From Nitrospirota bacterium (GTDB lineage: Bacteria; Nitrospirota; Nitrospiria; 2-01-FULL-66-17): a DNA stretch of 38,121 nucleotides. Under the pieces are notes generated by a model, which was not told the origin of the DNA, ran no database searches, and saw only the letters and a program-made list of their open reading frames with translations. Where the stretch lies: assembly GCA_016201825.1 (NCBI GenBank), contig JACQCD010000071.1, positions 1-38,121 of the forward strand. The letters are read 5' to 3'. Position numbers and translations under genes: made by a program. Shown piece by piece: positions 1 to 38,121 of the stretch (position 1 is the first letter of the stretch; the number at the start of each line of letters is the position of its first letter).

Positions 1-1167
1 CGAGATGGAATTGAACACCTGGGTATTGGGAGACGTCCCCTCGATCGAGAAGCCGTCTTTGTAATTGCCCCACGCCACATCGCCGATGTGAATGGTCCCG
101 GCGGCATCGAGGTGGTCGTAGCCGTGGTCGCCGTTGTGCCACGAGAGGTTCAACATCGAAAGGTTGTTGTTCGCCCCGGAGCGGAAGTCGATGCCGGTGT
201 CCTGATTGTCGTGGGCGCGATTGCGCAGCACGAGGTTGTTCGAAGTCCCGGTCCCGGACAGCCTGACCCCCGTCGCCGCTCGGGTATCGGGTCTGGCGTT
301 GCGGAACATCTCGTTGTCCTGGATCGTCGAGCCGGTCACCGCCGACGAGAAGTGGATCCCATGGTCATTGTTGTCCGAGACGACGTTCGATCCGATGAGA
401 AGGTTCGAACCGCCCGAGACGCCGATCCCGTAACTGTTGGCGAAGGTCGCGGTGTTGTGCGTGATCACGTTATTCGTATTATTGGTAGAGGAACCGGTGA
501 GGTAGACCGCGCGGTCTTCGGTCCGGGTGACGATGAAGCCGTCGATGGTCACCCAGGACTTACTGGACAGGTAAAACCCGTTGGTCCGGCGGCCCACCAT
601 CGTCTGGTGGGTGCCCGGGTTGCCGCCGCCCGCGTTGACGTACAACCCGGTCCCCGACACGTAGCGGAAGGTACGGGCCGGCAGCGAGCCGACCGACGCG
701 GTCGAGACGGTGAGCCGCGCCCCGTCCGCGAAGACCTGCAGAGGTTTCCACGTCACCGTGGCGGCCAGCCAGACATCGCCCGAATACAGGGTCCATTTGG
801 CGGTCGCGGAGAAATCGTCGGCGCCGTCCACGACGACCGGTGAGCCCTGCGCCTGGATGACAAACGGACTGCCCGACGCCCCCGACGTCGGCACCGTGAC
901 CTGTTCGTGGTAGACCGCGGGCTTGACGTACAGCGTCGTGCCCGCATCCCCCCGAGCTTTCGCCGCCGCCGAAATGGTGCAATATGGGGTGGTCAGCGAG
1001 CCCGCTCCCGATCCCGTGTTCGTACAACTCGGATTCGCCCCATCGACGTAGAAGGTTCCGGCACCCCAGGCGGCTGGGACCGTTCCCAGACAGCCGATCA
1101 CGGCCACACACGCGATCGCGATGACCGCCCTCGCCCTGCGAATCAACCTTCCGGTACCGGAGTGCAT
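1..1167 (-). CDS. secreted right-handed parallel beta-helix protein, 3' end outside window
   Basis: The frame stays open from an ATG at 1167 to base 1 (389 codons), so the C-terminus lies beyond the left edge. AAAGGA lies upstream of the ATG. An N-terminal signal peptide (basic start, hydrophobic stretch, cleavage near AWG-AGTFY) is followed by a beta-helix region rich in short Asn/Gly repeats such as NNDHGIHF and DNQDTGIDF, typical of PbH1/NosD-type folds that bind or cleave polysaccharide. It is clearly paralogous to the N-terminal 390 residues of the large gene at 3050-7321: both begin the mature part with AGTFY(I/V)DGANP and share the YVNAGGGNPG and SWVTIDGF segments. It lies 69 bp after the FG-GAP gene on the same strand. 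Export is well supported. The enzymatic role is unknown; it could be a lyase, an epimerase or a binding protein for the exopolysaccharide. Confidence 0.85.
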   Translation of the reverse strand, partial: MHSGTGRLIRRARAVIAIACVAVIGCLGTVPAAWGAGTFYVDGANPSCTNTGSGAGSLTTPYCTISAAAKARGDAGTTLYVKPAVYHEQVTVPTSGASGSPFVIQAQGSPVVVDGADDFSATAKWTLYSGDVWLAATVTWKPLQVFADGARLTVSTASVGSLPARTFRYVSGTGLYVNAGGGNPGTHQTMVGRRTNGFYLSSKSWVTIDGFIVTRTEDRAVYLTGSSTNNTNNVITHNTATFANSYGIGVSGGSNLLIGSNVVSDNNDHGIHFSSAVTGSTIQDNEMFRNARPDTRAATGVRLSGTGTSNNLVLRNRAHDNQDTGIDFRSGANNNLSMLNLSWHNGDHGYDHLDAAGTIHIGDVAWGNYKDGFSIEGTSPNTQVFNSIS

Positions 1168-1178
1168 CCCTAGTCCTT

Positions 1179-1196
1179 TTCTCGTTCCTTCGAGAA
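1179..1196 (-). other. small inverted repeat in leader of beta-helix gene
   Basis: TTCTCG and CGAGAA flank a 6-nt loop, 12 bp ahead of the ATG at 1167. It could form a weak hairpin in the mRNA leader. No U-tract follows, so it is unlikely to be a terminator. Confidence 0.25.
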
Positions 1197-1236
1197 GATG
1201 GTGAACGTCCCTTTGGTCAAGCCGTGGCGACCGCCG

Positions 1237-2829
1237 CTACGGCACAATCCACAACGATACATTGTCGACCTGAAACGCCTCGCCGGTCGTCGCCGGGGCA
1301 TCCATGATCTGCAGATCCAGAGTGGAACCGGCGGATGCGGCGACATAGTCCATCGTCAGCATCTGCCACGAGGGAGACAACACCGCCTGCGCGGAATACG
1401 TCGCGACCCCCTGCTTCACGCCGTTGAGATATTCGCGTACCCGCAGCCGCGCCTTGCCGGCGCTCCCCGCCGACCTGACCCACACGGTGACGCGGTAACG
1501 CGTCCCGGCCGCCGGCGTCGACGCCACCCAGTTGGGGTAATCATCCACGCCGAACGCGGCCGTGGTCGCGGGTCCGCTCACTTGCAATGAGTACGCCCCG
1601 TCGTAGCCGCCCGCGATTCGCGAAATCGTCGATCCGGCATACGCGCCCCATCCGCCGGTATCCGATTCAAAGAAAGGATTCCTCACCAAGTTCGGTGTGA
1701 TGTTGAGGAGAACCGCGACATCGTTGTCGCCATGATTCGCCACGGCCAGATCGAGTGTTCCATCGCGATTGAGATCACCGATGGCGACAAAGCGTGGGTC
1801 CGATCCGGCGGCAAACTCGATGGGTGATCCAAACACGCCGGTCCCCGTCCCGAGGAGGGTGGAGACCGTGTTGTTATACGAGTTTGCGGTTTCCAGATCG
1901 AGCTTCCCGTCGCCATTGAGATCGCCGATGGCCACCGACTGCGGCCCATTCCCCACGGGAAAGTCCACCGCCGTCCCAAAGGACCCGGCGCCGGTCCCGA
2001 GCAGGACGGAGACGGTCGAGCTGGAAAAGTTGGCGACGGCCAGGTCGGCTTTCCCATCCCCGTTGAGATCGCCGATCGCGACCGACAACGGGTACGTCCC
2101 CACCGCGTAGTTCGCGGCCGTTCCGAATGAACCGGTCCCGTCCCCTAAGAGAATCGAGACCGTATTGCTAAATTGATTGGCGACGGCCAGGTCTGATTTC
2201 CCGTCGCAATTCAGATCCCCGATGGCGACGGATAGCGGGTGATCACCGACGGCAAAGGTCGCGGCCGTCCCGAACGACCCGGTGCCCGTCCCCAGGAGGA
2301 TCGAGACCGACTGGCCATTGTAGTTGGCCACCGCGAGATCCAATTTCCCATCGCCATTGAATTCCCCAATCGCCACCGACGTCGGCTCGCTCCCGACCGC
2401 AAACGTCGTGGCCGTCCCGAACGAGCCGGTGCCCGTCCCCAGTAAAACGGAGACCGTGCCGCTAAAGGGGTCGGCCACGGCAAGATCCAATTTCCCATCC
2501 CTATTGAGATCACCCAGCGCGACCGAAACCGCTCCAAGCCCTCCGGGAAAGTCCGTGGCCGCCCCGAACAAGCCGGTGCCCGTCCCCAGCAGGATGGAGA
2601 CCGTACTGCTGCTTTGGTTGGCCACCGCGAGATCCGGGATCCCGTCTCTGTTCAGATCCCCGATCGCCAGAGATCTCGGGCCGCCTCCCGCAATGGACAA
2701 TGCCGTGGTGGCGGGGAAACTGAACGAGACCGTTTGAGCCACGCTGACGGCGGGAAGGAGGAACACACACCCGCTGATCAGCGATAGAAAAACCCAGCGG
2801 TCTTTCTGTTTGATGATGCGCCGTACCAT
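1237..2829 (-). CDS. secreted FG-GAP/VCBS repeat protein with C-terminal carbohydrate-binding-like domain
   Basis: The start at 2829 (MVRRIIKQKD, 530 aa) is chosen because it begins a good signal peptide (cleavage near VSVA-Q) and lies downstream of a strong promoter. An in-frame start at 3003 would lie upstream of that promoter. Residues 53-376 are seven copies of a 49-residue unit, each with a calcium-type loop of the form GDLNxDGxxDLAVAN and then VSxLLGTGTG, as in FG-GAP/VCBS repeats that fold into beta-propellers. Residues from about 380 (NLVRNPFFESDTGGW) to the end form a CBM_4_9-like beta-sandwich that closely matches the C-terminus of the neighbour at 3050-7321. Probably secreted, binding calcium and polysaccharide. 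No catalytic motif is visible. Confidence 0.88.
   Translation of the reverse strand: MVRRIIKQKDRWVFLSLISGCVFLLPAVSVAQTVSFSFPATTALSIAGGGPRSLAIGDLNRDGIPDLAVANQSSSTVSILLGTGTGLFGAATDFPGGLGAVSVALGDLNRDGKLDLAVADPFSGTVSVLLGTGTGSFGTATTFAVGSEPTSVAIGEFNGDGKLDLAVANYNGQSVSILLGTGTGSFGTAATFAVGDHPLSVAIGDLNCDGKSDLAVANQFSNTVSILLGDGTGSFGTAANYAVGTYPLSVAIGDLNGDGKADLAVANFSSSTVSVLLGTGAGSFGTAVDFPVGNGPQSVAIGDLNGDGKLDLETANSYNNTVSTLLGTGTGVFGSPIEFAAGSDPRFVAIGDLNRDGTLDLAVANHGDNDVAVLLNITPNLVRNPFFESDTGGWGAYAGSTISRIAGGYDGAYSLQVSGPATTAAFGVDDYPNWVASTPAAGTRYRVTVWVRSAGSAGKARLRVREYLNGVKQGVATYSAQAVLSPSWQMLTMDYVAASAGSTLDLQIMDAPATTGEAFQVDNVSLWIVP
1702..2673 (-). repeat. 147-bp tandem repeats, about 6.6 units, inside FG-GAP gene
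   Basis: Six complete 49-codon units and one of about 30 codons follow each other without spacers. Each encodes an FG-GAP blade with a DxNxDGxxD loop. Units 2-6 are very similar, including the TGTGSFGTA segment, which suggests recent duplication or gene conversion among blades. Confidence 0.85.
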
Positions 2830-2943
2830 GATTCCGCCGTGACTGCGCCGCGGGTTACACGCGCGTTCGCTCATCGGTCCTGGAGGGGGAACCGATCGTT
2901 CACCCCGCCTCTGGGAGGTCACACCAGATGGCGTGGGAACGCC

Positions 2944-2972
2944 AACATAAAGGAACCGATGGAAAATGTCAA
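2944..2972 (-). promoter_or_regulatory. sigma70-type promoter for FG-GAP gene
   Basis: Read on the minus strand, TTGACA (2972-2967), a 17-bp spacer and TATGTT (2949-2944) give a perfect -35 and a fair -10. Transcription would start near 2937, leaving a leader of about 108 nt before the ATG at 2829. The secreted FG-GAP gene can thus be expressed separately from the upstream exopolysaccharide genes. Confidence 0.6.
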
Positions 2973-3049
2973 TCCCCCTCAAGCATGCGTCATGTCTTCC
3001 CATTTTTTCATCCCATCCTGTTGGTTCGGAAGTTCATCTTGTGCCGCGG

Positions 3050-6000
3050 TTACGGCACGATCCGGATCGAGATATTATCCGTCTGAAAGACCTCGCCCAT
3101 GGTCACGGGGGTGTCCGTGATCTGTAGATCCAGGGTGGAGCCGGCGTATGCGGCCACGTAATCCACCGTCAGCATCTGCCACGAGGGCGACAAGACCACC
3201 GTGGGAGACCACGCCGTCGTCCCCACTTTCACCGTTCCTTGGTACTCGCGCACCCGCAACTGCGCCGTGCCGGTGCTCCCCGCCGACCTGACCCACGCGG
3301 TGAACCGGTAGCGCGTTCCGACCGCCGGGGTCGCGCCGACCCAGTTCGGGAGGTCGTCGACTCCGAATGTCGCCGTGGACGCGGGTCCGGTCGCCTCGAG
3401 CGAGTACATCCCGTCAAACCCGCCCGAGATCCGCTGAATCGTCGATCCCCCGTACGCTCTCCAGCCGCTGGTGTCCGACTCGAAGGAGGGATTCCCGACC
3501 AGGTTGGCGCCGCTGCCGACCGCCGCGACCGTCACCAGGAGCGACGTCCAGGCGCTGCCGCTGTCGTTGTCAACGACCGTCACGCCGGCCGTCCAGGTTC
3601 CCGCCGAATAGACGTGGGTCGCGGTTGGCGAGGTCTGGGGCCCGACGATCGTGCCATCGCCGAAGTCGAACCGGTACGACACGATCGTCCCGTCGGGATC
3701 GCTGGATGCCGACGCATCCGCCGTGACGCTCAGCGGTTCGTTTCCCGTCGAGGGGGTGACGGTCAGTACCGCCAGGGGCGGCTCGTCGGACCCCGTGACC
3801 GTGATTACGCGGGTATCCGGTGTCTGATCGGAAAGACCCAGGGCGTCCGTCACGGTCAACGTCACGGTGAACGTGCCCGGGTTGTTTAGGACCACCGGTC
3901 CCGGATCCTCCACATTCTGGGAAGCGGCGGCACCTCCAAAGTTCCACCGGTAGGTCAAGGGGAGGTTGCCGTCGGGGTCGCTCCCCGTGCCCGTGAAGGT
4001 CACGCTCTCCCCGGCCATGACCGTCACATCGCCCGCCGGGCTATCGATGACGCCGTTGGGGGGCTGGTCGGGGGAAATGACAAAGCTGTCCATGACACTG
4101 CCCTCGGCGCAGGTCACGTCGTTTGGAACCGATGCGCTGCTGGACGGCCCGCAGATGGCCTGGCCTTCGATCGCCACCGCGGTGAACCGCAGCTTGAGGG
4201 GGCCGTGGTGCATGGCTCGAAACGCGGACCACGAGGGAGGCGGGCATCCGCCCTTCCAGAGGCACGTGCCCACCGGGTCCTCTTCGAGGCCCGATCCGCC
4301 CCCCCCGGTCGTGACGTGAACGACCCCGCTCTGGGGAAAGGTCCGCTCGTAGTTGTGGCTGTGAGCGTTGAGGTTCAACACGTATTTGCCGTGGTTGGCG
4401 CCGAGCGCGTCGAGAAAGGCCTTCAACTTCGATTCGCCGGGATGGTGCCCGGAGGAATAGGCCGGTCGATGACCGAAGGTGACGATAAAAGCGATGGACG
4501 GATCGGCCTGGGCGGCATCCATCAGGACCGTCGCCTTGGTGTTCCAGTCCGCCCAGGTGGCCGGGCGGTCCCAGGGTTCGGGATAAGCGATGAATCTGAC
4601 GTTGCCGTAGTCGAACCAGTACCAGTCCTCGCCGCAGCAACCGACCGCCGGCGATCCGGGAGAGACCTGGGGGTTGGGAAGATCGAAACGACCTTTGTAG
4701 TTTCTCAGATCATCCGTGACCTCGTCCCATTCATGATTCCCCCAGGCCGGCATGTAGGCCGCGTCAAGGGACCACAGCATGACGTCGTTGAAGTGTTGAT
4801 CGACATGAGACTGGCCGTGGGCGTTGCCGTAGGTCAGGTCTCCAATCGGCAGGACGAACGCGGGCGGATCCGCGGCGATCTCCGACTGCACGACGCCCAT
4901 CCGCCAATAGGACCCGGTATCGCCGATGTCCCCTTCCACGTAGACCGTGAAGCCGGACGCGCCGCGCGGAAGCGGGGTGTGGAACGTGTGATCCGATCCC
5001 CCGCCGATCGAGTAGTGATAGACGGTGTTCTCCGCCAGCCCGGTGATCTTCGCTTCCCAGAACGGTCCACTGGAGGAGAAGGGGAGCGGGTCGGGGGTTT
5101 GCGCGGTCACGGTCTGGCCGTAGCCGCTGGTGAGACCGTACCGGATCGTGTTGTCGGAGCCCCGCCAGTCGAACGTCACAGAGGTCTGACCGGTCAGGGT
5201 CCAGTGGATCTCATCAACGGGAACGACGACCGAACTCACGGTGACCACCCGATTGTCCGGCGTGGGATCGCTCAAACCTAACGCATCCGTCACCGTGAAC
5301 GTCACGGTATACGTGCCCGGCGTCGCGAACACCACCGAACCCGGATCTTCGACCGTCTGGTTGGGCGCTCCGCCCCCGAAATCCCACTGGTAGGTCAGCG
5401 GGAGGTGGTTGTCGGGATCCGTACCCGTGCCGGCGAAGCTCACGCTCTGCCCGGCCGCAATCGCGACATTGCCCGCCGGGTCGTTGATCACGCCGTTGGG
5501 CGCTTGGTTGGTGGCGGTGACCGCGGTCGTAGCGGACGCCGTTCCTCCCGCGCTATCGGTCACCGCGACGGAGGCCGTCCAGGTTCCCGGGGCGTAGGTG
5601 TGCGTGGCGGTCGCGCCGGCCTGCGGCCCCACCACCGTCCCGTCGCCGAAATCAAATTGGTACGAGACGATCGCCGCGTCGGGGCCACCGGAAGCCGAGG
5701 CATCGGCCGTCACCGTCAGCGGGGCGGTCCCCGACGCCGGCGTCACCGTCACAACCGCCTGGGGAGGGATGAACTCCAGCACGTTCCGATCGGCATAGAC
5801 CATCGGACCGACACCCGCGTTGGCGGTGGCCGGATCGTCGACCGGCGCGCGACCCGCCGCGTCGGTCGGAGGCCAGTTCGGCACCGAGGAATCGGCCGAG
5901 TCAATCGCGGGCGATCCCGCGCGAAGATGGAAATTCCCCGCCGACGGATCGACGAAGCGCGGGTCGTCCTGAATCGACTGCGCGTCCTGTCCCGTGGCCG

Positions 6001-7321
6001 CCGTGAACGCCGCGAGGGTCGCGTATGTGGCCCCCCCATACTTGATCGGAACCTGTGACGTACCGTTCCAGATGATGTTGCGATTCGAAAGGAATCCCGT
6101 CACGGAGGTCGCGTCGACCTCGAGGTCGTACCGGCTCGTCGTCGGCCCGTTGTTGACCGAGACGCAATCGACGATGGTCGTGTTGGGGGACGTGCCCACG
6201 ACGGAGAAACCGTCGCGGTAATTCCCCCACGCCACGTCGCCGACGTGGAGGGTGCCGCTGACGCCGAGGTCGCTATAGCCGTGGTCGCCGTTGTTCCAGG
6301 ATCGGTTACGAACCGACACGGTGTTATCCGACGCGGCTCGGATCTGCAGTCCCGCGTCCTTGTTATCGTGGAAGCGGTTGCGCTGAACGCGGTTGCCCGA
6401 CGACGCCCAGAGGTAAAGGCCGTTGCCGGCCTGCACGGCCGGACGGGCGTTGCGGAACGACTCGTTGTCCTCGATCGTCGAGCCGGTCACCCCCGTGGTG
6501 AACGCGATCCCATGGTCGTTGTTGTCGGCGACGACGTTCGACCCGATCACGAGGGCCGAGGCGTTCGCCGCCGCGATCCCGTAGCGGTTGGCAAAGGTCA
6601 CGGCGTTGTGCGTCACCGTGTCGTTGCTCAGAAAATTGTACAGATAGATCGCGCGGTCTTCGGTCCGGGTGACGGTGAAGCCGTCGATGGTCACCCAGGA
6701 CTTTCCGGAGAGCACGAAGCCGTTGGCGCGATGCCCCACCAAGGCCTGGTGGCCGCCGGGGTTGCCGCCGCCCGCGTTGACGTACAGCCCCGTCCCCGCG
6801 ATGTAGCGAAAGCTCCGCGCGGGGAGCGCGTCGGGGGTCGCGCCCGACGCCGTCAGCCGCGCCCCGTCGACGAAGACCTGCAGGGCACTCCACGTCACGC
6901 TCGTGGCCAGCCAGACATCTCCGACATACCAAGTCCACTTCGCCGTCGAGGACAAATCGTCGGCGCCGTCCACGACAACGCCCGGCCCCAGCGCCTGAAA
7001 GACGAACGGACTGCCCGACGCCCCCGACGCCGGCACGGTGACCTGCTCGCGGTAGACCGCGGGGCCGACGTACAGCGTCGTACCCGGCCCGCCCTGGGCG
7101 CTCGCCGCGGCCGATATGGCGCAGTAGGGAGTCGATGCGGTTCCCGGACCGGTATTCGAGCACGCGGGATTCGCGCCGTCGATGTAGAACGTTCCCGCTC
7201 CGAACGCGCCGGGCGCCACGCACAACCAGCCGACCGCGCCGAGCATGATCGCGATGGACCGTGGTGCGGAGGCTCTCGCCGTCCCGTCCGCGGCCCACGG
7301 GGCGCCCGCGTGGAGGCTCAC
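3050..7321 (-). CDS. giant secreted protein: beta-helix, PKD, purple-acid-phosphatase-like domain, PKD, CBM-like domain
   Basis: 1423 aa, with a GTG start that overlaps the TGA of the upstream gene (GTGA) and follows a strong GGAGGGAG ribosome site. Order: signal peptide (to about 42), right-handed beta-helix (about 45-480), two PKD domains (about 520-605 and 606-697), an Fn3-like linker (about 700-785), a metallophosphoesterase (about 790-1085), two more PKD domains (about 1087-1176 and 1180-1267), and a CBM_4_9-like domain (about 1272-1423). All seven metal ligands expected for purple acid phosphatases are visible: D798 (GDIG), D828 and Y831 (GDLTYG), N862 (GNHE), H951 (GHRP), H987 and H989 (AHSHNYER). 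It probably acts outside the cell on the polysaccharide or a phosphate ester attached to it; the substrate is unknown. The fusion of a polysaccharide-type beta-helix with a phosphatase is unusual. Confidence 0.9.
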   Translation of the reverse strand: MSLHAGAPWAADGTARASAPRSIAIMLGAVGWLCVAPGAFGAGTFYIDGANPACSNTGPGTASTPYCAISAAASAQGGPGTTLYVGPAVYREQVTVPASGASGSPFVFQALGPGVVVDGADDLSSTAKWTWYVGDVWLATSVTWSALQVFVDGARLTASGATPDALPARSFRYIAGTGLYVNAGGGNPGGHQALVGHRANGFVLSGKSWVTIDGFTVTRTEDRAIYLYNFLSNDTVTHNAVTFANRYGIAAANASALVIGSNVVADNNDHGIAFTTGVTGSTIEDNESFRNARPAVQAGNGLYLWASSGNRVQRNRFHDNKDAGLQIRAASDNTVSVRNRSWNNGDHGYSDLGVSGTLHVGDVAWGNYRDGFSVVGTSPNTTIVDCVSVNNGPTTSRYDLEVDATSVTGFLSNRNIIWNGTSQVPIKYGGATYATLAAFTAATGQDAQSIQDDPRFVDPSAGNFHLRAGSPAIDSADSSVPNWPPTDAAGRAPVDDPATANAGVGPMVYADRNVLEFIPPQAVVTVTPASGTAPLTVTADASASGGPDAAIVSYQFDFGDGTVVGPQAGATATHTYAPGTWTASVAVTDSAGGTASATTAVTATNQAPNGVINDPAGNVAIAAGQSVSFAGTGTDPDNHLPLTYQWDFGGGAPNQTVEDPGSVVFATPGTYTVTFTVTDALGLSDPTPDNRVVTVSSVVVPVDEIHWTLTGQTSVTFDWRGSDNTIRYGLTSGYGQTVTAQTPDPLPFSSSGPFWEAKITGLAENTVYHYSIGGGSDHTFHTPLPRGASGFTVYVEGDIGDTGSYWRMGVVQSEIAADPPAFVLPIGDLTYGNAHGQSHVDQHFNDVMLWSLDAAYMPAWGNHEWDEVTDDLRNYKGRFDLPNPQVSPGSPAVGCCGEDWYWFDYGNVRFIAYPEPWDRPATWADWNTKATVLMDAAQADPSIAFIVTFGHRPAYSSGHHPGESKLKAFLDALGANHGKYVLNLNAHSHNYERTFPQSGVVHVTTGGGGSGLEEDPVGTCLWKGGCPPPSWSAFRAMHHGPLKLRFTAVAIEGQAICGPSSSASVPNDVTCAEGSVMDSFVISPDQPPNGVIDSPAGDVTVMAGESVTFTGTGSDPDGNLPLTYRWNFGGAAASQNVEDPGPVVLNNPGTFTVTLTVTDALGLSDQTPDTRVITVTGSDEPPLAVLTVTPSTGNEPLSVTADASASSDPDGTIVSYRFDFGDGTIVGPQTSPTATHVYSAGTWTAGVTVVDNDSGSAWTSLLVTVAAVGSGANLVGNPSFESDTSGWRAYGGSTIQRISGGFDGMYSLEATGPASTATFGVDDLPNWVGATPAVGTRYRFTAWVRSAGSTGTAQLRVREYQGTVKVGTTAWSPTVVLSPSWQMLTVDYVAAYAGSTLDLQITDTPVTMGEVFQTDNISIRIVP

Positions 7322-8214
7322 TGGTTTTCTCCCTCCGCGGCCGGGACGCGTCTTCCGTTCGACCGTGACCGACGGCCCTCGTTCGTCTCCCGTTCCTTGC
7401 CGTCCTTCTCCCTCGTCGTCTCACGATCGGCGAGCGCCACCCCGGCTCCGCCGCTGATCAGATAGTCCGCGATATCGTCTTCCAGCTTATAGAAATAGTA
7501 ATACGCGCACTGAAACACCACGTACACGGCCAGCGCCGCGACGCTGGCGTAGAGGTAATAGCTCCCGGCCGGCCAGCCGGTCTTCCACTCAACGGCGTAG
7601 GCCAGCGCGACAAGCGGCAGGGCGACGATGAACATCCGGAAGCCTTTGAGGGGTCGAAATGCACCGAGGGCCAGTCCGAGTCCCGGCGAGGCCTTTCGTT
7701 TGAGCGCCGTCGGCAAGGTGCCCGCTTGACGGAGGCGCTTCAACAGGATATAGGCGGGCAGGTGCTGCGTCTCCTCGATGATATTGGCCAGAATGACGGT
7801 TCCGAGTCCGGCGACCACCACGCTCACCTCGGAGGTCCGCTGGTATTCATGGACGGCCACGGCGAGGAAAATCGCCGGTTCAACTAAGCGGTGATGGAGA
7901 CGATCCAGCAAGATCCCATGGACCGATGCGGTACGACGGTATCGCGCAATCTCGCCGTCGACCTTGTCCAGCAGAAAGGCCACGTACAGGAGACAAAAGC
8001 CGGCCAGGTTCCATCCGGGTTCCGCCGACACGAGCAGCGCCGCGCCAACCACCCCGACCAACATCATCAGGAGCGAGGCCTGATTGGCCGTCACCCCGAT
8101 CTGCAGGAAGAACCACGTGACATAGATCGAGATCCGCCGATGAATGACGTACCAGCCGGGAGCCCGGTCTTTTCCCGCCTGGCAAATCGCTCGGATCTGG
8201 CTGGGGCTCTCCAT
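7318..8214 (-). CDS. CDP-alcohol phosphatidyltransferase family membrane protein
   Basis: 298 aa with about six hydrophobic segments. The family moves a phospho-alcohol from a CDP-linked donor to a hydroxyl acceptor at the membrane. The signature DxxDGxxAR-x8-GxxxDxxx is present as D83, D86, G87, A90, R91, G100 and D104, but the fourth, normally catalytic Asp is His108 (DRLHH). The C-terminal 40 residues are highly charged. TAGGAG lies just before the ATG and includes the stop of the RtcB-like gene 7 bp upstream; the 3' end overlaps the giant phosphatase gene by 4 bp. Within an exopolysaccharide locus it may add a phospho-alcohol such as glycerol- or inositol-phosphate to a lipid or glycan. 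Family assignment is secure, substrate is not. Confidence 0.88.
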   Translation of the reverse strand: MESPSQIRAICQAGKDRAPGWYVIHRRISIYVTWFFLQIGVTANQASLLMMLVGVVGAALLVSAEPGWNLAGFCLLYVAFLLDKVDGEIARYRRTASVHGILLDRLHHRLVEPAIFLAVAVHEYQRTSEVSVVVAGLGTVILANIIEETQHLPAYILLKRLRQAGTLPTALKRKASPGLGLALGAFRPLKGFRMFIVALPLVALAYAVEWKTGWPAGSYYLYASVAALAVYVVFQCAYYYFYKLEDDIADYLISGGAGVALADRETTREKDGKERETNEGRRSRSNGRRVPAAEGENQ

Positions 8215-8221
8215 GCGTCTC

Positions 8222-9682
8222 CTAACCGTTCTTGAGATTACCGACCGGACGCAGCTTCACGACGGGCCGCATGATCCGGTGCCGCTCCAAGCAGCCCATC
8301 AAGCGGTCGATGGGATCCGATGACCGGGCTGGAACCTCCTCGCGCTTGAGCACGGCGCCCTTCCGTCCCCTCGTCATCCGAAATCGTGTCACCGACCCCT
8401 CCGCCGTCGGCAGACGATTCGACCGTCTGGCCACTTCGATGAGGTTTCCGGCGCCATGGTCGTAGGAATGGTATCGCCCCTCCGTGCCGTCCGCCCCAAC
8501 CCCGAGATACGACGGGACGTCGAAGGACCCGGCCACGATGGTCGGCCGATCCGGAACGAGGCGGCAGGCGTTATGTCGGGCCACCCACGCTCGTTTCCCC
8601 TCCACCATCTCCTCCCAGATCCCGTTATGGGGAATATCGCAGAACAGGTCGGTGGTGGCGCGCGGTGACAGCGCCTCGCGCACACCGTCACAAATGGCCT
8701 TCACCGTCGCCAGTCGATAGGCAAACCCGAAGTTGGTCGCCATGGCGATCGCCTGTCGGAGCATCACGCCCTCCTCCGAGTGCGCCGGAAACATCGTCCA
8801 GCCGTTTTGCCTGAAATGGAGCGCCCACTTCCGGCCCACCGAGCCGTGCATCATGCGCTGCCCGTAGTGAAATAACAGTTTAGACAGGAAAAACATGGCA
8901 ATGCGCGGCCCGTATAATTTGCTGCGCCGGGAATAATGATGGAGGAGCGTTCCGCCGAACGGCCCGGGCCCCAGGTGGTACATGACGACAACCTGGCCCT
9001 CTTTGAACCCCCACCGTGCGCCCAGGCTTCGATCCAAGAGCCGGTCCACGACCTGAACCTCCAGAAAGTGATTGCCCCCGAAATTCAACCCCATCTCCGC
9101 GCGGCAGAACGGGGTCCGCAGAAGCTGAAACGGCACCACGCCGCCGTTGGCGCCCAGGTCCCCTCCGATCGGGACGCACCCCTTGCCCTCGATCCGATCG
9201 AGCACCTGTTGATCAAATCCGTACTTTCCGATCACCCCCTGTCCGCCCTCGACCAGGACCCGACGGAGTTCGTCCGCCGACAGGCTGTATCGGTTGGTGT
9301 CAAACGCATGCGCCGCCGCGTGCGAATTCACCCGTGCAAAGAACGCCTCGAGGCGATCGGGCGAGAGATCGTCGGCCCGGAGATCGGTCATGACGATTCC
9401 CATCCCATCGTTCACGGCCACGGAGGTAAATTCCGGCACGATAACGTCTCTCGTCGCGATGGCGATGCTGGACGGGATCTCCATATCGGCCTTTTGATGA
9501 AGGTCGGGAAGCGCGAGCACGGAGTCCACCTCAGGGAGGCCCGCGATATCGGCGAGCCGATCGCGGATCTGGGGCTCGCCCGGTTCGCCGAGGGACAACA
9601 TCGTCAGTTTCCCCTTCATCCGCACCGCATCTTGCTCCCACGGCACCGACGCCAATTTCATGGTCTCTCGACTTCCATTCAT
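8222..9682 (-). CDS. divergent RtcB-like protein, metal-site residues changed
   Basis: 486 aa; ATG at 9682 preceded by GAGGAG nine bases away. The RtcB (3'-phosphate RNA ligase) fold is recognisable in order: ALPDLHQKAD (57-66), LNFGGNHFLEVQ (199-210), a His at 236, PHNGIWEE (351-358), and HGAG (409-412). However, the stretch that is normally VDIGCG reads VNDGMG (90-95), so the metal-binding Asp and Cys are Asn91 and Met94, and the HSGSRG motif reads HLGPGP. The four conserved His (205, 236, 352, 409) remain. Normal Mn/GTP-dependent ligation therefore seems unlikely. It is embedded in an exopolysaccharide operon, 7 bp before the CDP-alcohol transferase gene, which suggests a new role in glycan or phosphoester chemistry rather than tRNA repair. 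Confidence 0.85.
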   Translation of the reverse strand: MNGSRETMKLASVPWEQDAVRMKGKLTMLSLGEPGEPQIRDRLADIAGLPEVDSVLALPDLHQKADMEIPSSIAIATRDVIVPEFTSVAVNDGMGIVMTDLRADDLSPDRLEAFFARVNSHAAAHAFDTNRYSLSADELRRVLVEGGQGVIGKYGFDQQVLDRIEGKGCVPIGGDLGANGGVVPFQLLRTPFCRAEMGLNFGGNHFLEVQVVDRLLDRSLGARWGFKEGQVVVMYHLGPGPFGGTLLHHYSRRSKLYGPRIAMFFLSKLLFHYGQRMMHGSVGRKWALHFRQNGWTMFPAHSEEGVMLRQAIAMATNFGFAYRLATVKAICDGVREALSPRATTDLFCDIPHNGIWEEMVEGKRAWVARHNACRLVPDRPTIVAGSFDVPSYLGVGADGTEGRYHSYDHGAGNLIEVARRSNRLPTAEGSVTRFRMTRGRKGAVLKREEVPARSSDPIDRLMGCLERHRIMRPVVKLRPVGNLKNG

Positions 9683-9731
9683 GCGACCGCGCTCCTCATC
9701 TAGATGTGAGAGCCTGTGCTTGGCTCATGGC

Positions 9732-11264
9732 TCATGGCGAGCCGGACCCGACCCTCGGCCCCCGCGTCAAATATGCCGAACCGGGAAGCCGAAACGACGC
9801 GTACACGCCCCGCAGGATCCTGAGTTCGTCCGGGGAGAACGCCTTCAACCACAGCAAGAGGCCCAGGTACGCGAAGGCACCCGTCGCCGCGACTAAAAAC
9901 ACGTTCGCGCCGCGTATCGAGAACACCAACAGCCCCATGCCCGCCGCCGCCACCAGCGGTTTTCTGGCCTCTCGGAGGATCTCGGCCACGCTCAGATACT
10001 TCGAGAGCTCGAGCTGGCACACCACGAAGATCGCGAGCTCCGCTCCCAATTGCGCCACACAGGCCCCGGCGAATCCGTACGGCCGGATGAGGACGGCGCC
10101 CAAGGCGACGTTGGCGATCAGGGCCGCCACGACCGCCCGCAGGTAGACGCGCTGCGCATCCATCGCGGTGAGCACGTAGCGGGACATGAGATTAAAGAAG
10201 ATGAGCGTGAGGCCGAGGCTCATGATCTTCAGTGCGACCCCGGCCTGACTAAAACCCTCCCCGCGAAACAGAAGAGGCACGAGGCGTTCCGAAAGGAGAA
10301 ACAACCCGACGACCATCGGGAGCGTGACCACCACCTGATATTTGGACGTTCGCCTCAGCGCGTTCCGGATCGCCTCGGGGCCTTCTTGCGCGCGCCGCGA
10401 CAGGGCGGGAAACACCGCCATGCTCAGCGCCGAGGAAATAAAGCCGAGCGGCTGCGACAGCATGTACGCGACGTTGAAGTAGGCGACGTCGGTATCGGTC
10501 GACAACGTCTTCAGCATCAAGATCCCGATCCTGCCGTATAAAACCACCCCGAACATGGCCAGGGCGAAGGGCAGTCCTTGGATGACCAGGGCCTTCAGCC
10601 GGTCCAGCGTCGGCGCAAAGACCGGACGGCACATCCCGCGCGAGACGATGACCCCTCCCACGCCCAGACGGATCAGAAACGCGATCGTGGCGGAACCCAG
10701 AAACCAGGCCAACGACGCCTGGAGGAGAATACAGAGCGCGATGCCGGCCACCCACAAGATCTGGCTGACCATCAAGAGCAGCGATTCCAGATCGAGCCGC
10801 TCGTACGCCCGGAAGATCCAAATGGACGCGTCCTGACTGAAATCAATGAGCGCCGTGGCAGACACTAGACAGATCAGGGTCGCCCGGACCGGATCGAAGA
10901 CGAGCCACGCGCTCGTCGCGATGCCAAGGAGCAGCACGCCGGAGACGCCGGCCTTGATCACCAGCGCGTCGCCGAAGTGACGACCGGCGTTCGCCTTGTC
11001 CCTTGCGATCTCCTTGACGGTGATGATGCCGACTCCGAGATCAGCCCCGCTGCCGATCAAATGGATGAGGGCGTAGTAGAAGGCGTAGTTGCCGTATCCT
11101 TCCGCGCTCAGATAGTTCCCGAGCAGGACCATTCCCCCCACGTTGATGAGGGCGCTGAGCACCTGGGCGGTGAGTCGGAATGAGAAGTTGCGACCGATGA
11201 GCGTGGCGCCGCGCGCTCGATCACTCGATTCCAGAGGCATCGCCTGCTGGATGGGGCGTGGCAT
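9732..11264 (-). CDS. Wzx-like polysaccharide flippase (MOP/PST superfamily)
   Basis: 510 aa with about 12-14 hydrophobic helices. The N-terminal part (RNFSFRLTAQVLSALINVGG, then LGNYLSAEGYGNYAFYYAL) is typical of PST exporters. Family role: flipping undecaprenyl-diphosphate-linked repeat units across the inner membrane. An in-frame ATG lies at 11276, but the ATG at 11264 is preferred because it forms TGATG with the methyltransferase stop and has GGGTGG eight bases upstream. It belongs to the Wzx/Wzy set with the Wzy-like gene at 13282-14682. Confidence 0.9.
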   Translation of the reverse strand: MPRPIQQAMPLESSDRARGATLIGRNFSFRLTAQVLSALINVGGMVLLGNYLSAEGYGNYAFYYALIHLIGSGADLGVGIITVKEIARDKANAGRHFGDALVIKAGVSGVLLLGIATSAWLVFDPVRATLICLVSATALIDFSQDASIWIFRAYERLDLESLLLMVSQILWVAGIALCILLQASLAWFLGSATIAFLIRLGVGGVIVSRGMCRPVFAPTLDRLKALVIQGLPFALAMFGVVLYGRIGILMLKTLSTDTDVAYFNVAYMLSQPLGFISSALSMAVFPALSRRAQEGPEAIRNALRRTSKYQVVVTLPMVVGLFLLSERLVPLLFRGEGFSQAGVALKIMSLGLTLIFFNLMSRYVLTAMDAQRVYLRAVVAALIANVALGAVLIRPYGFAGACVAQLGAELAIFVVCQLELSKYLSVAEILREARKPLVAAAGMGLLVFSIRGANVFLVAATGAFAYLGLLLWLKAFSPDELRILRGVYASFRLPGSAYLTRGPRVGSGSP

Positions 11265-12118
11265 CAGACCACCCATGAACTCGCGGCCTGCCCGAGGCCC
11301 ATGAGGCCCACCGTGATCGCCTGCATTCGCTCGCCGCGCACGCGCTCGATGGCGTCAACATGGTTCAGGTCAATCTCGACTTCGACGTGGGAGGCCGGTT
11401 TTTTCGCTTTCAGAATCAGCGCGCAGCGAAGCTGCCGAGCCGGTCTCCATTGAGCGATCGCGAGATGAAACAGATGGAACAGTTCAAACACCACGGGAAC
11501 TTTGACGAACCAGGTCGGCCCATTCGACACGAACTCCACCTCGGTGGGGTGAAACCCGCTCGCGCGCGCGGTGCGGACCAGGCGGGCGGCCGTATTGCAC
11601 CGATACCGAGTGGGATACATGTCCGCCTCCCGCCCTCGGCCATACCGCATTCGGCCGGCCCACAGGTGGAACCGAAACGACGTCACGTATGCCGCCAAAG
11701 CTTTGTAGGAATAGAGGTTCGGCGTCTGCATCAAGATGGTGCCCCCCGGCTTCAAGACGCGGGCCATTTCGCGAAAGGCGGTGGTCGGTTCATCGAGGTG
11801 CTCCATCACATTCTCGCAGAGGATGAGATCGAAGCTCTCATCCTCAAACGGCATGTTTGAAATCGAATCAAGGTAGAACTCGCTGTGGAATCTCGATCCC
11901 GCTCGCGGGTCCAGGTCAATGCCCACCACCTGGCAGAGGTCTCGATAGGGCCGAGTGACACTGTGTTTATCCCAGCCGCATCCGGCATGCAGAATGCGCA
12001 TACCTGGCCGGATCGCGTGGCTTACCATCTCTTTGTAGGTGATGGTGGCATTTCGTCCTTCGTTCCACACGTCCCGGAAGAGACGAGAACGGAACGTCTG
12101 ACCGACGAATCCCTTCAT
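11264..12118 (-). CDS. class I SAM-dependent methyltransferase
   Basis: 284 aa. Motif I is ILHAGCGWDKHS (42-53), the acidic residue after beta-2 is in VGIDLDP, and motif IV/post-I are DLILCENVMEH and RVLKPGGTILM, as in Methyltransf_11 proteins. AGGGGA lies before the ATG. It is flanked by GT4 and flippase genes, so a sugar O-methylation or modification of the lipid-linked repeat unit is the likely task; the acceptor cannot be told from sequence. Confidence 0.88.
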   Translation of the reverse strand: MKGFVGQTFRSRLFRDVWNEGRNATITYKEMVSHAIRPGMRILHAGCGWDKHSVTRPYRDLCQVVGIDLDPRAGSRFHSEFYLDSISNMPFEDESFDLILCENVMEHLDEPTTAFREMARVLKPGGTILMQTPNLYSYKALAAYVTSFRFHLWAGRMRYGRGREADMYPTRYRCNTAARLVRTARASGFHPTEVEFVSNGPTWFVKVPVVFELFHLFHLAIAQWRPARQLRCALILKAKKPASHVEVEIDLNHVDAIERVRGERMQAITVGLMGLGQAASSWVV

Positions 12119-12143
12119 TCGGTCCCCTTTCCTGTCCTGCCCG

Positions 12144-13301
12144 TCATCGCGACCGCTCCCCCACCGCGGAGAGCGCGCGGACGACCTTCACGCCCTTGTC
12201 CCTGAGCTGTTGGAAGTAGATGTCGCGGAGCGCGTCGACGATCCCTCGCTCATCGAACTCCGCCACCACCGCTTCGCGCGCCCGACGCCCCATCGTCTCC
12301 CGCAACATCGGGTCGTGAATCAACTCGGCAAGCCTTGCGGCCAGCGCCTCGGCGTCGCCCAAATCCACCAGAAAGCCGGTGAGCCCGTCCTGCACAACTT
12401 CTTGAGTGCCTTTCACCCGGGTCGCCACGACCGGGGATCCCATCGCCATCGTCTCGAGCAGGGCGCGGGGGATCCCCTCTTTGAAGGAGGTCAACACCCC
12501 GATATCGGTCTGAGCCAAGAGGGCCGGCACGTCGTTGCGGTACCCTAAGAACCGGATGAACTCATCGATCCCCGTCCTCGCGCACAGCCCCTCGTACGTT
12601 CCCTGCAGGTGCCCCTCGCCGATGAGCCAGACCCTGAAACGTTCTCCGCGTTCCTTAAGAAGCCGGACGGCTTGGAACAACATCGGGTGGTTTTTGACGC
12701 CTTCGAACCGAGCCACGCAGGTGATGGTCACGTTTCCGTCGGCGACCGGCTGCCGCATCATCGGATCGAACTGCTCGAGGTCGATGCCGTTGCCGATGTG
12801 GCGCAGCCGGTCTTCCGACACGATGCGATACCGTCGGGCCTCTTCCATATCGGCCTTGTTCTGACTCAACAGCATATCGGTCACCGATCCGGCGACCCGC
12901 TCGAGCCACGCGAAGAGCAGGCGAGTCGGTTTCGAACTGCCGTCATGAAAATGAAACCCGTGCACGGTATGGATGACGACGGGCACCCTCGCCGCCCAGG
13001 CCGCAAGGCGACCGATGAATCCCGGAATGGATGAGTGCGTGTGAACGAGATCGATCCGTTCGCGCCGGAGATAGGCGGCAATTTGGAAGAACGCGAGCGC
13101 ACTCTTGAAGACGTTGTAGTTTCTCGGCAGACTGACCGTATGAACCGGGATGCCGTCCGCACGCAGCGTCCGCACGAACGGGCCGTCGATGCAGATGATG
13201 CGGTTGTCCACCCCGCTCGCTCTCATCATGCTCACCCGGTTCCGCAACAGTTGCTGCGCCGCCGAGCTCACGCTGATGATATCAACGACCTTGATCGCCA
13301 T
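12144..13301 (-). CDS. glycosyltransferase family 4
   Basis: 385 aa from the ATG at 13301 (MAIKVVDIIS), which overlaps the end of the Wzy-like gene by 20 bp; an in-frame start at 13403 would add 34 unlikely residues. A GT-B fold is indicated by the N-terminal Rossmann strand, VHTHSSIPGFIGRLAAW (HxHxS acceptor region), and the C-terminal donor signature EGIPRALLETMAMG with the E-x7-E pair, followed by PVVATRVKGTQEVV. It is a retaining cytoplasmic glycosyltransferase that would extend the lipid-linked repeat unit. It is the only glycosyltransferase besides the priming enzyme in the window, so more must lie elsewhere or the repeat is very short. Confidence 0.9.
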   Translation of the reverse strand: MAIKVVDIISVSSAAQQLLRNRVSMMRASGVDNRIICIDGPFVRTLRADGIPVHTVSLPRNYNVFKSALAFFQIAAYLRRERIDLVHTHSSIPGFIGRLAAWAARVPVVIHTVHGFHFHDGSSKPTRLLFAWLERVAGSVTDMLLSQNKADMEEARRYRIVSEDRLRHIGNGIDLEQFDPMMRQPVADGNVTITCVARFEGVKNHPMLFQAVRLLKERGERFRVWLIGEGHLQGTYEGLCARTGIDEFIRFLGYRNDVPALLAQTDIGVLTSFKEGIPRALLETMAMGSPVVATRVKGTQEVVQDGLTGFLVDLGDAEALAARLAELIHDPMLRETMGRRAREAVVAEFDERGIVDALRDIYFQQLRDKGVKVVRALSAVGERSR

Positions 13302-14682
13302 TCCCTCGTTCTCCGACCGCCCGCAGGCTCCACGCCCTCGACAGATCAGCGCTCCCCGCCTCAGACGGCCGAGAACCGACCGGATAGAGCAGGTGAAAAA
13401 CATAGATGAGCCCCAGCAAGACCCAAAACCCTCGAAAGTTCTCCAGACTGATCGTCAGCCCCTGAGCGGCGATCGCCACCAAGGCCGCGAGCAAACACGC
13501 CGCCATGAGCGCCTGCGTCCGGTCCACGCGCTGGAAGATCCTTGGCGCCAGCAGGACCACGAACGACAGCAACAATCCGAGGAAGAGCAAGAGGCCGACC
13601 AAACCGGTTTCGGCCAGAATCCCGAGAAAAGTATTGTGGGGTATGTGCTGGATCCCGGTTTCCTGGATCAGGACGACCTTAAAGTTGCCCCTTCCGATAC
13701 CCGTCACGGGGCTCCGTTCGAAAAACGCAAGGGCTTGGCTCCACAGACGGTACCGCTGAAGATGGGAGGGGTCGTCGAAATCGCTCGCGGAAGCCAACCG
13801 GTTGATCACCGGTTGGAATTTATCGATCACGCCTTGACTCGACACCGCGAGTGAACCGACGACCACCACCCCGGCGAGGGCCGTCCCCACGAGGGCAAGC
13901 CGGATGCGGCCCGAGCCGGAGATCACGCCGAATACCGCGATACTCAGGACGCACGCGGTCACCCCTCCCCGCGATCCGGAGAGAACCAGCGCCAGGAGCT
14001 GGAGCGCCATCGCCGACACCACGACCATACGCGCTCGGATCGTCGCGGTCTTGGCATCGATCAGCAGGGCGAACGCCAGGAAAAAACTCAACGACAGATA
14101 CGCGGCGAACAGGTTCGCGTCGTCGAAGGTTCCGGTGGCCCGATGCCCTTCGACGAACGGCAAGCTCTGGCCGGCCGTGAAATGGAGAAACGAGCCCGCC
14201 ACGCCGAGCCCCGCGATCACGGTACTGGCGACCAGCCATGCCCGGAGGACCACCGAAAGGTCGTCTCGAGAGTGACTCAGGTTGACCGTGGCGATGAAGT
14301 AGGCGAAGAGCGAAATGTATTTGAGCAAGGAGATGACATAGAGCCAGTCGGCCCCGTCGCCAAAGCGATTGATGCCGACTAACATCGAGAACGCGACCCA
14401 CCCGAAGAGGGCCGCCGTGAGACCGATGAACGGGAGTCGTAGGCCTTGTTTCGAGACCGAGGCCACCACGAGTCCATACACCATCAACGCAACCAGGACG
14501 GCATCGGACAAGGCGAGGTTCGCGCTGACCGCCCCGACATCGGTCACACTCGAAATGGGAAGGGTGAGAACCAGCAGGACGGACCACACCCTATTGAGAG
14601 GCACCGAGCGATACAAGACCCATCCGGCCAGCACGATGGACAGGGGGATGGCGAGCAGCGCGATGACCACGACCGTGGGCAT
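13282..14682 (-). CDS. O-antigen ligase / Wzy-like polymerase
   Basis: 466 aa from the ATG at 14682, 10 bp after the sugar transferase stop. About 11-12 hydrophobic segments, with the Wzy_C-type periplasmic loop visible as GIGRGNFKVVL followed by HIPHNTFLGILAETGLVG, the usual H-N-x-x-L signature of this superfamily. Family members either polymerise undecaprenyl-linked repeats or ligate glycans to lipid A. Co-occurrence with Wzx, Wzz and Wza points to the polymerase role. An in-frame start at 14739 would overlap the preceding gene by 47 bp and has a poor leader. Confidence 0.87.
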   Translation of the reverse strand: MPTVVVIALLAIPLSIVLAGWVLYRSVPLNRVWSVLLVLTLPISSVTDVGAVSANLALSDAVLVALMVYGLVVASVSKQGLRLPFIGLTAALFGWVAFSMLVGINRFGDGADWLYVISLLKYISLFAYFIATVNLSHSRDDLSVVLRAWLVASTVIAGLGVAGSFLHFTAGQSLPFVEGHRATGTFDDANLFAAYLSLSFFLAFALLIDAKTATIRARMVVVSAMALQLLALVLSGSRGGVTACVLSIAVFGVISGSGRIRLALVGTALAGVVVVGSLAVSSQGVIDKFQPVINRLASASDFDDPSHLQRYRLWSQALAFFERSPVTGIGRGNFKVVLIQETGIQHIPHNTFLGILAETGLVGLLLFLGLLLSFVVLLAPRIFQRVDRTQALMAACLLAALVAIAAQGLTISLENFRGFWVLLGLIYVFHLLYPVGSRPSEAGSADLSRAWSLRAVGERGNGDQGR

Positions 14683-14692
14683 CCCGACCCCG

Positions 14693-15697
14693 TTACCTCG
14701 CGCCCTGCCCCAGCAGGACGATCTTGACCGTCTCAACAAGGATTTTAAAATCTAAGGCGAGCGACATGTTCTTGAGGTAATACAAGTCGTATCGGAGTTT
14801 CTCTATGGTATCCTCCACCGTCGCGCCGTAGCGGTATTTCACCTGGGCCCACCCCGTGATTCCCGGCTTGATCGTGTGGCGAATGGCGTAGAACGGGATT
14901 TCGGCCTGGAGTCCGGCGACGAATTCGGGGCGTTCCGGTCGTGGGCCGATAAAACTCATTTCCCCCTTCAGGACGTTGATGGTCTGGGGAATTTCGTCCA
15001 ACCTGAGCTTTCTCAACCACCGCCCCACCCGGGTCACGCGCGGATCTTCTTCCTGGGCCCAGACCGGACCGGAATCGGCCTCGGCATCGGTCACCATCGA
15101 ACGAAACTTCAACAGCCCGAAGGGCGTATTCCCCGCGCCGACACGCGTTTGCCGATAAAAGACCGGGCCGCGGGAGTCCAGCTTGATCAAGAGTGGAATC
15201 GTCAGAAAGAGGGGAGCGGCCAGCAGCAATCCGGCGGTCGCGCAGAGCACATCGAGAACCTGCTTGACCCACAATGTCGCCTTCCGACGGTCGAATCCTT
15301 TCGAGAAGATCAGCCAGGCCGGGCGAAGCTCCTCGACGGGCACTTTGCCGGTCAACCCGGCATAGAATGAGACGCCATCGACGACCTCGACTCCGCGAAC
15401 CCTGCACAGCAGCAGATCGTCAAGCGGAAGTTTCCCTCTTCGCTCGGGAAGAGCCACGATGACTTTTGCTATGCCGAGGGTCTCGACCAGCGAAGAAATT
15501 TGGTCCGGCGTCCCGATAACCTTGGGATTGACGATCGACTCGCCGATCCTGGTCGGGTCCTCGTCGATAAAACCCACGACCTCGAACCCGCTCCGGCGGT
15601 GCTTGCACAGATAGCGGCCCACTGATTTGGCAAGATCCCCGGTGCCCACAATCAGCACCCGTTCATTCCATCGTCCCGTGATCAGTTCATTCAACAT
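14693..15697 (-). CDS. priming sugar-phosphate transferase (PHPT) lacking N-terminal membrane domain
   Basis: 334 aa. It starts directly with a Rossmann-like nucleotide-binding domain (VLIVGTGDLAKSVG, 14-27), then one membrane helix (147-170) and the bacterial sugar transferase catalytic domain, with KFRSM (197-201), the DEIPQ catalytic pair D234/E235, and FIGPRPERPEF (249-259). Family role: transfer of hexose-1-phosphate from UDP- or similar donor to undecaprenyl phosphate. WbaP/WcaJ/EpsB-type enzymes are usually about 440-480 aa with four extra N-terminal membrane helices. Only 18 bp separate the start from the preceding gene, so those helices are really absent here, not just unannotated. 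Confidence 0.9.
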   Translation of the reverse strand: MLNELITGRWNERVLIVGTGDLAKSVGRYLCKHRRSGFEVVGFIDEDPTRIGESIVNPKVIGTPDQISSLVETLGIAKVIVALPERRGKLPLDDLLLCRVRGVEVVDGVSFYAGLTGKVPVEELRPAWLIFSKGFDRRKATLWVKQVLDVLCATAGLLLAAPLFLTIPLLIKLDSRGPVFYRQTRVGAGNTPFGLLKFRSMVTDAEADSGPVWAQEEDPRVTRVGRWLRKLRLDEIPQTINVLKGEMSFIGPRPERPEFVAGLQAEIPFYAIRHTIKPGITGWAQVKYRYGATVEDTIEKLRYDLYYLKNMSLALDFKILVETVKIVLLGQGAR

Positions 15698-15715
15698 GGT
15701 TCAGCGTCACCCCAG

Positions 15716-16855
15716 TCAGCGGCGGGAAAGACCGTAATAGTAATTGAGGTAATCGTGATCCTTCAGGTCGACCTGGTTTAACACCACCCCCACCAGGTTC
15801 GCCTTCACCCGCTCCAACTGCTCCTTGGCCTGTTGGATGATCCGCGCCTGAAGGCCATCGGCCTTCACAACCAACAACACGCCATCGGCGAGCGCGGCTA
15901 GGGTCGCCGCTGAACTGGCCAGGGCCACCGGAGGCGCATCGACCAACACCACGTCGAATCGTCGGGCCAGTCCGTCCAGCAACGCCTTGAACCGCTCGGC
16001 CGTGGCGCGGTCCTGAAGATCGAAGGGAATGGCTCCGCTCGTCATGACCTTGAGATTGTTCACGTCGGTCGCTTTGAGATAAGTCGGGAGCCATGCGGAC
16101 AGAAAGGGCTGTTTTAAGTAGTCTCGGAACCGCCGCGAGATGAACGCGTCGATTTCGGCCCCGGTCTGCACTTCAGATTCCCGATCCGTCTCAGGCACCT
16201 CTGAGAACAGAATCTTGGGTTCCCGCACCATCGACATTCGGTACAGGCATTCTTTGAGTTGAGAATCGAGTGATGAGTGAAGGTCGGTCGGCTCCAGGTA
16301 CCCCAACCGATGCAGGGTGTCGCCAAGCGCGTGCCCGCTCTCGCTCAGGGTCTGCAACGCGGCGTCCCGCTCGTCTTCCGTGATCCGGCCGGCCTGAACC
16401 AAGAGGCTGCCCAATCGCCGCTCGTCCGGTCGTTGCGGCCAATAGGCCCCGAAGATCCTTCCCCGGTGAAAGATGAGCGAGAAGTTTTCGTGATCCCCGG
16501 CGATCATCAGTCGCCCCGTCTTTTCCTGGATGCGGAGCAGTTCCACCCAGTCGCCCACTCCCAAGCGATGGGAGTCCGCCTTCCCCAGGTCAATGCGGCT
16601 CACATCGTGGAGGGCCTCCCCCACACCCGAGGGATTCCGCACGCCCAAGAGGGTGTGAAGAGTGGGCTTGATCCGGTCGCTATCCACCACGACGACGCTC
16701 TGCTTGGCGAAGCTGGCGAGCGCTCGGCCGCACTGTGCGGTCACCGATGACTTGCCCTCCGCGGGTCCGCCACTGGTGACGACCAGCGTGCGGACGCCTT
16801 GGGCGGCCAATCCCTGAATTGCCGTTGCTAACGCTTGGTAGTAGACCATTTCCAT
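15716..16855 (-). CDS. CpsD-like BY-kinase with DUF4388/PATAN-like insertion in the ATPase domain
   Basis: 379 aa, start overlapping the Wzz-like gene by 28 bp. Walker A is SGGPAEGKSS (28-37), Walker A' VVVVDSD (54-60), Walker B FDVVLVDAPP (300-309), and a terminal Tyr cluster has Y369, Y372, Y373 and Y374: a cytoplasmic bacterial tyrosine kinase that controls polymerisation through the Wzz-like partner. Between A' and B, roughly residues 95-260 are foreign to the family. WVELLRIQEKTGRLMI, then a strand-turn-strand with FHRGRIFGAYW, match DUF4388, and LGSLLVQAGRITEDERDAAL plus LGDTLHRLGYLEPTDL are the paired helices that often follow it. The kinase sequence resumes at NLKVMTSG. DUF4388 is known from gliding/signalling proteins, so the insert may make kinase activity responsive to another signal. 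Confidence 0.88.
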   Translation of the reverse strand: MEMVYYQALATAIQGLAAQGVRTLVVTSGGPAEGKSSVTAQCGRALASFAKQSVVVVDSDRIKPTLHTLLGVRNPSGVGEALHDVSRIDLGKADSHRLGVGDWVELLRIQEKTGRLMIAGDHENFSLIFHRGRIFGAYWPQRPDERRLGSLLVQAGRITEDERDAALQTLSESGHALGDTLHRLGYLEPTDLHSSLDSQLKECLYRMSMVREPKILFSEVPETDRESEVQTGAEIDAFISRRFRDYLKQPFLSAWLPTYLKATDVNNLKVMTSGAIPFDLQDRATAERFKALLDGLARRFDVVLVDAPPVALASSAATLAALADGVLLVVKADGLQARIIQQAKEQLERVKANLVGVVLNQVDLKDHDYLNYYYGLSRR

Positions 16856-18369
16856 CGCTGTGGCCCTTTGGGGATCATCCCCAGAACGGGTAAGTGGAGG
16901 TACGTCATGACATCCTGCGATGTTCTGATCGTCCGCCTGACGTACTCCTTGAAAAACGCCAGCCCAAGTCCCACCATCAACCCCACCACGACACTCAGCG
17001 CGAGATTGAGGACTTTTCGAGGTCTGATCGGCACCGGCGGCTCCGTGGCGATGGCCGCCGGATGCACGAGCTGGATCACGGGAGTCTGAATCTTTCCGGT
17101 GATGTCGGACTCTTTCAGCTTTGCTAGGAGCAGGTTATAGAGATCTCGATTCGTATTGAGCTCCCGGTCTAGCGTCGAATATTCTAGCGCTTTTTTATTG
17201 ATCCCGTGCATTTCCTGCTCGGTCTGGGCGCTGGCTGACTTGAGATTCTCTTCCCGCGAGATCAAGATGGCATGTTCGGCCTTGAGGCTGGTGACGGCGT
17301 TGTCCAGTTCCTTCCGGATGTTGGCCTCGATGGACGCCACGGCGGATTCCAGCGTCTTTACCTTCGGGTGTCGCGATTTATAGGCCTGTTTGGCCTTCGC
17401 CAGTTCGGTCTGCGCAACCGATAAGTCCCGCCGGAGGGTGTCCAGCGTCTGACTCTCGATCGGAAGCTGATCCCGCTGGGAGTAATCGGCCCTCTCCATG
17501 ATCTCCCGCAGCTTATCGAGCCTCGCTCCCGCGGCAAGCCGGTCGGTCTTGATCTTGACATAGGAGGCGTTGAGGCTCGCGAGCTTGTCGCTGAGCTCTT
17601 TGAGTTTTCCGTCCAGCGAGAAAAGTCCCTCGCGATCCTTGAACGCATAAAAGGCCCGCTCTGATTCCTCGATTCTTCCTTTCACATTCGAGAGCTGGTC
17701 GGTCATATAGGCCGTCAGATTTTTCTTCGTGTCCGCGCCCTGCTGGGTCTGGTACTCGATGAACAGACGCGACAGCGTATCACCGACCAGTTTCGCCACG
17801 GCGGGCACCTGGTGGTCCACGTGAATATTGACCAGGCGAGTGCCCCGAACCGGCTCCACCGTGATCATCCCGAACAACAGATCAACCTGCGCATTGAACT
17901 CCGCCCGTTGCGACTCCTCGTCCGAGATGTCCGGCGCTGGAGACGAACGCGCCCATTGCGGGAGGAATCGTTCGACTTCATCGAGAGCCGGCGCGGCCAC
18001 CCGCTTCACGCGTTCAAACACGCTTGGCGGATCGTCCAGGTTCCGGATGTCCGACTTCTCGCGGAGCGCGGTCACCACCCGTTCCAGTAACGTCCGGTTA
18101 GTGATCAGCCCGACAGCCGTATCCAACGAGAGCGCATCCGATTGCGCGTTGGGGTTCTCGACGACCGCGCCGGTCAACACCGACCGGGTCGGTTCCTTCT
18201 CGATCAGAATTAGGCTCGTTGCCCGATAGACCGGCTGCACCAGCGCGTTCAGGGAAACGCCCAGGAGGAGGAACACCACCAGCGATCCCAGCACGATTCC
18301 CTTCCGGCGCTTGACCACCGCCCATGAATCTCTCAGATCGATCTCACCACGCTCCGGCATACTCGTCAT
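16828..18369 (-). CDS. Wzz/GumC-like polysaccharide co-polymerase
   Basis: 513 aa. Two membrane helices (about 25-45 and 455-475) bracket a large periplasmic part with long coiled coils (about 200-400). The N-terminal Wzz domain carries VYRATSLILIEKEP, and the second helix is preceded by the Pro-rich PPVPIRPRKVLN. The C-terminus ends after LPVLGMIPKG with no ATPase domain, so the kinase is the separate downstream protein, as in CapA/CapB-type pairs. AGGAGAGG precedes the ATG, 6 bp after the Wza-like gene. It sets chain length and couples the polymerase to export. Confidence 0.92.
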   Translation of the reverse strand: MTSMPERGEIDLRDSWAVVKRRKGIVLGSLVVFLLLGVSLNALVQPVYRATSLILIEKEPTRSVLTGAVVENPNAQSDALSLDTAVGLITNRTLLERVVTALREKSDIRNLDDPPSVFERVKRVAAPALDEVERFLPQWARSSPAPDISDEESQRAEFNAQVDLLFGMITVEPVRGTRLVNIHVDHQVPAVAKLVGDTLSRLFIEYQTQQGADTKKNLTAYMTDQLSNVKGRIEESERAFYAFKDREGLFSLDGKLKELSDKLASLNASYVKIKTDRLAAGARLDKLREIMERADYSQRDQLPIESQTLDTLRRDLSVAQTELAKAKQAYKSRHPKVKTLESAVASIEANIRKELDNAVTSLKAEHAILISREENLKSASAQTEQEMHGINKKALEYSTLDRELNTNRDLYNLLLAKLKESDITGKIQTPVIQLVHPAAIATEPPVPIRPRKVLNLALSVVVGLMVGLGLAFFKEYVRRTIRTSQDVMTYLHLPVLGMIPKGPQRWKWSTTKR

Positions 18370-18375
18370 CCTCTC

Positions 18376-18963
18376 CTAAAAGAGCCGTTGGGGCACGCTG
18401 ATCCGGTCCCCGGTCTGCAAGACCACGTCTTGGTCCTTGCCTTCCTGAACTTTGAGCAGATTGATTTCGAAGGTCTTGGGTGTCCCATTCTCCAGCCGGG
18501 TCACCGTCGTCCGCGCGGGCGACGCGTAGTCCGTAAACCCGCCCGCCAGGATGCAGGCATTGAGGGCCGTCAGTCCCTCTTGTATGCCATACGCCCCCGG
18601 ATGCTTGACTTCTCCCACGACGTAGACCTTTTTCCCGTACTCCTTCACGCTCACCAACACTTGGGGATCGACAAAGAAATCCTGCGCCAGAATCGTCCGG
18701 AGCTTCTCCGCGATCGCAAACGCCGTGAGTCCCCCGACCTCAAGTTCCCCGACCAGCGGACTGGTCATCGTGCCCGAGGAAGAGATGCCAGCCGTAAAAT
18801 CCTCCTGCTTTTCGCCGCCGGCATACACGGATACCTGGAGAATGTCTCCGGGACCGACCGGATACGAGGGGGTCTGGGCAAGCAGTGACCCGGCGCCACC
18901 GCACAGCGCCACCAGGACCATCACGAATGCCACTACTGTGTTTCTTGTGTTTTTTATCCGCAT
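18376..18963 (-). CDS. Wza-like polysaccharide export protein
   Basis: 195 aa from the ATG at 18963 (MRIKNTRN), which begins a clear signal peptide ending near LLAQ-TPSYPVGPGD. An in-frame ATG at 19011 overlaps the upstream gene. The Poly_export domain (YPVGPGDILQVSVYAGGE, GTMTSPLVGELEVGGLT) is followed by one SLBB domain (KVYVVGEVKHPGAYGI, then GGFTDYASPARTTVTR). There is no lipobox Cys and only one SLBB, so it is the short type that works in the periplasm with a separate outer-membrane barrel, probably the upstream gene product. Confidence 0.92.
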   Translation of the reverse strand: MRIKNTRNTVVAFVMVLVALCGGAGSLLAQTPSYPVGPGDILQVSVYAGGEKQEDFTAGISSSGTMTSPLVGELEVGGLTAFAIAEKLRTILAQDFFVDPQVLVSVKEYGKKVYVVGEVKHPGAYGIQEGLTALNACILAGGFTDYASPARTTVTRLENGTPKTFEINLLKVQEGKDQDVVLQTGDRISVPQRLF

Positions 18964-19001
18964 TGTCTCAGGACCTCGCGTGATCATTCCCACCGACACC
19001 T

Positions 19002-20198
19002 TCAGTGCCAAGCTGCAGTTAACGAAACACCTAACCGATTCCGGTGAAAATCGAGGGGACTGTTCGCACCGGACGCCGCCTGACGCAGATGGTCATAGTC
19101 GATCTGACCGGTCAACCACGACCGGACGGGTGCGGACAGCGAGGCCGACACTCGATAGACTTCGGTCCGCTTTCCCTCGCTCTGGAACGGTCGGGTTCGT
19201 CCATAATCCGCCTCCAACAACCCCGTGACCTCTCCTGCCCACCGCTTCCGCCCCTCAATCGAGACACGATGGGTCAGAGTCGGACCTAAATAGCTGCCGC
19301 CCTCCGCATCGAGACGACTGTCCCATCGGGCCGAGACGCGTCCGACGTTCGACAGCCGGGTGACCTCGGCCTCCACGGTGGTCGCCTCTTCGTGAATGAT
19401 TTTCAAGTACCCCGTCATGGGAACGCCCGGCGCCTCGCTCGGCCCCTTCACGGCAGCGACCACCACCGGCCGGTGGTGTCGTGGCCCGCCACCAGGGTAA
19501 TCCACCAGTGCGGCTCCCAACTCAAGTTCGCTCGACACCAGGCGGGAATGGGAACGGCGCAGACCAACCGTCATGATTTGCGATCGAAGCACGGTGTCAT
19601 CCCCGACCTGCAGGTCTCGCCCACGGTAGCCGATCAGCCAGGTATCCTCACGCGTTCTGATCGGGAAAAAGGCCGCCGCCCACGATTCGAAGCGACCATC
19701 ACCGAAGGAGACCGACTCATAGTTGTGCGTCTTCAGCTCGTAAGCGGCCTCCCCCTGCCAGCGATCGACCCGTATCGATCCGATGGTCCGTCGGGCGTTC
19801 TCACGCACCAACACGGCCTGCTGATCGAAGTTGATCGGGTCGTGCGACCGAACAAAACGGTAATCCATCGCCAGCGCATTATCCTCGGACGGCTTGTAGG
19901 ACATCCGTAAGACCGCCGTATCCGTCGACGTGGTCGGAGTCGGGGTACGATCGTAGAATTCGTAACTACGACGAGCGCGAGCCTCCCACGTGGAAAGCTT
20001 CCCGGTACGGCCAACGGTCAGTTGGGGCGACACAACCTGCACCCAATCGCTCATGCCGTTCGCGCTCTGGAGGACGTTATCATCATATCGGCTTTCCACC
20101 TTCAGCTCCGGCCCAAACGCTGTCGGGCCAGCGGCCTCGGCCCCAGCCCCCATCCCCAGCCACCCGAGGGTGAGACAGATTGCAAAGCGGAGTTTCAC
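19002..20198 (-). CDS. outer-membrane beta-barrel protein of exopolysaccharide locus
   Basis: 398 aa with a GTG start at 20198; an in-frame stop about 24 bases upstream leaves no other good start. Signal peptide: MKLRFAICLTLGWLG, cleavage near AEA-AG. The mature part is made of alternating polar/aromatic strands (for example YDDNVLQSANG and RRSYEFYDRTPTP), typical of EpsL/BcsC-type or generic outer-membrane barrels next to PEP-CTERM-like exopolysaccharide genes. It is the first gene of the locus and 38 bp ahead of the Wza-like gene, so it is the best candidate for the outer-membrane pore. No enzymatic motif is visible. Confidence 0.8.
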   Translation of the reverse strand: MKLRFAICLTLGWLGMGAGAEAAGPTAFGPELKVESRYDDNVLQSANGMSDWVQVVSPQLTVGRTGKLSTWEARARRSYEFYDRTPTPTTSTDTAVLRMSYKPSEDNALAMDYRFVRSHDPINFDQQAVLVRENARRTIGSIRVDRWQGEAAYELKTHNYESVSFGDGRFESWAAAFFPIRTREDTWLIGYRGRDLQVGDDTVLRSQIMTVGLRRSHSRLVSSELELGAALVDYPGGGPRHHRPVVVAAVKGPSEAPGVPMTGYLKIIHEEATTVEAEVTRLSNVGRVSARWDSRLDAEGGSYLGPTLTHRVSIEGRKRWAGEVTGLLEADYGRTRPFQSEGKRTEVYRVSASLSAPVRSWLTGQIDYDHLRQAASGANSPLDFHRNRLGVSLTAAWH

Positions 20199-20199
20199 C

Positions 20200-20221
20200 G
20201 AGGCAACGAGGACGTTGCCTC
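20200..20221 (-). promoter_or_regulatory. perfect hairpin abutting GTG start of outer-membrane barrel gene
   Basis: GAGGCAACG and CGTTGCCTC pair perfectly (9 bp) around a 4-nt loop. On the minus strand the 3' arm ends two bases before the GTG at 20198, and the only SD-like GAGG lies in the 5' arm. Folding would hide the ribosome site of the first gene of the locus, so it may be a translational switch. Confidence 0.5.
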
Positions 20222-20554
20222 AACACGCGTTGCGCCCCCCCACTCCCGGTCAACCACCTTCGGGACCTCGTCATGTCGAAGTCGGCACGAAATTGAACAT
20301 CCGTCACCACCAATACCCATGAATTCCCTCTAGCTTTCGGCCCCGGAACACCCACCAAATGAATGAGGGAAAAACCGCATCGTTGGGCTTATTATTCCGT
20401 CCCGAGATTCTAAATCGATTTCTCAGGAAACAGAATTATCGTGAGGCGCAAGACCCCTCACACGTCCTCGCAGAACACCTATGCGTTGGATCGAGTTCGG
20501 CCACTACAGGAGGGGGTAGGCTCCCTGAACTCGATAAGCGGAAAATAAGGTATA

Positions 20555-20583
20555 TACATATACGAAGAGAACGAGAAAAGCAA
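20555..20583 (-). promoter_or_regulatory. possible sigma70-type promoter for exopolysaccharide locus
   Basis: On the minus strand TTGCTT (20583-20578), 17 bp, TATGTA (20560-20555), inside the AT-rich palindromic TATATGTATATA. It would give a leader of about 350 nt. The match is moderate, and other AT-rich sites lie nearer to the gene. Confidence 0.3.
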
Positions 20584-20918
20584 GCCCCCATCCCGTACAT
20601 GGCCCCCTCAAGGAGCGTGGCCGGGACGGCTCCACGACACGATCTTCCTCTCCCCGGGGATAACCCGGAGTCCTGCCGCAACCCCAAATGACAATATCAC
20701 GATCGCTGAATGGGAGGCATCGTTCTTTCGCGCCGCGACCTAGGCACACGGCTCCTTTTGTCGGCGAGGTCAACGCGTACAACCGCCAGCCGATTCCGAG
20801 CCCTCCAGCAGGCAGGACTTTGAGAAGGAGAGGGTACCGCCGTGAACATCGATTGAGAGAACCTGCGCGTGGCAGCCATGCTCGCCGGACTTGTACCATA
20901 GGCGGATGAGCCGCACAA

Positions 20919-20933
20919 CCCCCCAAAAGGGGG
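20919..20933 (-). other. C5/G5 hairpin after metal permease gene
   Basis: Minus strand CCCCC-TTTT-GGGGG about 40 bp after the permease stop, followed by GTTGTG rather than a U-run. It may be a weak or factor-dependent terminator of the metal transporter operon. Confidence 0.25.
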
Positions 20934-20973
20934 ATATCCAACCGCCCGTGAATGTATTCTTTAGGTGCGCTCG

Positions 20974-22185
20974 CTAAGCACCTTCAACCGCGCGATACCC
21001 CGCGAGACGGATGGCTTGACGAATACGCTCGGGCGTGGCGGCTGGTCCCTCCAGGGAAACGTCGGCGGTCCGCGACGGAAGATCGACTCGCACGGCGGTG
21101 ACGCCCTCCAGCCGGCCGATCGCCCGCTCCACCGCCCGCACACAGTAGGAGCACGTCATGCCGTCGACGATGACACGAACGTGCCGCGTGCCGTTACCTT
21201 CCGGCACCGCGGCCACGCCGGGCGCCGCATTCGGCGATTCAGCGGTGGGATGGTGGCTGTGTTCAGTATCGCGGAGCGAGGGATGCTCATGTTGATGGAG
21301 AATGTCGCCGTGTTGGTGAGAATGTTCATGGCCGACCGCGGGTACAACGGACGCGGGGACCGGCCGGACCACGGCGCGGCGGATCGAATCATACGCCAGC
21401 GCCGCGGCGAACACGGCCGAGGCGAACAGGACGATCGTCGCCCCGGAAGCCGCGTTGGTATGAAAGCTGAAATACATTCCGCCGACTCCGCAGAGCACAC
21501 CGATCCCGACCGACGCGAATACAAGCCGGTGAAAGCTGTGCGTCAGCAGACGCGCAGTCGCCGCCGGGATGACGATCGCGGCGACCATCAGCATCACGCC
21601 GAGGACCTGCATTGACACCACGATGGTTGCCGCCAGCACCAGGGCGAATGCCGTTTCGACCCACTCACTCGGCACACCGTACACCTTGGCAACCTCGGGA
21701 TCGAACGTCGTGAAGAGGAGCTGTTTGTACAGCACAAAAATCACGAGCGCCGAGAGCACCGACACGCCCGCGATGACGACGAGGTCCTCCGTGGTCACGC
21801 CGAGGATATTACCGAACAGCGCCGCCTCGAAGTTGCGGGTGAACCTCCGCACGCGGCTGATCAGCACGACGCCGACGGCGAAGCTCGCCGTCGTGACGAT
21901 CCCAATCACCGCGTCGGCGCCTATCTTCTTCCGCTTCGCGACGGCGTTGATCAGCAGCGCGGACATGAATCCCCACAGGCCCGCGCCCAGGTAGAAATTC
22001 CAATTCATCACGTAGCTGACCACCGCGCCGCCGAATACGGAATGCGAGAGCCCGTGGCCGATGTAACTCATGTTGCGGAGGACGATGTAGACGCCGATCA
22101 GGCCGCAGATCGCACCGGTCATCGCCGCCGCGAGCAGCCCGTTTCGGAAAAACTCGTACTGCAGGGGGTCAAACAGGATCTCGAT
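20974..22185 (-). CDS. metal ABC transporter permease fused to His-rich linker and HMA domain
   Basis: About 403 aa if translation begins at the ATC at 22185. Residues 1-270 are an ABC-3 (ZnuB/MntB/TroC) permease: IEILFDPLQYEFFRNGLLAA, then IYVLRNMSYIGHGLSHSVFG-like text (GVYIVLRNMSYIGHGLSHS), and about eight or nine helices. A linker (286-312) has ten His (HEHSHQHGD, HQHEH, EHSHH). Residues 335-403 are a heavy-metal-associated domain with GMTCSYC (342-348). No ATG, GTG or TTG occurs in frame near the conserved N-terminus; AGGAGG lies six bases before the ATC. It overlaps the ATPase gene by 17 bp. Zn, Mn or Cu-type import is possible; His and CxxC residues favour Zn, Cu or Ni. No substrate-binding protein gene is adjacent. 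Confidence 0.85.
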   Translation of the reverse strand: MEILFDPLQYEFFRNGLLAAAMTGAICGLIGVYIVLRNMSYIGHGLSHSVFGGAVVSYVMNWNFYLGAGLWGFMSALLINAVAKRKKIGADAVIGIVTTASFAVGVVLISRVRRFTRNFEAALFGNILGVTTEDLVVIAGVSVLSALVIFVLYKQLLFTTFDPEVAKVYGVPSEWVETAFALVLAATIVVSMQVLGVMLMVAAIVIPAATARLLTHSFHRLVFASVGIGVLCGVGGMYFSFHTNAASGATIVLFASAVFAAALAYDSIRRAVVRPVPASVVPAVGHEHSHQHGDILHQHEHPSLRDTEHSHHPTAESPNAAPGVAAVPEGNGTRHVRVIVDGMTCSYCVRAVERAIGRLEGVTAVRVDLPSRTADVSLEGPAATPERIRQAIRLAGYRAVEGA

Positions 22186-23032
22186 CGCCGTCCTCCTGCC
22201 GGGCTGTCCGAGCGGAATAGTGGGCCCCCGCCTCCGGACTGTCGGCGATGAGCAAGAGCCCGTTTTGTCGGACCACCACCATTTCGGAATTGTAGGTGCG
22301 ACTGAGAATCTCAGAGGTGAACACCTCTTGGGGATCACCCTGCGCCGCAATCGTTCGATTGAAGCAGATCACCCAAGGGAGGTGCCGCGCCACGCTGTTG
22401 AGGTCGTGGGTGGTCAGGATGATCGTGACCCCTTCCCGATTCAATTGCGACAGCAAGTGCAGGATGTGGTGTTGGGTCTTGAGGTCGACTCCCGCGGTCG
22501 GCTCATCCAAGATCAGGAGACGCGGTCGACTGATCAACGCGCGCGCAAGAAACACCCGTTGCTGCTCTCCGCCCGAGAGCGCCCGAATCTGGCGGTTGGC
22601 GTATTGGCGGATACCCAGGTGGTTCAACAGGTCGAGCGCAACCCGACGGTCCTCGCGAGTCGGCCACGGCAACCAACCCATTTCACGGTGACGCCCCATC
22701 AGGACGACCTGTTCGACCGTCACCGGGAAATTCCAGTTGACCGTTTCGATTTGGGGGACGTAGCCGACTCCCCGCACCGTTTGTCCCACAACGCGCTGTC
22801 CGGCCACCGTGACCGTGCCGGCGGTGATCCCCACGATCCCCAGGATCACCTTGAGCAGCGTGGTTTTTCCCGAGCCGCTCGGTCCGACGATCCCGGTATA
22901 CAACCCTTCCGGAATCGAAAGGTCGATCCCCTCCAACACCATCTTGTTGTCATATCCGGTGCTGATGCCTTCGAGTTGGACGATCGGCGGCTGCGCGCCA
23001 TCGACCCGAAGCGAGGGCCCGTTATCGCTCAC
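22169..23032 (-). CDS. metal ABC transporter ATP-binding protein (ZnuC/MntA type)
   Basis: 287 aa, GTG start. Walker A GPSGSGKTT (50-58 region), Q-loop VPQIETVNWNFPVTV, signature LSGGEQQR, Walker B LLILDEPTAG and H-loop TTHDLN are all intact. The text VNWNFPVTVEQVVLMGR is characteristic of the manganese/zinc (ABC-3 permease partner) subgroup. The end of the gene overlaps the permease start. A palindrome lies over the promoter just upstream, so metal-dependent repression is likely. Confidence 0.92.
   Translation of the reverse strand: MSDNGPSLRVDGAQPPIVQLEGISTGYDNKMVLEGIDLSIPEGLYTGIVGPSGSGKTTLLKVILGIVGITAGTVTVAGQRVVGQTVRGVGYVPQIETVNWNFPVTVEQVVLMGRHREMGWLPWPTREDRRVALDLLNHLGIRQYANRQIRALSGGEQQRVFLARALISRPRLLILDEPTAGVDLKTQHHILHLLSQLNREGVTIILTTHDLNSVARHLPWVICFNRTIAAQGDPQEVFTSEILSRTYNSEMVVVRQNGLLLIADSPEAGAHYSARTARQEDGDRDPV
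22192..22197 (-). promoter_or_regulatory. AGGAGG ribosome site that fixes the unusual start of the permease gene
   Basis: A consensus Shine-Dalgarno inside the ATPase gene end. The optimum distance points to an ATC codon at 22185; CTG at 22176 is the next possible start, and the first downstream in-frame ATG (22122) would delete half of the first membrane helix. Confidence 0.55.
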
Positions 23033-23052
23033 GGATGGCCGGGGTGTTGTCG

Positions 23053-23075
23053 GTTATATCGTGCGGATTCACGAT
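23053..23075 (-). promoter_or_regulatory. -10 element and palindromic operator candidate of metal ABC operon
   Basis: ATCGTG and CACGAT, separated by six bases (23058-23075), form a perfect 18-bp palindrome. On the minus strand TATAAC (23058-23053) follows directly, a 5/6 match to a -10 box, so the palindrome fills the -10/-35 spacer, a classic repressor position. Leader about 13 nt to the GTG at 23032. The regulator is not identified; a Zur, MntR or Fur-type repressor would fit the operon. Confidence 0.5.
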
Positions 23076-23240
23076 CACGCTGCTCGCATTGCTTCTTCAC
23101 GGCGGTCCCCTACCGTATCAGACGAGTCGAAAACCTGTCAAGAACGGCCCCGGCGAGGCCGCGCGCCGCGCACAAGGGAAGAACCTCCTCGCCGCACTCT
23201 GCCACAGTTTCGCCGCGGGACCGACGCTTCCTTGACCCAC

Positions 23241-23271
23241 TTGCTGAACACTCGTTCGAATTTGTTATAAT
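23241..23271 (+). promoter_or_regulatory. promoter of TIGR04442-like gene
   Basis: Perfect TATAAT at 23266-23271. The -35 is weak (TTGCTG at 23241, 19-bp spacer). The start site would be near 23278, 24 bases ahead of the GTG. Confidence 0.5.
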
Positions 23272-23301
23272 AACGCGCGTGGAATCTCCCGACGATGTGG
23301 C

Positions 23302-25158
23302 GTGACGCCTGACCCCCGAATGATCGAAGACATCCGTCTCCATGGGCAAGTGACTCCCATGGTCGAATATTTTGCGACCATCGCGGGACGCTCGGTCGGG
23401 CATCAGTTTTTCTACGAACCCTCCCCCGACGGTCATCACGGCACGATCCGTTTTTTCGCCGCCGGACACGAATTCCTGATCGGACGAGACGGCCTGAGCT
23501 ATAAGGGCAACGGCGGAAGCTTCTGTCGGTACATGTTCGGCGTCAATCTTCCCCTGAAAGACTTGCTCAAGAAAGAAGTCGTCAACCGCTTGGTGCTGAA
23601 CGGCGCCATTCTCGACCCCACCGGACAATCCATTCACTTCACCGATCGGACCGAAAGCCGGGAATCGTACGAGGAAGTCTTCCGGAGCGGCAATGCGTTG
23701 TGTAATTATTATTTCTTCGTCCAGTTGCCCGAACAGGGTCCGCTTCACAAACAGCAAGAGTTCCTGCTGCGCATGATCGGACGACCCGTGAAGCACTCCG
23801 TCTCCGTGGCCTCCCAAGACGACATTCAGATCGTCCACAACCTCTACAACGCGTTGGCGGAGCCCCGCGCCGTGATCTATCTCTTCAAACTGACTCACCG
23901 TGGCCACGCCGCGTATTACCAGTACTACCAGCACGTGTACGCGGCGCGAACCAACGGCGACGAAGGGGTCATGCGGCGACTGGACGATATCGCCCATCAA
24001 TGCAAGATCGATCTGTACCAGCAAACCCGGATACAAATCGACGTCGTCTATCAGCACCCCGACAACAAACGCCTGATCGACGACTACAAGGACCTCCTGA
24101 CCGAGATGCTGGCCGATCCCGGCTCGACGCAAGCCATCCTCGCCAAACTCAACCGCCTCCGAACCCTCAGCGTTCGCAACGCCATCCCCCTCGAAGTGTT
24201 TCACACGCTCGACGGCATTTTTTTGAAAGACAAGACGGTCGAGCGATTCGAGGAACCCGAGCATCTCGACGCCGCCCGGAGCATTCTCGACAGCCTGTTC
24301 CTCCAGACCGGAGAAACCAAGGGCACCGTCCTGAAAGAGGAACTGGCCACGTTGTTGCGAGCCAAGCGTCAAGCCATCGAGCGCCGGGATTTCTCGTTTG
24401 ACGCGCTCTTGCTCGACGTCGGGAAAACTTGCGACGAGTATGCCTGCCAGTCGGGAGACTCCCGCATTTTGGAGCGGTTTAGCCTCATCGTCACGTGCTT
24501 CGATCGCTTCGACGCCACCTACACCTACCTCAACCAGATGGTGTTCATGGACGACGATCAGACGACGGAGGCGGGGCTCAAAACCATTCATACCAACAAA
24601 AAGATCTTCGACGATCTCGCCCCGAGGCTGTTTAAGGAACTCTTCATCGATTCGATCGTGAAGGACCGGTACCTGACGGATTTCGGACGCCGGAAGATCT
24701 TCATCGTGTTCCAGGGGCTCAAAGAGGTCGACGACGGCCGTCTCACGCTCCAAGAAGTGGCCAACCAAGTCAGGCAAGTCAATACCGAAGCACTCATCCA
24801 CCGCCAGGTCCGCCGCCACCTGAAACGGTTTCTCAAGCAGTTCGTGAAGCCGGCGCAACCCGAGGAGCTCACACATCTCCGCGATCAACTGTCCCAGGAA
24901 CTTCAGCGTAAGGGTCTCATCCCCATGCCGATTCCGGAAGCGATCTTTCGCAAGGCCATTCGGGATCTTCATCGGGAGGCCGTGTACTTTTTCGAGGTGC
25001 TGCCCACCCTGGTCGCCTCGCCTGAGGGGTCGGAGGGGCGCCGGGACGCGTATCTCAGCTCGAGCGGCGTCGACCGGTACGATCTGGAAGAATTGGAGCG
25101 GGAGTACTTTCACCACCACCGACTCGACAACACGCTGCTCCATGCCCTCCAACGATAA
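23302..25158 (+). CDS. TIGR04442-like uncharacterised protein
   Basis: 618 aa from GTG 23302; the ATG at 23320 (MIEDIRLHGQ) is equally possible, and neither has a good ribosome site. The sequence and length remind me of the uncharacterised TIGR04442 family of deltaproteobacteria and Nitrospirota; this is recollection, not a search. No signal peptide or membrane segment. The N-terminal third is mixed alpha/beta (LIGRDGLSYKGNGGSFCRYM, ending in a Phe/Gly-rich strand). The remainder is mostly long charged helices, including KQAIERRDFSFDALLLDVGK and a basic, Arg-rich stretch HRQVRRHLKRFLKQ. Function unknown. It precedes htrA-like and bioA genes by 175 bp. Confidence 0.72.
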   Translation: MTPDPRMIEDIRLHGQVTPMVEYFATIAGRSVGHQFFYEPSPDGHHGTIRFFAAGHEFLIGRDGLSYKGNGGSFCRYMFGVNLPLKDLLKKEVVNRLVLNGAILDPTGQSIHFTDRTESRESYEEVFRSGNALCNYYFFVQLPEQGPLHKQQEFLLRMIGRPVKHSVSVASQDDIQIVHNLYNALAEPRAVIYLFKLTHRGHAAYYQYYQHVYAARTNGDEGVMRRLDDIAHQCKIDLYQQTRIQIDVVYQHPDNKRLIDDYKDLLTEMLADPGSTQAILAKLNRLRTLSVRNAIPLEVFHTLDGIFLKDKTVERFEEPEHLDAARSILDSLFLQTGETKGTVLKEELATLLRAKRQAIERRDFSFDALLLDVGKTCDEYACQSGDSRILERFSLIVTCFDRFDATYTYLNQMVFMDDDQTTEAGLKTIHTNKKIFDDLAPRLFKELFIDSIVKDRYLTDFGRRKIFIVFQGLKEVDDGRLTLQEVANQVRQVNTEALIHRQVRRHLKRFLKQFVKPAQPEELTHLRDQLSQELQRKGLIPMPIPEAIFRKAIRDLHREAVYFFEVLPTLVASPEGSEGRRDAYLSSSGVDRYDLEELEREYFHHHRLDNTLLHALQR

Positions 25159-25184
25159 CCCGCACCGCGCCGTGATGCGGCGCG
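25157..25184 (+). repeat. REP-like hairpin repeat, copy 1
   Basis: 28 bp identical to copy 2, starting within the stop codon of the upstream gene. Inside, CCGCGCCG and CGGCGCGG form an 8-bp stem with a TGATG loop. It may act as a terminator-like or mRNA-stabilising palindrome. Confidence 0.6.
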
Positions 25185-25219
25185 GAATACCACTTGCCCG
25201 TCCTCTCGGGTGGCGCAGC

Positions 25220-25247
25220 AACCCGCACCGCGCCGTGATGCGGCGCG
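25220..25247 (+). repeat. REP-like hairpin repeat, copy 2
   Basis: Exact second copy, 63 bp downstream of copy 1, with a 7-bp stem around TGATG. The two copies flank a 35-bp spacer that itself contains CCCG/CGGG inverted segments. Confidence 0.6.
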
Positions 25248-25333
25248 AAATGCCCATGAGCCGATCCCCGCTGCCACGTCACACCATGACGCACTGCGGG
25301 ACAATGACGATCCACCACACAAGGAGTCGCACC

Positions 25334-26740
25334 ATGCCGGTCAGCCCTGTTCAGCCAAACACCGTTCGCCTTCGTCGCACCCTCGGAATCGTCGTCTTCA
25401 CCGTGGTGTGCTCCCTTATCGGCTCGGGTCTCATGCCGGGATACGCCAAAGATCTGCCGGGCATGAAGGCGTTGACCGACTTTCAAGACGTGTTCGTTGA
25501 TCTGGCCGAGCACGTGAAACCAGCGGTCGTCAATATTTCCACCTCAGGGGGCGCCCCCGCTTCTTCTCGAGGCGATCGCTTTCGCCAGCGTCCCGAGTCG
25601 CCCAGCAGCGGCTCCGGCGTGATCATCGATAAGGACGGGTACATCGTGACGAACAACCACGTCGTCGGCGACGCCACCGACGTCGAGGTGCGCTTGCTGG
25701 ACAAACGGAAGTTTTCCGGGAAAGTCATCGGGCGTGATCCCGATACCGACCTCGCGGTCGTGAAGATCACCTCCAAGACTCCGCTGCCCACGGTCCCGTT
25801 GGGAGACTCCAGCCAGGTCAAGGTCGGACAATGGGTCGTCGCCGTCGGGAATCCGTTCGGCTTGGAAAGCACCCTGACGGTCGGTGTGGTGAGCGCGCTG
25901 AAGCGAGAGAACGTCAACCTGTCCCGTTATGAAGAATTTATCCAAACCGACGCGTCGATCAACCCCGGAAACAGCGGAGGGCCGCTGTTCAATATCCATG
26001 GTGAAGTCGTCGGCATCAACACCGCCATCATCAATTTCGCGCAAGGGATCGGGTTCGCCATCCCATCGAAAATGGTGCAAGACGTGGTGCCCCAGCTCAT
26101 CGCCAAAGGCAAGGTCAGCCGAGGGTGGCTGGGTGTGGGCATCCAACCCGTGACCGAGGACCTGGCCAGTCAGTTCAAACTCGAACGCGAAGAAGGCGTG
26201 CTCGTCAACGAGGTCTTCGAGGGCGAACCGGCGCAGAAGGCCGGGGTCCAACCAGGGGATATCATCCTGATGGTTGATAACACCGCGGTCGACACGCCCA
26301 GCGGCCTGGCCAAGGCCGTGGCGGGATTGACGCCGGGGAAACCGATGACGCTGAAGATTCTCCGGAACGGCGAGCACCGCCAGCTCTCGGTGGTGCTTAC
26401 CGAACGAAAGGACGAATCAGAGACGGCCGAAGCCGTGCCGGCCAAGACCCCCGAGTCGGTGCTGGGCTTGAACATTCAGGATCTCACGAAGGAAATCGCC
26501 GACCGCCTGAAATTGAAGGATACCAAGGGCGTGCTGATCAACAAAGTCGAACCCGACAGCCTCGCCGATCGCGGCGGCCTCAAAGAGGGCGACGTGATCA
26601 AGGAGATCAACCGCCACCCGATCGAGAATGCCGAGGACTTCCGCAAAGCGAGCGACGCGCTCAAACCCGAGGAGGGCGTGTTGGTCCGCTTGATTCGGGA
26701 GCAGCGGGGGTTGTTTGTCGTGCTGAATGACAAACCATAA
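25334..26740 (+). CDS. degQ: Do-type periplasmic serine protease HtrA/DegQ
   Basis: 468 aa. AAGGAG seven bases before the ATG at 25334 fixes the start; the frame is open upstream through the REP-like repeats but that part is not protein-like. A signal peptide or anchor (about 14-38, MPGYA-KDLPG) precedes a trypsin-like domain with the catalytic triad H109 (TNNHV), D139 (DTDLAVVK) and S214 (GNSGGPL), and two PDZ domains (about 265-355 and 375-465, SRGWLGVGIQ and VLGLNIQDL). Length and order fit DegP/DegQ. Role: folding control and degradation of misfolded envelope proteins. The end overlaps bioA by 14 bp. Naming as DegQ versus DegP or MucD is not decided by sequence alone. Confidence 0.93.
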   Translation: MPVSPVQPNTVRLRRTLGIVVFTVVCSLIGSGLMPGYAKDLPGMKALTDFQDVFVDLAEHVKPAVVNISTSGGAPASSRGDRFRQRPESPSSGSGVIIDKDGYIVTNNHVVGDATDVEVRLLDKRKFSGKVIGRDPDTDLAVVKITSKTPLPTVPLGDSSQVKVGQWVVAVGNPFGLESTLTVGVVSALKRENVNLSRYEEFIQTDASINPGNSGGPLFNIHGEVVGINTAIINFAQGIGFAIPSKMVQDVVPQLIAKGKVSRGWLGVGIQPVTEDLASQFKLEREEGVLVNEVFEGEPAQKAGVQPGDIILMVDNTAVDTPSGLAKAVAGLTPGKPMTLKILRNGEHRQLSVVLTERKDESETAEAVPAKTPESVLGLNIQDLTKEIADRLKLKDTKGVLINKVEPDSLADRGGLKEGDVIKEINRHPIENAEDFRKASDALKPEEGVLVRLIREQRGLFVVLNDKP

Positions 26741-28157
26741 GGAGGCCGATCCGGACCGTCTCGCCGCGCTCGACCACGCCCACCTGTGGCATCCGTTCAC
26801 CCAGATGCGGGAGTGGGCGGCGGAACCTCCTCTGATCATCACGGAAGGAGAAGGGGTCAAGGTCCGCGACGTGGAAGGGCGCTGGTATTGGGACGGGGTT
26901 TCTTCGCTGTGGGTGAATCTGCACGGGCATCGCAAGACCGAGATCGACCGGGCGATCGTCGCCCAATTGAGTCAGATCGCTCACTCGACCCTCCTCGGCT
27001 GTTCGTCTCCTCCCGCGATTCTGCTGGCCGAGCGCCTCGTCGCATTGGCGCCGCCGGGCCTGACCAAGGTCTTCTACTCGGACAACGGCTCGACCGCGGT
27101 CGAAGTCGCCCTAAAAATGGCCCTTCAATATTGGCAGCAGATGACGCCGGCACACCCGCGAAAAACCAAGATCCTCGCGTTCTCGCTGGCATACCACGGC
27201 GACACGGTGGGGGCCGTGAGCGTGGGAGGCATCGACGTCTTCCACGCCCGATTCGCCCCGTATCTCTTCCCCACGTTCAAGGCCAACCCCCCGTACTGCT
27301 ATCGCTGCCACCTCGGCTTGACCTATCCATCTTGCGAAACCGCCTGCCTGACTGATCTGGAGGAAGCCCTCCGGCGGCACCACGACGAGATCGCGGCGCT
27401 GATCGTCGAACCGCTGATGCAGGCGGCAGCCGGCATGCTCGCGGCTCCTGCCGGATATCTTCGCCGTCTTCGCGACCTCTGTACGCGCTATAACGTGCTC
27501 ATGATCGCGGACGAGGTCGCGACCGGATTCGGTCGCACGGGGACGATGTTCGCGTGCGAGCAGGAAGGGGTCACGCCCGACCTGATGGCGGTCGCCAAGG
27601 GACTGACCGGCGGCTACCTGCCGCTGGCCGCAACGCTCGCGACCCAGGCCGTGTACGACGCGTTCCTCGGCGAGTACCCCGAATTCCGCACGTTTTTCCA
27701 CGGCCACAGTTATACGGGGAACGCGCTGGCCTGCGCGGCGGCGCTGGCGAACCTGGACGTCTTCCTCCACGAGCGCGTGATCGACGGCTTGGCGCCAAAG
27801 CTCGCCGGCCTTCGGAACGCCCTCGCACCCCTGGCCGCGCACCCGCACGTGGGCGACATCCGCCAGTGCGGTCTCATGGTGGGCGTCGAACTGGTCCAGG
27901 ACGCAGAGACGAAGACCCGCTTCCCGACTGCGTCGCGAATCGGATGGACGGTCAGCCGGGAAGCGCGCGCGCTGGGCCTGCTGACTCGGCCGCTCGGCGA
28001 CGTGCTGGTTCTTGTTCCCCCGCTCGCCGCGACGCCCGATGAGTTGACCGTGATGGTGGACATCCTGCACCAAGCCATCGTCAACACGCTCGGGGGGCGA
28101 AGAGATTCACCGGCCGTCCTCCCCTCGCGGTCCGACACGGTCGAGCACGGCCGGTAA
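26727..28157 (+). CDS. bioA: adenosylmethionine-8-amino-7-oxononanoate aminotransferase
   Basis: 476 aa, class III PLP aminotransferase that makes 7,8-diaminopelargonate from KAPA with SAM as amino donor in biotin synthesis. Diagnostic features: HLWHPFTQM (19-27) near the N-terminus, SDNGSTAVE (118-126), IADEVATGFGRTG (260-272) with the PLP-N1 Asp262, and the Schiff-base K291 in AVAKGLTGGYLPL. A cluster of four Cys in CYRCHLGLTYPSCETAC (191-207) occurs in one BioA subgroup and may bind a metal. The start lies inside the protease gene; the AGGAGG at 26740 is downstream of this ATG and not usable. No other bio gene is nearby. Confidence 0.93.
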   Translation: MTNHKEADPDRLAALDHAHLWHPFTQMREWAAEPPLIITEGEGVKVRDVEGRWYWDGVSSLWVNLHGHRKTEIDRAIVAQLSQIAHSTLLGCSSPPAILLAERLVALAPPGLTKVFYSDNGSTAVEVALKMALQYWQQMTPAHPRKTKILAFSLAYHGDTVGAVSVGGIDVFHARFAPYLFPTFKANPPYCYRCHLGLTYPSCETACLTDLEEALRRHHDEIAALIVEPLMQAAAGMLAAPAGYLRRLRDLCTRYNVLMIADEVATGFGRTGTMFACEQEGVTPDLMAVAKGLTGGYLPLAATLATQAVYDAFLGEYPEFRTFFHGHSYTGNALACAAALANLDVFLHERVIDGLAPKLAGLRNALAPLAAHPHVGDIRQCGLMVGVELVQDAETKTRFPTASRIGWTVSREARALGLLTRPLGDVLVLVPPLAATPDELTVMVDILHQAIVNTLGGRRDSPAVLPSRSDTVEHGR

Positions 28158-28170
28158 GTCCCGCCGTTCC

Positions 28171-28749
28171 TTATCGTTTTCCGCTTCGAAGGATCCGCAA
28201 GTGGCGAAGGTAGCCGTCGGCCACGGTGTGGGGGTCGAGGCCGATCGCTCGCGCGTACTGAGTGAGGTATCCGCGGAGGTAGGCTTCGTGAGGAAGGCCC
28301 TTTTCGTGATCCTCCTCGATGAACTGGAGATACGCGATACTGATCCTCGTGTTCAGCGCGATCTCCTGCAACGGCACGCCGATCGCCTCGCGACGGGAGC
28401 GGAGCGCGGAGCCGGTCACGCCGGTGGCGGGGAGGTCGGCGTAACTAAACGCCATCGGTCGAGGCCCCGGCACGGCTCCCTCTGCGGGCGGTCCGACGGA
28501 GGAACGGATCCCGAGCACGTCTTCATCGTAGCGCACGCGCAGCGCCGGGTCGGAGAGGGTCCGCCACGCCTCGGCGAGACGGGCGAGGAGCGCCTGGCGC
28601 TCGCCGGGGTCGAACAACGAGTAGCTCGCCAGCGCATCGCCCGCGAACGCGCGCTTGGCCGCCTCGTAGGCCTTCGCCAGGACTTCCTTCTCGGCGTTCG
28701 GCCGCACGTCCAGCAACTCGTAATAATTCTGTTCCCGAAACGGTTTCAC
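28171..28749 (-). CDS. degenerate J-domain fused to RodZ-like helix-turn-helix
   Basis: 192 aa from a GTG that overlaps the ATPase stop as GTGA; a TTG 12 bases upstream is the alternative. Residues 5-76 resemble a DnaJ J-domain (NYYELLDVRPNAEKEVLAKAY, then AEAWRTLSDPALRVRYDE), but the HPD tripeptide that stimulates DnaK is missing. After a Pro-rich linker, residues 115-185 match the RodZ/HTH_25 fold (LRSRREAIGVPLQEIALNTR, then YLQFIEEDHEKGLPHEAYLRGYL). There is no membrane helix, unlike RodZ. Translation is coupled to the ParA/MinD-like ATPase gene, so the two probably act together, perhaps in positioning a polar or surface structure. Confidence 0.85.
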   Translation of the reverse strand: MKPFREQNYYELLDVRPNAEKEVLAKAYEAAKRAFAGDALASYSLFDPGERQALLARLAEAWRTLSDPALRVRYDEDVLGIRSSVGPPAEGAVPGPRPMAFSYADLPATGVTGSALRSRREAIGVPLQEIALNTRISIAYLQFIEEDHEKGLPHEAYLRGYLTQYARAIGLDPHTVADGYLRHLRILRSGKR

Positions 28750-29732
28750 CCACGCACACAAAGATCAAAGGCGATCTGCTCACCCTTCAACAGATTCGCC
28801 AGGACCGTTCCCGTTCCGCGGGAAGAAACAGCATCGGGATACTCCATCACGGGAGGACGCTTGCGCTTCATCGCACGCCACACGCAATCGTCGTACTCCA
28901 CGAACCCCAAATACTCCACGTGAATCCCGAAATACTTCGAGCACGAGCTGCGCATGGACAACCCCAACGCGGCATCGTCCTGCGATCGCACCTGGTTGAC
29001 CACCAGCTTGGGAGAAAACTCCGCCATCGTTTTTCTCAGTCGCCCCCCGACCTCGGAGTCGATCGCCTCAACGCAGGCCATCAAATCGTGGGGAGTTCGG
29101 ATTCCGCGCTCGTTCTTCTGATCCATCGCGCACGACACCAGCGCCTTCATGTCCGGGTGTCGCACCGCGCGTTTGAATCGCCGGTAAAACGCGCTTTTGA
29201 TGAATCGGTAGACGTTCTCGATCGACGTCGGCTCCGGGATGACGGTGAGGATCCCGCGATCGGCCGCCAAGAAGAAATCCAGGCTGTTGAAGGCGGTGCC
29301 GGCCCCGAGGTCCAGGATGATGTACTCCACATCCAAATCTTGGATCTGGCGGATCAGGCGCATCTTCTCGGTATGCTTGGGATTCGCGATTTCCAAGAAG
29401 TCGTGGGCGCCGCTGATCAGCCGCAGCGTGGGAAACGACGTCTCGCCCAGCACCTCGCTTAACGTCTTCATGCGGCCTTTGATAAAATCGGAAAGCGTCG
29501 CCGCGGGCGGATCGGCGCCCAAGGCGGTGTGGAGATTCGCGCATCCCAAATCGGCATCGATCGCGATCACCCGTTTGCCGAGCTTGGCCAAGCCGATGGC
29601 AAGACTCGCCGAGAGATACGTCTTCCCGGTGCCGCCCTTTCCCCCGCCCACCGCCCAGATTTCTTTCTGGACCAATCGGCCCTGTTCACCTAACCCCAGC
29701 ATGCGCGTAGTTGTAGCGTATGTCGACGGCAT
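28746..29732 (-). CDS. ParA/MinD-family ATPase (FleN-like)
   Basis: 328 aa from ATG 29732; ATG 29702 is also possible, and no clear ribosome site distinguishes them. Deviant Walker A GGKGGTGKT with the signature Lys, IDADLGCANLHTALG after it (as in FlhG/FleN-type proteins) and Walker B YIILDLGAGT. There is no amphipathic MinD-type C-terminal helix that I can see. Such ATPases place flagella, pili, chemosensory arrays or carboxysomes. There is no flagellar or segregation gene nearby; the tightly coupled J-like/HTH gene is the only obvious partner. Divergent from the glucan phosphorylase gene. Confidence 0.88.
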   Translation of the reverse strand: MPSTYATTTRMLGLGEQGRLVQKEIWAVGGGKGGTGKTYLSASLAIGLAKLGKRVIAIDADLGCANLHTALGADPPAATLSDFIKGRMKTLSEVLGETSFPTLRLISGAHDFLEIANPKHTEKMRLIRQIQDLDVEYIILDLGAGTAFNSLDFFLAADRGILTVIPEPTSIENVYRFIKSAFYRRFKRAVRHPDMKALVSCAMDQKNERGIRTPHDLMACVEAIDSEVGGRLRKTMAEFSPKLVVNQVRSQDDAALGLSMRSSCSKYFGIHVEYLGFVEYDDCVWRAMKRKRPPVMEYPDAVSSRGTGTVLANLLKGEQIAFDLCVRG

Positions 29733-29835
29733 TTTCAAGTAGGGACCGTCCCCGATCGCGCATCCATCGAGACGCCTACGACGCCATCCCGAAGCACGGG
29801 TCCCCGCGCGGGATCGGCGTCCCGACCCTGCTGAC

Positions 29836-29865
29836 TTGCACTCGCCCCCCTCTTGGCTCTATAGT
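29836..29865 (+). promoter_or_regulatory. promoter of alpha-glucan phosphorylase gene, probably leaderless
   Basis: TTGCAC (29836-29841), 18 bp, TATAGT (29860-29865). The transcription start would fall at about 29872-29874, on or next to the ATG at 29874. No Shine-Dalgarno sequence lies upstream, in agreement with a leaderless transcript. Confidence 0.55.
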
Positions 29866-29873
29866 GCTTCTTT

Positions 29874-31586
29874 ATGTCGACCCTTGATCCTCTGCTGAAC
29901 GAACCGAAGATCGCCTACTTCTCGATGGAGATCGGTTTGCGCACCGACGTCCCCACCTACAGCGGGGGGCTCGGTGTCCTCGCCGGCGACACGATCAAAA
30001 CGTGTGCCGACTTAAAACTCCCGGTGGTTGGCGTCACGCTGGTCAGTCGTCAAGGGTACTTTCGGCAAGAGTTGGACGCCGACGGCCGACAGCACGCGAA
30101 GCCGGCCCCCTGGAATCCGCGCCAGGTGATGACCTTGGTGAAATCCCAGGTGCGGGTGACGATCGATCGACGGCCGGTCGTCGTCGCGGCATGGTTGTAT
30201 TGGGTGGAAAGCCCTACCGGCGGCCGTGTCCCGGTCTTGTTTTTGGACACCGATTTGGCCGACAATGCCCCTGAGCACCGCGAATTAACGTCGTTCCTCT
30301 ATGGTCGCGACGCGGCGTACCGCCTGCGGCAGGAAGCCATCCTCGGCATCGGGGGAGGCAAGATGCTTCAGGCGCTGGGCGTCACCGTCCGCAAATACCA
30401 CATGAACGAAGGCCATTCGGCCCTCCTCACCCTGGAGTTGCTTGAGCGCTTCCGTCGGCCGATCGAAAGCGTCTGGCACGAAGAGTTGGTGTGGGACGTG
30501 GAGCGCATCAAGGACCTGTGCGTCTTTACCACCCACACGCCGGTGGACGCCGGTCACGACCGCTTTCCGTACGACTTGGTTGAGCGGGTCCTCGGCACGC
30601 CGCTCCCACTGGCCGCGCTCAAACGGTTTGCGGGACATGACATGCTGAACATGACCTTGCTCGCCTTGAACCTGAGCCGGTTCGTCAACGGGGTGGCCAA
30701 GAAACACGGGGAGGTGTCCCGCACGCTCTTTCCGGGCTACGAGATTTCCGCGATCACCAACGGGGTGCACACGTTCACCTGGACGTGCCCCGAGATGGCG
30801 GCGTTGTATGACGCCCATCTCCCGGGATGGGCCAACGACCCGGAACTGCTGGTGCGCGTGGACAACATTCCCGACGACGCGTTGTGGGCGGCCCATCAGG
30901 CGGCCAAAACCCGCTTGCTCGCCCTGGTGGCGCGCCTGACCGGCGCCGCCATGAGCCCGGACATTTTAACCATCGGCTTCGCCCGGCGCATGACCCCCTA
31001 CAAGCGCGCCGACCTCCTCTTTTCCGACATCAAGCGGTTGGCGGATCTCGGCGAGGGCCGTCTTCAGATCGTATTGGCCGGGAAAGCCCACCCCCAGGAT
31101 GAACCGGGGCAACGGATTATTCAGCGGCTCGTGCAGGCGATCCACGCGCTGCGCGGCCGAGTCACCGCCGTCTTCCTTCCGGACTACGACATGGACATGG
31201 CGCTCACGGTCATCGCGGGCTCCGACCTCTGGCTCAACACGCCCCGACGGCCGCACGAAGCCTCGGGCACCAGCGGCATGAAGGCCACGCACAACGGCGT
31301 TCCCAACTTCAGCGTGCTCGACGGGTGGTGGATCGAAGGCCACGTCGAAGGGGTCACGGGATGGTCGATCGGGCCGCCGCCCAGAGAGTCCACCCTCACC
31401 GAGAGCGGCGACGCTCGGGACGCCCATGATTTGTACGAAAAGCTCGAACGGGTGATCGTCCCGCTGTACCGCGAGAACCGTCGCGAGTGGATTGCCGTGA
31501 TGAAACACGCCATCGGGAAAAACGCCTCGTTCTTTAACTGCCACCGCATGATGAGACGGTATGTGACGGAAGCGTATCTCAGATGA
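29874..31586 (+). CDS. glgP: alpha-glucan phosphorylase (GT35, short type)
   Basis: 570 aa. It releases glucose-1-phosphate from glycogen or maltodextrin with phosphate and PLP. The N-terminus (KIAYFSMEIGL, PTYSGGLGVLAGD) is that of the TIGR02094 type, shorter than the 800-residue GlgP of E. coli. HMNEGHSALLTLELLER is the acceptor/donor-site helix; ASGTSGMKATHNG (around 463-475) carries the PLP-binding Lys. The mRNA may be leaderless. It is followed by two small genes and aldolase on the same strand, joining glycogen breakdown to central carbon metabolism. Confidence 0.93.
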   Translation: MSTLDPLLNEPKIAYFSMEIGLRTDVPTYSGGLGVLAGDTIKTCADLKLPVVGVTLVSRQGYFRQELDADGRQHAKPAPWNPRQVMTLVKSQVRVTIDRRPVVVAAWLYWVESPTGGRVPVLFLDTDLADNAPEHRELTSFLYGRDAAYRLRQEAILGIGGGKMLQALGVTVRKYHMNEGHSALLTLELLERFRRPIESVWHEELVWDVERIKDLCVFTTHTPVDAGHDRFPYDLVERVLGTPLPLAALKRFAGHDMLNMTLLALNLSRFVNGVAKKHGEVSRTLFPGYEISAITNGVHTFTWTCPEMAALYDAHLPGWANDPELLVRVDNIPDDALWAAHQAAKTRLLALVARLTGAAMSPDILTIGFARRMTPYKRADLLFSDIKRLADLGEGRLQIVLAGKAHPQDEPGQRIIQRLVQAIHALRGRVTAVFLPDYDMDMALTVIAGSDLWLNTPRRPHEASGTSGMKATHNGVPNFSVLDGWWIEGHVEGVTGWSIGPPPRESTLTESGDARDAHDLYEKLERVIVPLYRENRREWIAVMKHAIGKNASFFNCHRMMRRYVTEAYLR

Positions 31587-31672
31587 TCCGCCGGCGACGA
31601 CCTGCTCGGAACAGCCTCTCTCATCGCGCCGCCTCGGGCGCGCAGCCCGTGGTCTAAAAAGGAGAATTCGTC

Positions 31673-32182
31673 ATGACATCCGTATCCACCTCCACGTCAC
31701 CCTTTATTTGGCTCAAAGACCTCTGCACTCATTTCGATTGGCTGCATGCCGGTTCCCAAGCGCTCGCGGAGGGCCGCCCTCTTTCCCCGCCGGACTCCAT
31801 CCCCGACCACGCGATCGGCGAGATCATTCGGGCCCTGCTCCGGGTCGACGAGACGCGACGCACCCAGCGCGATGAGACCGCCGCCCTGCGAAACGAATTG
31901 GAGGCCCGGGAGTTGGAGCTTCGCGCGGCCGCCCACGACGCGGAGAGCACCCGGCACGACGCCGCGGAGGCGCGCGCGGCGCTCGATCAAACACGGCACA
32001 CCCTGGAAGACCGTCAGCGGGGCTGGGACGAGATGGAGGCCAAATGGCTCCAGGACCGCATGGTGATGGAGCAGCGCGCAGGCGCGCTCGACCAACGGGT
32101 CCGCGCGCTGACCGAGCGACTGAAGGACCACGCGCAAGTGCTGACGGCGGTGGCGTCCGACCTCGCCAACGCCGCCGAGTAA
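31673..32182 (+). CDS. uncharacterised coiled-coil protein
   Basis: 169 aa with AAGGAG seven bases before the ATG. The first 60 residues (FIWLKDLCTHFDWLHAGSQAL) are a soluble, Trp-containing region; residues about 60-160 are a continuous charged coiled coil with Glu/Arg/Ala heptads (RDETAALRNELEARELELRA). No signal peptide or membrane segment. It lies 86 bp after the glucan phosphorylase. I do not recognise the family; it may be a scaffold or small regulator. Confidence 0.75.
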   Translation: MTSVSTSTSPFIWLKDLCTHFDWLHAGSQALAEGRPLSPPDSIPDHAIGEIIRALLRVDETRRTQRDETAALRNELEARELELRAAAHDAESTRHDAAEARAALDQTRHTLEDRQRGWDEMEAKWLQDRMVMEQRAGALDQRVRALTERLKDHAQVLTAVASDLANAAE

Positions 32183-32258
32183 CCCGGGGGAGTCGCAGCT
32201 TGTCTTCTCCAATCCTCTTGTGGTACAACCACCTCATTTCGTCCCAGAGGGAGCTCGT

Positions 32259-32633
32259 ATGCGTCCACTACGATTACGGCGGCTGATGAGAAGTGCATCT
32301 TCGACGCGCCTCACCAAGCTCGCCAATAAGATTCGGCGATTTGTGTTGTGTCTGATTCCCAGCGAGTACGTCCGCCGTCAAGCCGCGCTCCGCCAGGGCG
32401 AGTGCGTCGGCTGCGGGCGGTGCTGCAAGCTCGTCTTTCACTGTCCGTTTCTGGGAGGCACCGACGAAAATCCCCGCTGTCTCATTTATAACACCGTCCG
32501 GCCGAATCAGTGCGCGGCGTTCCCGATCGACGAACGAGATCTCGCGGACGTCAACTACCTCTGCAGCTACAGTTTCGCCCAGCCGCGCACCGCGGGCCCC
32601 CAGCAACTCTTGACTCCCTTGTTCGATTCATAA
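32259..32633 (+). CDS. small YkgJ-like Cys-cluster protein
   Basis: 124 aa from the ATG at 32259, which follows GAGGGAG; earlier and later in-frame ATGs (32220, 32286) are weaker. After a basic N-terminus comes a metal- or FeS-type Cys set: CVGCGRCC (49-56), HC (61-62), RC (73-74), QC (84-85) and LC (101-102). The CxxCxxCC pattern followed by single Cys resembles the YkgJ/UPF0153 family of putative Zn/Fe-chelating proteins. It is 10 bp before aldolase, so probably co-expressed. Function unknown. Confidence 0.82.
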   Translation: MRPLRLRRLMRSASSTRLTKLANKIRRFVLCLIPSEYVRRQAALRQGECVGCGRCCKLVFHCPFLGGTDENPRCLIYNTVRPNQCAAFPIDERDLADVNYLCSYSFAQPRTAGPQQLLTPLFDS

Positions 32634-32643
32634 GGACCTGCGC

Positions 32644-34044
32644 ATGAAATACACGTCGATTGACCAACTCGACCAGGCCCTCAACCGCACCCTTCGGATC
32701 GACGGGGCAACGGTCAAGATCGTGGATCGTCTCGAATTTCTCCACGATCTCTTGGACGATCTCGTCTACGCGGCGGTCTTCAATCCCGATCCTCGGATCA
32801 AGGGCCGCGCCCGCTGGGTGATCAAGACGGCCGCGCCCGAAATGGGGGTGGTCCCCGCATCGATCCAAACGCTCTACGAGGCGATGGGGCGAGGCGAGGC
32901 CGGCGGCTTCACCGTGCCGGCCATCAACATTCGCGGAATGTCCTACGACGTCGCGCGCGCCGCGATCCGCGCCGCTAAAACGACCAAAACCTCCGCCTTC
33001 ATCTTCGAAATCGCGAAATCAGAAATCGGCTACACCCAGCAGCGGCCGGGCGAATACGCCGTCGTCATGATCGCGGCCGCCATCCGCGAAGGCCACACCG
33101 GTCCTCTCTTCATTCAGGGCGACCACTTCCAGGTCAATGCCAAGCACTATCTCAAAGATCCCGCCAAGGAGATCGACGGCTTGCGCGCGCTCATCCGCGA
33201 GGCGATTGCGGCGGGCTTCTACAACATCGACATCGACTCCTCCACCACCGTCGATCTCTCGAAACCGACCACCGGCGAACAACAACGAACCAATTACGAG
33301 ATCGCAGCCGACCTGACTGCATTCATCCGGACGCTGCAACCTCCGGGCGTCTCGATCTCAGTGGGCGGAGAGATCGGCGAAGTCGGCGGCAAGAACAGCA
33401 CGGAAGAAGAGCTGCGGGCGTATATGGACGGCTACCGACGCGCGCTGGACACCTTCGGCGCCGGCCTGATCGGGATCAGCAAGATCAGCATCCAGACCGG
33501 CACGTCCCACGGAGGGGTGCCGCTTCCCGACGGCTCGGTGGCCCAAGTGGCGCTTGATTTCGACACCCTCGAGCGGCTCTCGAAGGTTTCCCGCGACGCC
33601 TACGGTCTCGCGGGCGCGGTCCAGCACGGCGCCTCAACGCTGCCCGCCGAGGTGTTCGACCGGTTTCCCGCGGTTGCCACCGCCGAAATCCATCTGGCCA
33701 CCGAATTTCAAAACATGATCTTCGAACACCGCTCGTTCCCGAAACCTCTGAAGGACGAAATTTACACCCATCTCGCCGCTGCCCACGCCGACGAACGCAA
33801 GGCCAACGAGACCGATCAGCAGTTTCTCTACAAGACCCGCAAAAAGGCGTTCGGACCGTTCAAAGAGCGGTTCTGGACCCTCAACGGTATCGCTCGGGAA
33901 GCGATCGGGCTGGCGGTGCAGCAGAAATTCGAGTTTCTGTTCCGGAAACTCAGCGCGGCGAACACCGAAGATGCGGTCAAGCGATTCGTGCCGCCCATCC
34001 CGGTCGCAGTCACCGTCGACGACGAAATCGCGGCCTGCGGCTGA
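32644..34044 (+). CDS. large class II fructose-bisphosphate aldolase family protein
   Basis: 466 aa, about 100 more than typical class II aldolases. An N-terminal helical extension (1-85, RLEFLHDLLDDLVYAAVFN) precedes the TIM barrel, which begins GGFTVPAINIRGMS. Catalytic and zinc residues are visible: D160/H161 in IQGDHFQ, E243 and E246 in GGEIGEVGG, H289 in TGTSHGG, and H328 in QHGAST. It splits or makes fructose-1,6-bisphosphate, or a related ketose phosphate. It faces the fructose-1,6-bisphosphatase operon tail to tail, consistent with gluconeogenesis or a Calvin-type cycle. Substrate beyond aldolase family is inference. Confidence 0.88.
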   Translation: MKYTSIDQLDQALNRTLRIDGATVKIVDRLEFLHDLLDDLVYAAVFNPDPRIKGRARWVIKTAAPEMGVVPASIQTLYEAMGRGEAGGFTVPAINIRGMSYDVARAAIRAAKTTKTSAFIFEIAKSEIGYTQQRPGEYAVVMIAAAIREGHTGPLFIQGDHFQVNAKHYLKDPAKEIDGLRALIREAIAAGFYNIDIDSSTTVDLSKPTTGEQQRTNYEIAADLTAFIRTLQPPGVSISVGGEIGEVGGKNSTEEELRAYMDGYRRALDTFGAGLIGISKISIQTGTSHGGVPLPDGSVAQVALDFDTLERLSKVSRDAYGLAGAVQHGASTLPAEVFDRFPAVATAEIHLATEFQNMIFEHRSFPKPLKDEIYTHLAAAHADERKANETDQQFLYKTRKKAFGPFKERFWTLNGIAREAIGLAVQQKFEFLFRKLSAANTEDAVKRFVPPIPVAVTVDDEIAACG

Positions 34045-34068
34045 GCCGCCGCCTCATCCACCCTCCCC

Positions 34069-35601
34069 TCACGGATACGTCCGCCCGTCCCAGGCCGCCA
34101 GGAACGCCTCGATATCGGCCCGTTCATCCGGGTGTCTGATATAAAAAGGATGCGGCGAGAACGCGCCTCGATCCGGTGAGAGGAGCGCCTCCAAGGTGCT
34201 CACCGAGCCGTCGTGGAGGTAGGGAGCGGTCAGCCCGATCCCCACGAGCTGTGGCACCTTGTAGCCAACCTCGCCGCCCCGCCACGCCGCGTTCATCGCC
34301 ATCACTCGATCGTCGTACCCCGTTCGGGGATCGTCGAGAAGCGATCCTCCCGGCACCGTCACGAGATCAATCCGCTGCGGATCGTATCCCGGTAAGAGGT
34401 CTCTGATCGGGACGATCATGCCGGTGGTTTCCCGCGATTCGAGATGGCAGTCATTGCACCCGGCCTGCCGAAACACGCGCCGACCGGCGGCGACGCGCTC
34501 CTCGTCGATCGAATCACGCCGCGGCGGGAGCACGCGGGCCAGATAGGCGCTCAGCGCGTCGAGATCCTCTCCGTTGACGCGAAAGCCCAGCCGGGGTGAC
34601 GACCGGAGGAACGGAAGCCCGCCCACCCGATCGGCCGCCACGCGCGGTCGTTCCATCGCGGGGTCGATCGCCTGCAACACCGCTCCGTACGCCCCGCCGA
34701 GCCAGTCGCCCATAGGAGGCGGCACGCCGGACAGAAACGATCGGCCGCCGGGGGTGGCCAGGGTCGTCGGATCCAGCACGACGCCGAAAAAATAGTTGTG
34801 AGCGTCACCGACGTGGGCGAACATTCCGTCCCAGTCGTAGGGACCCACGTCGGTCAGATTCCAAATCGCCGGGATATCGGTGGGGTTGCCGACCCCGTCG
34901 GGGGTCGCATCGGCCTGACCGGGCGGCCATGAGAGCAGCGCCGCATCCACCGCGCCTTCGAGCGCCTCGGCCCCATCGAACGCGGAGACGGCCGGGTCCA
35001 CCTGCGGTCCCCGTCCCAACCCGAACAGATTGAGAAACGGCACGTACGACCGCGATCGCTCGCCCCACGCGATGAGCGTCCCGACCCTGAGGCGCGTATT
35101 CGGCAACCCGTCGACGCGACGGCCCACGCCGTCGCCGAACCGATCATCGGCGCGGGAATGGCACAGGACACAGGTCACCCCGATCCGATCCTGGCGCGCG
35201 ACGAGGCCGATCACCGCGTTCGCCTCGATCAGGCGTCGCGTCGCGCGGGGATCGGTGTAGGGGCCGATCCCGACATCCGACCGCCGAAAGTCGGACGGCA
35301 GCTTGTCGCTGTCGAGCTGGAGGCCCGCGGCCAACAACGCGTTCGGCGTGACCTCCCGGCGCGCCAAGCCCTCCGCGAGTCCCAGCGTGTCGCTCCAGAA
35401 CCATTCGTTGCGGAAGGTCTCAAAGCGAAACACGGAACGGCCCCAGTCCACCCGATCGATGGCGGGGGGCTCCCCCTCGCGGGATGACACGTGCCCCCCC
35501 TGGTGGGTACACCCCCCGAGAGCAAGCCATGCGACGGCGGCGAGCACCCGACCCGCACCGCGTAAACGCCTGACGCCGTTCACGCGGTCACGACGAGTCA
35601 T
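34069..35601 (-). CDS. di-haem c-type cytochrome lipoprotein (CCP/MauG-like)
   Basis: 510 aa. A lipobox LALGGC (C31) indicates outer- or inner-membrane anchoring. Two covalent haem sites: CVLCH (144-148) and CNDCH (382-386); the second half (AAGRRVFRQAGCNDCH, then VPQLVGIGLTAPYLHDGS) is typical of cytochrome c peroxidase/MauG relatives. The ATG overlaps the bisphosphatase stop as ATGA, so translation is coupled. Possible roles are peroxide reduction or electron transfer in the periplasm. The coupling with a cytoplasmic sugar enzyme is odd. Confidence 0.87.
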   Translation of the reverse strand: MTRRDRVNGVRRLRGAGRVLAAVAWLALGGCTHQGGHVSSREGEPPAIDRVDWGRSVFRFETFRNEWFWSDTLGLAEGLARREVTPNALLAAGLQLDSDKLPSDFRRSDVGIGPYTDPRATRRLIEANAVIGLVARQDRIGVTCVLCHSRADDRFGDGVGRRVDGLPNTRLRVGTLIAWGERSRSYVPFLNLFGLGRGPQVDPAVSAFDGAEALEGAVDAALLSWPPGQADATPDGVGNPTDIPAIWNLTDVGPYDWDGMFAHVGDAHNYFFGVVLDPTTLATPGGRSFLSGVPPPMGDWLGGAYGAVLQAIDPAMERPRVAADRVGGLPFLRSSPRLGFRVNGEDLDALSAYLARVLPPRRDSIDEERVAAGRRVFRQAGCNDCHLESRETTGMIVPIRDLLPGYDPQRIDLVTVPGGSLLDDPRTGYDDRVMAMNAAWRGGEVGYKVPQLVGIGLTAPYLHDGSVSTLEALLSPDRGAFSPHPFYIRHPDERADIEAFLAAWDGRTYP

Positions 35602-36605
35602 CCCCGGGCGCGCGTCATCGCCTGGTAGCGTGAGACCTCGTCCTTGGGGCCGACGATCAGGGGAACTCGTTGGTGCAGTTTGGCAGGCACGATGTCGAGC
35701 ACCCGTTCGGAGCCGGTCGTGGCGGCGCCGCCGGCCTGCTCGGCGATGAACGCCATGGGGGCCGCCTCGAAGAGCAGGCGCAGCTTGCCGGACGGCTTGT
35801 GGGGATCCTTACAGTCGGCGGGGTACAGGAAAATCCCCCCCTTCAACAGATTGCGATGGAAGTCGGACACCAGCGACCCGATGTATCGGGCGGCGTACGG
35901 CCGGCCGGTCGGTGGGTCCACGGCTTTGAGCGACTCGACATAAGCCCGCGTTCCGGCATCCCAAAACGCCGCATTCCCTTCGTTAACGCTGTACATCCGG
36001 CACTGCGACGGCATCATCATGTTCGGATGGGACAGGATGAACTCGCCCACCGCGGGATCCAACGTGAAGCCGTGCACGCCTAACCCGGTCGTGTAGACCA
36101 ACATGGTCGACGAGCCGTAAATGACGTAGCCCGCGCACGCCTGTTTCGATCCCGCCTGCAGGCAATCCTCTTCGGAGCCCCGCGGTCCCGCGCTTCGCTT
36201 GCGGTGGAGCGAGAAAATCGTCCCGACGCTCACGTTGACGTCCATGTTCGACGAGCCGTCGAGCGGATCCATGTTGATCGCATATTTCCCGATGAATCCG
36301 TCCTCGTGGATCTCGGTAATATTCTCGTTCTCCTCGGTCGCGATGGCGCAGACCTTGCCCCCGGCGGTCAGGATGCGAATGAAGAGCTCGTTGGCGTACT
36401 TGTCCATCTTCTGGACGATTTCGCCCTGGACGTTCACTTCCCCCATCGTGCCGAGCAAATCCCCGAGCCCCGCCCGGTTCACCTCTTTGGACACCAGCTT
36501 GGCCGCCAAGGCGATGTCGTATAACAGACCGGAGAAGTCGCCGGACACGCCGGGGAACCTCCGTTGCTGGTCGAGGATGTGCTGCTCGATCGTTTTCAGT
36601 CGCAT
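35598..36605 (-). CDS. fbp: fructose-1,6-bisphosphatase class I
   Basis: 335 aa, normal family length. Signatures: GEVNVQGEIVQKMDKYANE, TEENENI for metal binding, MDPLDGSSNMDVNVSVGTIF with the DPLDGSSN active-site loop, and YAARYIGSLVSDFHRNLLKG. It removes the 1-phosphate in gluconeogenesis or the Calvin cycle. Only 5 bp follow the histidine phosphatase gene and 4 bp overlap with the cytochrome gene, so these three form an operon. Confidence 0.95.
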   Translation of the reverse strand: MRLKTIEQHILDQQRRFPGVSGDFSGLLYDIALAAKLVSKEVNRAGLGDLLGTMGEVNVQGEIVQKMDKYANELFIRILTAGGKVCAIATEENENITEIHEDGFIGKYAINMDPLDGSSNMDVNVSVGTIFSLHRKRSAGPRGSEEDCLQAGSKQACAGYVIYGSSTMLVYTTGLGVHGFTLDPAVGEFILSHPNMMMPSQCRMYSVNEGNAAFWDAGTRAYVESLKAVDPPTGRPYAARYIGSLVSDFHRNLLKGGIFLYPADCKDPHKPSGKLRLLFEAAPMAFIAEQAGGAATTGSERVLDIVPAKLHQRVPLIVGPKDEVSRYQAMTRARG

Positions 36606-36610
36606 CGGCT

Positions 36611-37354
36611 CTATCCGTTGAGGAGAGTGACGACCGTCATACCCCGCCGCGCGGGCTGCGCAACGGCGGGCCTGTATTCCCGGCCTGAGGCTGCGAGAGG
36701 TTCGGGATTCGGTTCCTCGGAGAAAAACTCGATAATGTTGAGCGCCCCGTGGTCTTGCTCGATCCGAAACACGTAGCGGAGATCCAGCCCCATCGCATGG
36801 CAGAGGATCGCGCGATTCACCCCGCCGTGCGCCACCAGCGCGATTTCCGAAGCGGGATGAGCCGCCACGATCTCGGCGAGAGCCGGGAGCACCCGCGCCT
36901 GCATCTCATGATACGCCTCCCCGCCAGGCGGTTTCACCGTCGGCGGGTCCGCCAGCCATCGCGCCCAGTCATCCGGGAACCGCTCGGCCACCTCGTCGTA
37001 CGTCAACCCTTCCCAGACCCCGAAGTGCTTCTCGCGAAAGGCCGACCGCTGAACCACGGAGAGCCCGTGGCGCTTGGCGACCTGCTCGGCGCCTTGCACG
37101 CTCCGCCGGAGCGTGCTGGCATAGACCGCTCGCAGCGGGATCTCGGCGAGTCGATCGGCCACGCGCTCCAACTGCGCCACGCCGTTCGGCGTCACCTCGA
37201 TATCCATCTGACCGTGGTAGGTATTCGGTCTGGCCTTCAGCAACTCGCCGTGCCGGATCAGATACAGGCGCGTGGAATCGGAGGAGAGCCTGCCGCGTTT
37301 CAGAGACTCCACGCGTTTGAGCGTGAGGTTCGGGTCGTTGCGAGTGTCTGACAT
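36611..37354 (-). CDS. histidine phosphatase family protein (PGM/CobC-like)
   Basis: 247 aa. The phosphorylated His is in LIRHGE (H35 of the RHG motif); REKHFGVWEGLTYDE supplies the acidic proton donor and LVAHGGVNR the second catalytic His. Members act as phosphoglycerate mutases, alpha-ribazole phosphatases or sugar phosphatases. The operon with fructose bisphosphatase suggests a phosphosugar or phosphoglycerate substrate. A tail of about 30 residues after the core is not family-typical. Confidence 0.9.
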   Translation of the reverse strand: MSDTRNDPNLTLKRVESLKRGRLSSDSTRLYLIRHGELLKARPNTYHGQMDIEVTPNGVAQLERVADRLAEIPLRAVYASTLRRSVQGAEQVAKRHGLSVVQRSAFREKHFGVWEGLTYDEVAERFPDDWARWLADPPTVKPPGGEAYHEMQARVLPALAEIVAAHPASEIALVAHGGVNRAILCHAMGLDLRYVFRIEQDHGALNIIEFFSEEPNPEPLAASGREYRPAVAQPARRGMTVVTLLNG

Positions 37355-37381
37355 CCGTCTCGGGTTCCAGGAAACCTATAT

Positions 37382-37415
37382 AAAAACACCCAATCCTACA
37401 AAGAGAGATTGGGTG
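37382..37415 (-). terminator. Rho-independent terminator after tRNA-Gly
   Basis: On the minus strand CACCCAATC and GATTGGGTG form a 9-bp stem with an 11-nt loop, followed by TTTTTATAT. It ends the tRNA transcript before the histidine phosphatase gene. Confidence 0.85.
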
Positions 37416-37476
37416 AACACACTGATACGAAAGAAACGCCAAATTCGTCTCGGAGCCTCGGCGCGGGACTTCACGC

Positions 37477-37504
37477 CTGCGTTCCGCAGCCCGCCTATGG
37501 CGGG
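37477..37504 (-). other. two adjacent hairpins just after tRNA-Gly
   Basis: CTGCG/CGCAG (37477-37489, loop 3) and CCCGCC/GGCGGG (37490-37504, loop 3) sit back to back next to the tRNA 3' end. They may guide 3' trailer processing. Confidence 0.4.
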
Positions 37505-37508
37505 GAAG

Positions 37509-37581
37509 AGCGGGCGACGGGATTTGAACCCGCGACAACCAGCTTGGGAAGCTGGGACTCTACCAGCTGAGCTACGCCCGC
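37509..37581 (-). tRNA. tRNA-Gly (anticodon CCC)
   Basis: A complete 73-nt cloverleaf with discriminator U: acceptor GCGGGCG/CGCCCGC, D-stem GCTC/GAGT, anticodon stem CCAGC/GCTGG with loop TTCCCAA (anticodon CCC), T-arm GCGGG-TTCAAAT-CCCGT. CCA is not encoded. Confidence 0.97.
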
Positions 37582-37593
37582 TTGAGTGGAAGC

Positions 37594-37623
37594 ATCTTAT
37601 GGAATATTCGGGGATGAAGTCAA
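37594..37623 (-). promoter_or_regulatory. promoter of tRNA-Gly
   Basis: TTGACT (37623-37618), 18 bp, TAAGAT (37599-37594) on the minus strand, just ahead of the tRNA. The -35 box overlaps the stop codon of the GIY-YIG gene. Confidence 0.6.
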
Positions 37624-37949
37624 GCCGACGGTTCCAGGCAGAGCGCGAGTTTGCGTGACCGCGGCCAGGATTTGATGGCGGCCTCGACCCGCTTGGCCTC
37701 GGCCTCGGACTCGCACGCGCGCACGTACCGCACGATCACCGGTCGACGGCTCCTGGTGTACGCCCCACCGCGGCCGGCATTGTGTTGCGCGACCCGCCGC
37801 TCCACATCGGTGGTGCATCCCGCATAGAGCGACCCGTCGCGGCACTCCACGAGATACGCGGTCCAGGACGCCGCCTTCGATGCCACCGGTTTCGGAACGC
37901 CTCCATCCGCCTCTCGCCCCAAAGGCGATCTATTGTCTTTATCGGACAT
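37620..37949 (-). CDS. GIY-YIG domain protein (YhbQ/UPF0213-like)
   Basis: 109 aa. After a 27-residue polar N-terminus, WTAYLVECRDGSLYAGCTTD, then RRVAQHNAGRG and YTRSRRPV follow the compact GIY-YIG pattern of the UPF0213 family: Tyr of both half-motifs, the Arg and the His are present. Such stand-alone domains are thought to be DNA nucleases or repair-linked proteins; the role here is not established. It overlaps the cytochrome gene by 11 bp. Confidence 0.92.
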   Translation of the reverse strand: MSDKDNRSPLGREADGGVPKPVASKAASWTAYLVECRDGSLYAGCTTDVERRVAQHNAGRGGAYTRSRRPVIVRYVRACESEAEAKRVEAAIKSWPRSRKLALCLEPSA

Positions 37950-38121
37950 TCCGCTCCGAATACCCGGTCAGGAAGTTCGAGATCTCCTGCTCCTCGTCCG
38001 GGGTGAGGTTGGCCGGACGACTCATCCGATGCACCGTGTATTTCCAGTCCCGGCGGTTGGGCGGCATCAGCCAGAAACTGTGCACGGTCTGGTTGAGGTC
38101 CGGATCCGTCCATCCATGGCA
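37939..38121 (-). CDS. c-type cytochrome, C-terminal part only
   Basis: 60 codons open to the right edge. The first two residues are CH, the end of a probable CxxCH haem motif, followed by GWTDPDLNQTVHSFW, then YTVHRMSRPANLTPDEEQEI, where the Met is the likely sixth haem ligand and the last helix is typical of class I cytochromes. The N-terminus lies outside the window. Confidence 0.75.
   Translation of the reverse strand, partial: CHGWTDPDLNQTVHSFWLMPPNRRDWKYTVHRMSRPANLTPDEEQEISNFLTGYSERNVR

What the first reader, a model, noticed from the sequence alone, without database searches (positions are those of the whole stretch)
15716..16855. Tyrosine kinase of the exopolysaccharide locus carries a DUF4388-type insertion in its ATPase core
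The CpsD-type kinase is normally about 210-230 residues with Walker A, A' and B close together. Here about 165 residues recognisable as DUF4388 plus its usual helical follow-on sit exactly between the A' strand and the NLKVMTSG strand, while all nucleotide motifs and the terminal Tyr cluster remain. It looks like a built-in sensor or interaction module that could tie polymer length control to another signalling pathway. I know of no described kinase with this arrangement.
Basis: partly seen in the sequence, partly recalled or inferred. Interest (0 to 1): 0.8.

Follow-up and report, generated by a model that had tools for sequence, protein, structure and literature searches.

The report
Sugar-polymer kinase with inserted sensor domain
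A bacterial enzyme that helps control how long a slime-polymer chain grows carries, spliced into the middle of its catalytic core, a whole extra domain related to receptors for the biofilm signal c-di-GMP, and the same unusual build recurs in anammox bacteria and other unrelated lineages, suggesting a direct wire from cell signalling to polymer assembly.

Summary
Confirmed and extended. The 379-aa gene lies on the minus strand (15716-16855), between a Wzz-type co-polymerase and a sugar transferase in an exopolysaccharide operon. DUF4388 is significant (E 9e-11, residues 99-227). The same insert at the same site occurs in 11 further kinases (Ca. Eisenbacteria, anammox planctomycetes, other members of the window's phylum), so this is a recurring subfamily. 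In ordinary relatives the corresponding linker is about 9 residues. AlphaFold2 (pLDDT 85, pTM 0.81) shows an intact kinase core with the domain looped out.

Insert kinases also lack the ring-contact motif ExxRxxR (0/12, against 66/82 ordinary ones) and mostly the Walker A' Arg (1/12). Best reading: a regulatory input module that takes part in kinase ring assembly, with c-di-GMP as probable ancestral ligand. In this copy three key binding residues are lost, so c-di-GMP binding here is doubtful and PATAN-like protein docking is a serious rival. No description of this architecture was found. New variant of a known kind.

The parts
15716..16855 (-). BY-kinase (CpsD/Wze type), 379 aa, with internal DUF4388/MshEN-like insertion
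   Evidence: TIGR01007 122 bits (cut-off 108.05); AF2 pLDDT 85.2, pTM 0.81
16748..16771 (-). Walker A, GGPAEGKS (residues 29-36)
   Evidence: sequence; P-loop conserved in all insert kinases
16661..16696 (-). Walker A' region VVVVDSDRIKPT (residues 54-65); the Arg of DxDxR is not in place
16076..16594 (-). whole inserted segment (about residues 88-260), with no counterpart in ordinary kinases
   Evidence: alignment A4; two-stretch HMM matches of ordinary kinases; linker statistics
16175..16561 (-). DUF4388 (PF14332), residues 99-227
   Evidence: E 9.1e-11; one search gives the same DNA coordinates
16259..16417 (-). MshE-related c-di-GMP motif (NF053729), residues 147-199, four-helix segment nested in DUF4388
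   Evidence: 40.3 bits, cut-off 38; phmmer to MshE 5htl and PilF 6f8l; helices 144-207
15929..15949 (-). Walker B, VLVDAPP (residues 303-309)
15719..15751 (-). C-terminal Tyr cluster YLNYYYGLSRR (Y369, Y372, Y373, Y374)
16828..18369 (-). Wzz/GNVR polysaccharide co-polymerase, the cognate partner; overlaps the kinase gene by 28 nt; ends in LHLPVLGMIPKG, similar to the juxtamembrane end of Wzc-type proteins
18376..19011 (-). Wza-type export protein (Poly_export + SLBB)
19002..20198 (-). outer-membrane beta-barrel protein, TIGR03016-like (weak)
14693..15697 (-). initiating sugar-phosphate transferase (TIGR03013, above cut-off)
13282..14739 (-). Wzy-type polymerase/ligase (Wzy_C)
9732..11276 (-). 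Wzx-like flippase (weak match, below cut-off)

Best explanation
The protein is the tyrosine kinase subunit of a two-gene polysaccharide co-polymerase (Wzz + kinase) in a Wzx/Wzy exopolysaccharide operon. A whole DUF4388 (PATAN-type) domain, which itself contains an MshEN-like four-helix c-di-GMP motif, is inserted between the Walker A' half and the Walker B half of the kinase. The insert acts as a signal-input module: ligand or partner binding changes how kinase subunits assemble with Wzz, and thereby autophosphorylation of the Tyr tail and polymer length. Because the family has lost the ExxRxxR helix contact that normally holds half of the ring interface, the insert probably supplies or gates that contact. 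c-di-GMP is the probable ancestral ligand. In this copy the pocket is partly eroded, so the input may now be weak c-di-GMP binding or a protein partner. SHOWN: architecture, recurrence, predicted fold, motif losses. INFERRED: regulation, ligand, effect on ring assembly and polymer length.
For: DUF4388 and MshE-related motif both above curated cut-offs, and again in five of five relatives scanned. Same insertion site in 12 kinases against none in 82 ordinary ones. Confident model with intact core; Foldseek to VpsO TMt 0.77, Wzc 0.67. ExxRxxR 0/12 against 66/82 ordinary kinases, PPNPxEL 0/12 against 50/82; ExxRxxR is half of the octamer interface and needed for phosphorylation and polymer production (PMC3795738; PMC7485978). 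Seven of nine Wzz-fused relatives pass the published relaxed tandem MshEN motif (motif from PMC5013675). An anammox relative has a PilZ-tailed WecA-like transferase in the same locus. EpsG-type kinases carry the same MshEN motif at the N-terminus, so this pairing exists in another topology too. The window genome has 28 GGDEF matches, a single BY-kinase hit and two LMW-PTP genes.
Against: In the window protein 3 of 14 key MshEN positions are changed (Leu to R163, Gln to L170, Arg to A176) and neither half passes the relaxed motif; the first Arg and the first Gln of MshE are experimentally important for binding (PMC5013675). No ligand or activity data exist. The link between insert and lost ExxRxxR rests on only two well-supported clades, so the counts are not independent events. 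The role of the insert in ring assembly has no structural model behind it; oligomers could not be predicted here.
Confidence: 0.5

Rival explanations
1. The insert is a protein-docking module without nucleotide ligand, as PATAN domains of cyanobacterial response regulators dock on the pilus motor PilB; it recruits the kinase/Wzz complex to another machine or regulator.
For: DUF4388 corresponds to the PATAN domain (my own knowledge of the InterPro naming); PATAN mediates direct interaction with PilB (PMC10519157; PMC7690835). The pocket is eroded in the window copy, and standalone DUF4388 proteins of relatives mostly lack the tandem motif (2 of 30 pass).
Against: Seven of nine Wzz-fused relatives keep a tandem motif that passes the published relaxed pattern, hard to explain if the fold were only a docking surface. 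No partner is known.
Confidence: 0.25
2. A pseudokinase scaffold, like EcpK of Myxococcus and HfsB of Caulobacter: the protein supports Wzz by binding, not by phosphorylation, and the insert is tolerated or used for scaffolding.
For: ExxRxxR lost in 12/12, A' Arg lost in 11/12, Tyr tail absent in L028 and L030. Phosphorylation-independent co-polymerases are known (PMC12004946).
Against: Walker A Lys and Walker B Asp are conserved throughout and at least three Tyr remain in the tail of 9/12, whereas EcpK lacks Walker motifs and Tyr tail. The genome has LMW tyrosine phosphatase genes.
Confidence: 0.15
3. A structural insertion of no regulatory meaning that was captured once and only replaces the lost ring interface.
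For: Motif loss and insert occur together; the inserts form one side of the DUF4388 tree (78/86, not strong).
Against: Most nucleotide-site positions are kept in the fused clade, and an MshEN module is present in EpsG-type kinases, of which the one read in full keeps the ring motif.
Confidence: 0.09
4. Assembly or gene-fusion artefact.
For: The window is from a draft genome of 147 contigs.
Against: Same architecture in independent genomes from at least three phyla, 44% identical over the full length in Eisenbacteria.
Confidence: 0.01

Closest known systems
BY-kinases of PCP-2 systems (CpsD/CapB, Wzc, VpsO; TIGR01007)
   Same: P-loop fold, Walker A and B, Tyr tail, partner Wzz in the same operon
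   Different: 173-residue internal domain; ExxRxxR absent; A' Arg not in place; PPNPxEL loop absent
EpsG-type kinase (TIGR03029)
   Same: BY-kinase carrying an MshE-related motif (three members scanned are above the NF053729 cut-off)
   Different: there the motif is N-terminal, without DUF4388, and the one member read in full keeps an ExxRxxR motif; the window protein scores 73.7 against a cut-off of 313.8
DUF4388 / PATAN domain with its alpha-helical insertion (PatA, PixG, PixE)
   Same: same domain with nested helical segment
   Different: elsewhere described in separate proteins or fused to a receiver domain, not inside an enzyme core
MshEN c-di-GMP receptor domain (MshE, PilB/PilF, NfrB)
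   Same: two 24-residue motifs with a 5-residue spacer, most of the Leu cluster and the glycines kept
   Different: motif I Gln and Leu and motif II Arg lost in the window copy
EcpK / HfsB tyrosine pseudokinases
   Same: stand-alone kinase-fold partner of a kinase-less co-polymerase, with departures from the kinase motifs
   Different: EcpK lacks Walker motifs and Tyr tail, which are present here; no such insert reported

Membership tests
BY-kinase (TIGR01007) | score above the curated model cut-off | tested here: met
   122 against 108.05 bits, in two stretches
BY-kinase (TIGR01007) | Walker A and Walker B | tested here: met
   GGPAEGKS and VLVDAPP
BY-kinase (TIGR01007) | Walker A' DxDxR | tested here: not met
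   DSDRIKP; 1/12 insert kinases have it against 78/82 ordinary ones
BY-kinase (TIGR01007) | ExxRxxR ring-interface motif in helix alpha2 | tested here: not met
   0/12 against 66/82
BY-kinase (TIGR01007) | C-terminal Tyr cluster | tested here: met
   4 Tyr in the last 11 residues
BY-kinase (TIGR01007) | kinase fold | tested here: met
   AF2 pLDDT 85; Foldseek E 6e-9 to Wzc
BY-kinase (TIGR01007) | Tyr autophosphorylation | not testable with these tools
   needs protein
DUF4388/PATAN | PF14332 above gathering score | tested here: met
   42.3 against 25 bits
MshEN c-di-GMP receptor | NF053729 above cut-off | tested here: met
   40.3 against 38 bits
MshEN c-di-GMP receptor | tandem RLG...G...L...L..Q motif, strict or relaxed | tested here: not met
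   window copy: 0 hits; 11 of 14 key residues kept
MshEN c-di-GMP receptor | c-di-GMP binding | not testable with these tools
   needs ITC
EpsG (TIGR03029) | score above cut-off, N-terminal MshEN | tested here: not met
   73.7 against 313.8 bits; the motif is internal
BY pseudokinase (EcpK/HfsB) | Walker motifs and Tyr tail absent | tested here: not met
   Walker A, Walker B and Tyr tail present

The most novel reading that the evidence does not exclude
A bacterial tyrosine kinase family directly switched by c-di-GMP through an MshEN motif nested in a PATAN domain nested in the kinase core, joining second-messenger signalling and tyrosine phosphorylation in one polypeptide and taking over ring assembly from the lost ExxRxxR contact.
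Probability: 0.33. Interest if true: 0.85.

Novelty: new variant of a known kind. Interest (0 to 1): 0.62.

Why it matters
What upstream signal tells BY-kinases when to cycle, and so sets polymer chain length, is largely open. A kinase with a receptor-type domain in its core makes that question directly testable with purified protein. It would connect the main biofilm second messenger to tyrosine phosphorylation in one molecule, in bacteria of wide environmental interest (anammox planctomycetes and the window's own lineage). It also gives a natural test of whether the conserved ring interface is indispensable, because this family lacks it.

Tried and rejected
Artefact: rejected (independent homologues). 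Inherited in the window's own lineage: not supported, since it is alone among 270 genomes of its class and the genus and family relatives lack it. Two independent insertions: undecided; the kinase-core tree splits the insert kinases into two strong clades, but holding them together is not rejected (p-AU 0.549), and the insert tree puts all on one side with moderate support (78/86). First AF2 run with 11 sequences was poor in the C-terminal half (pLDDT 69); adding ordinary kinases solved it. My first motif regex missed many P-loops and was redone. A first kinase tree contained 9 insert columns by misalignment and was rebuilt without them. Literature searches for MshEN, DUF4388 or PATAN with tyrosine kinases gave nothing relevant.

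Full report
OBSERVATION. The ORF at 15716-16855 is real, on the minus strand, 379 aa. PF14332 (DUF4388) matches residues 99-227 at E 9.1e-11 (42.3 bits, cut-off 25). NCBIfam gives TIGR01007, polysaccharide biosynthesis tyrosine autokinase, above cut-off in two stretches, and NF053729, the MshE-related c-di-GMP motif, at 147-199 with 40.3 bits (cut-off 38). phmmer against the PDB hits BY-kinases (CapB, Wzc, VpsO, BceF) at the ends and MshE (5htl, E 9e-6) and PilF (6f8l, E 5e-6) in the insert. So the 'helical follow-on' is an MshEN-like segment; it also occurs in standalone DUF4388 proteins, 4 of 5 scanned being above the cut-off.

SURROUNDINGS. The gene follows Wza-like (18376-19011) and Wzz-like (16828-18369, overlapping the kinase by 28 nt) genes and precedes a TIGR03013 sugar transferase, a Wzy_C protein, a glycosyltransferase, a methyltransferase and a Wzx-like flippase: a Wzx/Wzy exopolysaccharide locus with kinase and co-polymerase as separate genes. 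It is the only BY-kinase-like match in its genome at E 1e-10 (genome about 89% complete). The genome has 28 GGDEF matches, two LMW-PTP genes and one other DUF4388 gene.

RECURRENCE. Two same-phylum genomes matched across the insert and a profile found a third. A scan of GTDB species genomes returned Ca. Eisenbacteria (two near-identical MAGs, 44% identity over residues 1-375), Brocadia, Jettenia and Scalindua, besides two MAGs that are the same as loci already found (L028 = G367, labelled Nitrospira sp.; L030 = G416, labelled Deferribacteres). That makes 12 proteins including the window. Eisenbacteria has the two-gene form, with a Wzz gene directly upstream; the others are Wzz-kinase fusions with a Wza-type gene upstream where examined (L027, L028, L032). 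A profile of insert kinases aligns continuously to these proteins (298-625 bits) but in two pieces to ordinary ones, whose linker is a median of 8.5 aa. Within the window's own class it is alone among 270 genomes. The phylum is probably Nitrospirota, inferred only from the record title of the G367 contig.

STRUCTURE. With 46 aligned sequences AlphaFold2 gives pLDDT 85.2, pTM 0.81: kinase strands 23-28, 54-58, 268-271, 302-306, 325-331 and 354-360 around an extra domain consisting of helix 100-109, strands 114-119, 124-130 and 133-138, four helices 144-207, strand 214-219 and helices 232-246 and 251-259. The top Foldseek matches are all BY-kinases (Wzc 3la6 E 6e-9; VpsO TMt 0.77).

WHAT IS DIFFERENT IN THE KINASE. 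ExxRxxR upstream of the P-loop is absent in 12/12 insert kinases and present in 66/82 ordinary ones; DxDxR is present in 1/12 against 78/82. The PPNPxEL loop is absent in 12/12 and present in 50/82. Walker A and B are kept in all, and 9/12 have at least three Tyr in the tail. Fisher p is 6e-8 for ExxRxxR, but the insert kinases form only two strong clades, so this is not many independent events. According to PMC3795738 ExxRxxR makes half the octamer interface and is essential for trans-autophosphorylation and polymer synthesis; PMC7485978 reports that its mutation in VpsO lowers polymer production. The inserted domain is therefore a natural candidate to replace or gate this contact. That is inference.

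LIGAND. MshEN uses two 24-residue motifs, RLGxxhhxxGhhxxxxLxxxLxxQ, with a 5-residue spacer (PMC5013675). The window has R147 L148 G149, G156, L167, then L177 G178, G185, L192, L196 and Q199, but R163 for Leu, L170 for Gln and A176 for Arg: 11 of 14. It fails the relaxed published pattern, while 7 of 12 inserts pass it in tandem (all Wzz-fused) against 2 of 30 standalone DUF4388 domains from relatives. Hence c-di-GMP is plausible for the family and doubtful for this copy. Supporting context: a PilZ-tailed WecA-like transferase encoded beside a Scalindua insert kinase, and EpsG-like kinases with the same motif at the N-terminus.

EVOLUTION. Kinase cores fall into window + Eisenbacteria (100/100) and the fused group (100/100); their union is not rejected (p-AU 0.549). 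The insert tree places all inserts on one side of a branch with moderate support (78/86). One insertion followed by scattered transfer or loss is the simplest reading; two events are not excluded.

LITERATURE. One paper in the library mentions DUF4388, on nitrite reductase. MshEN is reported fused to REC, HD-GYP, CheA, CheX, cyclase and Ser/Thr kinase domains (PMC5013675), with no BY-kinase in that passage. Subscription journals are mostly not covered. The equation of DUF4388 with PATAN is from my own knowledge.

VERDICT. A real, recurring, apparently undescribed variant of BY-kinases. Architecture is near certain; regulatory role likely; c-di-GMP as ligand is open and directly testable.

Noticed in passing
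L146, L147, L148 (TIGR03029 EpsG-like kinases); NF053729 over the first 54 residues of the translated stretch: EpsG-type exopolysaccharide kinases carry an N-terminal MshE-related c-di-GMP motif above the curated cut-off; the TIGR03029 title names them only as tyrosine kinases.
   Followed up: partly
L032:1816-3261: WecA-like sugar-phosphate transferase with a C-terminal PilZ domain in a Scalindua exopolysaccharide locus next to an insert kinase.
   Followed up: no
window 20974-22350 (-): ABC-3 (zinc/manganese-type) permease fused to a C-terminal heavy-metal-associated (HMA) domain, next to its ATPase gene at 22169-23032; an unusual fusion.
   Followed up: no
window 8222-9682 (-): RtcB-like RNA ligase gene lying downstream of the exopolysaccharide genes on the same strand.
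   Followed up: no
window 3050-7321 and 1237-3003 (-): A 1423-aa protein with PKD and right-handed beta-helix repeats and a 588-aa FG-GAP protein with a carbohydrate-binding domain, at the end of the same gene run; possible surface or matrix proteins.
   Followed up: no
L031 and L034: One Scalindua genome (SHMT01) holds two insert kinases on different contigs.
   Followed up: no
L028, L030: Two insert kinases have lost the C-terminal Tyr cluster altogether (tails LNHFKA and LNHVTS), hinting at phosphorylation-independent members.
   Followed up: no
standalone DUF4388 loci L001, L025, L121, L143: The helical insertion of DUF4388 domains in general scores above the cut-off of the MshE-related motif, so this domain family may be an unrecognised set of (often degenerate) c-di-GMP-receptor folds.
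   Followed up: partly
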